Shown here piece by piece: positions 1-64,000 of a stretch of 64,000 nucleotides of DNA. A model generated the notes under the pieces. That model was not told the DNA's origin, made no database searches, and saw only the letters and a program-made list of their open reading frames with translations. Numbering within the stretch: position 1 is the first letter of the stretch; the number at the start of each line of letters is the position of its first letter. The stretch is from assembly GCA_024696005.1 (NCBI GenBank), contig JAILHF010000029.1:31370-95369 (forward strand), written 5' to 3'. The DNA comes from Lachnospiraceae bacterium. Lineage in GTDB: Bacteria; Bacillota; Clostridia; Lachnospirales; Lachnospiraceae. The position numbers and the translations under genes were made by a program.

Positions 1-993
1 GCAAATCTGGAGCGCGCCCTGGGCGGAAGGAACATTGACATGATCATCGTCCAGCACATGGAGCCGGATCATTCCGGGTCGCTTGCGGCTTTTGCGGAAA
101 AATACCCGCAGGCACAGATTCTGTGTTCCGCGGCAGCAGCCAACATGCTGAAGGCCTTCTTTGAGGAGGATCTTTCCGCAAGGGTAAAGACCATCAAAGA
201 AGGAGACAGCCTTTCCCTCGGAAAGCATGAGCTGCACTTTATCGCCGCACCGATGGTCCACTGGCCCGAGGTGATGGTGAGTTATGAATCCACGGAGAAG
301 ATCCTCTTTTCCGCGGATGCGTTCGGCAAGTTCGGTTATAAAGGCGCCGAGGCAGACGACTGGGCCTGCGAGGCGAGACGCTACTATTTTAATATCGTCG
401 GAAAATACGGAGCGCAGGTGCAGGCGCTTCTGAAAAAGCTTGAAGGAAAGGAACTGACGCACATCTGTGCGCTGCACGGTCCGGTGCTCCCGGAAAACGA
501 GCCTCTTGATTTCTATCTGGACAAATACCGGACCTGGTCCGCCTATGAGCCGGAGGATGACGGCGTGGCCATCGTATACGCGTCCATCCATGACTGCGGA
601 ACGAAGCAGGCGGCTGAAAAGCTTGCGGAGCTCTTTGCGGAAAAGGGCATAAAGACCGGCGTGACCAACCTGACCGAAGACGATCTGCACGAGGGCGTGG
701 AAGACGCGTTCCGTTATAACCGGCTGGTGCTCTGCGCATCGTCCTATGACGCGGATGTATTCCCGCCGATGCGTCAGTTTTTGAACGTCCTGAACATCAA
801 GGGCTATCAGAAGAGGCGCGTGGCGCTTGTGGAGAACGGAAGCTGGGCTCCCTCGGCAGCGCGTGTGATGAAACAGTATGTGGAAGGCTTCAAGGATGTG
901 GAGCTTGTGGAGCCGGTCGTCACGATCCGTTCCACCCTGAAACCCGAAAACAGCGAGCAGTTAAAGGAACTGGCGGAAAACCTGCTGGCCTGA
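1..993 (+). CDS. FprA family A-type flavoprotein (metallo-beta-lactamase + flavodoxin domains), 5' truncated by window edge
   Basis: Frame open from base 1 (ANLERALGGRNIDMIIVQHMEPDHSGS...); HxExDH-type metal motif 'HMEPDH', C-terminal flavodoxin-like half. Confidence 0.88.
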   Translation, partial: ANLERALGGRNIDMIIVQHMEPDHSGSLAAFAEKYPQAQILCSAAAANMLKAFFEEDLSARVKTIKEGDSLSLGKHELHFIAAPMVHWPEVMVSYESTEKILFSADAFGKFGYKGAEADDWACEARRYYFNIVGKYGAQVQALLKKLEGKELTHICALHGPVLPENEPLDFYLDKYRTWSAYEPEDDGVAIVYASIHDCGTKQAAEKLAELFAEKGIKTGVTNLTEDDLHEGVEDAFRYNRLVLCASSYDADVFPPMRQFLNVLNIKGYQKRRVALVENGSWAPSAARVMKQYVEGFKDVELVEPVVTIRSTLKPENSEQLKELAENLLA

Positions 994-1067
994 GCGCCGG
1001 ATAGGAAGGCCGCTTTTGCGGCAGCAAGAACAAGCGGCGTGATATGCCGGAAAAAGGAGGAAGAATC

Positions 1068-1748
1068 ATGCAGTTTTCAATCGAAGGAGAACCCTTACCC
1101 GTAGTGATCTGCACCCTGGAGGCAGGCGAGAGCATGATCACACAGAAAGGCGCCATGTCCTGGATGACGCCCAACATTAACATGGAGACTTCATCAAACG
1201 GCGGTTTCGGCAAGATGATCGGACGCGCCTTCACCGGGGAGGCCATGTTCCAGAACATCTACACGGCGGTGGGCGGAAAGGGCATGATCGCGTTTGCGTC
1301 CAGCTTTCCCGGATCCATCCGGGCGTTCGAGATCCATCCCGGACAGGAGATCGTTGCCCAGAAGGGAGCTTTCCTGGCATCCACCAGGGAAGTGACCATG
1401 TCCGTGTTCTTTCAGAAAAAGGTGGGCGCCGGCCTGGTGGGCGGCGAAGGCTTCCTGATGCAGAAGCTGTCCGGCGAAGGCATGGTATTTCTGGAGTTTG
1501 ACGGCTTCGTAAAGGAGTACGAGCTGCAGCAGGGACAGTCGATGATCATTGATACCGGTTATCTGGCCGCCATGACGGCAAGCTGCCACATCGATGTGCA
1601 GACGGTTCCCGGACTCAAGAACATCGTCTTCGGCGGCGAGGGGATCTTCAACACCGTGGTCACCGGCCCGGGACACGTATGGCTGCAGACGATGCCGGTG
1701 TTCCAGCTTGCGGGAGCGATCCGGCCTTACATTCCCACCGGAAGGTAA
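1068..1748 (+). CDS. AIM24 / TIGR00266 family protein
   Basis: MQFSIEGEPLPVVICTLEAGESMITQKGAMSWM... typical AIM24-like start; RBS aaggagg just upstream of ATG 1068. Confidence 0.85.
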   Translation: MQFSIEGEPLPVVICTLEAGESMITQKGAMSWMTPNINMETSSNGGFGKMIGRAFTGEAMFQNIYTAVGGKGMIAFASSFPGSIRAFEIHPGQEIVAQKGAFLASTREVTMSVFFQKKVGAGLVGGEGFLMQKLSGEGMVFLEFDGFVKEYELQQGQSMIIDTGYLAAMTASCHIDVQTVPGLKNIVFGGEGIFNTVVTGPGHVWLQTMPVFQLAGAIRPYIPTGR

Positions 1749-1759
1749 AAATTATACGG

Positions 1760-1788
1760 TTGACAAAACATTACAGTGTGCCTATACT
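1760..1788 (+). promoter_or_regulatory. sigmaA-type promoter TTGACA-17-TATACT upstream of acyl carrier protein gene
   Basis: TTGACA at 1760-1765, TATACT at 1783-1788. Confidence 0.75.
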
Positions 1789-1825
1789 CACCTATAGAAC
1801 AGAGACATCTTTACAGGAGGCGGCG

Positions 1826-2065
1826 ATGTTAGAGAAAGTTATCGAGTTAATACGTGAGCAGCTGCACATTTCCGAAGGGACTGTTATTACGGAAGAAACG
1901 TCCTTCCAGGAAGATCTGCGGGCGGATTCCTTTGAGCTTATGGAGATGATCATGGCCGTGGAAGAAGAGTACGGTGTGAAGGTTGAGGACGATGACCTCG
2001 AGAAGCTTCAGACCGTGGGAGATGTGGTTGAGTATATCAAGTCTCAGGGCATTGATATCGAGTAA
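1826..2065 (+). CDS. acyl carrier protein (orphan, outside fab operon)
   Basis: 79 aa, phosphopantetheine site 'LRADSFELMEMIMAVEEEYGV'; RBS ggaggcgg. Confidence 0.9.
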   Translation: MLEKVIELIREQLHISEGTVITEETSFQEDLRADSFELMEMIMAVEEEYGVKVEDDDLEKLQTVGDVVEYIKSQGIDIE

Positions 2066-2090
2066 AAAGCAAGGAACGTAGTTAACTGCG

Positions 2091-2126
2091 GAGGATCTCC
2101 CTTGTGTGCGGGAGATCCTCTTTTTT
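2091..2126 (+). terminator. intrinsic terminator
   Basis: GAGGATCTCCC / GGGAGATCCTC perfect stem followed by TTTTTT. Confidence 0.88.
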
Positions 2127-2137
2127 CGGAGGAAAGG

Positions 2138-3232
2138 ATGGAACGGATCATGACAAACCGGCTGGACCGCGCATTTGAGCGCTATCAGTCGGAATTTGAA
2201 GAGGCGGCTCTGCGGGTGCTTCGGGGAAGCCGCTATATCCTGGGTCCGGAGCTGGAAAGCTTTGAAAAAGCTTTTGCGGCCTATAACGGCGCATCGTACT
2301 GCATGGGTGTGGGCAACGGTCTGGACGCGCTCACGCTGGCCTGCCGCGCACTCGGCGTGGGAGAAGGCAGAGAGGTGATCATGCAGGGCAATACCTTCAT
2401 TGCCAGTGCGCTGGCGGTTTCCGCTGCCGGCGGAACACCGGTCTTTGTCGAACCGGATGCGTATTACCTTCCCGACCCGGAGGCGATCGAGGCCCGCATC
2501 ACCGAAAAGACGGTTGCGGTCATCGCAGTCCATCTGTACGGGCAGACGGCCCGCATGGATGAGCTGTCGGAGCTGTGCAAAAGACGGGGGCTTAAGCTGA
2601 TCGAGGATTGTGCCCAGTCCCACGGGGCGCGCTGCGGCAGCAGGATGAGCGGGACCATCGGGGATATCGGCTGCTTTTCCTTTTACCCGACCAAGAATCT
2701 GGGAGCTTTCGGTGACGGCGGTGCCGTCATCACGGATAACGAAGAATACGCGAGGCGCATCCGCAGGCTGCGCAATTACGGCAGCGAGCAGCGCTATCAT
2801 AATAAGGAACTCGGAGTCAATTCGCGCCTTGACGACATTCAGGCGGCCCTTCTTTCCGTGCGGCTTTCGCATTTGGATGAACTGACGGCGGAACGCAGGG
2901 AGGCCGCGGCCGTCTACGACGCGGGGATCGAAAATCCGAAGATCATCAAACCCGCGGTGCGGGAAGGCGCAGAACATGTTTATCATCAATACGTGATACG
3001 CTGCGCGCAGCGGGATGAGCTGCAGGCGTATCTGGCGGAGAGAGGGATCGATACCATCATCCATTATCCCATCCCGCCGCATCTTTCCGAGGCATACGCC
3101 CATCTGGGCTATCGGAAGGGAGACCTGCCCGTGACGGAGGAATACGCGGACACGGTGCTGTCCATCCCGATGTACAACGGGATCACGCGCGCGGAGCAGG
3201 AGCAGGTGATCGGAGCATTGAATGAATTTTGA
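2138..3232 (+). CDS. DegT/DnrJ/EryC1/StrS family aminotransferase
   Basis: GNGLDALTLACRALGVG..., EDCAQSHGAR, CFSFYPTKNLGAFGDGGAV (PLP lysine motif), RLDDIQAALL. Confidence 0.93.
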   Translation: MERIMTNRLDRAFERYQSEFEEAALRVLRGSRYILGPELESFEKAFAAYNGASYCMGVGNGLDALTLACRALGVGEGREVIMQGNTFIASALAVSAAGGTPVFVEPDAYYLPDPEAIEARITEKTVAVIAVHLYGQTARMDELSELCKRRGLKLIEDCAQSHGARCGSRMSGTIGDIGCFSFYPTKNLGAFGDGGAVITDNEEYARRIRRLRNYGSEQRYHNKELGVNSRLDDIQAALLSVRLSHLDELTAERREAAAVYDAGIENPKIIKPAVREGAEHVYHQYVIRCAQRDELQAYLAERGIDTIIHYPIPPHLSEAYAHLGYRKGDLPVTEEYADTVLSIPMYNGITRAEQEQVIGALNEF

Positions 3233-4604
3233 CGCAAGGATCCCTTCGGGAGCCGTAAAGATCTTGCATAAGCTGAAGGAGGCCGGCTACGAAGCATATA
3301 TCGTAGGCGGCTGCGTGCGGGACTGCCTGCTCGGGAAACAGCCCAGCGACTGGGACATCACGACTTCCGCCAAACCGCAGGAGGTGAAGGATATCTTTCG
3401 CAGGACCGTGGACACGGGGCTGCAGCATGGGACCGTGTCGGTACTGATGCGCGAGGAGGGGAAGCTCTGCGCCTACGAGGTGACCACCTACCGGATCGAC
3501 GGAGCCTATGAAGACGGACGCCATCCGAAGCAGGTGACGTTCACGCCCGATCTTTCCGAAGACCTGCGGCGCCGTGATTTTACGATCAACGCCATGGCCT
3601 ATAATCCGGAGGACGGGCTTGTCGATCTGCACGGAGGCCGTGAGGATCTGGAAAAACGCCTGATCCGCTGTGTGGGAGACCCGAAGGAGCGCTTCGGGGA
3701 GGATGCGCTGCGCATGATGCGCGCGATCCGTTTCGCGGCCCAGCTGGATGCCACGATCGATCCGGCGGCCTGGGAAGCGATCTGCGCGATGAAGGACAAT
3801 ATCGTGCATGTCAGTGCCGAGCGCATACGGGTAGAGCTGGAAAAACTCCTGGTCAGTCCCAGACCGGCGCTGTTTGCCCTGTTTGTCGACTGCGGTCTCG
3901 CGGAGCATTTCCTGCCGGAATTTCTCCCCTGCATGGGCTGCACGCAGGAAAACCCGCATCATCAATACAATGTGGGCGAGCATATCCTGCATTCCCTGGA
4001 GACGATCGACACCGCGCGCCTGCGCGAAGAGCTCGGGGAGGAGGCTTATCCCCGTGCGCTGAAGACGCTCAGGCTCACGATGCTTTTTCACGATATCGGA
4101 AAGCCCGGGCAGAAGACCGTTGATGAAGCGGGGATCGCTCATTTCAAGGGGCATCCGGAGAAAAGCGCGCAGATCGCGGAGTGTGTTCTGCGGCGCCTGA
4201 AATACGATAATGACACGATAAGGGATGTGGTCCACCTGGTCGCGACGCACGAGGAGCGCTTTCCGGCGAAGGAACGCTCGCTTCGCCGTGCCATGAGCTC
4301 GATCGGCGCGGAGTATTTCCCTCTGTATTTTTATGTGCAGCAGGCAGATGCCCTTGCGCAGAGCCTGTACCAGCGTGAAGAGAAGCTTGCGCGGCTTGAA
4401 GAGCTGAGAGAGCTCAGGAAGATCATACTTAAAAAGCAGTGCCCGCTTTCGGTCAGGGATCTGGCCGTGAACGGGGCGGATCTGAAGGCGGCCGGCGTTA
4501 CGCCGGGGCCGGGGATGGGAGAGCTGCTGAAACGCATGCTGGAGGACGTTCTGGAGGAACCGTCCCATAACACGAAGGAATACCTGCTTCGGAAGTATTG
4601 CTGA
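3222..4604 (+). CDS. cca: CCA tRNA nucleotidyltransferase with HD domain
   Basis: YIVGGCVRDCLLGKQPSDWDITTSA; RRDFTINAMAYNP; C-terminal HD motif 'LFHDIGKP'. Confidence 0.95.
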   Translation: MNFDARIPSGAVKILHKLKEAGYEAYIVGGCVRDCLLGKQPSDWDITTSAKPQEVKDIFRRTVDTGLQHGTVSVLMREEGKLCAYEVTTYRIDGAYEDGRHPKQVTFTPDLSEDLRRRDFTINAMAYNPEDGLVDLHGGREDLEKRLIRCVGDPKERFGEDALRMMRAIRFAAQLDATIDPAAWEAICAMKDNIVHVSAERIRVELEKLLVSPRPALFALFVDCGLAEHFLPEFLPCMGCTQENPHHQYNVGEHILHSLETIDTARLREELGEEAYPRALKTLRLTMLFHDIGKPGQKTVDEAGIAHFKGHPEKSAQIAECVLRRLKYDNDTIRDVVHLVATHEERFPAKERSLRRAMSSIGAEYFPLYFYVQQADALAQSLYQREEKLARLEELRELRKIILKKQCPLSVRDLAVNGADLKAAGVTPGPGMGELLKRMLEDVLEEPSHNTKEYLLRKYC

Positions 4605-4618
4605 TGGAAAGGAAAAGG

Positions 4619-6070
4619 ATGAACGGAAGAAAGAAACATCTGTCTGTCTTGGGAGGGTTCGCGGCCCTGCTGCTTCTTCTGACGGCCGGCTGCACAAGCG
4701 TCGGGACGGGGAAGGAAGTGTCGGGGAACTATGCGGAAACGGGCTTTCTTCCGGCAACCCCGGGCAATTATGACAGCCTGGATACCGCGATCTTCGTTTC
4801 GAAGGATGTGGAGGCAAAGACAGTCCGTTTCTACAATACGGAAGTGGGCAGATTTTATACGCTGAACTATGACGGGGCCACGACCTATGCGGACAAGTAC
4901 GCGCAGGCACTGTCCCTGGAGCAGGTCAAGCCCGGGGCACTGGTGGATATTAGCTTCATGCGCGGGCGGCGCCGGCTCAACAGCCTGCAGCTCAACGGCC
5001 AGGGCTTCAGCTATACGGGCGTGGAGAACCTGTCGCTCACGGAAGGCGTGCGCAGGATCACGCTGATGGGGGAAGAATACACCCTGGATCCCAATGCGCT
5101 GATCCTGACGGCGGACGGTCCCGGCGAGGCCATGGACCTGAACCCGGTGGATGTCCTTTCGATCTCCGGCATGGGACATACGGTGTATGCCCTGGCCGTC
5201 GAGAGAGGGCACGGGTACCTTCGCCTTTCGAATGATGAGCATTTTATCGGCGGTTTTGTCGGGATCGGGGAGAACCGCGTCTACCAGATCACGCAGGACA
5301 TGCTGCTGGCGGTGCCGGAGGGCGTGTTCGACGTGACGGTATCCCACAAGGGCAGCAGCGGCACCGAGCGCGTGAATTTCGAACGCGGAAAGGAACTGAC
5401 CCTGGATGCGGGCAAATGGGTGAGCGCCCCGAAATACGGCGGGATCCTGTTCATCACCGTTCCCCTGGACACGCAGATCTTCATAGACGGCGAAGCCGTG
5501 GACCACAGCAAGGAAGTGTCGCTGAGCTACGGCATACACCGGATGATCGCCAAGGCGGACGGATACGCGAGCGTGACCCGTTATATCCGCGTTGCGGAGC
5601 CTCTGGCCAAGCTGAACGTGACACTGACGGAAGGAGGGAGCACTTCCTCCAACACCGCGTCCGCAAATGAAGCAACGCCCACGCCTTCACCGTCGCCCAC
5701 GCCTACCGAGACGCCGAGCGCCTCGGAAAACAGCGTGTCCGGCAACAGCAGCTCCGAAAACAGTGCCTCCGGCAACAGCGGAAGCGATAACGGAGATTCC
5801 GGGGCCGGGGATCCCCTGAGCGGCGAGGGTAGCGTAAATGTCGTGAGCCCCGGTGAATTCCGCGTATACATCGATGCGCCGGAGGGCGTGGAAGTCTATA
5901 AGGACGGCAGCTATATCGGCATCACCCCCCTGTCCTTCAAGAAGGCAGAGGGCAGCTGCGTCATCACCCTGCGCAAGGAGGGCTGCCAGACCCGAAGCTA
6001 CACGATCGTGATGGACGGGGAGGAAAAAGATGTCAATTATTCCTTCTCGGAACTGATGCCTATAAACTGA
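4619..6070 (+). CDS. lipoprotein with PEGA domains
   Basis: Lipobox LLTAGC; PEGA-like repeats 'VPLDTQIFIDGEAVDHSKEVSLSYGIHRMIAKADGY' and 'IDAPEGVEVYKDGSYIGITPLSFKKAEGSCVITLRKEGC'. Confidence 0.8.
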   Translation: MNGRKKHLSVLGGFAALLLLLTAGCTSVGTGKEVSGNYAETGFLPATPGNYDSLDTAIFVSKDVEAKTVRFYNTEVGRFYTLNYDGATTYADKYAQALSLEQVKPGALVDISFMRGRRRLNSLQLNGQGFSYTGVENLSLTEGVRRITLMGEEYTLDPNALILTADGPGEAMDLNPVDVLSISGMGHTVYALAVERGHGYLRLSNDEHFIGGFVGIGENRVYQITQDMLLAVPEGVFDVTVSHKGSSGTERVNFERGKELTLDAGKWVSAPKYGGILFITVPLDTQIFIDGEAVDHSKEVSLSYGIHRMIAKADGYASVTRYIRVAEPLAKLNVTLTEGGSTSSNTASANEATPTPSPSPTPTETPSASENSVSGNSSSENSASGNSGSDNGDSGAGDPLSGEGSVNVVSPGEFRVYIDAPEGVEVYKDGSYIGITPLSFKKAEGSCVITLRKEGCQTRSYTIVMDGEEKDVNYSFSELMPIN

Positions 6071-6174
6071 GTTTTTTCAATATGCAAAATGCCGAAATAT
6101 TGGGGCAAATACCGTGAAAAATCCTTGCAACCTATGGAAAACGGCGCAAAAAGCCCCCATATGGTGCGAAAGTA

Positions 6175-6203
6175 TTGACAAACGTGGGAAAAACGCATAT
6201 AAA
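6175..6203 (+). promoter_or_regulatory. promoter TTGACA-17-TATAAA for HU gene
   Basis: TTGACA 6175-6180; TATAAA 6198-6203. Confidence 0.75.
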
Positions 6204-6263
6204 GGTACTTGTAGCTTTTTTGGAAGCACAGAAAGAATCAAACATAGTAGGAGGAATTTGAAG

Positions 6264-6536
6264 ATGAACAAGACAGAACTGGTTGCAGCAATCGCTGATA
6301 AGGCAAAGCTGAGCAAGAAGGATGCAGAGATCGTACTGAACGCTTTCACCGACACGGTGACCAAGGAGCTCAAGAAGGGCGGCAAGGTCCAGCTGGTAGG
6401 TTTCGGTACGTTTGAGGTTACCAAGAGAAACGCACGCACCGGCCGCAATCCTCAGACCGGCGAGACCATGAAGATCGCAGCTTCCAAGGCTCCCAAGTTC
6501 AAGGCCGGCAAGGCTTTCAAGGACGCCATCAGCTAA
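6264..6536 (+). CDS. hup: HU family DNA-binding protein
   Basis: MNKTELVAAIADKAKLSKKDAEIVLNAF...GFGTFEVTKRNARTGRNPQTGE. Confidence 0.97.
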   Translation: MNKTELVAAIADKAKLSKKDAEIVLNAFTDTVTKELKKGGKVQLVGFGTFEVTKRNARTGRNPQTGETMKIAASKAPKFKAGKAFKDAIS

Positions 6537-6587
6537 GCAGAGATCAGTCTGAGGGATCCGACAGGGATCCGGATAGCAGGATCATTT

Positions 6588-6619
6588 CAGGGTGTGCCGT
6601 GTGTACACCCTGTTTTTTT
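6588..6619 (+). terminator. intrinsic terminator
   Basis: CAGGGTGT / ACACCCTG stem followed by TTTTTTT. Confidence 0.8.
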
Positions 6620-6652
6620 GAAAGAAGCAGCAGTGAGAAGGGGAGGACGAGC

Positions 6653-6892
6653 ATGCGTCTGGACAAATATCTGAAGGTGTCGAGGCTGATCAAACGGCGC
6701 ACCGTGGCAAACGAAGCCTGTGATGCGGGCCGTGTGATGCTCAACGACAAGGTGGCCCGCGCCAGTGCCGAGGTGAAAGCGGGCGATACCATCACCATAG
6801 CGTTCGGAAACCGTGAGACCAGAGTGCGTGTGCTTTCCGTGCAGGAGAGCATCCGCAAGGAGGACGCGGAGGGAATGTACGAGTTCATCTGA
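6653..6892 (+). CDS. rqcP: S4-domain RNA-binding protein RqcP (YabO/Hsp15-like)
   Basis: MRLDKYLKVSRLIKRRTVANEACDAGRVMLNDKVA. Confidence 0.9.
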   Translation: MRLDKYLKVSRLIKRRTVANEACDAGRVMLNDKVARASAEVKAGDTITIAFGNRETRVRVLSVQESIRKEDAEGMYEFI

Positions 6893-6966
6893 ATTATGTA
6901 AACCATATATGGTGTGGCTGCCGGACCGTCGGACTACATGCTGTGGTTGACGATAAGCTTCGGTTC

Positions 6967-6998
6967 GCGGTATCATTATAAGTAGTTTTTGATACCGC
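6967..6998. repeat. inverted repeat GCGGTATCA-N14-TGATACCGC upstream of DivIC-like gene
   Basis: Perfect 9-bp arms. Confidence 0.7.
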
Positions 6999-7052
6999 AA
7001 TCATGTGCCGCCCGGCAGTGCGGGGGGGCAAAAAACCGAGGTGATCCGGGGA

Positions 7053-7382
7053 ATGGGCGTGAGGAACGCTGACAAAAAGAAAAAGAATGTAGCTTTTCGC
7101 AAAGAGAAGAAGAAATATGCGAGCGCCATTCTGGTGATCGCTGTCGTCGGAGCATTCCTTTTGATCTTTACTCACAATTCCGGTAACATGCAGACGGAAC
7201 TGGACGGGCTGAACCATAATGTGGAACAGGTGCGCGCGCAGCTGGAGGAGGAAAAAGCCCGGGCAGAGGAACTGAAGCAGTTTGAAACCTATACCCATAC
7301 CAAGAAGTATGCGGAACAGGTGGCCAAGGAAAAACTGGGTTATGTATACGAAGGAGAGATCATTTTCCAGAAGGATAACTGA
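7053..7382 (+). CDS. septum formation initiator (FtsB/DivIC-like)
   Basis: Single TM + coiled coil + 'YAEQVAKEKLGYVYEGEIIF', located between rqcP and tilS as in many Firmicutes. Confidence 0.85.
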   Translation: MGVRNADKKKKNVAFRKEKKKYASAILVIAVVGAFLLIFTHNSGNMQTELDGLNHNVEQVRAQLEEEKARAEELKQFETYTHTKKYAEQVAKEKLGYVYEGEIIFQKDN

Positions 7383-7385
7383 GGC

Positions 7386-8378
7386 GTGGAACTGAAAGAG
7401 CAGGTAGGCGCTTATATCGAGGCGCAGGGGCTGATACGGCCGGAGGATACCGTGTTGATCGGGGTGTCCGGAGGAGCCGACTCCCTGTGTCTTTTTCATT
7501 TGCTGAGGGAACTGCACGGGCACATCCTGGTCTGCCATGTGCATCATCATCTGCGGGAAAACGCCGATGCGGATGCCGAAGCGGTCAGGGCGCTCTGTGA
7601 AGAGTGGGGCGTGGCTTTCCGGCGGGCCGACGTGGATGTGGAGGCGCTGGTGGAACGGGAAGGCCTCTCCTGCGAGGAGGCGGCGCGCATCCTGCGCTAT
7701 GAAGCCCTGCGCTCCTGCCTGGCAGCGGAAGAACCCGACCCCGGAAAGAGACGTCTCGCGGTAGCCCATACCATAGAAGACGACGCGGAGACGGTCCTGC
7801 ACAATCTGTTCCGCGGGAGCGGGCTTAAGGGACTGGGCGGGATCCGACCCAGGCAGCAGCTTGAGGACTGTGTCCTGATCCGGCCTCTTTTGGAGGTATC
7901 CCGGGCGCAGATCGAAAGCTATCTAAAGGAGCGCGGCATTTCCTGGTGCTGTGACGAGAGCAACGAGGGGGATGACTATGCGCGCAACCGCATCCGGCAT
8001 CACATCCTTCCGGAGGCACAGCGGCAGGTAAACGCCCGGGCGGCTCTCCATGTCCATGCGGCGGCAGAGCAGCTCTCCGCGGCGGAGGATTTCATCGAAG
8101 AGCTGCTTAAGGGGGCGTATGGGGCATGCTGTGAGGAGATCGCGGACGGTCTGCGGATGCGCAGGGACGTCTTTTGCGGGCTGCATCCCTATCTGCGGCA
8201 GCGCCTGGCTCTCCTGTGCATGCAAAAGGTCTCGGGCAGCGCGAAGGATATCTCGGCAGTTCATGTGCGGCTGCTTTCGGAGCTGTTCGGAATGCCGCGG
8301 GGGAAGATGCTGGATCTTCCGCATCGCCTGCACGCCCTGCGGACGGGGGAATGCGTCGAGCTGGTCCGGAAAGCGTAA
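7386..8378 (+). CDS. tilS: tRNA(Ile)-lysidine synthetase
   Basis: SGGADS P-loop (LIGVSGGADSLCLF), 'HHLR', 'ARNRIRHHILP'; GTG start. Confidence 0.95.
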   Translation: MELKEQVGAYIEAQGLIRPEDTVLIGVSGGADSLCLFHLLRELHGHILVCHVHHHLRENADADAEAVRALCEEWGVAFRRADVDVEALVEREGLSCEEAARILRYEALRSCLAAEEPDPGKRRLAVAHTIEDDAETVLHNLFRGSGLKGLGGIRPRQQLEDCVLIRPLLEVSRAQIESYLKERGISWCCDESNEGDDYARNRIRHHILPEAQRQVNARAALHVHAAAEQLSAAEDFIEELLKGAYGACCEEIADGLRMRRDVFCGLHPYLRQRLALLCMQKVSGSAKDISAVHVRLLSELFGMPRGKMLDLPHRLHALRTGECVELVRKA

Positions 8379-8382
8379 AGAC

Positions 8383-8411
8383 TTGCGTAATGGGAAAAAA
8401 CTGTTTATAAT
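8383..8411 (+). promoter_or_regulatory. promoter TTGCGT-17-TATAAT for ftsH
   Basis: -35 8383-8388, -10 8406-8411. Confidence 0.65.
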
Positions 8412-8447
8412 CAGACAGTTAAAGCATTTTTCCATAAAGAAAGAGAG

Positions 8448-10259
<1,812 letters not shown>

Positions 10260-10407
10260 TTTGCACAAAGAAACGATGATTTAATTGTAAAATTTGTGTT
10301 TTTTGAGAATGGACTTATAAGGGGCGTCTGCTATAATGCAAGATGTAACCCCCAATACATTTTATAGTTTTTTGCTATAACCCCATAAGAAAGAAATACC
10401 TTCTCTG

Positions 10408-10436
10408 AAAATGACAGTCAATGCGCTGTCATTTTT
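10408..10436 (+). terminator. intrinsic terminator
   Basis: AAAATGACAG / CTGTCATTTT stem with T tract. Confidence 0.75.
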
Positions 10437-10462
10437 ACTTTTTCGGCAAAGAGTGCTATAAT
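10434..10462 (+). promoter_or_regulatory. putative promoter TTTACT-17-TATAAT
   Basis: Upstream of CDF transporter gene. Confidence 0.5.
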
Positions 10463-10536
10463 CCTGCTTAAGCGCAAAAGGGTTCGGAAGGACCCATGAT
10501 CGGCTTGAAAGGAAACGCTGCTTGCGGGAATGACTT

Positions 10537-11442
10537 ATGGATGAGAACAGGATCGTAAAGAAACTATCAAGAGTGGGGATACTCGGAAATGTCGTTCTGG
10601 CATTGTTCAAGCTGCTGGCCGGGATCTTCGGAAGATCCGGCGCCATGATCTCGGATGCGGCCCATTCCCTTTCCGATGTTTTTGCCACCCTGATAGCGTA
10701 TGTCGGGGTGCGTCTTTCCAGGCAGCAGGAGGATGAGGACCATCCTTACGGTCATGAGCGCCTGGAGTGCGTTGCCTCGCTGACACTGGGGCTGATCCTC
10801 GCCGGTACCGGCCTCGGGATCGGTTACAGCGGCGTCAGAAAGCTTTTGTACGAGCGGGACAGCCTGGAGATCCCTACCATGCTGCCGCTGATCGCTGCCA
10901 TTGTATCCGTTGTCACAAAGGAAGCGATGTTCTGGTATACGATGCACTATGCGAAGAAGCTGGATTCGGCGGCTTTTCGGGCCGATGCCTGGCATCACCG
11001 TTCGGATGCCATCTCTTCGGTAGGTTCTTTTGCCGGCATCGGTCTGGCCATGCTGGGTTTCCCGGTCATGGACCCGATCGCCGGGCTTTTCATCTGCCTG
11101 CTGATCCTGAAGGTGGCATACGACATCTCGAAGGACTCGGTGGTCAAGATGCTGGATACAGCCTGTGACAAGGCTTTTGTTCAGAAACTGCGCCTGTTCA
11201 TCGCCGGACAGCCCGGCGTGAGAGGGATCGATCTGCTGCGGACCAGACAGTTCGGGAACCGCATCTATGTTGACCTGGAGATCTCGGTAAAGCGCGACAT
11301 TTCCCTGCTTGAGGCGCATGAGATCGCCGAGAACGTGCACAGCAGGGTTGAGCAGGAATATCCCAAAGTAAAGCACATCATGATCCATGTGAACCCTGAA
11401 GAAGAAAACGACGGGACGAAAAAGGGACAGAATGGCGTTTAA
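10537..11442 (+). CDS. cation diffusion facilitator family transporter
   Basis: SDAAHSLSDVFATL, DAWHHRSDAISS, C-terminal cytoplasmic domain. Confidence 0.95.
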   Translation: MDENRIVKKLSRVGILGNVVLALFKLLAGIFGRSGAMISDAAHSLSDVFATLIAYVGVRLSRQQEDEDHPYGHERLECVASLTLGLILAGTGLGIGYSGVRKLLYERDSLEIPTMLPLIAAIVSVVTKEAMFWYTMHYAKKLDSAAFRADAWHHRSDAISSVGSFAGIGLAMLGFPVMDPIAGLFICLLILKVAYDISKDSVVKMLDTACDKAFVQKLRLFIAGQPGVRGIDLLRTRQFGNRIYVDLEISVKRDISLLEAHEIAENVHSRVEQEYPKVKHIMIHVNPEEENDGTKKGQNGV

Positions 11443-12760
11443 GATCGTTCGGAACGACATCACGAAAATGGATACCGAGGCCATCGTCAATACGGCGAAT
11501 GACCACACAAGCGTGGGCACGGGCTGCGATCTGGCCGTGTACCGGGAAGCGGGTTTTGACGAGCTTCTTTCCTACCGGGAGGAAAAGATCGGGGATGTGC
11601 CGGAGGGGGAGGTGTTCCTCACGCCCGGCTTCGGTCTGAAGGCAAGATACATCATCCACGCGGTGAGCCCGAAGTACCGGGGCGGAAACGAAGGCGAGGA
11701 AGAGAAGCTCCGTTCCTGCTACCGGAAGTCCCTGCAGCTGGCAAAGCAGCTGGGGATCACATCCATTGCCTTTCCGCTGATCTCGACCGGCAGCTTCGGT
11801 TACCCGAAGGAAGAGGGGTTGCGCATTGCCGTAGACGAGATCAATGCCTTCCTCGAGGGGCACGAGATGCGGGTCTTCCTGGTCGTATTCGATGAAAAGG
11901 CAAAGGATCTGGGCCGGAGCATTTATCCCGGTCTGGAGGAATACATAGACAGAAACTACGCCGAGCAGAAGAGCAAAGAGGAATACGACAGGCGCTTCTG
12001 CATGGAATGCATTGCCGGAAGTGCGCCTGCCACGCTTCGTGCCGACAGGGTGGATGGCCCGAACAGGCCGGATGCGGCCATGCTTGGGGCGTCGGCGCCG
12101 GCAGGAGCCGCTGCGGGGGCAGCTTTCTCCGATGCGGCGGCCGGGGGATCGAAGAAGAAAAAGGGTGTGCTCGGAGGCTTGTTCGGCAGCATGGGCGCTG
12201 GCCGTGAAAAGGCACACGCTGAAGGCGCACTGCCGGAAGAGGATCTCCTGTCTTCGCTGCGTCCGGGAATGTACGGCCGGAGAACGAAGCGGGCGGAAAA
12301 GACTGCCAAGGAGGCGCCGGAAGAAGAGTATGACTACGGAGAAGCGTTCTTTGAGGAGTGCGAAAGCGCGGAATTCGAGGATTTCCACGAGAACCGGCTG
12401 GAGGAAAGGATGCGGCATCTGAGCGATACGTTTTCCGAGTATCTGCTGTATCTGATCCGTGAAAAGAACATGGAGAACGCCGAGGTCTATAAGAGGGCGA
12501 TCGTGGACAAAAAGATCTTTTCGAAGATCAAGAACAATGCGGATTACCATCCGCAGAAGCTGACGGCCCTGTGCCTGTGCGTCGGCGCCAGGCTGAACCT
12601 CGATGAGTCCAGGGATCTGCTCGCCCGCGCGGGCTATGCCCTGTCTCCCTGCGACAAGACGGATATCATTTTTTCCTATTTTATCGAAAACGGGATCTAT
12701 GACATGATCGAGCTGGACATACAGCTCGAAGAGCACGGACTTCCGTGCATCATTTCCTGA
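11432..12760 (+). CDS. macro domain-containing protein with C-terminal alpha-helical domain
   Basis: MAFKIVRNDITKMDTEAIVNTANDHTSVGTGCD... macro fold; low-complexity linker; C-terminal 'NNADYHPQKLTALCLCVGARLNLDESRDLLARAGYALSPCDKTDIIFSYFIENGIYDMIELD'. Confidence 0.9.
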   Translation: MAFKIVRNDITKMDTEAIVNTANDHTSVGTGCDLAVYREAGFDELLSYREEKIGDVPEGEVFLTPGFGLKARYIIHAVSPKYRGGNEGEEEKLRSCYRKSLQLAKQLGITSIAFPLISTGSFGYPKEEGLRIAVDEINAFLEGHEMRVFLVVFDEKAKDLGRSIYPGLEEYIDRNYAEQKSKEEYDRRFCMECIAGSAPATLRADRVDGPNRPDAAMLGASAPAGAAAGAAFSDAAAGGSKKKKGVLGGLFGSMGAGREKAHAEGALPEEDLLSSLRPGMYGRRTKRAEKTAKEAPEEEYDYGEAFFEECESAEFEDFHENRLEERMRHLSDTFSEYLLYLIREKNMENAEVYKRAIVDKKIFSKIKNNADYHPQKLTALCLCVGARLNLDESRDLLARAGYALSPCDKTDIIFSYFIENGIYDMIELDIQLEEHGLPCIIS

Positions 12761-12774
12761 AAACGAAAGCATGT

Positions 12775-12809
12775 GCCGGAGACAGCCCCGGAGGCACTCC
12801 GGCTTTTTT
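12775..12809 (+). terminator. intrinsic terminator
   Basis: GCCGGAG / CTCCGGC stem + TTTTTT. Confidence 0.75.
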
Positions 12810-12939
12810 GTTGCCCGCAAAAACTGCCGGAAGGGGCATTTTCGTGCAAAGCATGAGGGATATGATGCAATCCGTGCAGGATTTATTGCGCAAAAAGACG
12901 GACACGCTATACTGAAGCCAACAGGAAAGGAGGAGGAGC

Positions 12940-13386
12940 GTGAAAGTAAGGGTATCGATCGAGACCGAAGAACGAAAGGACGTCATCAAAGAACTGACGG
13001 ACCACGGGATCGGGATCAGTGATGATGCGAGATACGTGCTGAGTCTGTCCGGAGAGGAACGGTATCTGCAGGTGAAGGATGAAAGGGGCGATCGCGTCGC
13101 GATCCGGGAAAACGAGATCGTCTTCATCGAGAGTTTCGGCCACAACATCGATGTTCATGCCACGAGCGGAAAATTCGTCACTTCGGAACGAATGTACAAG
13201 CTGGAGGAAGGCCTTGATAAAAAATGCTTCATCCGGATCAGCAATTCCGTCATCATACAGAAAAAGTATGTTACCCGCATCCGGCCGGGACTGTCCATGA
13301 AGTTTACACTGACCATGGCGGACGGAACGGTCATGACGGTCACAAGAAGTTATTACACGGTGTTTCGGGAATTTTTCAAGATCTGA
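12940..13386 (+). CDS. stand-alone LytTR DNA-binding domain protein (no receiver domain)
   Basis: NEIVFIESFGHNIDVHATSGKFVTSERMYKLEEGLDKKCFIRISNSVIIQKKYVTRI; GTG start, RBS aggagga. Confidence 0.88.
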   Translation: MKVRVSIETEERKDVIKELTDHGIGISDDARYVLSLSGEERYLQVKDERGDRVAIRENEIVFIESFGHNIDVHATSGKFVTSERMYKLEEGLDKKCFIRISNSVIIQKKYVTRIRPGLSMKFTLTMADGTVMTVTRSYYTVFREFFKI

Positions 13387-13404
13387 TAAAGGAGGGATAA
13401 AAAC

Positions 13405-14421
13405 ATGGCAACGGCATTATTTCCGGTGATCCTTGCGGCAGCAGTCGCGCTGGTGGTGATCACGATCCTGCTTGTCCGTCACGTCCGGTACCGCAGGCAT
13501 ATCGAAAGTGTTCTCAAGGGAGAAGATGATTCCGGCAGAAAGATCGCTTCGCAGGGGGATGCCCAGTCGAGCCTGATGTTCATTGTTTTCGTCTGGTCGG
13601 CATTGCTTCTGCTGATGGTCTTCTCGATGAGCCGAAAGCTCGGGGCGATGGAGGATGCACTCAAAAACATGTCCCACGAAATGATGATGGACCGGAATGA
13701 GACGTTCGAGCGCATCAAACAGATGAATTCGCTGCTGGTCGAGCACAGCTGGGGGATCGAACGGCTGAACCGGGGCGACCGCAGCGTGGATATCCGTTTT
13801 CGGTTTACGCTGAAGGAATACAGGGCCGATACCGAGGCGGTCCTGGTCATAGGCGAACGCAGCATCCCGCTTCAGAGAGACGGGGCATCCCTGACGGGAA
13901 GCGTGAACGCAGGCCTGTTTGAGTCTCTGGACGGCACGGCCAGGATCGAGATCCGAGAGGGAGACAGCTGCAGGTCGGAGACGCTGGACGACATCAACAT
14001 CAACATGCTCTGGCAAAACATGATGCCGGATCTGTATCTGTACAAAACGATCGATGACATCGCGGTAAAGAATGGCAGCGTCACGATCAACGACAGCGTG
14101 ATCGTGAGCCGCAATCCGGTCAAGGACGGCACCGAAACGCAGAAGGCACGTCTTGTCATCGAGGTGAACGGAACGGAAGTGTTTTCCGAAGAGATCGATC
14201 TCGCGCAGGCCGACGGACTTGAGATCCCGATCAGGGGAAGCTTTGCCTGCACCCAAAACGACTGCATGGCGATCTACATCATCAGCGAGAATGATCTGGG
14301 CCTGAGCGTAAAGCAGCTCGAGTGGTATAACTGCAGCGAAGAGAATGAGCAGAGCGTGCTGAAGACGGTGGGCACCAGGGTCTGGGATACCGCGAGCGGC
14401 GAGGTGCTTTATTCGGAATAA
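13405..14421 (+). CDS. membrane-anchored protein of unknown function
   Basis: Two predicted TM segments at N-terminus, then extracytoplasmic region; RBS aaggaggg; follows LytTR gene. Confidence 0.7.
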   Translation: MATALFPVILAAAVALVVITILLVRHVRYRRHIESVLKGEDDSGRKIASQGDAQSSLMFIVFVWSALLLLMVFSMSRKLGAMEDALKNMSHEMMMDRNETFERIKQMNSLLVEHSWGIERLNRGDRSVDIRFRFTLKEYRADTEAVLVIGERSIPLQRDGASLTGSVNAGLFESLDGTARIEIREGDSCRSETLDDININMLWQNMMPDLYLYKTIDDIAVKNGSVTINDSVIVSRNPVKDGTETQKARLVIEVNGTEVFSEEIDLAQADGLEIPIRGSFACTQNDCMAIYIISENDLGLSVKQLEWYNCSEENEQSVLKTVGTRVWDTASGEVLYSE

Positions 14422-14430
14422 CCCCCTCAA

Positions 14431-14477
14431 TACCTACTTTTGGCTGGTATACAAGGCGAACGGGATAATGGTATAAT
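14431..14477 (+). promoter_or_regulatory. Box A: TACCTACTTTTGGCTGGTA dyad + TATAAT -10
   Basis: Same motif/-10 arrangement as at 43632 and 46523. Confidence 0.65.
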
Positions 14478-14520
14478 GTGTATCGTCCGGGGCAAATGCC
14501 CCGGGATACACGTTTTTTTT
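14478..14520 (+). terminator. terminator-like hairpin at the predicted 5' end of the surface-protein transcript
   Basis: GTGTATC-gt-CCGGGGC-AAAT-GCCCCGG-GATACAC followed by G and eight T. Confidence 0.75.
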
Positions 14521-14540
14521 GTTATGATCAGGAGGAGAAT

Positions 14541-17500
14541 ATGAAGAAAAAAAGCATGTTGCTTCGAAGGATCGCAGCGTTCCTGCTGGCCCTTTTGCTC
14601 GTCTGGACGGAATTTGCCGCCGGCGGCCTGAAGGTCCGGGCTGAGGAACCGGAGGGAACGGAGGAAGCCGACGGCGGGACCGGTGAAGTGAACCCCGAAG
14701 GCAAGCCCACGATGATCTATGTGAAAACCTCCAAAGGCGATGTGAACCTTGTGGATAAGACTACCGTGGAGGACGGCGACGGGAAGCTGCAATACAACGC
14801 TTCCACCTGCACGCTGACCATGACGGATTTCAAGATCACCCGGCTTTACAAGCACAGCCAGTCGGAATACTACGGACTGTTCTGCAACGGAAAGCTCAAC
14901 ATTGTCGTGAACGGGGATTGCTCCATCGGCGGCACGGCACCTTCCGATGCGACGGTCATAGACGGCATCAACGTGCAGCAGTCGCTGAGCATCAAGAACA
15001 GCAGCTCGTCTCTCACGAGTTCGCTCACGGTCTCTGTGTCGGGCACATCCAAGGGAACCTCCAGCGCGATCTATTCGGGCTACGGCCTGACCATAGACGG
15101 GCTGCTTCCGGTCTATGCCACGGCTGCTTCTTCCGTGCAGGACAGCTACGGCGTGCGTGCCATGAGAGGGCTGACCCTGACAGGAAGCGCGACTTTGCGG
15201 GCTACCGGCGGAAGCGTCACGAACAAGGGGCGCAGCAGCTACGGCATCCTTTCCAACGGAAACGTCAGCATAAAGGGAGGCACGCTCAAAGCCACCGGCG
15301 GTTCGGTAAAGGATTCCACAGCCAGGAGCTACGGCATGTATGTGGCCGGCGAACTGAATGTGAGCGGCGGAACGTCGACGCTCGAGACGGCGTCCGTGTC
15401 CGGTGATTACTTTACGGAAAACTATGCTTTGTATGTCACGACGGCAACGACCATCAGCGGCGGAAAGCTGAGCGCGAAGGCAGGGAGTGCCTCCGGCAGC
15501 GCCCGCAGCCACGGCGTTTTCAGCGGCGGAAAGCTCAGTGTGACGGGCGGCACGCTGGAGGCGGAAAGCGGAAGCGCAGCCGGCGATGACAGTGTGGCCG
15601 TGGATGCGGGCACCTTTGCGATGAGCGGAGGAACCCTCAGCGCCACCGCAGGCAAGGCGACCAAGGAGAGCTACGGCCTGCGCATCGCGGATAAAGACAC
15701 GCGTGAGACCATGATCACCGGAGGCACCATCACGGCCAAAGGCGGCAGCGCCAAGACCAGCTACGGCATCAAGGTGAATACGTATCTGACGCTTACGGGC
15801 GGAAAGTGCACGGCAAGCGGCAACACCGAATCCATCAGCGCGGCCAAGCCCAAGAGCGGAACGGATGAAGTGACCATCAAGGCGCCGGTCTTCTGGTGCG
15901 GTTCGAGCGCGGGCAATGCCGTGGTCAAAAAGGATTATGTCTATGGTTCGAAATATGCCGTGCTCGATGCGACCACGGCGGTGGTTCTGATCAACGACTG
16001 GACCTGGGGCGATACACCGAACAGTCCTTCCGTGATGAACCTGGACCGTTACGGGAACGGGAAGGTCAGTGCCGGCTTTGCGTATAAGAAGAGCAGTGAG
16101 GAAGACAGCGCTTACGGTGCAACGGTTCCTTCCGATGCAGGTAATTATGTGGTGCGGGCGAGCCTCTCTAACGGCCTGAAGGCGACAAAGAGCTTCAAGA
16201 TCAAACAGAGAGAGCTTTCGGAGGTCACGGCGACGGTGACGGCCGGAACCTATAACGGCTATTCGCAGCAGGCGACGATCAAACTTACCTACAAGGACAA
16301 GGAACTGAAGAACGGAACGGATTATACGATCGCCGAAGGGGCCAAGGCCACGGAGGTGGAGACCCTTACCGCAAAGATCAGCGGCAAGGGGAATTTTACC
16401 GGAACGAAGAGCGTGAAATGGAGCCTGAACAAGGCCGAGCTCAGCAGGGACTGTTTTGATCTGAAGACCAATCTGAATTATGTGTATGACGGCAAAGGAA
16501 AAAGCGTTGATAAGCCGGATCTGAAGGGCGTGTATACGGGATGCGGAACCATCACGATGCTTTATGACGGGAAGACGGAGCTTCCCGTGAACACGGGCAG
16601 CGTGAGCGTGACCTTCAACGTGTCGGAAGGAAAGAACTTTAAAGCGGCCAGCGGCCTGTCTTACGGGACCATGGTCATCAATAAGGCGGCCAACACGATG
16701 GTGGTGCGCGATCTTACCACCGTGAACAAGGGCAAGGAACTGGATCTGAACGCGGCGGTGCAGAATGCACAGGGAAGCGTGAGCTTTGCGATCGACGGAA
16801 GTGCCCTGGGATGCACGCTGAGCGGAAGCGTCCTGAAAACGGGCGACACGGCCGGAAGCATCAAGATCAAAGCCACGGCAGCCGGAAACGACAATTACAA
16901 GGAAGCGGAAATAAGTTTTACGGTGAACATCCGCGAGCTGAAGTACGCCGACCTGAGCGTGACCATGCCGTCCATTACCTATGGCCAGACGCTTGCCGAT
17001 CCTTCGTACACCGTTCCTGCCGGCGGCTGGGCGGAAACGCCGGAGATCCGGTATACCGGACGTACCGCTGCCGGGGACGAATACAACAAAACGACCAAGC
17101 CTTCCACGGCGGGCAGCTATGTGGTCAGCATCGAAGGCATGACAACGGATACCATCTACAGCGGAAGCGCTTCGTTTACGATCTCGCCCAAAGAGGTGAA
17201 GCTTGTGAGCGTTTCGGCTTACGGAAGGGCTTACAACGGGGATACCTATGTGCAGATGGATCACGGTTCGGCGGTGCTGGAGGGTGTGATCCCGGCGGAT
17301 GACGGTGTCATGGGCTGCTTCGTGTTCGGCGAATTTGCGGATCCCGCGGCCGGCAAGAACAAGCCCGTCGTCATCACGAGCGTCGAGCTTTACGGCGGAA
17401 TGGAGATGCTGGAACAGAACTATGTCCTGAACGATTCTGCCTTCCCCACGAACGTTACCGCAGACATCGATCCTCTTCCCGTGAAGATCACGGCTGAGGA

Positions 17501-20276
17501 CCAGATACAGGAAGCCGGCGTGCCGGTGGTCTCCTCGGTGGACCGGGTGCGCATGGAACTGATAAGTGAGTATGATGTGATGCCCACAGGCCATGTCCTG
17601 AGTGCGATCACGATCACGGGTGATACTTCCGTTCCCGGTGAAGGCGGCAAGCTCACGCCTTCCGCTGCAAAGATCAGCGATGCGGACGGAAACGACATGA
17701 CGGCAAACTATGCCTTCACCTATGCGCAGGGAAATCTTACCGTGCTGGCACGCAGCCTGGAGTCGGCCGTGGTGGAGGTGGTCCCTGCAGAGGGCGGCTA
17801 TGTGTTCAACGGCAGCGCGATCGTTCCGAAGGATTCGGAGGTGACGGTCACACTCGACGGAACCGAGCTTGCAGGCGGAACGGATTACACGCTCTCGTTT
17901 TCCGACAACGTGCATGCGGGAGCCGCCACGGTAAAGGTGAACGGCAAAGGAGGATTCTCCGGTCAGGCAACGGGTAGTTTCCGGATCGGACCGAAGACCT
18001 GCACGGAACCGGAGATCGAAGTGGCCAATGCCGTCTGGAACGGCTCGGCACTGGAGCCCACCGTGACGGTCCGCGATCCGGAAACGGGTCTTGTGGACGC
18101 GATGGAATATTCCCTGATCTACAGCAACAACGTAAAGGTGGGTGATGCGGCCGGCGTGACGATCATCGACCGCGACGGCGGCGATTATGTCATCAGCGGC
18201 AGCGGCACCTTCAGCATCAAAAAGGGCGCGATGCGCACGCTGGATACGATCAGCCGTTATGTGAGCGCCACGGACAAGACACCCAGCATCTCCATAGCGG
18301 CCATGCTCCCGGCTGACGCGGGCAATGCCACGGGCTATGACTTCTGGGAGGAGCCCATCGAGAACGGACTGAAACTGACGGATTACCGCATGGACCAGGC
18401 GACCGGCGAGATCATCCTGGAGATCGCTTCCGGCGCAGTCACCGACTGGGCCAAGATATCGGTATGGATCAAGGGCGAGAACTATGATGTGAACTTCTGG
18501 GTGCAGGTCATCCGGAGCAATCTGAAGAATCCGGAATATACCGCTCCGCAGGCAGCTGTATTGAGCTATACGGGTGAAGCACAGCAGCTTCTGATCCCCG
18601 GTTCGGTCACAAAGGGCGGCAAGATGGAATACAGCGAGGACATGTATGAGTGGAGCGAGACCATTCCGGTAGGAACGGAATGCGGAGAGTATACCGTCTA
18701 TTACCGCATCACGTCCACAAGTGAGTACAACGGTGTCGACGCGACGCCCATCCATGTGCGCATCCGCAACGTGGTCTACAAGCTCACGGTCGTGAACGGA
18801 GAAGGCAGCGGTGATTACGAAGCGGGTGAGAGCGTGGTCATCAGCGCATCACCGGCCCCGTCGGGACAGGTGTTTGACAGCTGGACCGGTGAGGAAGATG
18901 TGATCTTCGCGGACGAGGGTGCATCCGTCACCACTCTCATCATGCCGGAGAGAGCCACGACGGTGACTGCAACTTACAAGAAGGACGAGAAGCCGCAGCC
19001 GGTGCTCAAGAAAGCGCCGGTGGGGAAGGACGACCTGAAGTATAACCACATCGGACAGGTGCTGATCGAGGGCGGTGTCGCCGAAGGCGGAACGCTGCTC
19101 TATGCACTGGGAAGCAGTGCTTCGAAAGCCCCGAAGGCAAGTGACTTCAGCAAGGCGCTTCCGAAGGGTGAGGAAGCCGGATATTACTATGTATGGTATT
19201 ACATCAAGGGCGACGCCGAGCACGGGGACAGTGCACCGGTGTGCATCACCGTGGTGATCCGCCAGGAGAACGGTGAGGTGCCCGATCCCCCCGCACCGGG
19301 ACCCGGCGACGGCGATTCGCCCATGGATCCGGTGGTGACGGTGGACAACCTCACCACGGTGCTGCATCTGGTGAAGGGTCAGAAATTCACGATCCCGAAG
19401 GACATGTGGAGCAACAGCAAGAAGTGTGACTGGAAGAGCAGCAGCCCCAAGGTCCTGACTCTTTCGAAGAAGGGCGTGGCCGTTGCGAAGAAGGCGTCGC
19501 CCGACGGCGGATGCGTGTATCTGCTCAATGAAAACAGCGGCAAGAGCATTATGGTCTATATCTCGGCACCTGCATTCTCCGGCAAAAAGGCGCTGGAGCT
19601 GGCCGCAGGAGAGAGCGGCAGCATCGGCTTTGACCGTGGGGATGCGGAGCTTCCCGTCTTTTACGCTTCTTCCGCGCTGGATGTGGCGACGGTGGATCAG
19701 AGCGGCAATGTGAAGGCAGTGGCAAAGGGAAGCGCCGTCATCACGGCCTATGTGAACGGCAAGAGCTACACCCGCAAGGTGAGCGTATCGGAAAAGAGCG
19801 TTGCTCTGACACGCACCCTGCATGTCAACAAGGGCGCCACGAACAAGGCCATCAAGGTCAAGGGCCTGAAGAAAGCAAATTGGGAAGTGGAAAGCGGCAC
19901 GTCGGTGAGCATCGGAAAGAAGAACAAACTGACGGCCGAAGCCGTGGGTGTTTCCGTGATCAAAGCGACGGTTGACGGCACGGATTACAGGATCACGGTG
20001 ATCGTGGAGGATCCGGTCATCACGGCAGCCGATATCACGGCGGCAAAAGGAAAGAACAAGTATGACGCAAAGCTGGGCATCGGCTATGAGAAGAAGATCA
20101 CGTTCCGCGGGCTGTCCTTTGACGATCCCGAGCGGCAGGTCGTGTTCAAGAGCAGCAAGCCGGCGGTCGCGTTTGTGGATTGCGACGGAACCCTGAAGGT
20201 ACGTTCGAAGGGCAAGGCGAAGCTCACGGCCAAAGTGAACGGCACGACCATTACGATCAATGTGAAGGCAGACTAA
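14541..20276 (+). CDS. very large secreted surface protein: N-terminal repetitive Gly/Ser-rich beta-solenoid-like region, MBG/YDG-like domains, InlB B-repeat-like domain, C-terminal Ig-like module
   Basis: Signal peptide after RBS ggaggag; repeated 'SGGTLxAxGGS..' blocks; 'YDGKGKSVDKPDLKGVYTG'; 'YKLTVVNGEGSGDYEAGESVVISASPAPSGQVFDSWTG'; C-terminal 'GKAKLTAKVNGTTITINVKAD'. Confidence 0.85.
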   Translation: MKKKSMLLRRIAAFLLALLLVWTEFAAGGLKVRAEEPEGTEEADGGTGEVNPEGKPTMIYVKTSKGDVNLVDKTTVEDGDGKLQYNASTCTLTMTDFKITRLYKHSQSEYYGLFCNGKLNIVVNGDCSIGGTAPSDATVIDGINVQQSLSIKNSSSSLTSSLTVSVSGTSKGTSSAIYSGYGLTIDGLLPVYATAASSVQDSYGVRAMRGLTLTGSATLRATGGSVTNKGRSSYGILSNGNVSIKGGTLKATGGSVKDSTARSYGMYVAGELNVSGGTSTLETASVSGDYFTENYALYVTTATTISGGKLSAKAGSASGSARSHGVFSGGKLSVTGGTLEAESGSAAGDDSVAVDAGTFAMSGGTLSATAGKATKESYGLRIADKDTRETMITGGTITAKGGSAKTSYGIKVNTYLTLTGGKCTASGNTESISAAKPKSGTDEVTIKAPVFWCGSSAGNAVVKKDYVYGSKYAVLDATTAVVLINDWTWGDTPNSPSVMNLDRYGNGKVSAGFAYKKSSEEDSAYGATVPSDAGNYVVRASLSNGLKATKSFKIKQRELSEVTATVTAGTYNGYSQQATIKLTYKDKELKNGTDYTIAEGAKATEVETLTAKISGKGNFTGTKSVKWSLNKAELSRDCFDLKTNLNYVYDGKGKSVDKPDLKGVYTGCGTITMLYDGKTELPVNTGSVSVTFNVSEGKNFKAASGLSYGTMVINKAANTMVVRDLTTVNKGKELDLNAAVQNAQGSVSFAIDGSALGCTLSGSVLKTGDTAGSIKIKATAAGNDNYKEAEISFTVNIRELKYADLSVTMPSITYGQTLADPSYTVPAGGWAETPEIRYTGRTAAGDEYNKTTKPSTAGSYVVSIEGMTTDTIYSGSASFTISPKEVKLVSVSAYGRAYNGDTYVQMDHGSAVLEGVIPADDGVMGCFVFGEFADPAAGKNKPVVITSVELYGGMEMLEQNYVLNDSAFPTNVTADIDPLPVKITAEDQIQEAGVPVVSSVDRVRMELISEYDVMPTGHVLSAITITGDTSVPGEGGKLTPSAAKISDADGNDMTANYAFTYAQGNLTVLARSLESAVVEVVPAEGGYVFNGSAIVPKDSEVTVTLDGTELAGGTDYTLSFSDNVHAGAATVKVNGKGGFSGQATGSFRIGPKTCTEPEIEVANAVWNGSALEPTVTVRDPETGLVDAMEYSLIYSNNVKVGDAAGVTIIDRDGGDYVISGSGTFSIKKGAMRTLDTISRYVSATDKTPSISIAAMLPADAGNATGYDFWEEPIENGLKLTDYRMDQATGEIILEIASGAVTDWAKISVWIKGENYDVNFWVQVIRSNLKNPEYTAPQAAVLSYTGEAQQLLIPGSVTKGGKMEYSEDMYEWSETIPVGTECGEYTVYYRITSTSEYNGVDATPIHVRIRNVVYKLTVVNGEGSGDYEAGESVVISASPAPSGQVFDSWTGEEDVIFADEGASVTTLIMPERATTVTATYKKDEKPQPVLKKAPVGKDDLKYNHIGQVLIEGGVAEGGTLLYALGSSASKAPKASDFSKALPKGEEAGYYYVWYYIKGDAEHGDSAPVCITVVIRQENGEVPDPPAPGPGDGDSPMDPVVTVDNLTTVLHLVKGQKFTIPKDMWSNSKKCDWKSSSPKVLTLSKKGVAVAKKASPDGGCVYLLNENSGKSIMVYISAPAFSGKKALELAAGESGSIGFDRGDAELPVFYASSALDVATVDQSGNVKAVAKGSAVITAYVNGKSYTRKVSVSEKSVALTRTLHVNKGATNKAIKVKGLKKANWEVESGTSVSIGKKNKLTAEAVGVSVIKATVDGTDYRITVIVEDPVITAADITAAKGKNKYDAKLGIGYEKKITFRGLSFDDPERQVVFKSSKPAVAFVDCDGTLKVRSKGKAKLTAKVNGTTITINVKAD

Positions 20277-20342
20277 AGGTACCTGTACAGACCCGAGCCA
20301 CGGAACAGTAACGACTAAAGACAGAGAAGGGAGAAGGAGAGG

Positions 20343-21998
20343 GTGAAAAGACGAAGGGTATTCGGATCGCTGATCCTGTTTTCGGCACTCGGAGCGTTCT
20401 TCTTTTCGGGCTGCGGAAAAAACAACGGAAACAGGGGGATCTTCGGTTCCAAAACAAGCGGGATCAGCGGGACGTGGTATGAGCAGTCGGAATCCGGGGG
20501 GATCCTCACGCTCACCGAGGACGAGATCAGCTACGATTACAACGATTATGTCGTGAGCAGCTCCTATCATGTGAAAAACAACAAGGACGGCTTTGAGATC
20601 CTGCCGGTCGACAACAGCTGGTATTATCCGGATATCCGGTATTACAAAAAAGAGGATAAGATCACGATGCACACGATGCCTCACACGGACGGTGACGGCG
20701 GCTATCATCTCCTGACCTTCCTGCGCACGGAATACGTTGCGCCGCCACCCGTGAGCTATGGCGAACGGGTGGATAACAGTGACGCATCCGCAGCGAAATC
20801 TTTTTCCGTGCATGATGTGGCGGAGCTGTCGCTGGCCGTCTATGAGCCGAACCGCGCGATGGGAGACATGGCGCCTCCGGAACCGAGGGAAGGAGCCTAT
20901 GAATACAAGATCACGCGTAATGACGACGGCAGTGCACTCATCGATTACGCTCCTTGCCCGGAGCGTGTGGAACTGACGCCGGCGGACATGAAGGAACTGG
21001 CGGAGCTTCTGAAGAACAGCCGCCTGGACAGCTTAAACGGTGTGGATGTCTGGACCGCGGATACGCCGAAATCGACGACCCGATATGAGCTCGACATCAG
21101 CTTTACCGACGGAAGCAGCTATCATTCCCGCGCGAATTTTGATGATGTGAGTGATGTGTGGCTGGAGGACGGCTTCCTTCTGCATCAGTTCATTTACGAA
21201 AAGCTTACGGATGCGGGGTTCCGGTATTGGGACAACAGCTTTCATTCCACAAAGCCCATGCTGCGCCTGGGACCCGGCGGGGATGCGAAACCCGCTTACA
21301 GTATCAAAGCCGAGGAAATGAGCGAGGAAAAGAAGGGGACAGCTTACGATTACAAGGTATCCACGAGCTATACGACCTACTACGCCGAAGGAAATGCTCC
21401 CACGGCGTTGATGGACACACTGGAAGCGTTTTCCGCAGATTACCGGAAGCTTGCGGAACAGACCATTCTTGACGATGACGCCATCATGGCCGCAGCTCCG
21501 AAATCGGTCTGGGGAAAAGAAGACCGCCGCAGCGCCTGGTCCTTTTATGTGAGTGAACAGGAAAAGCTGGATACGATGTTTTACAGTTTTTACTACAGTG
21601 AGGGGCGCGCGAATACACTGGGGCTGCCGCCTGCCGAACACGGAAAGTACTATCATTACCGCGTCACCATCGATGTGCAGAGCGGCAAGGTCCTCTCCGC
21701 GGCCGATCTCTTTTCGGACGCCACGCAGGTGAAGGAACAAATGAAACAGCGAGTGCTGGATTTTTACAGCGCACCGAAGTACGGTCTGGATCTTGATCAC
21801 TTTGACGAGGAGTTTGAAAAAGCCTTTTCCACGCCGGCCTGTGAGGGCGGTCTGGATTTTCTGATCCTGGAAGACAAAGTGACACTGATCTATCAGAAGC
21901 CGGAAGACGGAAAGCATGAAAAGCTGTGGACCAGCCTGGATTTCTTCTATGATGATCTGCAGGATGTGCTCTCTTCGGAATACGCCGTGGTAAGGTGA
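20343..21998 (+). CDS. lipoprotein of unknown function (C-terminal part DUF3298-like)
   Basis: Lipobox FFFSGC; 'YHYRVTIDVQSGKVLSAADLFSDATQVKEQMKQRV'. Confidence 0.6.
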   Translation: MKRRRVFGSLILFSALGAFFFSGCGKNNGNRGIFGSKTSGISGTWYEQSESGGILTLTEDEISYDYNDYVVSSSYHVKNNKDGFEILPVDNSWYYPDIRYYKKEDKITMHTMPHTDGDGGYHLLTFLRTEYVAPPPVSYGERVDNSDASAAKSFSVHDVAELSLAVYEPNRAMGDMAPPEPREGAYEYKITRNDDGSALIDYAPCPERVELTPADMKELAELLKNSRLDSLNGVDVWTADTPKSTTRYELDISFTDGSSYHSRANFDDVSDVWLEDGFLLHQFIYEKLTDAGFRYWDNSFHSTKPMLRLGPGGDAKPAYSIKAEEMSEEKKGTAYDYKVSTSYTTYYAEGNAPTALMDTLEAFSADYRKLAEQTILDDDAIMAAAPKSVWGKEDRRSAWSFYVSEQEKLDTMFYSFYYSEGRANTLGLPPAEHGKYYHYRVTIDVQSGKVLSAADLFSDATQVKEQMKQRVLDFYSAPKYGLDLDHFDEEFEKAFSTPACEGGLDFLILEDKVTLIYQKPEDGKHEKLWTSLDFFYDDLQDVLSSEYAVVR

Positions 21999-22039
21999 TG
22001 CGGAACATGTAAGGGAAGGCAACAAGAGGAAACAGCAAG

Positions 22040-22075
22040 CGGGCAACGACGAAAAACGCCGTTGTCCGTTTTTTT
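22040..22075 (+). terminator. intrinsic terminator
   Basis: CGGGCAACG / CGTTGTCCG imperfect stem + TTTTTTT. Confidence 0.65.
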
Positions 22076-22236
22076 GATATCTTACATTTTGGTCAGCAAT
22101 TCGTACGGAATTCTTAAGAATCATTTTGAGCAAACTGTGTTATATATATCTTGGGACCGGAAAAACGGACAGGACGGGGATCCGGGAAGGAAAAGAACGG
22201 GCATCGTCCGGCAGCACATGAGAGGGGAGAAGAGAC

Positions 22237-22968
22237 ATGGTGAAGAGAAGAAAAGCACTCAGGGAGATCATGATACTGGAGGCCATCGTTGCGATGCTTA
22301 CGGTTCTGGGACTTCTCGTATTCTTCGCCGAACCCGGAAGCGGGATCGGACACAGCGATACGGGTATCAGGAGTTTCTTCACAAAAGAAGCGGAAGCGGC
22401 GGAGACGCAGAAGAGTGTGGAATGGAACCTCCGGCTGGTCAATGCGTGGCACAAGCTGCCGGAGAATTACAGCATCGAGTTCACGGCGCTCTCGAACGGG
22501 GAGAGAGTAGACAAAAGGATCTATCCCGCGCTGCAGGCGATGTTTGATGATGCCAGGGCCGAAGGGATCTATCCCTTCGTCAGGGAGGGATACAGGACGA
22601 CGGAAGAGCAGCAGCAGATCCTGGACGAGAAGACACAGGCATACGTGGATCAGGGGCTCATCCGCACGGTGGCAAAGAAAAAGGCCAGGGAGATGGTGGC
22701 GCTTCCCGGAACGAGCGAGCATCAGCTGGGGATCGCGGTGGACATAAACGCCGACAAGGAAAGATGCAGCAATGACGAAGTATACGCCTGGCTTGCGGAA
22801 AATGCCTACAAATACGGTTTCATACTGCGCTATCCGCAGGGTAAAACGGAGATCACGGGAATCGAGTATGAACCCTGGCATTACAGATACGTCGGAGAAG
22901 AAGCGGCAAAGGAGATCCACGAGCAGGGGATCTGCCTGGAAGAGTATCTGGGAGAAACCGAACACTGA
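22237..22968 (+). CDS. D-alanyl-D-alanine carboxypeptidase, VanY/M15B family
   Basis: REGYRTTEEQQQILDEK, PGTSEHQLGIAVDI, EPWHYRYVG. Confidence 0.93.
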   Translation: MVKRRKALREIMILEAIVAMLTVLGLLVFFAEPGSGIGHSDTGIRSFFTKEAEAAETQKSVEWNLRLVNAWHKLPENYSIEFTALSNGERVDKRIYPALQAMFDDARAEGIYPFVREGYRTTEEQQQILDEKTQAYVDQGLIRTVAKKKAREMVALPGTSEHQLGIAVDINADKERCSNDEVYAWLAENAYKYGFILRYPQGKTEITGIEYEPWHYRYVGEEAAKEIHEQGICLEEYLGETEH

Positions 22969-24366
22969 CTATTCCGCCTGCTTTTCCTTCCGTTCGACCA
23001 CGGATTTGCCGAGCCATTTCTTCCGATGCCAGTAGCTCATGACGATGAGACCGCGTATGCATTCATCCGTTGCTGTCCCGGCATAGATCCCGGCCACACC
23101 GATGCCCAGGGCGACACCTGCCAGATAGCCCATTGTGAGACCCAGTCCCCAGTTGCAGAGGATGCCCATGATGAACGGGAAGATATAAGCGCCCGCGGCT
23201 TTCAGGCTGCTGACAAAGGTCATGTTCAGGCAGCGCCCGGCTTCCACGAAAATGTCCACGATCATGATCATCTGCCCGAGCTCGATGATGTGTGTGTTTT
23301 CGGTAAACAGCTGCAGGGTGTAGCGGCAGAAGACCGCGTTGAGCGAAGCAAGCGCGATCGTGATGGGCATCGAAGTGCGCAGGGTCCGGAAGACGCGCTT
23401 GTAGGCTTCCTCGGATTTGCCCGCTCCCACAAGGTGTCCCGTGATGATCTGTGTTGCCATAGCCGAGGCGTTTGAAAAGATCATCGCAAAAGAAATGAGG
23501 GAATTGCAGTAAGATCTTGCGTTCACCGCGTCGTTTCCCATTCCGTTCACAAAAGAAAGCAGTGTCGTCTGGTACAGGTTGTAGGTCAGGTTCTCGCCTG
23601 CCGTGGGCAGCCCGATGCGGACCATCTTGCCCAGCAGCCGGCCCGGGAAGGGATTGAGATAGCGCAGCGAGATCTTTCCGGTCTTTGTCACGAAGAAGAA
23701 GACAAAGACAGCGATGATCGCCAGGAAACGGGCGGCAACAGTGGAGATCGCCACGCCGGCAACGCCGATCTGCAGATGGGCGAGGGGGCCGTACAGGAAG
23801 AGGTAGTTCCCGCCGATGTTGATGATATTGATGGCGAAGGTGACCCACATGCCGATCTTGGTGTAGCCGTTACAGCGCAGGATCTGGACCATGACGTTGA
23901 AGACCGCAGTCAGAAAGCCTCCGCCGCCTACGATATAGATGTAGGTCATGGAGTAGGGACGCATCTCGGGCGAGACGTGCAGGAAATTCATGATCAGCGG
24001 ATTGGCCGCGCAGAAAGTGGCGCTCAGGACCACGCCGACGACAAGGTTCACCATGATCGCAAGGGTGTAGATCATGTTCATCTTCTCGTAGCGTTTTGCG
24101 CCCAGATACTGGGCCACCACCACACTGGTGGCTGTGGCTATGACGTTAAAGAGGATGTTCATCATGAACATGATGGTGTTGGCGTTTCCGACCGCACCGA
24201 CCGCATATTCATCATAATGGCTCAGCATGAGGGTGTCCACGTTGTTGAGCATCGTATTCAGCAGCAGTTCCAGAAACATGGGCCCCGCCAGGATGAGCAG
24301 CGGAGTATTTTCGTCTATGACCTGAGATCTTTTTTTATTCATGGTTTTCTTCCTTTTCCGCCCCAT
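22969..24366 (-). CDS. MATE family efflux transporter
   Basis: NKKRSQVIDENTPLLILAGPMFLELLLNTMLNNVDTLMLSHYDEYAVGAVGNAN; 12-TM profile. Confidence 0.93.
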   Translation of the reverse strand: MGRKRKKTMNKKRSQVIDENTPLLILAGPMFLELLLNTMLNNVDTLMLSHYDEYAVGAVGNANTIMFMMNILFNVIATATSVVVAQYLGAKRYEKMNMIYTLAIMVNLVVGVVLSATFCAANPLIMNFLHVSPEMRPYSMTYIYIVGGGGFLTAVFNVMVQILRCNGYTKIGMWVTFAINIINIGGNYLFLYGPLAHLQIGVAGVAISTVAARFLAIIAVFVFFFVTKTGKISLRYLNPFPGRLLGKMVRIGLPTAGENLTYNLYQTTLLSFVNGMGNDAVNARSYCNSLISFAMIFSNASAMATQIITGHLVGAGKSEEAYKRVFRTLRTSMPITIALASLNAVFCRYTLQLFTENTHIIELGQMIMIVDIFVEAGRCLNMTFVSSLKAAGAYIFPFIMGILCNWGLGLTMGYLAGVALGIGVAGIYAGTATDECIRGLIVMSYWHRKKWLGKSVVERKEKQAE

Positions 24367-24448
24367 CTTTTTGGGATAGAGAGTATTGTATCATATTTTT
24401 CGCCGAAAGCAATCCGAAGTTCCTGATGAAGCTCCCCTGAAAAAATAT

Positions 24449-24523
24449 CTTGACTTTCAAAGTAAAATGGGTTACTGTATGTGACGGCATATAGTTTGAT
24501 TATCAAGATACTTGATAATCAAA
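24449..24523 (+). promoter_or_regulatory. promoter and FabT-like operator cluster of the fatty-acid operon
   Basis: CTTGACTTTCAAAG (24449-24462) overlapping -35 TTGACT; TACTGT -10 at 24473; TTTGATTATCAAG-ATA-CTTGATAATCAAA perfect palindrome 24495-24523. Confidence 0.8.
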
Positions 24524-24560
24524 ACAAAAACGGTTTTTGGCATACGGAAGGAGAATGGAA

Positions 24561-24794
24561 ATGTTTGAGAAACTGGTAGCGATCATCGAAGAGCAGCTGA
24601 ATGTGGAAGGTGTGGAGATCACCATGGACAGCGATTTCAAGAAGGATCTGAACGCGGATTCCCTGGATCTGTTTGAACTGGTCATGGCCCTGGAAGAGGA
24701 GTTTGATGTGGAGATCCCCTCGGAGAAGCTGGAGAGCCTCACGACCGTAGGCGCGGTCGTGGAGTATATGAAGGAAAAAGGGATAGAGATCTGA
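24561..24794 (+). CDS. acpP: acyl carrier protein
   Basis: [16 protein letters not shown]...[20 protein letters not shown]. Confidence 0.95.
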
Positions 24795-24817
24795 GAACGA
24801 ACGGGGAGTCTTACGGA

Positions 24818-25753
24818 ATGAAAAACAGGGTAACGGAAATACTGGGAACGGAATATCCGGTCATCCAGGGCGGAATGGCGTGGGTGGCCGAGCATCGGCT
24901 GGCTGCTGCGGTATCGAACGCCGGAGGTCTGGGCATCATCGGTGCCGCCTCCGCACCGGCCGGGGTCGTGCGTGAAGAGATCTGCAAATGCAGGGAACTG
25001 ACCGACCGGCCTTTCGGCGTGAACATCATGCTGCTCAATCCCAACGCCGATGAGGTGGCTAAGATCGTCACCGAAGAGGGCGTGAAGGTGGTGACCACGG
25101 GGGCGGGGAACCCCGGCAAGTACATGGAGCTTTGGAAAAACGCCGGCGTAAAGGTGATCCCGGTCGTGGCGAGCACAGCAATGGCGGTGATGATGGAACG
25201 CGCGGGCGCCGATGCGGTGGTGGCCGAGGGAATGGAGAGCGGCGGACACATCGGCGTTACCACTTCCTTTGCGCTGATCCCCCAGGTTGCGGATGCGGTA
25301 AGCATCCCGGTGATCGCGGCCGGCGGCATTGCGGACGGGCGCGGCATGGCGGCAGCTTTCCTGCTGGGCGCGGAAGGCATACAGATGGGAACCCGTTTCG
25401 TGGCGGCAAAGGAGTCCATTGTGCACCCTGCTTATAAGGAGCGCATCATCAAAGCAAAGGATATCGATTCCACCGTGACGGGGACCGGCACCGGACATCC
25501 CGTGCGCTGCCTGAAAAACCGCATGACCAGGGAATATCTGCGTCTGGAACAGGAAGGAGCGGATTTCATGGAGCTGGAAAAGCTGACCCTCGGTTCGCTG
25601 AAAAAAGCTGTCATGGACGGGGATGTGGTAAACGGCACCCTCATGGCGGGGCAGATCGCCGGACTGATCAAAAAGGAAGAAAGCTGCAGTGATATCGTAA
25701 AGGGCATCGTTATGGAAGCGGAACGCTTGATGAAAGGAACGGACAATGGCTAA
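24818..25753 (+). CDS. fabK: enoyl-[acyl-carrier-protein] reductase II
   Basis: VIQGGMAWVAEHRLAAAVSNAGGLGIIGA; nitronate-monooxygenase/FabK fold; operon context. Confidence 0.93.
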   Translation: MKNRVTEILGTEYPVIQGGMAWVAEHRLAAAVSNAGGLGIIGAASAPAGVVREEICKCRELTDRPFGVNIMLLNPNADEVAKIVTEEGVKVVTTGAGNPGKYMELWKNAGVKVIPVVASTAMAVMMERAGADAVVAEGMESGGHIGVTTSFALIPQVADAVSIPVIAAGGIADGRGMAAAFLLGAEGIQMGTRFVAAKESIVHPAYKERIIKAKDIDSTVTGTGTGHPVRCLKNRMTREYLRLEQEGADFMELEKLTLGSLKKAVMDGDVVNGTLMAGQIAGLIKKEESCSDIVKGIVMEAERLMKGTDNG

Positions 25754-26699
25754 GATCGCTTTTATTTTTCCGGGACAGGGAGCACAGTACCCCGGAATGG
25801 GAAAGGATTTTTACGAAACATCCGAAGCGGCCCGCGGGGTATTTGCCCGCGCTGCGGAGGTGACCGGCCTTGATATGGAAAGACTGGTCTTTACGGAGAA
25901 CGAAGATCTGGACCGCACCGAATACACGCAGATCGCCATGATCACCGTTGAACTGGCGATCCTGAAGGCCGTGACGGAAATGGGACTGAAGGCGGATGTG
26001 TGCGCCGGTTTAAGCCTTGGGGAATACGCGGCGCTGGCCGCATCCGGCGTGATGGAGGCGGACGACATCTTCCGCATCGTGCGAAAGCGCGGGATCTTTA
26101 TGCAGAATGCGTATCCGGTGGGCGGTGCCATGAGCGCCGTGCTGGGACTGGATAATGAAGCGGTGGACGCAGCCTGCCAAAGTGCTTCGGAGAAAACAGG
26201 AAAAGTTGTAACGGTGGCAAACTACAACTGCCCCGGGCAGATCGTGATCACCGGGGAAGCCGAAGCGGTAGCGGCAGCAGCAGAAGGCTGCACCACAGCA
26301 GGCGCGAAGCGGGTGATGCCCCTGAATGTGAGCGGGCCTTTCCACTCGGCACTGCTTTCGGAGGCTTCGGGAAAACTGGCGGAGGAACTGGAGAAGGCGG
26401 AGGTGCATGTACCCATCATCCCGTATTATTCGAATGTTACGGCGCAGGCCGTGACGGAAGCTGACGGCATACGCGGATTGCTTGCCGATCAGATCTGCAG
26501 CCCCGTGCGCTGGCAGCAGAGCGTGGAGCGGATGATCGCCGACGGCGTCGACTGTTTTGTCGAGATCGGACCGGGCAGAACCCTGGCCGGCTTCATGAAG
26601 CGGATCAACAAAGAGGTCCGGACCTGTAACATCGGAACGGTGGAGGAGATGGAGCGGGCAGTGGAGCTGTCTGAAAAACGGGAGGAAAGGAATGCTTAA
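25746..26699 (+). CDS. fabD: malonyl CoA-acyl carrier protein transacylase
   Basis: FIFPGQGAQYPGMGKDFYE, GLSLGEYAALAA. Confidence 0.96.
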   Translation: MAKIAFIFPGQGAQYPGMGKDFYETSEAARGVFARAAEVTGLDMERLVFTENEDLDRTEYTQIAMITVELAILKAVTEMGLKADVCAGLSLGEYAALAASGVMEADDIFRIVRKRGIFMQNAYPVGGAMSAVLGLDNEAVDAACQSASEKTGKVVTVANYNCPGQIVITGEAEAVAAAAEGCTTAGAKRVMPLNVSGPFHSALLSEASGKLAEELEKAEVHVPIIPYYSNVTAQAVTEADGIRGLLADQICSPVRWQQSVERMIADGVDCFVEIGPGRTLAGFMKRINKEVRTCNIGTVEEMERAVELSEKREERNA

Positions 26700-27432
26700 G
26701 GATAAAACGGCACTGGTAACGGGAGCCGGAAGGGGAATCGGAAGAGCCATCGCCCTGAAGCTTGCGAAGCTGGGTGCAAAGGTGATCGTAAACTACAGCG
26801 GCTCTAAGGAGAAAGCGGAAGAGACCGTGGCGCTGATACAGGCGGAGGGCGGAGATGCGGAAGCACTTCGCTGTGACGTGTCGGATTACGAGGCCTGCGG
26901 AGAGCTGGCGAAGAACGTGCTCGCAAAATACGGACGTCTGGACATACTGGTCAATAACGCCGGTATCACAAAGGACGGCCTGCTGATGGGCATGTCGGAA
27001 GAGGATTACGACAGGGTCCTGGATACGAATCTGAAGGGGACCTTTAATATGATGCGTCACTTCTCCCGTTCTTTTATGAAGCAGCGTTCGGGAAGGATCA
27101 TCAACATCGCTTCCGTGAGCGGCGTGCTGGGAAATGCGGGGCAGGCGAATTACAGCGCCTCCAAGGCCGGGGTCATCGGGCTTACGAAAAGCGCGGCGCG
27201 TGAGATGGCGAGCCGGGGCATCTGCGTGAACGCCATCGCACCGGGCTTTATCGATACGGACATGGTAAGCGCCATGGGCGAGGACATCCGCGGGAAGCTG
27301 ATCGAAAAGATCCCCCTGGGAAGAGTGGGACAGGCGGAAGAGATCGCGGAGGCAGTGGCTTTCCTGGCGGGAGATGCTGCCGGGTATATCACGGGACAGG
27401 TATTGTGTGTGGACGGAGGTATGGCAATATGA
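26692..27432 (+). CDS. fabG: 3-oxoacyl-[ACP] reductase
   Basis: SDR: TGAGRGIGRAIALKLAK, NNAGITKDGLLMGM, YSASKAG. Confidence 0.96.
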   Translation: MLKDKTALVTGAGRGIGRAIALKLAKLGAKVIVNYSGSKEKAEETVALIQAEGGDAEALRCDVSDYEACGELAKNVLAKYGRLDILVNNAGITKDGLLMGMSEEDYDRVLDTNLKGTFNMMRHFSRSFMKQRSGRIINIASVSGVLGNAGQANYSASKAGVIGLTKSAAREMASRGICVNAIAPGFIDTDMVSAMGEDIRGKLIEKIPLGRVGQAEEIAEAVAFLAGDAAGYITGQVLCVDGGMAI

Positions 27433-28667
27433 GCGGACGTCGTGTGGTCGTGACCGGAATGGGGGCTGTGACGCCCATCGGTAACGATGTGGAGACTTTC
27501 TGGGCAGCGGTAAAGGAAGGGAAGACAGGGTTTTCCCCTATCACCGCTTTTGATACTTCGGAGTATAAGGTAAAGCTGGCCGCCGAAGTAAAGGATTACG
27601 ATCCGGAGCAGAGCATGGATAAGAAGAGCGCGAAGCGCATGGAACGTTTTGCGCGTTTTGCGGTGACCGCAGCCGGCGAGGCCATCCGAAACGCCGGTCT
27701 GGACCTCGAAAAGGAAGACCCGTACCGCTGCGGCTGTGCGGTGGGAAGCGGCGTGGGCAGCCTGCAGGCTATCGAAAGGGAATACGGAAGGCTGCTGGAA
27801 AAAGGACCGGCTAAGGTCGGCCCGCTGCTGGTCCCGCTCATGATCTCGAACATGGCGGCGGGAAATGTGAGCATCATTTACGGACTGAAGGGCAAAAACA
27901 TCAACGTGGTCACGGCCTGCGCTTCCGGCACGCATTCCATCGGGGAAGCCTTCCGCTCCGTTCAGTACGGGGAAGCGGATGTGATGCTGGCGGGAGGGAC
28001 CGAGGCGGCGATATCGCCTCTCGGGATCGCAGGATTCACGGCACTTACGGCCCTGAGCACCTCCGAGGATCCGGCAGCCTGTTCCCTGCCGTTTGATGCA
28101 AGGCGGAACGGCTTTGTGATGGGAGAGGGCGCGGGTGTTGTGGTGCTTGAGGAAATGGAGCATGCGAAAGCCCGGGGAGCCAACATCCTTGCAGAGGTGG
28201 CGGGCTACGGAAGCTCTGCGGATGCCTTTCATATCACGTCTCCCGCTGAGGACGGGGAAGGAGCTGCGATGGCGATGCTTGCGGCGCTGAAAGACGCCGG
28301 GCTTGCCCCGGAAGAGCTGGGCTACATCAACGCCCACGGAACGGGGACGCATTATAACGACCTGTTCGAGACCAGGGCGATCAAGCGGGCGTTCGGCGAA
28401 CACGCTTATAAGCTTCGGATCAATTCCACAAAATCCATGGTGGGCCATCTGCTTGGAGCCGCCGGCGCGGTGGAGTTCATCACCTGCGTAAAGGAGCTGC
28501 AGGAGGGTTTTCTGCATGCAACGGTGGGACTGGAAGAGACGGAGGAAGAGATGGATCTGGATTACTGCCGCGAAGCGTATCACGGCGATGTGCGGTACGC
28601 GCTCAGCAACTCGCTGGGCTTCGGCGGACATAACGCGAGCCTGCTGGTCAGGAAGTATGAGGGTTGA
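27429..28667 (+). CDS. fabF: beta-ketoacyl-ACP synthase II
   Basis: RRVVVTGMGAVTPIGND, VTACASGTHSIGEAF, NAHGTGT, KSMVGHLLGAAGA. Confidence 0.96.
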   Translation: MSGRRVVVTGMGAVTPIGNDVETFWAAVKEGKTGFSPITAFDTSEYKVKLAAEVKDYDPEQSMDKKSAKRMERFARFAVTAAGEAIRNAGLDLEKEDPYRCGCAVGSGVGSLQAIEREYGRLLEKGPAKVGPLLVPLMISNMAAGNVSIIYGLKGKNINVVTACASGTHSIGEAFRSVQYGEADVMLAGGTEAAISPLGIAGFTALTALSTSEDPAACSLPFDARRNGFVMGEGAGVVVLEEMEHAKARGANILAEVAGYGSSADAFHITSPAEDGEGAAMAMLAALKDAGLAPEELGYINAHGTGTHYNDLFETRAIKRAFGEHAYKLRINSTKSMVGHLLGAAGAVEFITCVKELQEGFLHATVGLEETEEEMDLDYCREAYHGDVRYALSNSLGFGGHNASLLVRKYEG

Positions 28668-28671
28668 AAAG

Positions 28672-29103
28672 ATGAGTGTATATACGGCTAAAGAGATCAT
28701 GGAGATACTGCCCCACAGGCATCCCTTTCTGCTGATCGATACCATCGAGGAGCTGGAACCGGGGGTGCGCGCCGTCGGGAAGAAGTGCGTGAGCATGAAC
28801 GAGGCGTACTTTGCGGGGCATTTCCCCGGGAACCCGGTGATGCCGGGAGTGCTGCTGGTGGAGGCCATGGCGCAGACGGGAGCGGTGGCGCTGCTGGATC
28901 TGCCGGCCTGGAAGGGAAAGACCGCCTATTTCGTCGGGATCGACAAGGCACGCTTTAAGAAAAAGGTGATCCCGGGGGATGTGGTTCTGTTTGAAGTGAC
29001 GATCATCAGGCAGAAAGGGCCCATCGGTGTGGCGGAGGCAAAGGCCACGGTGGACGGCGTGCTGGCCGCGGGTGCGGAGATATCTTTTGCGGTAGGTGAT
29101 TGA
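28672..29103 (+). CDS. fabZ: 3-hydroxyacyl-[ACP] dehydratase
   Basis: [42 protein letters not shown]. Confidence 0.97.
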
Positions 29104-29117
29104 CGGGGGAAGACCGG

Positions 29118-30815
29118 ATGAACAAGTGGCTGAATTTATGGAAAAAGAATCCTCCGGCTGCGGAAAAGCCGGCAGAGCCGGAACTGATCCGCTGTCCCAG
29201 GTGCGGAAAGATGGTGGAGAAGCAGCGCGTGGCAAAGCGCCGCTACGTCTGTTATGAATGCGAAGCTTATTTCCGGGTAAAGACCGGAAACCGCATCCGC
29301 ATGGTGGCGGATCCCGGCAGCTTCGAAGAGTGGTTTACGGAGCTGGAGGTCAGCAATCCGCTGCAATATGAAGGATATGAAGAAAAACTGGCGGAAGCCA
29401 GGGAGAAAACGGGGCTCAGGGAGGCGTTTACCGCAGGCAGATGCAGGGTGTTCGGGGAAGAAGCCGTCATAGGCGTGTGCGATGCCCGCTTTCTGATGGC
29501 GAGCATGGGACAGATCCTGGGAGAGCGTGTGACTGCCACGATCGAGCGGGCCACAAAGGAGAGACTTCCGGTATTCCTCTTCTGCTGCTCCGGCGGGGCA
29601 AGGATGCAGGAAGGCATCATCTCCCTGATGCAGATGGCAAAGACAGCGGCGGCCATCAAACGGCACGGCGAAGCCGGGCTTTTGTACAGCACGATCCTGA
29701 CGGACCCGACCACAGGCGGCGTGACGGCCAGCTTTGCGATGCTGGGGGATGTCATCATGGCGGAGCCGGGTGCGCTCATCGGCTTTGCGGGGCCGCGGGT
29801 GATCCGGCAGACCATCGGGGAAAATCTGCCCGAAGGCTTCCAGACAGCGGAGTTTCTTTTAGAGCACGGCTTTGTGGACGGCATCGTGCTGCGAAGGAAC
29901 CTGAAAAAGACCTTGCTTTTCCTGATCCACGCCCATCAGCGTGCGGGGAAGAAAAGCTGGGCGGATTTTCGGAACACGGATTTTCATTTTCATCTGACCG
30001 AGATCCTCAAGGAGCGCATCTGGTACGAACAGCCCAAGACGGCCTGGGAAAAGGTGAAGGGTGTGCGGCGCATCGAGCGGCCTTCGGCCCTGGATTACAT
30101 GGAGCATATCTTCGACAGCTTTGTGGAAGCCCACGGTGACCGCTGCTTTGCGGACGACCCTGCCATCGTCGGGGGGATCGCCTTCATGGAGGATCAGCCG
30201 GTCACGGTCATCGCTGATGTCCGCGGTTCTTCCTTCAAGGAATGCCGGGAGCGGAATTTCGGCATGCCGAAACCGGAGGGGTACCGGAAAGCATTGCGTT
30301 TGATGAAGCAGGCGGAAAAGTTCAACCGTCCGGTCATCAGTTTTGTGAATACCAGCGGCGCCTTCTGCGGTGTGGAGGCGGAGGAACGGGGACAGGGCGA
30401 GGCCATCGCCCGCAGCCTGATGGAGATGTCGGCGCTCAAGGTGCCCGTGCTCTGCATCCTGATCGGGGAAGGCGGAAGCGGCGGCGCCCTGGCTACCGCG
30501 GTGGGAAACGAAGTGTGGATGTTTGAAAACGCCACCTATTCGATCCTCTCGCCCGAGGGCTTCGCCTCCATCCTGTGGAAGGATGCGGGACGGGCAAAGG
30601 AAGCCAGCGAAGTGATGAACATCACGGCGCAGGATCTGAAGCGCCTGGGGGTGATCGAGCAGATCATCCCGGAATTCGGCGGCGCGGCCAAGGAAACCGC
30701 CCAGGCCATAGGGGAGTGCCTCAAGGAAAAGATCAGGGACTTCCTGCGCGGCTATGAGGGATGGGATCCCGAACGGATCGCCGCGCAGCGTTACGAGAGA
30801 TTCCGCGCGTTCTGA
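29118..30815 (+). CDS. acetyl-CoA carboxylase carboxyltransferase, AccD-AccA fusion
   Basis: N-terminal Zn ribbon CPRCGK..CYEC and [10 protein letters not shown] (AccD), continuing in frame to AccA half '[23 protein letters not shown]...[10 protein letters not shown]'. Confidence 0.92.
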
Positions 30816-30841
30816 AAAGGGCGGCGCGAAGGAGGCAGGAA

Positions 30842-31816
30842 ATGACGATCAGGATCAGCGGGACCGGAAGCGCTTTGCCGGAGATGATACGGACGAATTT
30901 TGATCTGGAAAAAACAGTGGATACTTCGGATGCCTGGATCCGGGAACGCACGGGGATCGGGCAGAGACATATTGCCCGTGAGGAGACCGTGGCGTCGCTT
31001 GCGGCGGAAGCCTGCAGACAGGCCCTTTCGTCGGCGGGGGCGGAAGCCGGGGATGCGGAGCTGATCCTTGTGGCCAGCTGCTCGGCGGAGATGCTGCTTC
31101 CCTGCCTTGCCTGCCGTGTGCAGAGCGACATCGGGGCGGTGAACGCGGCGGCCTTTGACATCAACGCAGCCTGCGCGGGTTTTCTGTTTGCACTGCAGAC
31201 GGCCAATGCCTACATCGCATCCGGGATGTACCGAAACGCTCTGGTGGTGGGGGCCGAGGTACTCTCGCGCATCACGGACCAAAGCGACCGCAGCACCTGC
31301 GTATTGTTCGGTGACGGCGCGGGGGCTGTGTTTGTGCAGGCCTGTGACGAGCCGGGAATGGGGATGCTGGGCATGGTGCAGGGAAGTGACGGCGGACGCG
31401 GAGCGGTGCTTCAGTGCAGGGCCGGCCATTATGCGGATGCCGACAACGAAGCGTTTCCCTTCCGGGATCCCTACATCCACATGGAAGGCGGCGAGGTGTA
31501 TAAGTTTGCGGTGCGCACGGTGCCGGAGTGCATCGGGCAGGCCCTGTTGCAGGCCGGGCTGGAAGCGGAGGAGATCGATCTGTACATCCTGCACCAGGCC
31601 AACATCCGCATCATCGAAGCCATCGCAAAAAGACTGGGCGTGGGGATGGAACGTTTCCCCCATGATCTGGAGCGGGTGGGGAATACCTCGTCGGCTGCGA
31701 TCCCCCTTCTTCTTGATGAATTGCATAAAAGTGGTAAAATACAAAGAGGCGCGAAGCTCGTTCTTTCGGGTTTCGGTGCGGGGCTTACCTATGGCGCATG
31801 TGTGATGCGCTGGTGA
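30842..31816 (+). CDS. fabH: beta-ketoacyl-ACP synthase III
   Basis: TIRISGTGSALPEMIRTN, DTSDAWIRERTGI, FDINAACAGFLFAL, HQANIRIIEAIAK. Confidence 0.95.
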   Translation: MTIRISGTGSALPEMIRTNFDLEKTVDTSDAWIRERTGIGQRHIAREETVASLAAEACRQALSSAGAEAGDAELILVASCSAEMLLPCLACRVQSDIGAVNAAAFDINAACAGFLFALQTANAYIASGMYRNALVVGAEVLSRITDQSDRSTCVLFGDGAGAVFVQACDEPGMGMLGMVQGSDGGRGAVLQCRAGHYADADNEAFPFRDPYIHMEGGEVYKFAVRTVPECIGQALLQAGLEAEEIDLYILHQANIRIIEAIAKRLGVGMERFPHDLERVGNTSSAAIPLLLDELHKSGKIQRGAKLVLSGFGAGLTYGACVMRW

Positions 31817-31849
31817 TCGCAGGGCTTCGGATCAGAGTGAGGAGAGAAC

Positions 31850-32296
31850 ATGGCAAGAAAAAATACCGTAGCGCTTAACGAGCTTTTGGTAAACCTTTTC
31901 AACAGAGTGATGGACGCCGAATCCAAAGCGGTGATCACGGAAGATTTCCGGGACATCACCAACAACGACATGCACATCATGGAGGCCATCGGCATAGGGG
32001 AGCCCCAGAATGTGTCGGCGATCGCCGCAAAACTTTTTGTTACCGTGGGGACACTTACGGTGAACATGAACAGCCTTGAGAAGAAAGGCTATATCGAGAG
32101 AAAGCGCAGCACCGAGGACAAGCGCGTTGTGCTGGTTACCCTTACGGAGAAGGGAAGAAAGGCATTCTTTCATCACCGTGATTTCCACAAAGCCATGATC
32201 CACGCGGCGGTACGCGATCTGGAGCAGGACGAGATGGAAGCGCTGATGAACTGCCTGACCAAGCTGAACGCGTTTTTTGAAAGCAAGCAGAACTGA
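31850..32296 (+). CDS. MarR family regulator, FabT-like
   Basis: winged HTH 'NVSAIAAKLFVTVGTLTVNMNSLEKKGYIERKRSTEDKRVVLVTLTEKG'; last gene of fab operon. Confidence 0.88.
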   Translation: MARKNTVALNELLVNLFNRVMDAESKAVITEDFRDITNNDMHIMEAIGIGEPQNVSAIAAKLFVTVGTLTVNMNSLEKKGYIERKRSTEDKRVVLVTLTEKGRKAFFHHRDFHKAMIHAAVRDLEQDEMEALMNCLTKLNAFFESKQN

Positions 32297-32326
32297 CGGG
32301 AGATCTCCTGTTTTTTCCGGTTTTGG

Positions 32327-32355
32327 ACAGGTCGCTTCGCAAGCGACCTGTTTTT
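32327..32355 (+). terminator. intrinsic terminator of fab operon
   Basis: ACAGGTCGCTT-CGC-AAGCGACCTGT + T tract. Confidence 0.9.
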
Positions 32356-32429
32356 GAAAGTCCTTTTGTATAATGAGCCCAACAAAGGAAAACACCGCAA
32401 AGGTGTCAGCACAAAAGGAGGGCAGGTTT

Positions 32430-33104
32430 ATGCGTAAGGATTTAACGGAAGTGGTTTTCATTCTGGACAGAAGCGGTTCCATGAGCGGACTGGAGCGCGA
32501 CACGATCGGCGGCTTCAATTCCATGATCGAAAAGCAACGCAAGGAAAAGGGAGAGGCGCTGATCTCCACGGTGCTTTTCGATGACAAGAACGAGGTGCTT
32601 TATGACAGGATCCCGGTCAGCCGGGTGGAGCCGATGAATGACAAGCAGTATTTTGTCAGAGGCTGCACGGCGCTGCTGGATGCGATCGGAGGCGCGATCG
32701 ATCATATCGCGAAGGTCCACAAGCAGGAAGGAAAAGAGGAAAGGCCCGCCAAGACGCTGTTCATCATCACAACGGACGGCATGGAGAATGCCAGCCGGAA
32801 ATACGACTACAAGAAGGTCAAAAAGATGGTGGAGAAGCGGAAGGAAAAGGACGGCTGGGAATTCCTTTTCCTCGGGGCCAACATCGACGCGATCGCGGAG
32901 GCCGGAAAGTTCGGGATCTCGGCGGACAGATCGCACAACTTTGTATGTGACGCGGCCGGAACATCGTTGAATTACAGAGCTCTCTCGGGCGCCATCTCCG
33001 CATTCCGGAATGCGGGAAGCAGGAAGGAGATGGGAGAGGCCCTGGTAGAGAGCATGGAGGCGGTCGAGGAAGATTACAACAGACGGAGCAAGGGCGGAAA
33101 ATAA
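32430..33104 (+). CDS. vWA domain protein
   Basis: VVFILDRSGSMSGLERDTIGGFNSMI (MIDAS DxSxS), RBS aaggaggg. Confidence 0.88.
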   Translation: MRKDLTEVVFILDRSGSMSGLERDTIGGFNSMIEKQRKEKGEALISTVLFDDKNEVLYDRIPVSRVEPMNDKQYFVRGCTALLDAIGGAIDHIAKVHKQEGKEERPAKTLFIITTDGMENASRKYDYKKVKKMVEKRKEKDGWEFLFLGANIDAIAEAGKFGISADRSHNFVCDAAGTSLNYRALSGAISAFRNAGSRKEMGEALVESMEAVEEDYNRRSKGGK

Positions 33105-33137
33105 AGCGCGTGCGATTCATCCCCCTTACGGGAGAAC

Positions 33138-33638
33138 ATGAAAAAAGCTTATCTGACATTGACGGAATATGTTTGTCTCTTTGCCCTGGCATCCTTTATC
33201 GGCTGGCTGTATGAGGTAACGCTGGTATGGGCTCTGCTGGGGCAGTATATCGACAGAGGGGTGCTGCATCTGCCCTTCTGTCCGATCTACGGATTCGGCA
33301 TGCTGTTTCTGTTGCTGCTGTTTCGAAAAGTCCGGAATCCCTTTGCGCTCTTTTTCGGAAGCGCCCTGGTCACAACAGGGATCGAGCTGGCTGCTTCGTA
33401 CATTCTGGAATATGCTTTCGGCCTGGTCCTCTGGACCTACGAGGGCTGGCCGCTGAATTTCGAGAACAGGGTCACGGCCATCAGCAGCTCCATCTTTGGC
33501 CTGATGGCCCTGGTATTCATCCGGCTGATCCGGCCGCCCGTCCGGAAGATCTATGCCTCCAAAGCCGCGGGCTGTGCGGCGGCTGCGGTGAGCGCGGGCT
33601 TTGTCTTCTGCGTCATCTGGGAATTGACCCACCGCTGA
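33138..33638 (+). CDS. putative ABC transporter permease, CmpB-like membrane protein
   Basis: FIGWLYEVTLVWALLGQYIDRGVLHLPFCPIYGFGML. Confidence 0.75.
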   Translation: MKKAYLTLTEYVCLFALASFIGWLYEVTLVWALLGQYIDRGVLHLPFCPIYGFGMLFLLLLFRKVRNPFALFFGSALVTTGIELAASYILEYAFGLVLWTYEGWPLNFENRVTAISSSIFGLMALVFIRLIRPPVRKIYASKAAGCAAAAVSAGFVFCVIWELTHR

Positions 33639-33648
33639 ACATTAACAC

Positions 33649-33675
33649 GGACATCCTCAGGGATGGCCTTTTTTT
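33649..33675 (+). terminator. intrinsic terminator (one mismatch)
   Basis: GGACATCC-TCAG-GGATGGCC + TTTTTTT. Confidence 0.6.
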
Positions 33676-33718
33676 GTTGCTGTATGATATAATGTCATCG
33701 AACATGCAGGGGAGAGCC

Positions 33719-34768
33719 ATGGCCATGGAAGAGACAAAGCACAAACGAAGAGCGCACTATTCCGGGAAATATCCCAGGAAGTTTGAGGAAAAATACAAGG
33801 AACACGATCCCGAAAAATACGGGGAAACCGTAAACCGGGTGATCGAAAAGGGATCCACGCCGGCCGGCATGCACATCCCCATCATGGTGAAGGAGATCCT
33901 GGATTTCCTGCAGATCCGGCCCGGACAGCAGGGGCTGGACTGCACGCTGGGATACGGAGGCCATTCCCGGAAGATGCTGGAACAGCTTTCGGGAGAAGGC
34001 TGCCTTTACGGACTGGATGTGGATCCGATCGAGTCGGAAAAGACGGTAGAGCGGCTTCGGAATGCGGGATATCCGGAAAGCATCTTCCGTTTCCGCAGGA
34101 TCAATTTTGCCGAGATCGACAAAGTGGCAGATGAAGCCGGGCTTTTCGACTTTGTCCTCGCCGATCTGGGCGTGTCTTCGATGCAGCTTGACGACCCGGG
34201 AAGAGGCTTTTCCTACAAGAACGAAGGGCCGCTGGACCTGCGGCTCGATCCCACGCGGGGCCTCAGCGCGGCCGAAACGCTTCACAACATCAGTGAAGAG
34301 GAATTTGCCGGGATGATGATCGAGAATTCCGACGAGCCCTACGCGGAAGAGATCGCGCGGAAGGTCTTTTCGCTCATGGCAAAGGGAGAGGCCATGGATA
34401 CCACGTCTGCGCTCTGCGATGCGGTCGCGGCAGCGCTGGTGAGGCTTCCGAAGGATGAGCGGGAAGAGGCCGTGAAAAAATCCTGCGCAAGGGTCTTTCA
34501 GGCACTGCGGATCGATGTCAACAATGAGTTTGAAGTGCTTTATGCTTTCCTTGAAAAACTGCCCGTTGTCCTTAAGAGCGGCGGAAGGGTGGCGATCCTG
34601 GCTTTTCATTCGGGGGAAGACAGGATGGTGAAGAGATCCTTCCGGGAGCTGGCGCGAGCCGGCGTGTATGCCGAGGTCTCGCCGGATGTGATCCGTCCTT
34701 CGGCCGAAGAATGCAGGAAAAATCCCAGAAGCCGGTCGACCAAGATGCGCTGGGCCGTCAGGGCCTGA
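33719..34768 (+). CDS. RsmH-like 16S rRNA (cytosine-N4)-methyltransferase with N-terminal extension
   Basis: HIPIMVKEILDFLQI, LDCTLGYGGHSRKMLEQL, LADLGVSSMQLDDPGRGFSYKNEGPLDLR, FHSGEDRMVK. Confidence 0.9.
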   Translation: MAMEETKHKRRAHYSGKYPRKFEEKYKEHDPEKYGETVNRVIEKGSTPAGMHIPIMVKEILDFLQIRPGQQGLDCTLGYGGHSRKMLEQLSGEGCLYGLDVDPIESEKTVERLRNAGYPESIFRFRRINFAEIDKVADEAGLFDFVLADLGVSSMQLDDPGRGFSYKNEGPLDLRLDPTRGLSAAETLHNISEEEFAGMMIENSDEPYAEEIARKVFSLMAKGEAMDTTSALCDAVAAALVRLPKDEREEAVKKSCARVFQALRIDVNNEFEVLYAFLEKLPVVLKSGGRVAILAFHSGEDRMVKRSFRELARAGVYAEVSPDVIRPSAEECRKNPRSRSTKMRWAVRA

Positions 34769-34864
34769 CGGGCGTCGCTTGCTTTTTCGCCTGATTTCGG
34801 TAAAATAGGAAACTGTGCGCGGCTTCCCGGGCAAAGCAGGGGGCAATGCGGAAAGGAATGAATA

Positions 34865-35572
34865 ATGGAATTCGTCATCTCACACTTAGCGAAAAGCTAC
34901 GGCGGACACAAGGTCCTGACCGATGTGGACTATTCATTTTCGGAAGGCAGGATCTACGGTCTGCTCGGGCGTAACGGAGCAGGCAAGACCACTCTGTTCA
35001 ACTGCCTGAACGGCGACATCGATTTTGACAAAGGAAAATACTTTTTCCGTGAAGACGGCGCGGAGCGGGAGGTAGAGTCGGACGACATCGGATATGTCCT
35101 GTCCACGCCCACCGTTCCCGGCTTCCTTACCGGACGGGAGTTTTTGCGCTTCTTCATGGACATCCATTCGGACAGGATCCGGGATAAGAAAAGCCCGGAG
35201 GAATACCTGAAGTACATGCATATCTCCGAGGATACCTGGGACCGTCTCATGAAGGACTATTCCCACGGCACGAAGAACAAGATGCAGATGCTGATCAACA
35301 TCATTGCGGGACCGAAGCTGATCCTTCTGGATGAGCCGCTCACATCGCTGGACGTTGTCGTTGCCGAGGAGATGAAGGACATCTTCCGGAGCCAGAAGGA
35401 GGGCAGGGTCCTGATCTTTTCCACGCATCTTCTGGACATCGCGCTGGATCTGTGCGACGAGATCATCCTTCTGAACCATGGCTGCCTGGAGCCGGTGGAA
35501 AAGGCAAATCTGGGGAATGAAGACTTCAAGAAAAAAGTGATCGAGGCTTTGAAAGATGCGGACGATACCTAA
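34865..35572 (+). CDS. ABC transporter ATP-binding protein
   Basis: GLLGRNGAGKTTLFNCL Walker A; LILLDEPLTSLD Walker B. Confidence 0.95.
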   Translation: MEFVISHLAKSYGGHKVLTDVDYSFSEGRIYGLLGRNGAGKTTLFNCLNGDIDFDKGKYFFREDGAEREVESDDIGYVLSTPTVPGFLTGREFLRFFMDIHSDRIRDKKSPEEYLKYMHISEDTWDRLMKDYSHGTKNKMQMLINIIAGPKLILLDEPLTSLDVVVAEEMKDIFRSQKEGRVLIFSTHLLDIALDLCDEIILLNHGCLEPVEKANLGNEDFKKKVIEALKDADDT

Positions 35573-37190
35573 TTCGCTCAGGATCATACTGAGCCTTCGC
35601 AATACGATCAATATCAACGGGATCCTGTACGGATTCCGCCGCATTCCGATCATCGGCAGATTGATCAGCGACCGCATCTACGGTGTTCCGGTCGTAAAAG
35701 GCCTGACGATGATCTTTTCGGTATTGACGGAGATCTTCAAGGCGGTCTGCGGAAAACTACTGTTGTTTGTGATCCTTTTCTTTTTTTCGGGCGGGGTCTG
35801 TTCCTTTTTTGAACGCCCGCAAAAGATCGGCTTCCTGGCGGGCTTCCTGTTGCTGTCCTGGATCTCGGCTTACTTCCAGCTTTTCTTTTATCCCCGTACG
35901 GAAACGACCTACGCCGTTCTTCACATGGGAATGGATGCAAAGGATTATGTCCGGGCGCTGATGTTTTACAAGGTGATCCTGGTATTCGCGTGCAACATCC
36001 TTTTCGGCGTTCCCGCGGCGCTCTTGGCCGGAGTCGACTGGTACGCCGTTCTGCTGTTGCCGTTTTCGGGAGTCGGTTTCATCATGATGCGCCTGGGCAT
36101 GCAGATGCTGGTGTACAAATGGAGGGCGGATTCGAGGCGGAAACGCGGAAAGAGCATGGAAAAGCTGTCGATCGAAGGAAACGTGATCGTAAGCCTCCTG
36201 ATCCTGTTTGCACTGTTTTTCGGTGGCCCGTTCGCGATCGTGGCAGCGATCGCTTACGATGCATATTGGGCAGTGCTGCTCCTCCTTGCCCTGGGCGTGC
36301 CGGCCGGCCTTCTGGGGCTTTCGCTCATCCGCCGCTTTCCGGAAAGGCTTTACCGAACGGCGATCGTCAGCGAGAAAGCCATAAGGGACGAGATACAGAT
36401 CCGCAACAAAAACTACGGAAAGAAAAAGACCTCGTTTGCGATCAACGAAGCAAAGGGCGACACCACGGGGGCGAAGGGATACCGGCTCCTCGACTCGCTG
36501 TTCATGAAACGACACGCGTCCGTTCTCTGGGGCAGGACCCTGCTCTTTGGCATCGGGACGGCACTCATGATCGCTCTGGCATCGGTCTATCTGTATTTTG
36601 AACTGCGTGAGTTCGCGCAGCCGTCACAGTCCACGCTGCGCTGGCTGTTCTCACGGCATCCGGGCCTGTTTACGATGCTTCTGTTCATGATCAATACCGG
36701 AGACAACGTGATGTATACGATGTACACGAATTGCGATACGACTCTGTTGTCCTACAGTTTTTACAGGAAACCGGAAGCGCTGCGTACGATGTTCGGCCTG
36801 CGTCTGGTCGACGTGTTCAAACTCAATCTCCCTCCTGCGATCCTGCTCGCGGGCTTTGGTGTAGTGACGCTTGCCCTGACGGGAGGCGAGGACTATGCCC
36901 TGCAATACCTGTTCACGGTCCTGGAGATCCTGATCGCCCTGGTGTATTTTTCGGCGCGCGGCGTGGTCCGTTTCTACCTGCTCCAGCCGTATTCCGGCGC
37001 GGAAAAGATCAAGAATCTTTTCACAGGCTTCCTGTCGTTCCTTCTCTTCATCGTCTGTACTGTTCTGCTTGTTTCGGGGATCTCGGCAGTGAAGCTGACG
37101 ATCGCGGGGTTCATCTTCGTGCCGGTCTATCTTCTGATCGCAGGAAAGCTTGTATATTCCCTGTCCCCGAAGGTCTTCAAAAACCGATAG
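35556..37190 (+). CDS. ABC transporter permease-type membrane protein
   Basis: Many hydrophobic segments; overlaps and follows ABC ATPase gene. Confidence 0.75.
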   Translation: MRTIPNSLRIILSLRNTININGILYGFRRIPIIGRLISDRIYGVPVVKGLTMIFSVLTEIFKAVCGKLLLFVILFFFSGGVCSFFERPQKIGFLAGFLLLSWISAYFQLFFYPRTETTYAVLHMGMDAKDYVRALMFYKVILVFACNILFGVPAALLAGVDWYAVLLLPFSGVGFIMMRLGMQMLVYKWRADSRRKRGKSMEKLSIEGNVIVSLLILFALFFGGPFAIVAAIAYDAYWAVLLLLALGVPAGLLGLSLIRRFPERLYRTAIVSEKAIRDEIQIRNKNYGKKKTSFAINEAKGDTTGAKGYRLLDSLFMKRHASVLWGRTLLFGIGTALMIALASVYLYFELREFAQPSQSTLRWLFSRHPGLFTMLLFMINTGDNVMYTMYTNCDTTLLSYSFYRKPEALRTMFGLRLVDVFKLNLPPAILLAGFGVVTLALTGGEDYALQYLFTVLEILIALVYFSARGVVRFYLLQPYSGAEKIKNLFTGFLSFLLFIVCTVLLVSGISAVKLTIAGFIFVPVYLLIAGKLVYSLSPKVFKNR

Positions 37191-37240
37191 ACGCCGGGGG
37201 CTCATTGCGCATCGCGGCATGCGCGGAAAGGAGCCGGGAT

Positions 37241-39079
37241 ATGTCGTATGAAGAAATGAAAGCGCAGTACCTGAAAGGCTGGCGGACCTGGAATGTGCGC
37301 AGTGTGCTCTCGCACGTGCACATGCAGGATGGATTCGCGCTGAACCTGGCTTTTAAGGAATATCGCGAAGGGCATTATCTGAAAGAAACGCTGATCGGAC
37401 GCTTCGTGAACGAGTACGGACGGGAACCGGCAGAAACCGCGTTCCCCGGCATGCATGCGTTTGACGGAAGCTACACCGAGATGAGCCTGCGCTGGTGTGA
37501 CATGGAGATAAAAGCAGAATCTGCGGCGGAAGGGGATCGTCTGGTCCTTTTGGTCACCCCGGTCAAAAAGCAGCTCCGGCCTGCCATGCTTGTCCTGGAA
37601 GGCGGTTTCCTGTGGGGACGCCCCGGATGGGTGGAGAAAAAGGACGACACGCTCGTCTCGCACAGCCCATGTGGCTCGCAGGTCGTTTCTTCTACGGGAA
37701 AGGAAATGAGAGATGACAATATCCCCGTGCAGACGGCGTTTCTCTCACTGGTTCTGGACGGGCCGGTGGCGTTTTCTGTCGGGAAAGCCTGCAGCCTGAA
37801 GGAAGCAGAGGCTTTTATCGGAAGAAAGAAGGAAGAACATGCGCAAAAGAACCGCAGGTACGGAGCGCTGCAGCCCATGCATGAGGCGTTGGAATCCGCT
37901 CTGGCCTGGGATACCATCTATGACGCGAAGCACGACCGTGTCGTTTCACCGGTGAGCCGTCTCTGGAGCATCAGCAGCGGCGGATACGTGCTGTTCTGCT
38001 GGGACAATTTCTTCGCGGGATACATGGCTGCGTGGGGAGACAGGGCATTGGCGTACAGCAACCTGCGCGAGATCCTCAACGAACAGACGGAGGATGGCTT
38101 TGTGCCGAACCTTGCGTACGCGACGGGACAGGTGAGCGCGGACCGCTCGCAGCCGCCGGTGGGAAGCACGATGCTTTTGAAGACTTACCGGGTCTACCGG
38201 GAGAAGTGGATCGTGGAAGACATGTTTGATGAGCTGCTTCGCTGGAACCGCTGGTTCTGCGAGCATCGCATGAATGCGAGCGGTGCCCTTTGCTGGGGAA
38301 GCGATCCCATCCCCGTGCTGTACGGGAACCGTTGGGAGAGCGAAGGCGTGCACGATACCTACGGTGCGGCCCTGGAGAGCGGGCTCGACAATTCCCCGAT
38401 GTATGACGACATCCCCTTCAACAAAAATACGAACCGTCTGGAGCTCGAGGATGTGGGCCTGACGGGGCTCTACATCATGGACTGCAGGAGCCTGATCGAA
38501 CTGGCCGGGATCATCGGCAGGGATGATGCGGCAGAGGAATTGAAGGAGCGGCTTGCAAAAGCCTGTGCCGGCCTGGACGGGCTGTGGGATGAAGAGAACG
38601 GCTTTTACTACAACCGCAGGACCGATACGGGCGAGTTTTCACAAAGGATCTCACCCACGAACTTTTATGCGCTGTTCTCTCCGGAGGTCCCGCCCGAACG
38701 GCAGAGACGCATTGCGGAACACTATTTCAACAGCGAAGAGTTCTACGGCGAGTGGATGCTCCCGTCCATTGCCAGGAATGATCCGGCGTTTCCGGATCAG
38801 GAGTATTGGCGCGGACGCGTCTGGGCTCCGCTCAATTTCCTGGTGTATCTGGCACTGGAGGAGACAGAGCTTGCGGATGTGCGTCATGATCTTGCGGAGA
38901 AATCCCGCAAACTCTTCCTGAAAGAGTGGACGGAACACAGGCATGTTCACGAGAACTATTCCGCGATCAGCGGCGAGGGCTGTGACAGCGCAAACAGTGA
39001 CAGATTTTATCACTGGGGGGCGTTGTTGTGCATCATCGCCCTCCTGGATGCCGGAATGCAGCCGCCGGTGCAGGCCTGA
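37241..39079 (+). CDS. glycoside hydrolase, trehalase-like / GH63-type (alpha/alpha)6 fold
   Basis: LFCWDNFFAGYMA, GSTMLLKTYRVYREKWIVEDMFDELLRWNRWF, EYWRGRVWAPLNFLVYLAL, ENYSAISGEG. Confidence 0.75.
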   Translation: MSYEEMKAQYLKGWRTWNVRSVLSHVHMQDGFALNLAFKEYREGHYLKETLIGRFVNEYGREPAETAFPGMHAFDGSYTEMSLRWCDMEIKAESAAEGDRLVLLVTPVKKQLRPAMLVLEGGFLWGRPGWVEKKDDTLVSHSPCGSQVVSSTGKEMRDDNIPVQTAFLSLVLDGPVAFSVGKACSLKEAEAFIGRKKEEHAQKNRRYGALQPMHEALESALAWDTIYDAKHDRVVSPVSRLWSISSGGYVLFCWDNFFAGYMAAWGDRALAYSNLREILNEQTEDGFVPNLAYATGQVSADRSQPPVGSTMLLKTYRVYREKWIVEDMFDELLRWNRWFCEHRMNASGALCWGSDPIPVLYGNRWESEGVHDTYGAALESGLDNSPMYDDIPFNKNTNRLELEDVGLTGLYIMDCRSLIELAGIIGRDDAAEELKERLAKACAGLDGLWDEENGFYYNRRTDTGEFSQRISPTNFYALFSPEVPPERQRRIAEHYFNSEEFYGEWMLPSIARNDPAFPDQEYWRGRVWAPLNFLVYLALEETELADVRHDLAEKSRKLFLKEWTEHRHVHENYSAISGEGCDSANSDRFYHWGALLCIIALLDAGMQPPVQA

Positions 39080-39148
39080 CAGGGAGGAAGAAACCTTGTC
39101 GGAACGGACAACATTTTTAGCAGACAAATATCAAACGGAGATATACGC

Positions 39149-41302
39149 ATGACGATCCAACAGATACTTGCAACGGAACTGGGTATAAGGCTTTCTCAGG
39201 CAGAAGCAGCGGTAAAGCTGATTGATGAAGGGAATACGATCCCGTTCATTGCCCGCTACCGGAAGGAAGCGACCGGCTCATTGAACGATGAAGTGCTGCG
39301 TGATCTTTTTGAGCGGCTGACGTATCTGCGTGCCCTGGAAGAGCGCAAGGCGGTCATCCTGGCAAGCATAGAGTCGCAGGGAAAACTTGACGATACACTG
39401 CGGGAGGCGATCGAAGCGGCGCAGACGATGGTGGTTCTGGAAGACCTGTACCGCCCGTATAAACCGAAACGCGTGACACGGGCACAGATCGCGAAAAAGC
39501 GCGGACTGGAGGGCCTGGCGGCTACGATACTTCTGCAGACGGCCAAAGAGCCTCTGGAGAAGGAAGCGCAGCGTTATGTGTCGGCGGAAAAAGAAGTGCC
39601 GGATGCGGCGGCCGCGCTGAGCGGCGCGCAGGACATCATCGCCGAGATGATCTCGGACAACGCAGAGTACCGTGCGCATGTCCGGAAGCTTACCCGGGAC
39701 GAAGGCACGGTGAAAAGCAGTACAAAAGACGCGGAAGCCGAGAGCGTCTATGAGATGTATTACGACTTTTCGGAAGCGGTGAAGAAGATCGCGGGGCATC
39801 GTGTCCTGGCACTGAACCGCGGGGAAGCCGAAAAGTTCCTGCAGGTAAAGATCCTCGCCCCGGAGGAAGAGATCCTGCATTATCTGGAAAAACAACTGAT
39901 CGTGCGGGACAATCCCCACACTTCTCCTCTTCTGGAGAATGCCTGCCGGGATGCGTATTCACGCCTGATCGCCCCGTCCATTGAGCGCGAGATCCGCTCC
40001 GAGCTTACCGAACAGGCAGAGGACGGCGCAATAAGGGTCTTCGGGAAAAATCTGGAGCAGCTTCTGATGTGCCGGCCCATAAGCGGCAAGGTGGTGCTGG
40101 GCTGGGATCCGGCTTTCCGTACGGGCTGCAAGCTGGCGGTCGTGGATGCGACCGGAAAGGTGCTGGATACCGCGGTGATCTTTCCCACCGCGCCACAGAA
40201 CAAGGTGGCGGAAGCAAAAGTGAAGCTGAAGGAGCTGATCGAAAAGCATGGCGTGGATCTGATCTCGCTGGGAAACGGCACGGCATCGCGGGAATCGGAG
40301 CAGGTGATCGTCGGGCTGATCCGGGAACTGCAGCGGCCGCTTTCCTATGTCATCGTGGATGAAGCGGGAGCGTCCGTGTATTCGGCAAGCAAGCTGGCAA
40401 CGGAGGAATTCCCGCAGTTTGATGTGGGACAGCGCAGCGCGGCTTCGATCGCAAGGCGCCTGCAGGATCCGCTCGCGGAACTGGTCAAGATCGATCCGAA
40501 GTCGATCGGAGTAGGGCAGTACCAGCATGACATGAACCAGAAGAAGCTTCAGGCCGCTCTGGGCGGCGTGGTGGAGAGCAGCGTAAACCGCGTGGGTGTG
40601 GACCTGAATACGGCATCGGCTGCCCTGCTCTCCCGTGTTTCGGGCATCAGCGGCCCCATCGCGAAAAACATCGTGGAGTACCGCGAGACAAACGGCGTTT
40701 TTCGGGACAGGAAGGAACTGCTGAAGGTTCCGAAGCTTGGCCCGAAGACCTTTGAACAGTGCGCGGGCTTTTTGCGCATCCGGGACGGGAAGCAGCCGCT
40801 GGATGCGACCGGCGTGCATCCGGAATCCTATAAGGCCGCAGCGGAACTGCTTAAAAAACTGGGCCTGGATGCGGAAGAGATCAAAAAGGGCTGGAAAGAG
40901 CAGACACCCGTGAAAGTATCCGAACGGGTGAAGGACCGGAAAGCAATGGCCCGGGAGCTGGGCATCGGAGAGATCACGCTTGCGGACATCCTGAAAGAAC
41001 TGGAAAAGCCGGGACGCGACCCGCGTGAAGACATGCCGGCACCCATCCTGAAGGAGGATGTGCTGAGCATGGAGGATCTGACGCCCGGCATGGTCCTGAA
41101 GGGCACGGTGCGCAATATTGTGGATTTCGGCGCATTCGTGGACATCGGCGTCCACCAGGACGGTCTGGTGCATGTATCAAGGATGTCCGACAAGTTTGTA
41201 AAGCATCCGCTGGAAGTCGTGCACGTGGGTGACATTGTGGAGGTAAAGGTTGTGGAGGTGGACCTGAAGAAAAAACGCATCTCCCTGAGCATGAAATTGT
41301 GA
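39149..41302 (+). CDS. tex: Tex family transcription accessory protein with S1 domain
   Basis: NTIPFIARYRKEATGSLNDEVLRDLFERLTYL, GWDPAFRTGCKLAVVD, C-terminal S1 'GTVRNIVDFGAFVDIGVHQDGLVHVS'. Confidence 0.95.
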   Translation: MTIQQILATELGIRLSQAEAAVKLIDEGNTIPFIARYRKEATGSLNDEVLRDLFERLTYLRALEERKAVILASIESQGKLDDTLREAIEAAQTMVVLEDLYRPYKPKRVTRAQIAKKRGLEGLAATILLQTAKEPLEKEAQRYVSAEKEVPDAAAALSGAQDIIAEMISDNAEYRAHVRKLTRDEGTVKSSTKDAEAESVYEMYYDFSEAVKKIAGHRVLALNRGEAEKFLQVKILAPEEEILHYLEKQLIVRDNPHTSPLLENACRDAYSRLIAPSIEREIRSELTEQAEDGAIRVFGKNLEQLLMCRPISGKVVLGWDPAFRTGCKLAVVDATGKVLDTAVIFPTAPQNKVAEAKVKLKELIEKHGVDLISLGNGTASRESEQVIVGLIRELQRPLSYVIVDEAGASVYSASKLATEEFPQFDVGQRSAASIARRLQDPLAELVKIDPKSIGVGQYQHDMNQKKLQAALGGVVESSVNRVGVDLNTASAALLSRVSGISGPIAKNIVEYRETNGVFRDRKELLKVPKLGPKTFEQCAGFLRIRDGKQPLDATGVHPESYKAAAELLKKLGLDAEEIKKGWKEQTPVKVSERVKDRKAMARELGIGEITLADILKELEKPGRDPREDMPAPILKEDVLSMEDLTPGMVLKGTVRNIVDFGAFVDIGVHQDGLVHVSRMSDKFVKHPLEVVHVGDIVEVKVVEVDLKKKRISLSMKL

Positions 41303-41306
41303 GAAA

Positions 41307-42248
41307 ATGCCGATCGAAGAACTATGCGCGGAATTTGACATACACGGGATCGTCCGGACACGGACGGCCGAGGGAGGGCACATCAACGTTACCCGCATCA
41401 TAGACGCGGAAAGCGGAAGATATGTGCTCCAGCGTCTGCATCCGAAGATGGATGTCTCGAAGCTGGCGCGCAATTACAGCCTTTATTCCGGAGTCTGCGA
41501 CAGGCATGGCTGGCTGTATCCGGTCTGGCTTGCCGGCAGGGAAGGAAGCTGCTTTGTCCGTGACAGTGAGGGCTTTTTCTGGAGGATGTATCCTTTTCTG
41601 GAAGGGGAGATCAGGGAAGCACCCCTGAGCGGGAAACTCCTGTATTCCTGCGGACAGGGACTGGCCGTGATGCATGCGATATTTGCCGAAATGCCCGCCG
41701 AGCCGGAAGCTGTCTATCCGGGGCTTCACGATACGGCGAAGTATTACCGGGAGTACAGGCAGATCCTGGACGGCGAAGAAGTGTGCGGGGAGCTTCGGGA
41801 TGCCGGGCTGGAAGAGCTGATCGAAAAGCGCATGGAGAAGCTGCCGGATGCTACGGCGGAAAAGTGCTCGGTGGTGCACGGGGATACCAAGCTTTCCAAC
41901 ATCCTGTTCCGGAACGGGAAGGTGGCCGGCTGTCTCGATTTGGATACGATCATGAAGGGCTCGATCTGTGAAGACATTGCCGACTGTCTGCGCTCCTGCT
42001 GCGTCCGGGGGGCCGGACCGGAGGCGGCTGTATCGGAGTGCCTGATTGCGGGCTATGCGGACGCCTCGGGGCAGATCACGGAGGCGGAACTGAAGGAGCG
42101 TGTGCCCGCGGTATTTGACAGGATCTGTTTTGAACTGGGGCTCAGATACTATGCGGATGCGATCTCCGGAGGGAAGAGATTCGGGGAGCGCTATCCCGGA
42201 TACCGCATGGAGCGGGCAAGACAGCTGCTGATACGGGAGAGGCGCTGA
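41307..42248 (+). CDS. aminoglycoside phosphotransferase (APH)-like kinase
   Basis: Kinase motif 'CSVVHGDTKLSNILFRNGKVAGCLDLDTIMKGSICEDIAD'. Confidence 0.85.
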   Translation: MPIEELCAEFDIHGIVRTRTAEGGHINVTRIIDAESGRYVLQRLHPKMDVSKLARNYSLYSGVCDRHGWLYPVWLAGREGSCFVRDSEGFFWRMYPFLEGEIREAPLSGKLLYSCGQGLAVMHAIFAEMPAEPEAVYPGLHDTAKYYREYRQILDGEEVCGELRDAGLEELIEKRMEKLPDATAEKCSVVHGDTKLSNILFRNGKVAGCLDLDTIMKGSICEDIADCLRSCCVRGAGPEAAVSECLIAGYADASGQITEAELKERVPAVFDRICFELGLRYYADAISGGKRFGERYPGYRMERARQLLIRERR

Positions 42249-42414
42249 GGAGGACACTTTGGGCATGTTTATGGTTATTTTTGCCTATAATCCGGTGAAA
42301 TCAGGCGTTTTTTAAGTTATTTTATGAATTGCATTGTGTCGGGCTCCTATGGTATCCTAAAAATACTGTGAAAAAGGGCATCTGTGTCCCGGGAAAATCT
42401 ATTGGAGGGTATAA

Positions 42415-43563
42415 GTGATGAAGAAACGTATTTTGGCCGGTCTTTTGACCTTTACGATGGCCGTCGGACAGTTCATGCCCGTTGTCGCTGCCGGTGAAGA
42501 TACCGAAGTGGTGATCAGCGCGGAAGAGACGACGGAAGAGAGCAGCGAAGAAGCAGCAGAAGCTGCTGAGGATGCGGAAAGCGATGCTCTTGTGGTAGAT
42601 CTTGCAACGCTCAGTCTGGAGGAGCGCGAGCAGCTGGGCGAGCTTGTTGAGTCCAAGGTCATCTCCGACCAGAACGGGGAGAAGGTTGTTGAGAATGTTT
42701 ACGAGCTCAATGTTGTCTTTGAGGGAGGTCTTCCGGATGCCGCAGAGTATGCGGACGGGCTTTATGTGGAGGATCCCGAGACCCTGCAGGCAAGCTCCAT
42801 TCCCCCTTATATCGGAGTGGGAACGCCTCTTACGCAGAATGTTGCCACGGCAGCTACTTTCAGCTGCGACCAGGGAACCTTTAATCTGGGGACCAAGGTT
42901 TACTATTACACCCACATCAATTACCGCGGCAAGAAGGTCAAGCCCGTAGATGACCTTGGCGCAACCGTGACGGAGAGCGGCCTGTACGCGATGGCGGAAA
43001 AGCTGAGCGGTCTTTCCACGGTTCCCCATGACCTGATCAAGTGGAAGCTCACCCCGAAGAAGAACACGAAGGCCAACGGCGGCGCATACTTTACGATCAA
43101 AGCAAGCGTCAACGGCAAGGTTGCAAAGTCCATCGGCATCACCAAGAAGACCCTCACGACCTACAAGAAGGCTGTTAAGGAGTTTAACAAGGCTGTCAAG
43201 GGCTTCCAGTTTACCTTCACGATCGATCCGGTAAACTTTGACTACATGATGTCCGACTGGACCAGATATACGAGCTGGACGATGCATTTTGTCGATTATT
43301 ATCTGGGCAACGTCTATCAGTATACGGAGGTGGTAGGTCCCCGCGTTAAATGCTGGATCAGACCGGATCAGGATCCTTATATCACGAGAAAATGGACCAA
43401 GCCTTCGGCCAAGGATGTCTCCATCAAGAAGAATACGGACAAGAAATTCAGGGTCACCGCAAACAACCTTAACTACGGCAGCAACGGTTATTACAGTATG
43501 TCGGTGTCAAAGGGAAAAGACGGAAGATACTATGCTGATTTCGAATTCACCAGAACCCGCTGA
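42415..43563 (+). CDS. secreted protein of unknown function
   Basis: Signal peptide MKKRILAGLLTFTMAVGQFMPVVAA, acidic linker, no recognised domain. Confidence 0.6.
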   Translation: MMKKRILAGLLTFTMAVGQFMPVVAAGEDTEVVISAEETTEESSEEAAEAAEDAESDALVVDLATLSLEEREQLGELVESKVISDQNGEKVVENVYELNVVFEGGLPDAAEYADGLYVEDPETLQASSIPPYIGVGTPLTQNVATAATFSCDQGTFNLGTKVYYYTHINYRGKKVKPVDDLGATVTESGLYAMAEKLSGLSTVPHDLIKWKLTPKKNTKANGGAYFTIKASVNGKVAKSIGITKKTLTTYKKAVKEFNKAVKGFQFTFTIDPVNFDYMMSDWTRYTSWTMHFVDYYLGNVYQYTEVVGPRVKCWIRPDQDPYITRKWTKPSAKDVSIKKNTDKKFRVTANNLNYGSNGYYSMSVSKGKDGRYYADFEFTRTR

Positions 43564-43588
43564 TCGCAGCTGATCCGAAAGAATCATT

Positions 43589-43619
43589 CCGGCACAGTCC
43601 CGACTGTGCCGGTTTTTTT
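43589..43619 (+). terminator. intrinsic terminator
   Basis: CCGGCACAGT-CCCG-ACTGTGCCGG + TTTTTTT. Confidence 0.92.
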
Positions 43620-43631
43620 GTACGAAGGCAT

Positions 43632-43676
43632 TACCTACTTTAGGGGGTAGGCAGAAAACGGAGAATCCGCTATAGT
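43632..43676 (+). promoter_or_regulatory. Box B: TACCTACTTTAGGGGGTAG + TATAGT -10
   Basis: Motif start to -10 start = 39 nt, identical to Box C. Confidence 0.7.
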
Positions 43677-43682
43677 TGAAGC

Positions 43683-45293
43683 ATGGATCGCATACGTTTT
43701 GCCGACAAAAGAATCTTCGGGCTGGTCGCTCTTCTCTGGATCGTCGGGATCGTTTTCAATCTGATCCCCGTGACCGGAAGGCGGCTTCATAATGTATCGG
43801 CCACGATGTTCTGCCTCATCATCATGCTCTGGAGCCTTTCGCTGCAGCACCGCATCCTGGACCGCAGGATCTGCCTGCGCATGCGCATTTGCTGTCTGTC
43901 CATGCTGCTCCTCTTTTTGCTGCGGATGAGCAAGTTCACCTTTTTCCCGGATTCGAAGATCATCCTTGAGCACATATGGTACGCCTACTACATCCCCATG
44001 ACGGCCATCCCTCTTTTCATGTTTATGGCAGCGCTCCGGGTGGAGCCGGTGAGCTTCGGAAAACACGCTGCGCGGGCGGAGCTCATCCTGCTGCTCCTGG
44101 AAGTACTGCTCGCAGGCCTGATCATGACCAACCATCTGCACAGTCAGCTGTTTCATGTCACGGTCTTTCCGGACAAGGAATATACGAGAGGCTGGCTGTA
44201 TTTTGTCGTCCTTTTCTGGATGTGCGGCCTGGGCATCGGGAGCCTGGTCCTGTTTGTCCGGAAATGCACCATCTCGGCCGCCAGGGAACTCCGCGTCCTG
44301 CCGGCCCTCTGCGTTCTGGCGGGCTTCGGTCTGCTGATCTGGTACCTGATCAACGGAGGGGCACCGAAAATATTCGGTTACAAGCTGTTTCATCTGCAGG
44401 AAGCGTATTGCCTGCCGTTCATCACGGGCTTTGAGAGCGTGCTGCTCATCGGTCTGGTCCCGGCAAATACCGGCTATGGTCTTTTCTTTGCCCATTCGGG
44501 GGTGAGAGCCGGCATCAGTGACAGGGAGGGAAACATGCTCCGGGTTTCCGATAACTGGGATGACGGAAAGACTGACGAAGACCAGTGCATCCTGAAGGAA
44601 GAGATCTCGGGGGGGCATGTCAGCTGGGTCGAGGATCTGGGACCGATCCACCGCCTGAACCGGGAGCTTTCGGAGCTGGCAGAGGAGCTGGAGGATGAGA
44701 ACGACCTGATCCGCCAGGAGAACGATCTGCGTGCCGAGCGTGTCTCCTATGAGACACGCAACCGCCTGTACAACCGCCTTTACGGTGCGGTACGGCCCCA
44801 GGCCCTGCGCACCGACGAGCTGCTGACGGTAGGCGAAGGGGAGGAGGAAGCCTTTCGCAGGCGTCTGGTCCGGGCAGGCGTGCTCAGTGCCTATATCAAG
44901 CGCATGGGAAACCTGATGCTGCTCACGGACGGCGCGGAGCGGGTGAGTTCCGGGGAATTGGGACTGGCCCTGAAGGAATCGCTGGAATATGTGCAGCTTT
45001 CGGGCTGCGCGTGTGAGCTCAGGGAGAACGGAAGATGCGACCTTCCGGCGGATCTGCTGCTGCTTGCCTATGAGCTTTTTGAAACGGCGCTGGAGGATGC
45101 CTGGCCCCGGCTTCACTGCTGCGCGGTCCTTCTGGACTGCAGGGAGCGCTTTGTGCTTCAGATCACGCTGGATGCGGAACTGAATGACTTAAGGCCTTCC
45201 TGGAAGGCCGGGGAGCTGTCCGCGCTCAATGCGAAGCTGGAGCTGGATTACGAGGATGATACCGGTTATGTACGACTGGAGGCAGGAATATGA
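43683..45293 (+). CDS. 7TM-type membrane sensor (histidine-kinase-associated, no recognisable catalytic kinase motifs)
   Basis: About seven hydrophobic segments at N-terminus, then coiled coil and degenerate cytoplasmic domain; overlaps next kinase gene. Confidence 0.65.
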   Translation: MDRIRFADKRIFGLVALLWIVGIVFNLIPVTGRRLHNVSATMFCLIIMLWSLSLQHRILDRRICLRMRICCLSMLLLFLLRMSKFTFFPDSKIILEHIWYAYYIPMTAIPLFMFMAALRVEPVSFGKHAARAELILLLLEVLLAGLIMTNHLHSQLFHVTVFPDKEYTRGWLYFVVLFWMCGLGIGSLVLFVRKCTISAARELRVLPALCVLAGFGLLIWYLINGGAPKIFGYKLFHLQEAYCLPFITGFESVLLIGLVPANTGYGLFFAHSGVRAGISDREGNMLRVSDNWDDGKTDEDQCILKEEISGGHVSWVEDLGPIHRLNRELSELAEELEDENDLIRQENDLRAERVSYETRNRLYNRLYGAVRPQALRTDELLTVGEGEEEAFRRRLVRAGVLSAYIKRMGNLMLLTDGAERVSSGELGLALKESLEYVQLSGCACELRENGRCDLPADLLLLAYELFETALEDAWPRLHCCAVLLDCRERFVLQITLDAELNDLRPSWKAGELSALNAKLELDYEDDTGYVRLEAGI

Positions 45294-46522
45294 CGTTCAC
45301 TTCCGTTTCCTCCGAATGCCGCGGGCTGATCCTCGTTGTCTGTTCCGTCATCCTGCTGATGTATCTTTATGTCCTGCTGCGCATCCGGCTGCTCGGCAGG
45401 CCCTGGAAGGATTATGTCCTTCCCGGGGTGGCTGCGCTCGCCTGTTTTGCGCTCTGGCAGATGATGAGCATGATTCAGGAGGGCGATCTGGTTCCATCCG
45501 GTCCGGTCCCGCTGGCACTTTTGCTGCCGGGGCTTGTTCTGCTCCTTGTGTATGCCGTATATTTGCAGCTGAGGCTGCTGGGCCTGGAGCGGAGGACGCT
45601 GTCCGCCGTGTCCGTCAAAGAGGCTTTTGACCGGCTGCCCCTGGGACTGGCCTTTTATTCGGAGGAGGGCATCCCCATCATGGTCAACGAGAGCATGCAG
45701 GAGATCAGCCGCAGGCTCTACGGGAAGTCCGTGTCGGATGCGGCGGCATTCTGGGCGGCGCTCCGCAGGAACACCACGGAGAGCCTGCTGCCGGAGGATG
45801 AGGCGCTGGTCCATGGCAGGGGAGGGGAAGTCTACAGCGTAAAACGCAGGATCCTGGAGATAAACGGCCGGCCGGTGCGTGAACTGACGGCCCTGGACAT
45901 CCGCAGGGAGCATGCTCTTACCCGGGAACTGAAGAACAGGCGGATACGGGCCGGGCATCTGAACCGGCGCCTGAAGGCTCTGATGGGGACCATTGAATAC
46001 GTGACCATGAACAGGGAACTCCTGGCGCTGAAGCGGGCCCTTCATGACAATATCGGCCAGTGCATCCTCACGGCAAAGCGCTATCTGTACTCTCCGCGGA
46101 GTGTGGATAAGGAGCGGATGCTTTCTTTCTGGCGCGAGAACATGAGGCATCTGATCAATGACAGGCAGGAGGAATGGGAACTGCCGTATTATGTGATCAG
46201 CAAGGAGGCGGACCGTCTGGGGATCAATCTGCAGATCATCGGGGAACTGCCCGACGATCCCAAACGCATACCGATCGTGGATGCCGCCATTTCGGTACAT
46301 ATCGGCAATGTGCTCAAGCACGCGGACGGTACCGAAGCAACGGTAACGGTGACGCAGAAGGACGGGCGCTATGTCATGGTCTTTACGAATAACGGCCGCC
46401 TGCCGGATGGGGAGATCGAAGAAAAGGGAGGTCTTCTGAACCTGCGCCGTGAGGTGGAGGCTGCCGGAGGAGAGATGGAGATAAGCACACGCCCGGCATT
46501 CGAGATGCGGATCACGATTTAA
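45290..46522 (+). CDS. NarL-type sensor histidine kinase
   Basis: H-box 'LKRALHDNIGQCIL', N-box-like 'HIGNVLKHADGTEATVTV', 'KGGLLNLRREVEAAGG'. Confidence 0.82.
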   Translation: MTFTSVSSECRGLILVVCSVILLMYLYVLLRIRLLGRPWKDYVLPGVAALACFALWQMMSMIQEGDLVPSGPVPLALLLPGLVLLLVYAVYLQLRLLGLERRTLSAVSVKEAFDRLPLGLAFYSEEGIPIMVNESMQEISRRLYGKSVSDAAAFWAALRRNTTESLLPEDEALVHGRGGEVYSVKRRILEINGRPVRELTALDIRREHALTRELKNRRIRAGHLNRRLKALMGTIEYVTMNRELLALKRALHDNIGQCILTAKRYLYSPRSVDKERMLSFWRENMRHLINDRQEEWELPYYVISKEADRLGINLQIIGELPDDPKRIPIVDAAISVHIGNVLKHADGTEATVTVTQKDGRYVMVFTNNGRLPDGEIEEKGGLLNLRREVEAAGGEMEISTRPAFEMRITI

Positions 46523-46567
46523 TACCTACCTTTGACGGTAGCGCGGAAGATGATAATCGGTTATAGT
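46523..46567 (+). promoter_or_regulatory. Box C: TACCTACCTTTGACGGTAG + TATAGT -10
   Basis: Perfect CTACC-N6-GGTAG dyad; same spacing as Box B. Confidence 0.7.
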
Positions 46568-46656
46568 GGTATTCACAAACACTATTTTACAGGATGAGCC
46601 CGGATCCGAAGCCCGCCCTCCGGGGCAGAGCGGACGGACCGGCAGGGGGAAAAGAT

Positions 46657-47280
46657 ATGCCCGTCAGGGTAGTGATCGCGGAAGATTTCCGCATGGTACG
46701 TGAGATATTTGAAAATGCGGTAAAAGAGGCGGAAGGCTATGTTCTTGCAGCTTCTTTTCCCACGGCTGTGCAGGCGCTGAAATACCTGGAGAACGAGGAT
46801 GCGGATCTGGTCCTGATGGATGTGCTGATCCCGGGCAGCATGAGCGGCCTGGACGCTGCGGAAAAGATCAAGAGCATCAAGCCGAAGGTAAAGATCATCA
46901 TCGTTACCTCCATGCCCGAGCTTTCCTATGAGAAAAGAGCGAAGGAGATCGGCGTGGAGGGCTTCTGGCAGAAGGAAGTGCAGGAGCAGTCCATCCGGGA
47001 GATCATGGAGCGCGTGGCGGGCGGCGAGACCGTCTATCCGAGTGAGCAGCAGGAGGTCCCGATCGGGAATGCCCTGAGCACGGATTTTACGGAGCGGGAA
47101 GTGGAGATCCTCGAAGAGCTCGTTGCCGGCCTGTCGAATAAGGAGATCGCGGAAAAGCTCTTTCTGGAGGTGTCCACCGTAAAGATGCATATTTCCAACA
47201 TGCTGCAGAAGACCGGCTATCACAGCCGTCTGGAGCTGGCCGTAAAGGCAAGGCATTTCGGGCTGGTGATCAGTGAGTGA
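46657..47280 (+). CDS. NarL/LuxR family response regulator
   Basis: MPVRVVIAEDFRMVREIF...LVLMDVLIPG; LuxR HTH 'LTEREVEILEEL..GLSNKEIAEKLFLEVSTVKMHISNML'-type. Confidence 0.95.
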   Translation: MPVRVVIAEDFRMVREIFENAVKEAEGYVLAASFPTAVQALKYLENEDADLVLMDVLIPGSMSGLDAAEKIKSIKPKVKIIIVTSMPELSYEKRAKEIGVEGFWQKEVQEQSIREIMERVAGGETVYPSEQQEVPIGNALSTDFTEREVEILEELVAGLSNKEIAEKLFLEVSTVKMHISNMLQKTGYHSRLELAVKARHFGLVISE

Positions 47281-47288
47281 ATATTCCT

Positions 47289-47927
47289 TTAATTCACCAG
47301 TTCTTCCATGCTGCACCCGAGAGCCCGTGACAGCTGAAGAAGCGTTTGTCCCCGGGTTTTGCGGATATCCCGCTGTCCCTGTTCAAAAAGCTGGATCTGG
47401 CGCAATGCCACTCCGGACCGATCCGCCAGCATTTTCTGGGATAGGCCGGCATAGGTCCGCAAACGTCGAAGCATGGGCGTCTTCTCAAAATTGCTGATCT
47501 TTTCGTCCATAATATCTGCAAAAAGCGAGACATCCGCCTCGTGCAGCGTATCGTACATGCCGTAGATCTCTTCAATGGGAATCGCCATATTTATCTTTTT
47601 ATACGAATGACAACTCTTCCACTGATAAAAGGCCAATGACCAGCCGATCCAGTATTCCGCAGATTTTTCCACATACATGACGTCTTCCGTATCGAGCTGC
47701 AGATCTGTGCATTCTTCAACCACTTCCCTTGCCACTTCACATCCGTTTTTTCCGGCAACATAGGTCGGATTCCCGATCTCAAACTGTCTTGCCATCCCGC
47801 TGACGATAAAGAAATGCTGATACTCCTTCAGATCCATGGACAGTGTGTTCACGGCATAGTCATACATGTCACCCATGACTCTCTGGGCCAGCGGAAGGTA
47901 TAATTCATCATAGGAACAATTCGTCAT
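47289..47927 (-). CDS. XRE family protein, putative antitoxin of DUF3990 pair
   Basis: C-terminal HTH 'LRRLRTYAGLSQKMLADRSGVALRQIQLFEQGQRDIRKTRGQTLLQLSRALGC'; N-terminal DUF-like region; overlaps upstream gene. Confidence 0.8.
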   Translation of the reverse strand: MTNCSYDELYLPLAQRVMGDMYDYAVNTLSMDLKEYQHFFIVSGMARQFEIGNPTYVAGKNGCEVAREVVEECTDLQLDTEDVMYVEKSAEYWIGWSLAFYQWKSCHSYKKINMAIPIEEIYGMYDTLHEADVSLFADIMDEKISNFEKTPMLRRLRTYAGLSQKMLADRSGVALRQIQLFEQGQRDIRKTRGQTLLQLSRALGCSMEELVN

Positions 47928-48576
47928 CCTTTACCGTACCTCTCATGATATCCAATATATAGATTTCATTCACCCGCGATGCCTTAGGCCGTTCTGAGGA
48001 ATAATCGCGACGTGCAGCCGCGTCTCTTTCTTTTTTCTTTTTGTAATACAACTCAGCGGAAGCGGCCTCGGCCGACACAAAAGAAATATGTTCAAAGGCT
48101 TTCCGGCTTTTCAGCACGATCTGTTCCCCAAGCTTTCCGAGACGCATCGCGGCGGAAAGCTTCTGAAGAGATATCGTTCCCATGATAAAATCCTGCGCAA
48201 AGGAAAAATACGAATCATCGGCTCTGTAACCACGGATAATGTCAAATCCGGAAATATCGATCAGATAATGCTTCCGGAGATGATCTTTTGCCTCTTCGGC
48301 GATGCTTTTTCTCTGCCAGTATCCTCTGTAACAGGTTAATAAGGCGAGCCAGTTCAGAATATTATGCTTATCATCATTCAGATCGCAGATCTTCAGCCCC
48401 TTCAGATCCATGTCATAACAATTTATGAATCCATCCCTGTCTCGCTTGCAAGCCCATTCCGCAGCGATCTCCCTGTTTTCGGTACAGTAAAAGCCCCTGC
48501 CGTAATCGTTTGACTGCTTTCCGAGCCCATATTCCGGTTTATATATGATCTCTTCCGATCCGTGAAATAACAGCAT
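47908..48576 (-). CDS. DUF3990 family protein (putative ADP-ribosyltransferase-like toxin)
   Basis: MLLFHGSEEIIYKPEYGLGKQSNDYGRGFYCTENREIAAEWACK...GFINCYDMDLKGLKI. Confidence 0.78.
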   Translation of the reverse strand: MLLFHGSEEIIYKPEYGLGKQSNDYGRGFYCTENREIAAEWACKRDRDGFINCYDMDLKGLKICDLNDDKHNILNWLALLTCYRGYWQRKSIAEEAKDHLRKHYLIDISGFDIIRGYRADDSYFSFAQDFIMGTISLQKLSAAMRLGKLGEQIVLKSRKAFEHISFVSAEAASAELYYKKKKERDAAARRDYSSERPKASRVNEIYILDIMRGTVKDDELFL

Positions 48577-48633
48577 TTCATTCCTCCGGCACACAGCCTG
48601 AGCATGACTGCAGCAATATATGCCCACGCTTTT

Positions 48634-48662
48634 ATTATATCGCTGCAGCGATATGGCGTCAA
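48634..48662 (-). promoter_or_regulatory. promoter TTGACG-17-TATAAT with perfect palindrome ATATCGCTGCAGCGATAT in spacer
   Basis: Palindrome 48637-48654; -10 48634-48639; -35 48657-48662 on minus strand. Confidence 0.75.
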
Positions 48663-48846
48663 GATGCAGGCCACGGGGACGGTTCTTTCGAAAATTGAAA
48701 AAAAGATTCCCCGCGGAGGTGCCGCGGAATTTAGTCTTGCCACGCGACATTCAGGGGGTGAATGTACAGGATATTTTTGATTGATTTCCGTGGAATTCCG
48801 GGATCAGAAAGATCGGATAATAAGTGAAGTAACAGCGGGAATGAAA

Positions 48847-49182
48847 TCACATCTCACGCATTTTCTTCAGGGCATCCAGATAATTGGTCACAACGCCAAG
48901 TTCCTTTACGTTCAAGTCGGAAGCAGTTTCGATTATCGTCTCGGAAGGGCTTTTTTCTTCTTTTTCAGTACCGAAGAGCAGAAAATCAGCAGATATCTGC
49001 TGTTCTTCGCATATGTTATAGAGGGTCTCGCAGGAGAGGCCCTTTTTTCCGTTCTCGATCTCGGAAAGAAAGTTCGGAGTAATGTACACTTCCTCCGAAA
49101 ACTGCTGCTGGGTCGCGTTCTGATCACGCCTCACCTTCCGGATCCGCCGTCCTATCTCGCTTTGAATCTTATCTGAGTACAT
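48847..49182 (-). CDS. XRE family transcriptional regulator
   Basis: IGRRIRKVRRDQNATQQQFSEEVYITPNFLSEIENGKKGLSCETLYNICEEQQISADFLL. Confidence 0.9.
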   Translation of the reverse strand: MYSDKIQSEIGRRIRKVRRDQNATQQQFSEEVYITPNFLSEIENGKKGLSCETLYNICEEQQISADFLLFGTEKEEKSPSETIIETASDLNVKELGVVTNYLDALKKMREM

Positions 49183-49209
49183 GAATAATCTCCTTTGATA
49201 TATATGATA

Positions 49210-49221
49210 TACAATATTGTA
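49210..49221. promoter_or_regulatory. palindrome TACAATATTGTA in divergent intergenic region
   Basis: Perfect 12-bp palindrome upstream of XRE gene. Confidence 0.5.
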
Positions 49222-49253
49222 AATGATTGTAATCAATGACAGTAGCTTAATAT

Positions 49254-49303
49254 TCGCTATAGGCGATATTAACATTGACTATAGATAGAATTACGGGTAA
49301 AAT
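49254..49303 (+). promoter_or_regulatory. shared promoter element copy 1: TCGC-N5-GCGA-N4-AACATTGACTATAGAT ... TAAAAT
   Basis: Matches 55959-56009 in sequence and spacing; -35 TTGACT 49275, -10 TAAAAT 49298. Confidence 0.7.
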
Positions 49304-49363
49304 AGTGAATATGCCCAATTATGCGAAATTACGGAGGCGGGCAGTATCAAACACCAAGGAGGG

Positions 49364-52300
49364 ATGAAAATGAGAAGAAAGAAGCTATTCGGAAGACAGA
49401 TCCTGTCGTTTCTGCTCGCATTTGTTCTGCTTTTCAGCCAGAGCAGTCTGTTTGCGTTTGCGGAAGGGGATGACGAGTGTTTAGATGAGCCAGTAAATGA
49501 GGTGGATGAAGATGAAAATCCGGATGAGAGGACAAGTGAAGAAGAACCGGTTGGAACAACTACAGAGGAAGATCGCGTGGTAGTTCCATATGATAAAAGC
49601 CTCCTTAATCAAGTCGGAGCTCAAGGCGCATACCAGTGTATGGCATATGCATTTGCTTATGCAACAACCATCATAGATAAAAAAGTCCATTCAGGAAGTG
49701 AGTATTGGAAACTGATTGATGGTGTTTGGCAAGCGTCATGGCCTAAAGGATGGTCGGATTGTACAGATAGAAGTCTGAAAACAGCTTACGATAATATAAA
49801 TTTAAATAAACCAATGGTATTGCATGTTTCTGGGAAATATCGTGCAGGCCATGAGGCAAATGGTCAATATGGACATTGGGTTACAGTGATTGGCTATAAA
49901 AAAACAGCAAATAGAGATGCATTGAAAACCAGTGATTTTTATATTATTGACCCTGGTGATTATTCATATGCATATTTATCAGATAATTGTTCAGACGGTC
50001 AAATGAGAGTTTCTGTTACTACGGGGAATAACGGCGGTGGAGGTAGTACTGGCTCTTATACTGTAGCCAATTCTGGAGTTACAAACATATCTAAAACTGG
50101 AGCAACAATCAATGCTACAGTTTCGCCTATGGCATATGTTAGTGAAGTTGGTTTTTATTTAGGAACATCAAAAACAAACATGCAAAAGCATGTGGAGAAT
50201 ACGACAGGAAATGTAAAATCTATATGGTATGATTTGGGAACAGGGAAATGGACAGGTGCGTTATCGGCTGGGACAACGTATTACTATAGAATTTACATAG
50301 TATCAGGTGGAAAGACATATGAATCTTCTATAGATTCTTTTATGACGCAACCCAATCCGGTTACTCCGTCTACTGATATTAAGGATGGAGGTCGCTATTT
50401 AATTGAGAGTGTATTGTCCGGTAAAGTGATAGAGGTTTCAAATGGTGTTGATACTGATAGAAAACAGTTGAATGTGTGGGAGTATACGAATGATCCTTGG
50501 CAATCTTGGATAGCCGTTAAAAGTGGTGATAAATATATCTTAAAAAATGCCTATACCGGAAAAGCGATGGATGTTTATAAAGCTTCTTTGGATGAGGGCG
50601 CGGCTATTACACAGTTTACATTAGATGGCTCGGCATCGCAGTATTGGTTTTTGGATAAAAAAGCGGATGGATCATATGGGATCGTTAACAATAATTCAGG
50701 GTTAGCGGTTGATCTTATGGGATTTAATAAAGAAAATGGTGCTACATTAGGACAATATATCTACTATGGAAACAATAATCAGCTTTGGTATTTCAATGAG
50801 TTGAATAATGATGATGATGTGATATATGACAGCGGGTATACGGATGTTACCCAGACAACAGCCAGGATTAATGCTACGCTTCCTGTAGTAAGGAGTTGTT
50901 CAGATGTTGGTTTCTATTTAGGGACATCTCCTGATAAGATGGAGAAGCATAACGAAACAATTGGTGGTAGAATCAAGACAATATGGTATGATCTGGGAAC
51001 TGGTAAATGGACATCAGCGCTAAGTAAAGGAACTACGTATTATTATCAGCTGTACTGTGTTATTGATGGCATTACATATAAAACGCCTGTAAACAATTTT
51101 ACGACGTTGGGCGATAAGATAGCGCCGAATATTAAGCAGGCTTATATAACCAATATCACGCAAGATGGGTATTCGGTTGTATGTGAAGCAACAGATAACA
51201 TAGGAGTTACGAAGGTTTGTTTTCCTACCTGGACAGAGGCTAATGGTCAGGATGACTTGGTATCAGATTGGCCCAATAATACAAAGGCTACATCATCAAA
51301 AGGAAATGTTTACTATTATGATGTAAAAATTTCATCGCATAATAATGAAAGAGGGACATATATAACACATGTTTATGCATTTGATGCGGATGGAAATAAA
51401 GCGTGTGTCCAGCTTTCAGTTGTTGTACCGACGTACGTTTCGGGAATAACGCTTTCAAAAACGTCCTTGTCGTTAAAAGCTGGGGAGGCAGCAATGCTTA
51501 CTGCTACAGTTGCCCCGTCAAATGCTACATTAAAAAATCTTGAATGGATGTCAGATGATGAAAGCATAGCAACTGTAGAAGATGGCAAAATAACAGCAAT
51601 AGCTGTTGGAAAGACAAAAGTACATGTATCTGCACAAGATTCAAGCGGTGTTAGCGCAACATGTGAAGTAACGGTTACCGGTTCCTCAAATCCTACTCCC
51701 GGTCCTGAAGATGACGAGAAGGCTGTAATAGCCGTATCTAAGGTATCCGGTACTGCGGGCTCGAAGGTAGAAGTGCCTGTATCGATAAGCAATAACCCGG
51801 GCATTGCATCTGCCGGATTTAAGATCGATTATGACAAGACAGCCCTTACGTTGAGCGACATAAAGGCCGGCAAGGTATTCAGCGAAGGTACTTTTGACGG
51901 AAAGACGTCCACCGGAGTAGTACAGTGGTATTATGCCGGCGATGATGAAGTGATCAAAACCAACGGTGAATTGTTCCGGGCGGTATTTACCGTTAACAGC
52001 AGTGCAGCCAAGGGAAGCTATGATGTATCTGTAGGTTTGCTGAATGGCGACAATGCCAATTTTACGGACCAGAACGGAAACGCTGTTCCGGTAAGCTTTA
52101 CAGATGGTAAGGTATCTGTAGGCATGGGAGTAAAAGGCGATCTTACCGGTGACGGTAGTGTAGCCATGGGCGATGTGGTGAAAGTGGCCCGCGCGGTGGC
52201 CGGATATATAACGCTTACAGCCGAAGAGGAAGCCCTTGCAGATGTTACGGGAGATGGAAAGGTGGCTATGGGCGATGTGGTAAAGATCGCAAGATTTGTC

Positions 52301-54199
52301 GCAGGGTATATTGACAGCCTGAGTGCCACAGCAGAGTTTTTGAGTTCAGACGATGAAGAGTTAGTCATAACGGCAGCCATGCAGGAAGATGCAGAGATGA
52401 TCGATATGGCTGAGGGTGAGGCTGCGATGAAGGTGGCTGAACAGAAAGCCAAGCCCGGGGATACGGTAGAACTTCCTGTTGAGATCGAAACCAACCCGGG
52501 GATCGCATCAGCTGCCCTGTCTGTGAGCTATGATGCGGCAAGCCTTGAATTGAGATCCGTAACCAAAGGATCTGTATTTGAAAACGGAACCTTTACCGCT
52601 GATGTAGATAAGAACCTGGTACAGTGGTATGATGTTTCGACGAATAAGGACACTACAGCTACAGGTACGATGTTTACATTGGAATTTGCGGTCAGAAGCA
52701 CTGCAACGGCGGGAAAGCATACTGTCAGTGTGGGATATCTGGATAATGATGAGGCAAATGTCACTAATATAGAGTCAAAGAATGTAAAGGTTGCGTTTAC
52801 AGACGGAGTTGTTGAGGTAGAGGGCGGGAGTGAAAAGGAAGACCCTGTACCTGTCGGAACGGCTGAAATAGAGACAGGCAAAGCGTCGGTCAATCCCGGA
52901 AAGACTGTGGAGATCCCCGTTCAGATCAAGACCAACCCCGGTATTGCAGGCCTTTCATTATCCGTAAGCTATAACAATGCAGTTTTGACACTTAAATCCA
53001 TTACCAAGGGCAAAGTGTTTACGGCAGGAACATTCACGGGAGATCCGGAAAAGAATCTGATCCAGTGGTATGATGTATCTTCCGATAAGAATACCACAGC
53101 TACCGGTGTATTGTTTACTCTTGGATTTGAAGCGAAATCCGACGCGGAGGCCGGGAAATACGCTGTAAGTGTCGGGCTTCTGAATGGCGCCCCTTCAAAT
53201 GCAACAAATATAGACTCAGAGAATGTTCCTGTGACATTTACGGACGGTGAAGTGGAGATCACAAGCGGAACGATCACACCGCCCGAACCGATGATCGAGA
53301 AAGAAGATCCCTTTTGCATTGCACCGGTGATCACAGATAAGACAACAGAGATCTACCTTGTCAAGGGACAGAAGTTTACCATGCCCGATACCGGCTGGAC
53401 GAGCAGCAATAAAAAACAGGTGACGGTAAGCAAGAAGGGAGTATTGACGGCAAAGAATGTCACTGCCGCTCCGGTTACTCTTACAAAAGGCGATCGTTCC
53501 ATAAAGGTATATGTGACAAAGCCTGTGATCGATAAGTCTCTTACCATAAGTGATGGAGAAGAACATCCGATCAAACTTACCTATGACACTGAGCATTTGG
53601 AAGTCTATTGGTATAGCAGTGATCCGAATGTGGCAAAGGTTGATGAAGATGGCATAGTAGAGCCTATTTCCGCCGGAACCGCTACTGTAACTGCGTATAT
53701 CAACAGCAAAGCTTATAAGTGCAAGGTGAAGGTTGTTGAAACCGAACTGTTCGGCTATAGATCCATATACCTGACGGAGGGGGCTAAAAAGCCTCTGAAG
53801 ATAAAGGGCTTGAAGAAGGCTGTTTGGGAAAGTGATGACAATACTGTTGCAACGGTGGTCAATAACAAGATCGTTGCCGGGAAGCCGGGATATGCATTTC
53901 TCAGTTCCACCTATGAAGGTAAAACCTATCATATCCACGTGTATGTAGAAGCCATCGACCTGGATATGCGCGATATCGTTCAGAAGGGGAAGAACAAGTA
54001 TACGATCACAATGGTTGCCGGTGATGATACATCAGTAGATTTTAAGTATTTAAAGCATGACTATGTATTCACAAGCAATAAGTCGGAAATAGCCTATGTT
54101 GACAAAACGGGATATCTTGTTGCCAGAAAAGCCGGAAAAGCAAAGCTTACGGCAAAAGTGAACGGAAAGACGGTCACCATAACTGTAACGGTAAAATAA
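49364..54199 (+). CDS. secreted multi-domain protein: C39-like cysteine protease, two Fn3-like repeats, ricin-type lectin, GBS Bsp-like domain, BIG2, cohesin, dockerin, two cohesins, C-terminal Ig-like module
   Basis: Signal peptide; 'NQVGAQGAYQCMAYAFAYA...GQYGHWVTVIGYK...DFYIIDPG'; ricin 'GKVIEVSNGVDTDRKQLNVWEY'; 'DNIGVTKVCFPTWTEANGQDDL'; cohesin and dockerin repeats. Confidence 0.87.
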   Translation: MKMRRKKLFGRQILSFLLAFVLLFSQSSLFAFAEGDDECLDEPVNEVDEDENPDERTSEEEPVGTTTEEDRVVVPYDKSLLNQVGAQGAYQCMAYAFAYATTIIDKKVHSGSEYWKLIDGVWQASWPKGWSDCTDRSLKTAYDNINLNKPMVLHVSGKYRAGHEANGQYGHWVTVIGYKKTANRDALKTSDFYIIDPGDYSYAYLSDNCSDGQMRVSVTTGNNGGGGSTGSYTVANSGVTNISKTGATINATVSPMAYVSEVGFYLGTSKTNMQKHVENTTGNVKSIWYDLGTGKWTGALSAGTTYYYRIYIVSGGKTYESSIDSFMTQPNPVTPSTDIKDGGRYLIESVLSGKVIEVSNGVDTDRKQLNVWEYTNDPWQSWIAVKSGDKYILKNAYTGKAMDVYKASLDEGAAITQFTLDGSASQYWFLDKKADGSYGIVNNNSGLAVDLMGFNKENGATLGQYIYYGNNNQLWYFNELNNDDDVIYDSGYTDVTQTTARINATLPVVRSCSDVGFYLGTSPDKMEKHNETIGGRIKTIWYDLGTGKWTSALSKGTTYYYQLYCVIDGITYKTPVNNFTTLGDKIAPNIKQAYITNITQDGYSVVCEATDNIGVTKVCFPTWTEANGQDDLVSDWPNNTKATSSKGNVYYYDVKISSHNNERGTYITHVYAFDADGNKACVQLSVVVPTYVSGITLSKTSLSLKAGEAAMLTATVAPSNATLKNLEWMSDDESIATVEDGKITAIAVGKTKVHVSAQDSSGVSATCEVTVTGSSNPTPGPEDDEKAVIAVSKVSGTAGSKVEVPVSISNNPGIASAGFKIDYDKTALTLSDIKAGKVFSEGTFDGKTSTGVVQWYYAGDDEVIKTNGELFRAVFTVNSSAAKGSYDVSVGLLNGDNANFTDQNGNAVPVSFTDGKVSVGMGVKGDLTGDGSVAMGDVVKVARAVAGYITLTAEEEALADVTGDGKVAMGDVVKIARFVAGYIDSLSATAEFLSSDDEELVITAAMQEDAEMIDMAEGEAAMKVAEQKAKPGDTVELPVEIETNPGIASAALSVSYDAASLELRSVTKGSVFENGTFTADVDKNLVQWYDVSTNKDTTATGTMFTLEFAVRSTATAGKHTVSVGYLDNDEANVTNIESKNVKVAFTDGVVEVEGGSEKEDPVPVGTAEIETGKASVNPGKTVEIPVQIKTNPGIAGLSLSVSYNNAVLTLKSITKGKVFTAGTFTGDPEKNLIQWYDVSSDKNTTATGVLFTLGFEAKSDAEAGKYAVSVGLLNGAPSNATNIDSENVPVTFTDGEVEITSGTITPPEPMIEKEDPFCIAPVITDKTTEIYLVKGQKFTMPDTGWTSSNKKQVTVSKKGVLTAKNVTAAPVTLTKGDRSIKVYVTKPVIDKSLTISDGEEHPIKLTYDTEHLEVYWYSSDPNVAKVDEDGIVEPISAGTATVTAYINSKAYKCKVKVVETELFGYRSIYLTEGAKKPLKIKGLKKAVWESDDNTVATVVNNKIVAGKPGYAFLSSTYEGKTYHIHVYVEAIDLDMRDIVQKGKNKYTITMVAGDDTSVDFKYLKHDYVFTSNKSEIAYVDKTGYLVARKAGKAKLTAKVNGKTVTITVTVK
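51718..52130 (+). other. cohesin-like domain 1 (approximate limits)
   Basis: AVIAVSKVSGTAGSKVEVPVSISNNPGIASAGFKIDYDKTALTLSDIKAGKVFSEGTFDGK...VQWYYAG. Confidence 0.82.
52131..52323 (+). other. type I-like dockerin (two Ca-binding segments)
   Basis: GDLTGDGSVAMGDVVKVARAVAGY ... ADVTGDGKVAMGDVVKIARFVAGYIDSL. Confidence 0.87.
52424..53272 (+). other. cohesin-like domains 2 and 3 (tandem, approximate limits)
   Basis: KPGDTVELPVEIETNPGIASAALSVSYDAASLELRSVTKGSVFENGTF...VQWYDVS and NPGKTVEIPVQIKTNPGIAGLSLSVSYNNAVLTLKSITKGKVFTAGTF...IQWYDVS. Confidence 0.82.
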
Positions 54200-54214
54200 G
54201 AATCGGATAGAGAG

Positions 54215-54252
54215 TGCGCCTTTCGTTTTCGTAACGAAAGGCGCATTTTTTT
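54215..54252 (+). terminator. intrinsic terminator
   Basis: TGCGCCTTTCGTT-N5-AACGAAAGGCGCA + TTTTTTT. Confidence 0.93.
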
Positions 54253-54287
54253 GTTATCAGATCTTGATGGTGGTGTGCACGGGATGG

Positions 54288-55475
54288 TTACGTTCCTGTT
54301 TTCCGAAATGACTCGAGTTTGTCCCGTTTATGTGTAAAGCAGCGTACTATAAAATCGATCCTTTCTTCCGGAAGTACATTGCCTTCCGCAAAGGCTTCAT
54401 GTATATTGTTTTCATCAGGTAATTTGCTGATATCCATGGCCTGCGGATCAAGGACATATCTCAGAAGCCGCTCTTCTTTTTCTAGAAAAGAGTGGGTTTT
54501 TATATCCGTAAACATTCCCGGGGTTATTTCCGGCCTGAGCTTCGACCAGAACAGACAGCTTCCGGAATCGTAGATCGGGGCCATGCCTGTAACCCTGAGT
54601 GTATCGGCATTGCGCAGTATGCCGAAGTTGTTGAAGTGCCTGTCGGTATTAGTGATCAGATAATCCAGCAATATCTCATAGTCGAAAAAGTGACGAACAA
54701 GTGCTTCGTCCAGTCCGAGATCTACGCATCCGCCCAGTATCTGATAATACGCTGACCTGCCTCCGCGGATCTTCTGTGACTGAAAAATATCATAGCCGCT
54801 GATGAATTCCATTGTATCATCTGTTATAAAATTGTCGGAAGCACAGCAAATAGCGTTTTCCTCTCCGAAGGCAAATTCGAACGTATCATATTTGACATAT
54901 GGGATATCGGTATTCTGTCTTTGGTTTATCAGAGTCACAAACTTTTCGTTCAGACTTTGCTGGCAGCCTGCTCCAAAGTTCCCCTTGACAAGAAATCTTG
55001 TTCCGTCTTTTTTGATAAGCCACTTTTTTTCCAGATCACCTTTGGTTGTGGCATCTGGGGAGTATTTGGAAAAGCGGGTTTTGGCGGGGAATTTTTTTAC
55101 GGATTCTTTTTCGGATATTATTGCAGTCGAAAAATCGTTATCAAAAAGGTTTATATCTTTCCAGGAGTAGTCTTCTTCGAAGGGTTTGAACCAATAGGTG
55201 TCATTAAGAGATAATCCGAGATTATCCAGCATAAAAATCCCGGTAGTTGAGTTGACGGAAACAAGTCGTTCTATATGGTGCCTGGTTTTTGGGACGGTTC
55301 TGTCCCTGCACCATTCTTTCAGCAGAGAGATATCTTTTTTTGCCGGAAGCGGTAATAATTCCGGGTTGATAACTCTTGCAACTTTAACAAGGGCACCCAG
55401 TTCATTGAAGAGAAGGTTACAAACCTTGTCGTTTTTATGCATCAAAACGATTCGCCGCTCCAAAAACGTCACCAC
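54288..55475 (-). CDS. HipA-like kinase domain protein
   Basis: FFDYEILLDYLITNTDRHFNNFGILRN...MAPIYDSGSCLF; start overlaps stop of upstream XRE gene. Confidence 0.75.
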   Translation of the reverse strand: MVTFLERRIVLMHKNDKVCNLLFNELGALVKVARVINPELLPLPAKKDISLLKEWCRDRTVPKTRHHIERLVSVNSTTGIFMLDNLGLSLNDTYWFKPFEEDYSWKDINLFDNDFSTAIISEKESVKKFPAKTRFSKYSPDATTKGDLEKKWLIKKDGTRFLVKGNFGAGCQQSLNEKFVTLINQRQNTDIPYVKYDTFEFAFGEENAICCASDNFITDDTMEFISGYDIFQSQKIRGGRSAYYQILGGCVDLGLDEALVRHFFDYEILLDYLITNTDRHFNNFGILRNADTLRVTGMAPIYDSGSCLFWSKLRPEITPGMFTDIKTHSFLEKEERLLRYVLDPQAMDISKLPDENNIHEAFAEGNVLPEERIDFIVRCFTHKRDKLESFRKTGT

Positions 55476-55867
55476 TCATTTCTTATTATTTTTTTGATTT
55501 TATTATTCCTGTAGTCGGATGCTATGCTTCTGCAATACCATTTGATATCACTTATGTCAATCTCTCGTGGGAGCTGTGCTTTGGCAGCATACTGTCTGTT
55601 CTTTATTATGAATAAGATATCGAAAGAACCGTCTTCATGAAGAGATATTCTTTCGTGCCGTCCGGAGAAGTTCATTACGGGATATTTGGGCTCGGGATTA
55701 ATCTTTCCTTCCAGAACAAGGATTTTCTGTATCATTTCTACGGTATACGCGGGAGGCACGGATTTACCATATTCCCATCGCTGAATGGTCCTTAGCGGGA
55801 TATTGAAATAATCACCAAATTTCTGCTGTGACATATGCAATTTTGTGCGCATTTCTTTAATGGTCAT
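55469..55867 (-). CDS. HTH (XRE-like) regulator, HipB-like partner
   Basis: MTIKEMRTKLHMSQQKFGDYFNIPLRTIQRWEYGKSVPPAYTVEMIQKIL. Confidence 0.82.
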   Translation of the reverse strand: MTIKEMRTKLHMSQQKFGDYFNIPLRTIQRWEYGKSVPPAYTVEMIQKILVLEGKINPEPKYPVMNFSGRHERISLHEDGSFDILFIIKNRQYAAKAQLPREIDISDIKWYCRSIASDYRNNKIKKIIRNEW

Positions 55868-55887
55868 ATCAAGCTCTCCTGTCACTT

Positions 55888-55918
55888 GAATTGTATCAAT
55901 TTGATACAATTCTGTCAA
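55888..55918 (-). promoter_or_regulatory. promoter TTGACA-17-TACAAT overlapped by perfect palindrome GAATTGTATCA-ATT-TGATACAATTC
   Basis: Palindrome 55888-55912; -35 55913-55918; -10 55890-55895 on minus strand. Confidence 0.8.
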
Positions 55919-55958
55919 GTTGATTATCGTGCATATAAATGTGCATATATGGAAAAGA

Positions 55959-56009
55959 TCGCTTTCGGCGAAGTGAACATTGACTATAGATTGAGACGAA
56001 GAGTAAAAT
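55959..56009 (+). promoter_or_regulatory. shared promoter element copy 2: TCGC-N5-GCGA-N4-AACATTGACTATAGAT ... TAAAAT
   Basis: Matches 49254-49303. Confidence 0.7.
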
Positions 56010-56069
56010 TGTATCTGAGGGCGCGTTCGGCGCGAATTCTGACATTTTACACGGATAGGAGAGAAAAAC

Positions 56070-59000
56070 ATGAAGAGAAAGATGTACAGATGGTTGTCGT
56101 CAGTTATGCTCATCGTCCTGCTTTTTGCCGAAGCGGGTAATCTGCCTGTTGTTTGGGCGGCGGGTGATGAAGATGGGGGCACTGAGGATGTGGTGAGTGA
56201 AAATGGTGATAATTTACCGGAACCGAAAGAAGTGAGTGAAGACCCACTCGATGATGAGGGGTCACAGGAGCCGGAAGCTGTTCAACCGGGTGAGGTCACC
56301 CGGTTGGAGTGGTGGCGGATGCTGATAGAAACATTTGGAATGACGGTCGAAACAGATAATTATCCGGATAATTATTTCTGCGACCTTAATTCGTCTTTTG
56401 AATATTATAGAGATATCATGGTGGCAACCGAATTCGGCCTTGTTGATGTAGAGGCCGGAGACGCGATTAATGTCGATGAAGCTGCAACGAGAGAATTTGC
56501 CGCTCACAGTCTGAATGTCTGCCTGGGCTTTCAGAGGGATGAAGACACAGGATACACCTTTTCAGAAGCTGATTCTGTGGAATATCCGAATGATATTCAG
56601 ATTGCGATCGATAAGGGCTGGTTCACACTGAATGACGGTAGTTTTGAACCGGATAAGCCTATAACGAGTGCTGAAATGACAACATTGAAGGAATATGCTC
56701 AAAATGTCCTGAAAGAAAGGGAGATAGATCCTGAGAAAGAGAATTCATGGGTATTTGCGGATGGCGTTGTTGATATTACGAAATCAACAAATGCTTTTAT
56801 GTCTGATGTAGATGAATTTACATTATCGGATTGCCAGGCGGCTCTCGAAACAGGAAAAATCTATGGTTTTCTGGTGGATGGGGATCCGGTCGTTCGCAGG
56901 TTTGTGGAAATAAATGCAACCGAAAATGAAAAAGAGTATGTTGTAAAAACGGAATCGGTTTCTTCAGAGGAAGCATATGAATCTATAAGCATTTCAAATG
57001 AAGGGCAAAAGCTGAATCTGAAAAATGCTGTCCTTTGCGATCCGGATATGGAATTACAGTATGTAGTTGGAGGAACATTAGAGGAAAACTTCGAAGACGG
57101 AGTTGTGTATGACACTGTTAGTGAGCTGAATAACAGGGATGTAAGTGCGATCATAGTAACCAGGGAATATGATATACCGACCAGGGTTATGAAAGATCAT
57201 GAAATCGATCTGGGCGGCGGTAAGAAGGCTGTTTTGTCGTTTACGATCGGAGATCCTTTCATTGATAAAGATATTGATTGCATGAAGATTCTGTCATATA
57301 ACCAGAAGGCATATATTCAGGTGAGCATTCCTGTTACATTTTCCTGTAACGTAAGCCTGGATGTATTAAGTGATATCGGAGTATCTCCCAAAATGGATCT
57401 GGCTTATCTGCCGTTGGCAGGTGGCATAGGCTATATAAAAACTACCTTGGAGATGACGCTGAAGGGAAGCGTACTTATCAGTTATGTTCAGATGCTTACT
57501 GTCGGAGTTTCCTATTCAGCAAGGGAAGGATTCAGTGTATATAAGAATTTTTATAAGGAAAAGTTTACCATAGAAGCAAAAGCGGAGGCGTCTATAGGAA
57601 TAAAGGCATCCATTGGTTTTGATCTCGGAGTTTTGAAAGGCGAAGCATACGGAAAGTTTGGGGGTGAGGCTGTAGCGGAGACTAAATTCTACGATGATGG
57701 AAAGAATCCGGTAAATTGCGCACAGGTTTACGCATGGTTGTATCTGAAATATGGCTACAAAGCTACCTTTGATTATTGGCTGGATAAAAAATCATGGGGG
57801 GACGAGGTTAATATCCTGACTCGTAAAAACAGTCCTGTAAAAGTATGTCTGCATTTTGAAGATGGTGTTAAAGTTGCAAGATGTACTAGGGAGAATGCGA
57901 AAAACGGTGAAATAAACGGCAATACTACGAATGGAATATATAAATACTACACGCCAATCAATTCGCGATATGCTGTCGGTGGCGGAAATACCGGGTATGA
58001 TGAGAGTGGTAAGGAATATACCCTTTTCGAAACATCTAAAGATGAAGATTCGAAGACATGCACTGTTACGAAGTATAACGGTAATGTTTCGGCATTGAGC
58101 ATACCTTCGGAGATTGATGGATATAAAGTCATCGGAATTGCGGCTAATGTGTTTAAGGGACGTTCGGAATTAGTGTTTGTTAGTATGCCTGATACAGTAA
58201 CGAAGATAGATAACTATGCTTTTTCAGATTGTAGTAATCTTGAAGTGGTTAAGCTTTCAAAAGGGCTTACAACACTTGGGTATAGTGCATTTAATAATGA
58301 TGACAAGATAGAATCTATCGAAATACCAAAAAGCCTGGCAACAACAACTACGGATGTTGGTTTTTATGAAGCACGAAAAGGCCCTTTTAACAGTTGCGAC
58401 GGGTTGAAAACTATAACATTCGAAGAGGGAACAACCAGGATACCTAACTTTTTGTTCGCACATTGCCCGGGTATTGAAACGATAACAATACCTGATACTG
58501 TCACGTTGATTAACGATAATGCTTTCCTGGATTGTCGGAATCTGAGAAATGTAATCATTCCGGATTCTGTCGAAACAATAAATGGATGGGCTTTCTCGGG
58601 ATGCATCAGTCTGGCTAGCATTGCTCTTTCTGAAAATCTTTCATACCTTGGGGAAGGTGCATTTTCCGGCGATGTATCTCTTGCAAGCGCTTTTATACCT
58701 AAAAGCTTAAAAACAACAAAAGAGCACTATTGTGGTGGATACAGTGTGCAATTAGGGCCATATGCAACTGCTGAAGGGCCACTTAACAATTCGGGACCGT
58801 TCTCGGGTTGTGATAATCTCAGGGAAGTTTTGTTTGAGGAAGGGACAACAAAAATACCAGCATATCTTTTCGCTCACTGTAATGGTATAGAAGAGATTGA
58901 AATTCCTGGTACAGTAACTGAAATTGGAGCACAGGCATTTGATCAGTGTCAATCATTGAAGAAAATAACATTTAACAGCGGGTTAAATGGTATATGCGCT

Positions 59001-62000
59001 GCAGCATTTGCCAACCTTACAAGTCTGACTGAGTTAAACCTGCCTGCAAGCCTTGTCTGGACTGAGCCTTGGGCTTTTGCGGGATGCAGCAAAATTACAG
59101 AAGTACAGCTGCCTGAAAAGCTCAAGACTATCGGAGGTGGAGCCTTTTGTTATTGTTCTAATTTGGAAAAAGTGACTGTCGATAAAGTGCTTAACTATGT
59201 ATACTGTGGCGATGGAATACTTGATTCCCAAAAAGGAGCTTTTCTGAATTGTGAGAATCTTAAAGAGATTGTTATAGAAGATGGGATGAAGGAGATTCCG
59301 GAATATTTATTTTCAAAATGCTCGGGTCTTGAAAATATTTCAATTCCTGATTCTGTTGTAAAGATAAATGCGAATGCCTTTGAAGAGTGTACAAAATTGC
59401 AAGAGATTACGATACCGGCTAAATGTACATATGTGGGGAATTCAGCATTCAAGAACTGTAAAAGTGTAAAAGAAATAGTATTCCCTAATAGTATTACCGG
59501 CATGGGAACATATGTAATGGAAGGCTGCTCCAGTCTGGAACGTGCGGTGTTGAATGATACCCGTGTTAATATTACTGCGGGAACGTTTTTGGATTGTACG
59601 GCGCTTAAAGAAGTTGTCATTCCCGATACGGTTGAGGCGATTAGGGAAGATGCGTTTAGAAGATGCTATGCATTGGAAAAAATAGTAATTCCACCTAGAG
59701 TTACCATCATTGAAGCGAGTGCGTTTAGGGGATGCGAAAAACTTAAAGAAGTTGTTTTTAACGATAAGCTTTCTACCATAGGAGACTATGCTTTTCAGGC
59801 GGATCCTTTATTGGAAGAGATAAGCCTGCCGAATAGTGTTGCTTCGATAGGTAGGAACTGTTTTGCCGTCTGTGACAGCTTAAAAGAAATAAAACTAAGC
59901 ACAGGAATTACGGCAATCCCTCAATATGCATTTTATCAGGATCCGGCACTGGAGAGTATTGTGTTGCCATATTATGTTAAGTCGATAGGGGCTTATGCCT
60001 TTGCTGACAGTGTGGCATTTAAAGAGATTACTATTCCAAGAAATGTGAGTAGTATAGCTACAAATGCATTTTCTTATAAGGACAAACTTACTATTTATGG
60101 TATAACCGGTACTTATGCGGAAACTTTTGCTAATGATAATGGTATAAAGTTTGTTAATCGGGAGGTAAACGCAACGGAAGTGAAGTTTACCGAAGATATG
60201 TACACGATTTATACGAATTCCACACTTCGGCTACCTTATTCAGTAACGCCGGAGGATTACACTGATGAAATGACATGGGCGATCAGCAAAGGATCGGATA
60301 AGGTGTCGCTTACCGATGGCGTGGTTAAAGGGCTGAAAGTAACTGATAAAGACGATCCAGCTGTAATAAAGCTGACGGTAGGTGACAAACTTGCTTCATG
60401 TAAAGTCGTGGTACTTCAATCCGTGACTAGCCTTTACTTAAACAAGTCTTCACTAACGATGAATTCCGGAGACACTGAGCAGTTAACATGTAGTGTGTAT
60501 CCTGATTCTGCCAGTGATAAAACCGTAAGTTGGAGTAGTTCTGACTCAAATATAGCCAGCGTGGATGAAAATGGAAAAGTGACTGCTGTAGCTGCAGGTA
60601 CTTGCACCATCACGGTAACCGCCAATGACGGTGGCGGGGCGAAAAACAGTTGTGCGATTACTGTAAAAGGCGCCGCTCATCATCCGCAGAATGCAGAGGA
60701 GATGCAAAGCAGCCATCCTTATGAGAAGAATTGCTCTGATATCTGGATATACAAGTCTGAAGGCGCCGGAAATATATGCATTACTTTTTCTGAGGAGACT
60801 AAACTCGAAGAGGATACAGAGGGCGATTATATCCTGATCAAGGATAAAGATGGAAATCTGATCGGGAAGTATTATGGAACAGATCTGGCGGGAAAGACCG
60901 TTACTGTTCCGGGAGATACGTTCTGGCTGCAATTGGTAAGTGACGCCATTGATAGCAAAGATTATGGATTTTCAGTGACGAAAATAGATGAAAATGTGAA
61001 TCTTGTAGGAATTACAGGACTTTCTGTTACGCCTGAAACTATTACTTTAAGGGAAGGAGAGAGCGGCGTCGTTACGGCTTCCATTACGCCTGCAAATGCA
61101 ACTGATAAATCTGTTGCCTGGAGTTCATCTGATACTTCCGTTGCAACGGTCAGCGGTACCGGACTTTCTGCTGTCATAAATGCAGTAAAGGCAGGAACTA
61201 CTTCTATAACGGCTAAAGCCGGTGGTTTTACAGCTACTGTTTCTATTATTGTGGTTGATGAAAATGAACCAATAGCGGAAGTTGAGAGCATAAGCATATC
61301 TCCGAAAGAGATCACCATGGTAACAGGAATATCAAAACAGTTTAAGGCTGCCATAACTCCTGATGATATTGCAGATGCAGCAATAAGCTGGAGTAGCAGC
61401 AATGCTTCCATAGCATCTGTAACCGGTAACGGACTTGAGGCGGAAGTCAGTGCGTTATCTCCCGGAACTGCAGTCATTACCGCGACTGCAGGCAGTGTGA
61501 GCGCAAAGGCTACTGTGACGGTTATAGATGCGGAAGATGATCCTGATCATATTTATGTGTCAGGGATTACTTTATCTCATGCCAAAGTAAATATGATGGA
61601 GGGTAAAACTCTTTCTCTTGAAGCCGAGGTATCACCTTATAATGCGTCCGATTCGGAATTGCGCTGGGAAAGTGATAATGAGAGCGTTGCTACCGTTGAC
61701 TGGGATTGGGATACGACAGAAAAAGCTACAGTAACGGCCAGATCGGAAGGAACGGCCACGATAACGGCATACGCTACCGATGGCAGCGGAGTGTCTGCAT
61801 CGTGTACTGTAACGGTCAGAAAAGAAGGTTCCGGCGGACCCGGTGAGGCGGAAGACGGCAAGGTATACGTGGCGGCCAAGGGGAAAGCTGATGTCGGAAG
61901 CGTGATAAAGGCGAGTCTGAGTGCAAACATAGCTTCGCAGATCAAAAAGTATACCAGCAGTGATAAGAAGATCGCGTCCGTTACCGGGAAAGGCATAGTA

Positions 62001-62597
62001 AAAGGTAAGAAGGCAGGAACGGTAACCATTACAGCGTACATTAAGAATGGGAAGAAGTACGAGCCGGTGGCAACGATAGAACTGATAGTTACCAAGCCTG
62101 TATTCGATTTTGGAACCGTTACTTTGACTGATGTTGAAGAACCGCTTTATCTGTATGATTATGTAAAGGATCTTCCCAAGGGAACTCCTGTAAGCTGGTC
62201 TATACCAAAGTCGAAGTCGTCGATTGCCGTTATTGACGGAGATGAAGTGGTCGCAACAGGAAAATCCGGCACGGTCACCGTTACATGCATTATTGGAAGC
62301 GGAAAGAATGTCGTTAAGTATAAAGCGAAACTGAAAGCCGTGATGCCGCCGTATCTGCCCAAGGAGACCAGGGTTAAGGTGAACAAATGGAAAACAATAA
62401 CGGTCTATAATGTTCCGAAGGGAAAGAAAGTATCCTGGAAATGGGGGGCAATGATTGATGAGAATGGCGAGTTACCTTTCCTCATGAAGTCTTCGGGGAA
62501 GAAGTGTAAAGTAAAAGTGACCAGCCCGAACGCCAGTGTGACGATAGGGGTTGAAGTTGACGGAAAGATATGCTGGACAAAACTTGTTGTGGAATGA
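56070..62597 (+). CDS. giant secreted surface protein: SLH-like N-terminus, BspA-type leucine-rich repeats (LRR_5), multiple BIG2 Ig-like domains
   Basis: 'DGSFEPDKPITSAEMTTLKEYAQ' SLH-like; repeated 'ITIPDTVTLINDNAFLDCRNLRNVIIPDSVETINGWAFSGC'; 'VSWSSSDSNIASVDENGKVTAVAAGTCTITVTA' BIG2. Confidence 0.85.
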   Translation: MKRKMYRWLSSVMLIVLLFAEAGNLPVVWAAGDEDGGTEDVVSENGDNLPEPKEVSEDPLDDEGSQEPEAVQPGEVTRLEWWRMLIETFGMTVETDNYPDNYFCDLNSSFEYYRDIMVATEFGLVDVEAGDAINVDEAATREFAAHSLNVCLGFQRDEDTGYTFSEADSVEYPNDIQIAIDKGWFTLNDGSFEPDKPITSAEMTTLKEYAQNVLKEREIDPEKENSWVFADGVVDITKSTNAFMSDVDEFTLSDCQAALETGKIYGFLVDGDPVVRRFVEINATENEKEYVVKTESVSSEEAYESISISNEGQKLNLKNAVLCDPDMELQYVVGGTLEENFEDGVVYDTVSELNNRDVSAIIVTREYDIPTRVMKDHEIDLGGGKKAVLSFTIGDPFIDKDIDCMKILSYNQKAYIQVSIPVTFSCNVSLDVLSDIGVSPKMDLAYLPLAGGIGYIKTTLEMTLKGSVLISYVQMLTVGVSYSAREGFSVYKNFYKEKFTIEAKAEASIGIKASIGFDLGVLKGEAYGKFGGEAVAETKFYDDGKNPVNCAQVYAWLYLKYGYKATFDYWLDKKSWGDEVNILTRKNSPVKVCLHFEDGVKVARCTRENAKNGEINGNTTNGIYKYYTPINSRYAVGGGNTGYDESGKEYTLFETSKDEDSKTCTVTKYNGNVSALSIPSEIDGYKVIGIAANVFKGRSELVFVSMPDTVTKIDNYAFSDCSNLEVVKLSKGLTTLGYSAFNNDDKIESIEIPKSLATTTTDVGFYEARKGPFNSCDGLKTITFEEGTTRIPNFLFAHCPGIETITIPDTVTLINDNAFLDCRNLRNVIIPDSVETINGWAFSGCISLASIALSENLSYLGEGAFSGDVSLASAFIPKSLKTTKEHYCGGYSVQLGPYATAEGPLNNSGPFSGCDNLREVLFEEGTTKIPAYLFAHCNGIEEIEIPGTVTEIGAQAFDQCQSLKKITFNSGLNGICAAAFANLTSLTELNLPASLVWTEPWAFAGCSKITEVQLPEKLKTIGGGAFCYCSNLEKVTVDKVLNYVYCGDGILDSQKGAFLNCENLKEIVIEDGMKEIPEYLFSKCSGLENISIPDSVVKINANAFEECTKLQEITIPAKCTYVGNSAFKNCKSVKEIVFPNSITGMGTYVMEGCSSLERAVLNDTRVNITAGTFLDCTALKEVVIPDTVEAIREDAFRRCYALEKIVIPPRVTIIEASAFRGCEKLKEVVFNDKLSTIGDYAFQADPLLEEISLPNSVASIGRNCFAVCDSLKEIKLSTGITAIPQYAFYQDPALESIVLPYYVKSIGAYAFADSVAFKEITIPRNVSSIATNAFSYKDKLTIYGITGTYAETFANDNGIKFVNREVNATEVKFTEDMYTIYTNSTLRLPYSVTPEDYTDEMTWAISKGSDKVSLTDGVVKGLKVTDKDDPAVIKLTVGDKLASCKVVVLQSVTSLYLNKSSLTMNSGDTEQLTCSVYPDSASDKTVSWSSSDSNIASVDENGKVTAVAAGTCTITVTANDGGGAKNSCAITVKGAAHHPQNAEEMQSSHPYEKNCSDIWIYKSEGAGNICITFSEETKLEEDTEGDYILIKDKDGNLIGKYYGTDLAGKTVTVPGDTFWLQLVSDAIDSKDYGFSVTKIDENVNLVGITGLSVTPETITLREGESGVVTASITPANATDKSVAWSSSDTSVATVSGTGLSAVINAVKAGTTSITAKAGGFTATVSIIVVDENEPIAEVESISISPKEITMVTGISKQFKAAITPDDIADAAISWSSSNASIASVTGNGLEAEVSALSPGTAVITATAGSVSAKATVTVIDAEDDPDHIYVSGITLSHAKVNMMEGKTLSLEAEVSPYNASDSELRWESDNESVATVDWDWDTTEKATVTARSEGTATITAYATDGSGVSASCTVTVRKEGSGGPGEAEDGKVYVAAKGKADVGSVIKASLSANIASQIKKYTSSDKKIASVTGKGIVKGKKAGTVTITAYIKNGKKYEPVATIELIVTKPVFDFGTVTLTDVEEPLYLYDYVKDLPKGTPVSWSIPKSKSSIAVIDGDEVVATGKSGTVTVTCIIGSGKNVVKYKAKLKAVMPPYLPKETRVKVNKWKTITVYNVPKGKKVSWKWGAMIDENGELPFLMKSSGKKCKVKVTSPNASVTIGVEVDGKICWTKLVVE

Positions 62598-62680
62598 TGA
62601 TGGCAGCGTGATGAACGCCGACTGAACGCTCTTAATATGGTTTCGTGATATTCTTTGTCATCTCAGATCCTGAAGTGAAA

Positions 62681-62723
62681 CAGGCTCAATCCCGGTAGAG
62701 AAAAGGGATTGAGCCTGTTTTTT
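62681..62723 (+). terminator. intrinsic terminator
   Basis: CAGGCTCAATCCC-N11-GGGATTGAGCCTG + TTTTTT. Confidence 0.93.
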
Positions 62724-62849
62724 GCAGGGTTTGATGGTGAGTATGAGCTTCGGACGGTAAGCGCTAAAAAATCCGGCGGATAGATTCCGCATATATATCA
62801 GTTCATAATGGATCTGACTAAGATACCACATTTCGGTGTTACTTATTGA

Positions 62850-63332
62850 CACAATCTTCTGGGAAAATACATGATAGAGGAAGAACAACAAGGCTCAGAA
62901 CGTGCACAATATGGAGCAAGAGTACTGGATTCGCTTTCGGTATATCTGACAAGCGAATACGGTCGCGGTTTTTCGAGAAGCAATCTGGCTGGGATGAGAA
63001 AGTTCTATCTGACATACAAAGATCGTGAATCGCAAATTGTCCAATCAGGAATTGGACAATTAGGGACAATGCAGGAAAACGGAATTGTCCAATCGCCGAT
63101 TGGACAATTGACGGTTGATCATCAGAACTTTCCTTTCAAGCTGAGTTGGACGCATTATCAGGTTTTGATGACGATTGAAGATCCTGCCGAAAGAAGCTTC
63201 TATGAACTTGAAGCTATAAAAGGTGTCTGGAATGTTAAAACATTGAAGCGCCAGTATCATTCCAGTCTTTATGAGCGTCTTGCATTGAGCAGAGATAAAA
63301 ATGAGGTCATGGCAATGGCCACGCAGGGAGCT
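62850..63332 (+). pseudogene. truncated DUF1016 / YhcG-like (PDDEXK nuclease family) N-terminal fragment
   Basis: 'LLGKYMIEEEQQGSERAQYGARVLDSLSVYLTSEYGRGFSRSNLAGMRKFYLTY...LSWTHYQVLMTIEDPAERSFYELEAIKGVWNVKTLKRQYHSSLYERLALSRDKNEVMAMATQG'; no proper N-terminus, no nuclease half. Confidence 0.7.
63035..63109. repeat. two copies of perfect inverted repeat AATTGTCCAAT-N5-ATTGGACAATT
   Basis: 63035-63061 and 63083-63109. Confidence 0.9.
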
Positions 63333-63730
63333 ATGCCTTCCTGTATGGTGTATTTGCACGGATTGCAGCGGCCGCAGGGCTCGCCGTCTACCGGTGAATA
63401 GCAGAACCAAGTGGCCAGAGGGAAGTGATAGTTTCCGAAAACTCGGATCAGATCCTCAGGAGAGTTCTGTGTATCCGGGCAGTAATAATCGTTCTCCCGG
63501 CGCAGCCTGCCGAGTTTTTCGATCATGATGATCGCTTTATCATCTTTATGGACGGACAGTTTCTTTCCATCACGGATCACTCCTTGTCATCGTACGTTAG
63601 GAAACGGCTTGAAATCAAACCAACATACTGTATTCTATCATATCCCTCGGATGTGTCAAACAGATTCCCGATACAGGTGGCTCCGAAAAAACGCCTGAAA
63701 TCCTCAAGCAGGAGGATCAGTGCATAAAGG
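63330..63730 (-). pseudogene. frameshifted gene remnant; C-terminal 'WFCYSPVDGEPCGRCNPCK' resembles QueC-like zinc-binding tail
   Basis: Two overlapping minus-strand frames meet near 63580 (...RFLTYDDKE* / VIRDGKKLSVHKDDKAIIMI...); abuts DUF1016 fragment in opposite orientation. Confidence 0.4.
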
Positions 63731-63764
63731 GCTGTGAAAAAACTTGACAACGCACGATTGGGCT

Positions 63765-63794
63765 GATAATATAATTACCGGTAATCAAATTATC
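63765..63794. promoter_or_regulatory. TetR-type operator palindrome GATAAT-ATA-ATTACCGGTAAT-CAA-ATTATC
   Basis: 30-bp dyad with 3 mismatched pairs, just downstream of TTGACA (63744) and overlapping AT-rich -10 region. Confidence 0.75.
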
Positions 63795-63814
63795 AGTTTT
63801 TTGGCGGAGTATAT

Positions 63815-64000
63815 ATGTCAGTACGTGATACAAGCATCGATCCAAGACTTTTGCAAAGTGCAAGGGAAGAGTTTTTGAAAAAAGGATTCCTGAAGGCGGA
63901 TCTGAAAACGATCTGTGATAATGCGGGAGTCACCACCGGGGCGGTTTATAAAAGATACAAAGGGAAAGAAGAGCTTTTTTCCGCCGTTGTTGAAGGTGTT
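63815..64000 (+). CDS. TetR/AcrR family regulator, 3' truncated by window edge
   Basis: SVRDTSIDPRLLQSAREEFLKKGFLKADLKTICDNAGVTTGAVYKRYKGKEELFSAVVEGV. Confidence 0.92.
   Translation, partial: MSVRDTSIDPRLLQSAREEFLKKGFLKADLKTICDNAGVTTGAVYKRYKGKEELFSAVVEGV

Follow-up and report, generated by a model that had tools for sequence, protein, structure and literature searches.

A TACC-N10-GGTA promoter box as the predicted operator of a NarL/FixJ-type three-gene system and of surface-protein genes in Lachnospiraceae

In the NarX/NarL system of Escherichia coli the NarL dimer reads dyads of TACC heptamers, with a preference for 7-2-7 sites (PMC4549865, PMC9314961), and at ogt1052 it activates transcription from -44.5, a site overlapping the -35 element (PMC9314961). 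The system described here shares with NarX/NarL a LuxR/FixJ-type regulator, inverted TACC-type heptamers and, as predicted below, activation from a site overlapping the -35 region, but differs from it in the 7-4-7 arrangement of the heptamers, in the presence of two kinase-like proteins, in a sequence similarity that is only moderate and in its putative targets, which are surface proteins here whereas those of NarL serve nitrate respiration. With VraSR/LiaSR of Firmicutes it has in common an envelope-related output and a kinase whose CA domain is closest by sequence to that of VraS; the HTH domain of the regulator is closest to 4wt0, which we take to be LiaR, and to VraR, the NarL structure being matched as well. 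In contrast to VraSR/LiaSR, whose operator, as far as is known, differs from the box reported here, a 7TM putative pseudokinase is present, and the genes flanking the system did not visibly include one of the LiaF type. DesR of Bacillus subtilis is the best solved relative of the regulator and the fold of DesK matches both kinase cores, although DesK/DesR has a single kinase, and its target and operator differ from those of the present system. FasBCA of group A Streptococcus is likewise an operon of two kinase-like membrane proteins and one regulator, in which FasB and FasC form a heterodimer and one of the two is a proposed pseudokinase (PMC12675982). Unlike the regulator discussed here, FasA binds a ComE-like sequence and not a NarL-type site, and the output of FasBCA is a small RNA. 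A full-text literature search retrieved no description of the box or of the surface-protein control considered below; a search with the letters of the box returned only primers and similar noise, and one for NarL contact residues gave no matches.

The three genes lie on the forward strand of the window, the 64,000-nucleotide stretch of a Lachnospiraceae genome that was analysed. The first (43683-45293, +) encodes a 536-aa 7TM sensor with a degenerate histidine-kinase core. Pfam HisKA_7TM matched 8 of 16 sensor orthologues, the predicted fold is 7TM-PAS-DHp-CA (mean pLDDT 80, pTM 0.52) and Foldseek matched it to DesK and others. No invariant His or N-box Asn was found at the catalytic positions of the DHp/CA region across the orthologues, suggesting that the sensor is a pseudokinase and that, as proposed for FasBC, one partner of the pair is devoid of phospho-acceptor or ATP-site residues. 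The second gene (45290-46522, +) encodes a 410-aa histidine kinase with three TM helices, a PAS-like domain, a HATPase domain and the H-box HDNIGQ (H252). HDNIGQ, N340 and GGL are invariant in 15 orthologues; HATPase_c was recognized in 11 of the 15 kinases at E-values up to 0.1, the window copy reaching only E 0.014. The nearest solved relatives of this kinase are VraS, DevS and DesK, VraS and DesK being matched in fold and sequence, and its H-box His and N-box Asn (N340) are those expected of the HisKA_3/DesK type. Because the models were folded singly, the pairing of sensor and kinase is proposed from their common operon and joint conservation and by analogy with FasBC (PMC12675982).

The third gene (46657-47280, +) encodes a 207-aa NarL/FixJ-type response regulator in which both domains of the class, the receiver (Response_reg, E 5.5e-21) and the C-terminal HTH (GerE, E 1.8e-18), were detected with Pfam; against the NCBIfam NarL equivalog it scored 79 bits, below the cut-off of 250. 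Its orthologues (about 16-17) are 69-85% identical to the window copy, E9, D10, D55, T84 and K106 are invariant in 17 sequences and the recognition helix STVKMHI(S/T)NML is nearly invariant. Directly after the regulator, on the opposite strand (47289-48750, -), a DUF3990 protein (Pfam E 3e-42) is encoded together with an XRE-type HTH partner, a pair that matches the PADLOC candidate system PDC-M42 (M42A, M42B).

The first-pass annotation of this DNA had reported that the promoters of the sensor-kinase pair and of the regulator carry copies of one box, TACCTACYTTnGnnGGTAG, each starting exactly 39 nt ahead of a TATAGT hexamer, and both sites fit this description. Box B (TACCTACTTTAGGGGGTAG, 43632-43650, +), the putative sensor-kinase operator, contains an 18-bp dyad TACC-N10-GGTA at 43632-43649 and its -10 hexamer is located at 43671-43676 (+). 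Box C (TACCTACCTTTGACGGTAG, 46523-46541, +), the putative operator of an internal response-regulator promoter, is followed by its -10 hexamer at 46562-46567 (+). A weaker third copy, Box A (TACCTACTTTTGGCTGGTA, 14431-14450, +), has one extra spacer base and a TATAAT at 14472, at an offset of 41. When the window was scanned with a weight matrix made from the boxes of all species, B and C included, only C (29.5 bits), B (28.4) and A (9.5, ungapped) exceeded 8 bits. The 3.75-Mb genome contains three exact copies of the pattern, namely B, C and a site (G000:C5:14745) placed 236 nt upstream of a gene for a secreted beta-helix protein, which is cut off by the contig end, and a reversed control pattern produced zero exact matches; these genome-wide searches were made by pattern only and may miss weaker boxes elsewhere in the source genome. 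The same genome also encodes a paralogue of the kinase (L203), around which no box exceeded 8 bits. As the pattern derives from B and C, the independent test was made on other genomes.

Over 43 boxes, complementary bases occupy positions 1-18 in 98%, 2-17 in 98%, 3-16 in 93%, 4-15 in 86% and 7-12 in 98%, and the conserved symmetry is TACC-N10-GGTA, with heptamers in a 7-4-7 arrangement. The dyad CTACC-N6-GGTAG, which had been noted in Box C, is indeed present there (46526-46541), but as the conserved core it was rejected, since only 12% of the boxes have its innermost pair (8-15) and 74% its outer pairs, a weaker pairing than that of the outer pairs of TACC-N10-GGTA (86-98%). An overlapping second dyad, CTAC-N8-GTAG, is found in 74-100% of the boxes; one further pair extends it in Box C to CTACC-N6-GGTAG, and boxes of the TACCCCC or TACCGCC form have lost it. 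In locus L192 the box is a perfect palindrome, TACCGCC-TTTT-GGCGGTA. The inverted heptamers with TACC ends of a NarL-type operator are thus present, while the 2-bp gap between NarL-type heptamers is replaced by 4 bp in the 18-bp dyad. An engineered NarL site, TACCCCTAAAGGGGTA (PMC4549865), has a heptamer nearly equal to that of TACCCCC-AAAT-GGCGGTA in loci L163-L166.

At L169:4070, L173:5255, L173:11606 and the sensor promoters of L193 and L200, a terminator-like hairpin was observed between the box and the -10, its stem formed by the right half-site GGNGGTA and a TACCNCC behind it, together with a T-run. It is a doubtful, rather speculative extension that at some promoters the right half-site doubles as the arm of an intrinsic terminator and that the three components constitute a master switch of the giant surface proteins of rumen Lachnospiraceae; if true, sharing of the half-site with a terminator arm would place binding and insulation from upstream transcription in the same bases.

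The position of the box relative to the promoter was evaluated in 36 non-redundant boxes gathered irrespective of a -10, calling as -10 any TA...T hexamer with at least 4/6 matches to TATAAT. Such a hexamer lies exactly 39 nt downstream in 24/36 boxes (in 20/36 with at least 5/6 matches), while at other offsets it was found in at most 8/36, with a background below one per offset. This fixed offset supports the earlier proposal that the box takes the place of a -35 element. The centre of the dyad is located 30.5 nt before the -10, that is, at about -42 to -42.5 when the -10 is placed at -12 to -7, and relative to this predicted start the box has the attributes of a class II site, with a centre near -41.5, overlap with the -35 and a fixed distance to the -10. 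The hexamers at the -35 positions are poor, TAGCGC in Box C (2/6 to TTGACA) and TAGGCA in Box B (4/6), and an A-tract (AAA) stands ahead of the box in most copies. Considering the class II position and the lack of a good -35 at the B and C promoters, activation with positive feedback is the likeliest outcome of binding. That the regulator is instead a repressor covering the -35 region, with negative feedback, is improbable: binding at this place can also block RNA polymerase, but neither promoter could rely on a good -35 instead, the rigid distance between box and -10 is what direct polymerase contact requires whereas a repressor would tolerate other spacings, and at ogt1052 NarL acts as an activator (PMC9314961).

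Association of the box with the system was assessed across genomes. The exact box is present in 7 of 60 related genomes, the source genome being included in these counts; a kinase orthologue (at least 47% identity) is encoded in 9 of the 60, and these 9 include all 7. A scan of a collection of 84,980 species made with the DNA box only returned 109 stretches, from which we chose 11 records that were not in the first set and came from Lachnospiraceae or other Firmicutes-type genomes; 7 of these 11 encode a kinase orthologue (46-56% identical), compared to only 2 of 391 other members of the order that were drawn. In the latter the exact box was found in 0/391 (1/392 overall). Fisher tests gave 9e-8 for the co-occurrence in the 60 relatives and 4e-11 for the second comparison, values that overstate the case since the tests ignore relatedness and related genomes are not independent; most of the genomes are metagenome assemblies. 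The majority of the other stretches from the scan belong to distant phyla, have no -10 at 39 and resemble background, and counts of boxes with up to 3 mismatches were near those of the reversed control, for which reason such matches were not counted toward the regulon where the system is absent. Four box-selected genomes are devoid of the kinase (G061, G062, G063 and G065). The boxes of G061, G063 and G065, without a -10 at 39, are probably due to chance. G062 (Tb.RUG.206), in which no recognisable kinase or regulator orthologue was found, yet contains two boxes, at least one of which precedes a secreted protein, and constitutes a real exception to the co-occurrence, although its assembly may be incomplete.

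Altogether, this co-occurrence agrees with the assignment of the box to the NarL-type system made in the first-pass annotation. By itself it cannot name the protein that binds, and the box could be recognized by another factor, for example an unlinked co-inherited regulator that controls both the system and the surface-protein genes, an idea to which the boxes of G062 lend some weight. Nevertheless, we regard this as quite improbable, as the TACC heptamer dyad is the target of a NarL-type dimer (PMC4549865, PMC9314961) and, across genera, only the three-gene system recurs beside the box while its other neighbours vary.

The box, which occupies the place of a -35 at a fixed distance from the -10, could also be viewed as an element read by an alternative sigma factor, but this is very improbable, considering that the -10 is of the housekeeping TATAAT type and that the element is an 18-bp dyad, fully palindromic in L192, of a kind that sigma factors are not known to read. 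A chance likeness of two sequences within one window can be dismissed, for although the pattern was made from these two sites, the third exact copy in the genome, the co-occurrence and the spacing peak in other species already refute it.

The promoters of the system itself were compared in 19 loci that contain the three genes or their remains, 9 in the genus, 8 in box-selected genomes (one genome with two) and 2 from the draw within the order. A recognisable box precedes the sensor gene in 17 of the 19 loci, covering several genera, and in 16 of them a -10 follows at an offset of 38-39. The divergent versions TACCCCCAAATGGCGGTAG (L163-L166), TACCGCCTTTTGGCGGTA (L192) and TATAGACnTTTGGGGGTAG (L195 and L200) retain the ends or the right half. 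L194 (Butyrivibrio) and L201 bear the system without a box at the sensor promoter; in L194, two genes for secreted proteins lie ahead of the sensor in the same orientation, and a box is located upstream of this pair. In L197 the box lies in a divergent gap, with no clear -10 toward the sensor. The kinase-regulator gap of the other loci read is either 20 nt long or box-free, so that the counterpart of Box C is absent from them and the box at the regulator promoter, seen in the source genome only, was discarded as a general trait. Since most genomes have the box at the promoter of the system itself, autoregulation, suggested from the window, is very likely, but it represents the smaller part of box use, as most boxes precede genes of secreted surface proteins. 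Two loci show altered arrangements. In L198 (G067, 5814-8183, -) the sensor is fragmented, the kinase truncated and the regulator was not found, with the box and a TGTAGT at 39 being kept, which reflects either decay or an assembly error. In L176 (G025) the start of the sensor is fused to the end of the regulator and the middle is missing, representing a deletion variant or a misassembly; a full copy occurs in L169, also of G025.

Outside the system, 23 of 27 non-redundant boxes have a gene for a signal-peptide protein or lipoprotein within about 240 nt downstream, the local background for signal-peptide-like starts being 69/319 ORFs; a 24th gene (L168:19705) is lipoprotein-like and fails the crude signal-peptide rule. 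Many box-bearing genes encode proteins of more than 1,000 aa, and the domains of the products examined include InlB B-repeats, Big_2, Listeria-Bacteroides repeats and beta-helices. The gene probably controlled from Box A (14541-20276, +) encodes a secreted protein of 1911 aa that has InlB B-repeat and Big_2 domains. The exceptions include short ORFs and L168:8063 (-), where the protein encoded behind the box (791 aa) has a TIR-like N-terminus and matches SAVED/TIR weakly in PADLOC. These data suggest that the box marks a surface-protein regulon distributed over several genera. Signal peptides of the products of box-bearing genes, for example those at 14541 of the window, L180:5832 and L170:1520, share an LLTxxLCxGEFxxTGLxVxAE-like motif, perhaps a sorting signal. 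The window encodes a further secreted protein (1611 aa; 49364-54199, +) with three cohesins, a dockerin, a ricin-B lectin domain and Big_2, and the weight-matrix scan detected no box upstream of its gene.

Comparison established the box with its fixed spacing and symmetry, its joint occurrence with the system and the type of gene that it precedes. Based on these, it can be proposed, with a probability of roughly 80%, that the box serves as operator for the regulator encoded at 46657-47280, which would act as a class II activator and turn on its own system by positive feedback together with a surface-protein regulon. According to this model, the 7TM pseudokinase sensor and the PAS-type kinase, encoded in one operon, would act together, probably as a heteromer, and phosphorylate the regulator at D55. 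The phosphorylated dimer would then bind the inverted heptamers TACC(T/C/G)(A/C)C-N4-GGNGGTA, whose centre lies some 30 bp ahead of the -10, near -42, where it would substitute for the missing -35 and recruit RNA polymerase. It would target its own operon and a set of surface-protein genes whose large products are secreted or lipid-anchored. The steps that we infer are that this regulator is the binder, that it activates instead of repressing and that the heteromer forms.

The control of surface proteins in rumen Lachnospiraceae, which are largely uncultured, appears to be little studied, and the analysis yields for them a readable operator, a regulator and a list of putative targets. Owing to its high specificity (a single genome among the 392 of the order), the exact box is suited to regulon prediction in further genomes. 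In addition, the pair formed by the putative pseudokinase and the kinase provides a second candidate, besides FasBC, for the gating of a working kinase by an inactive partner.
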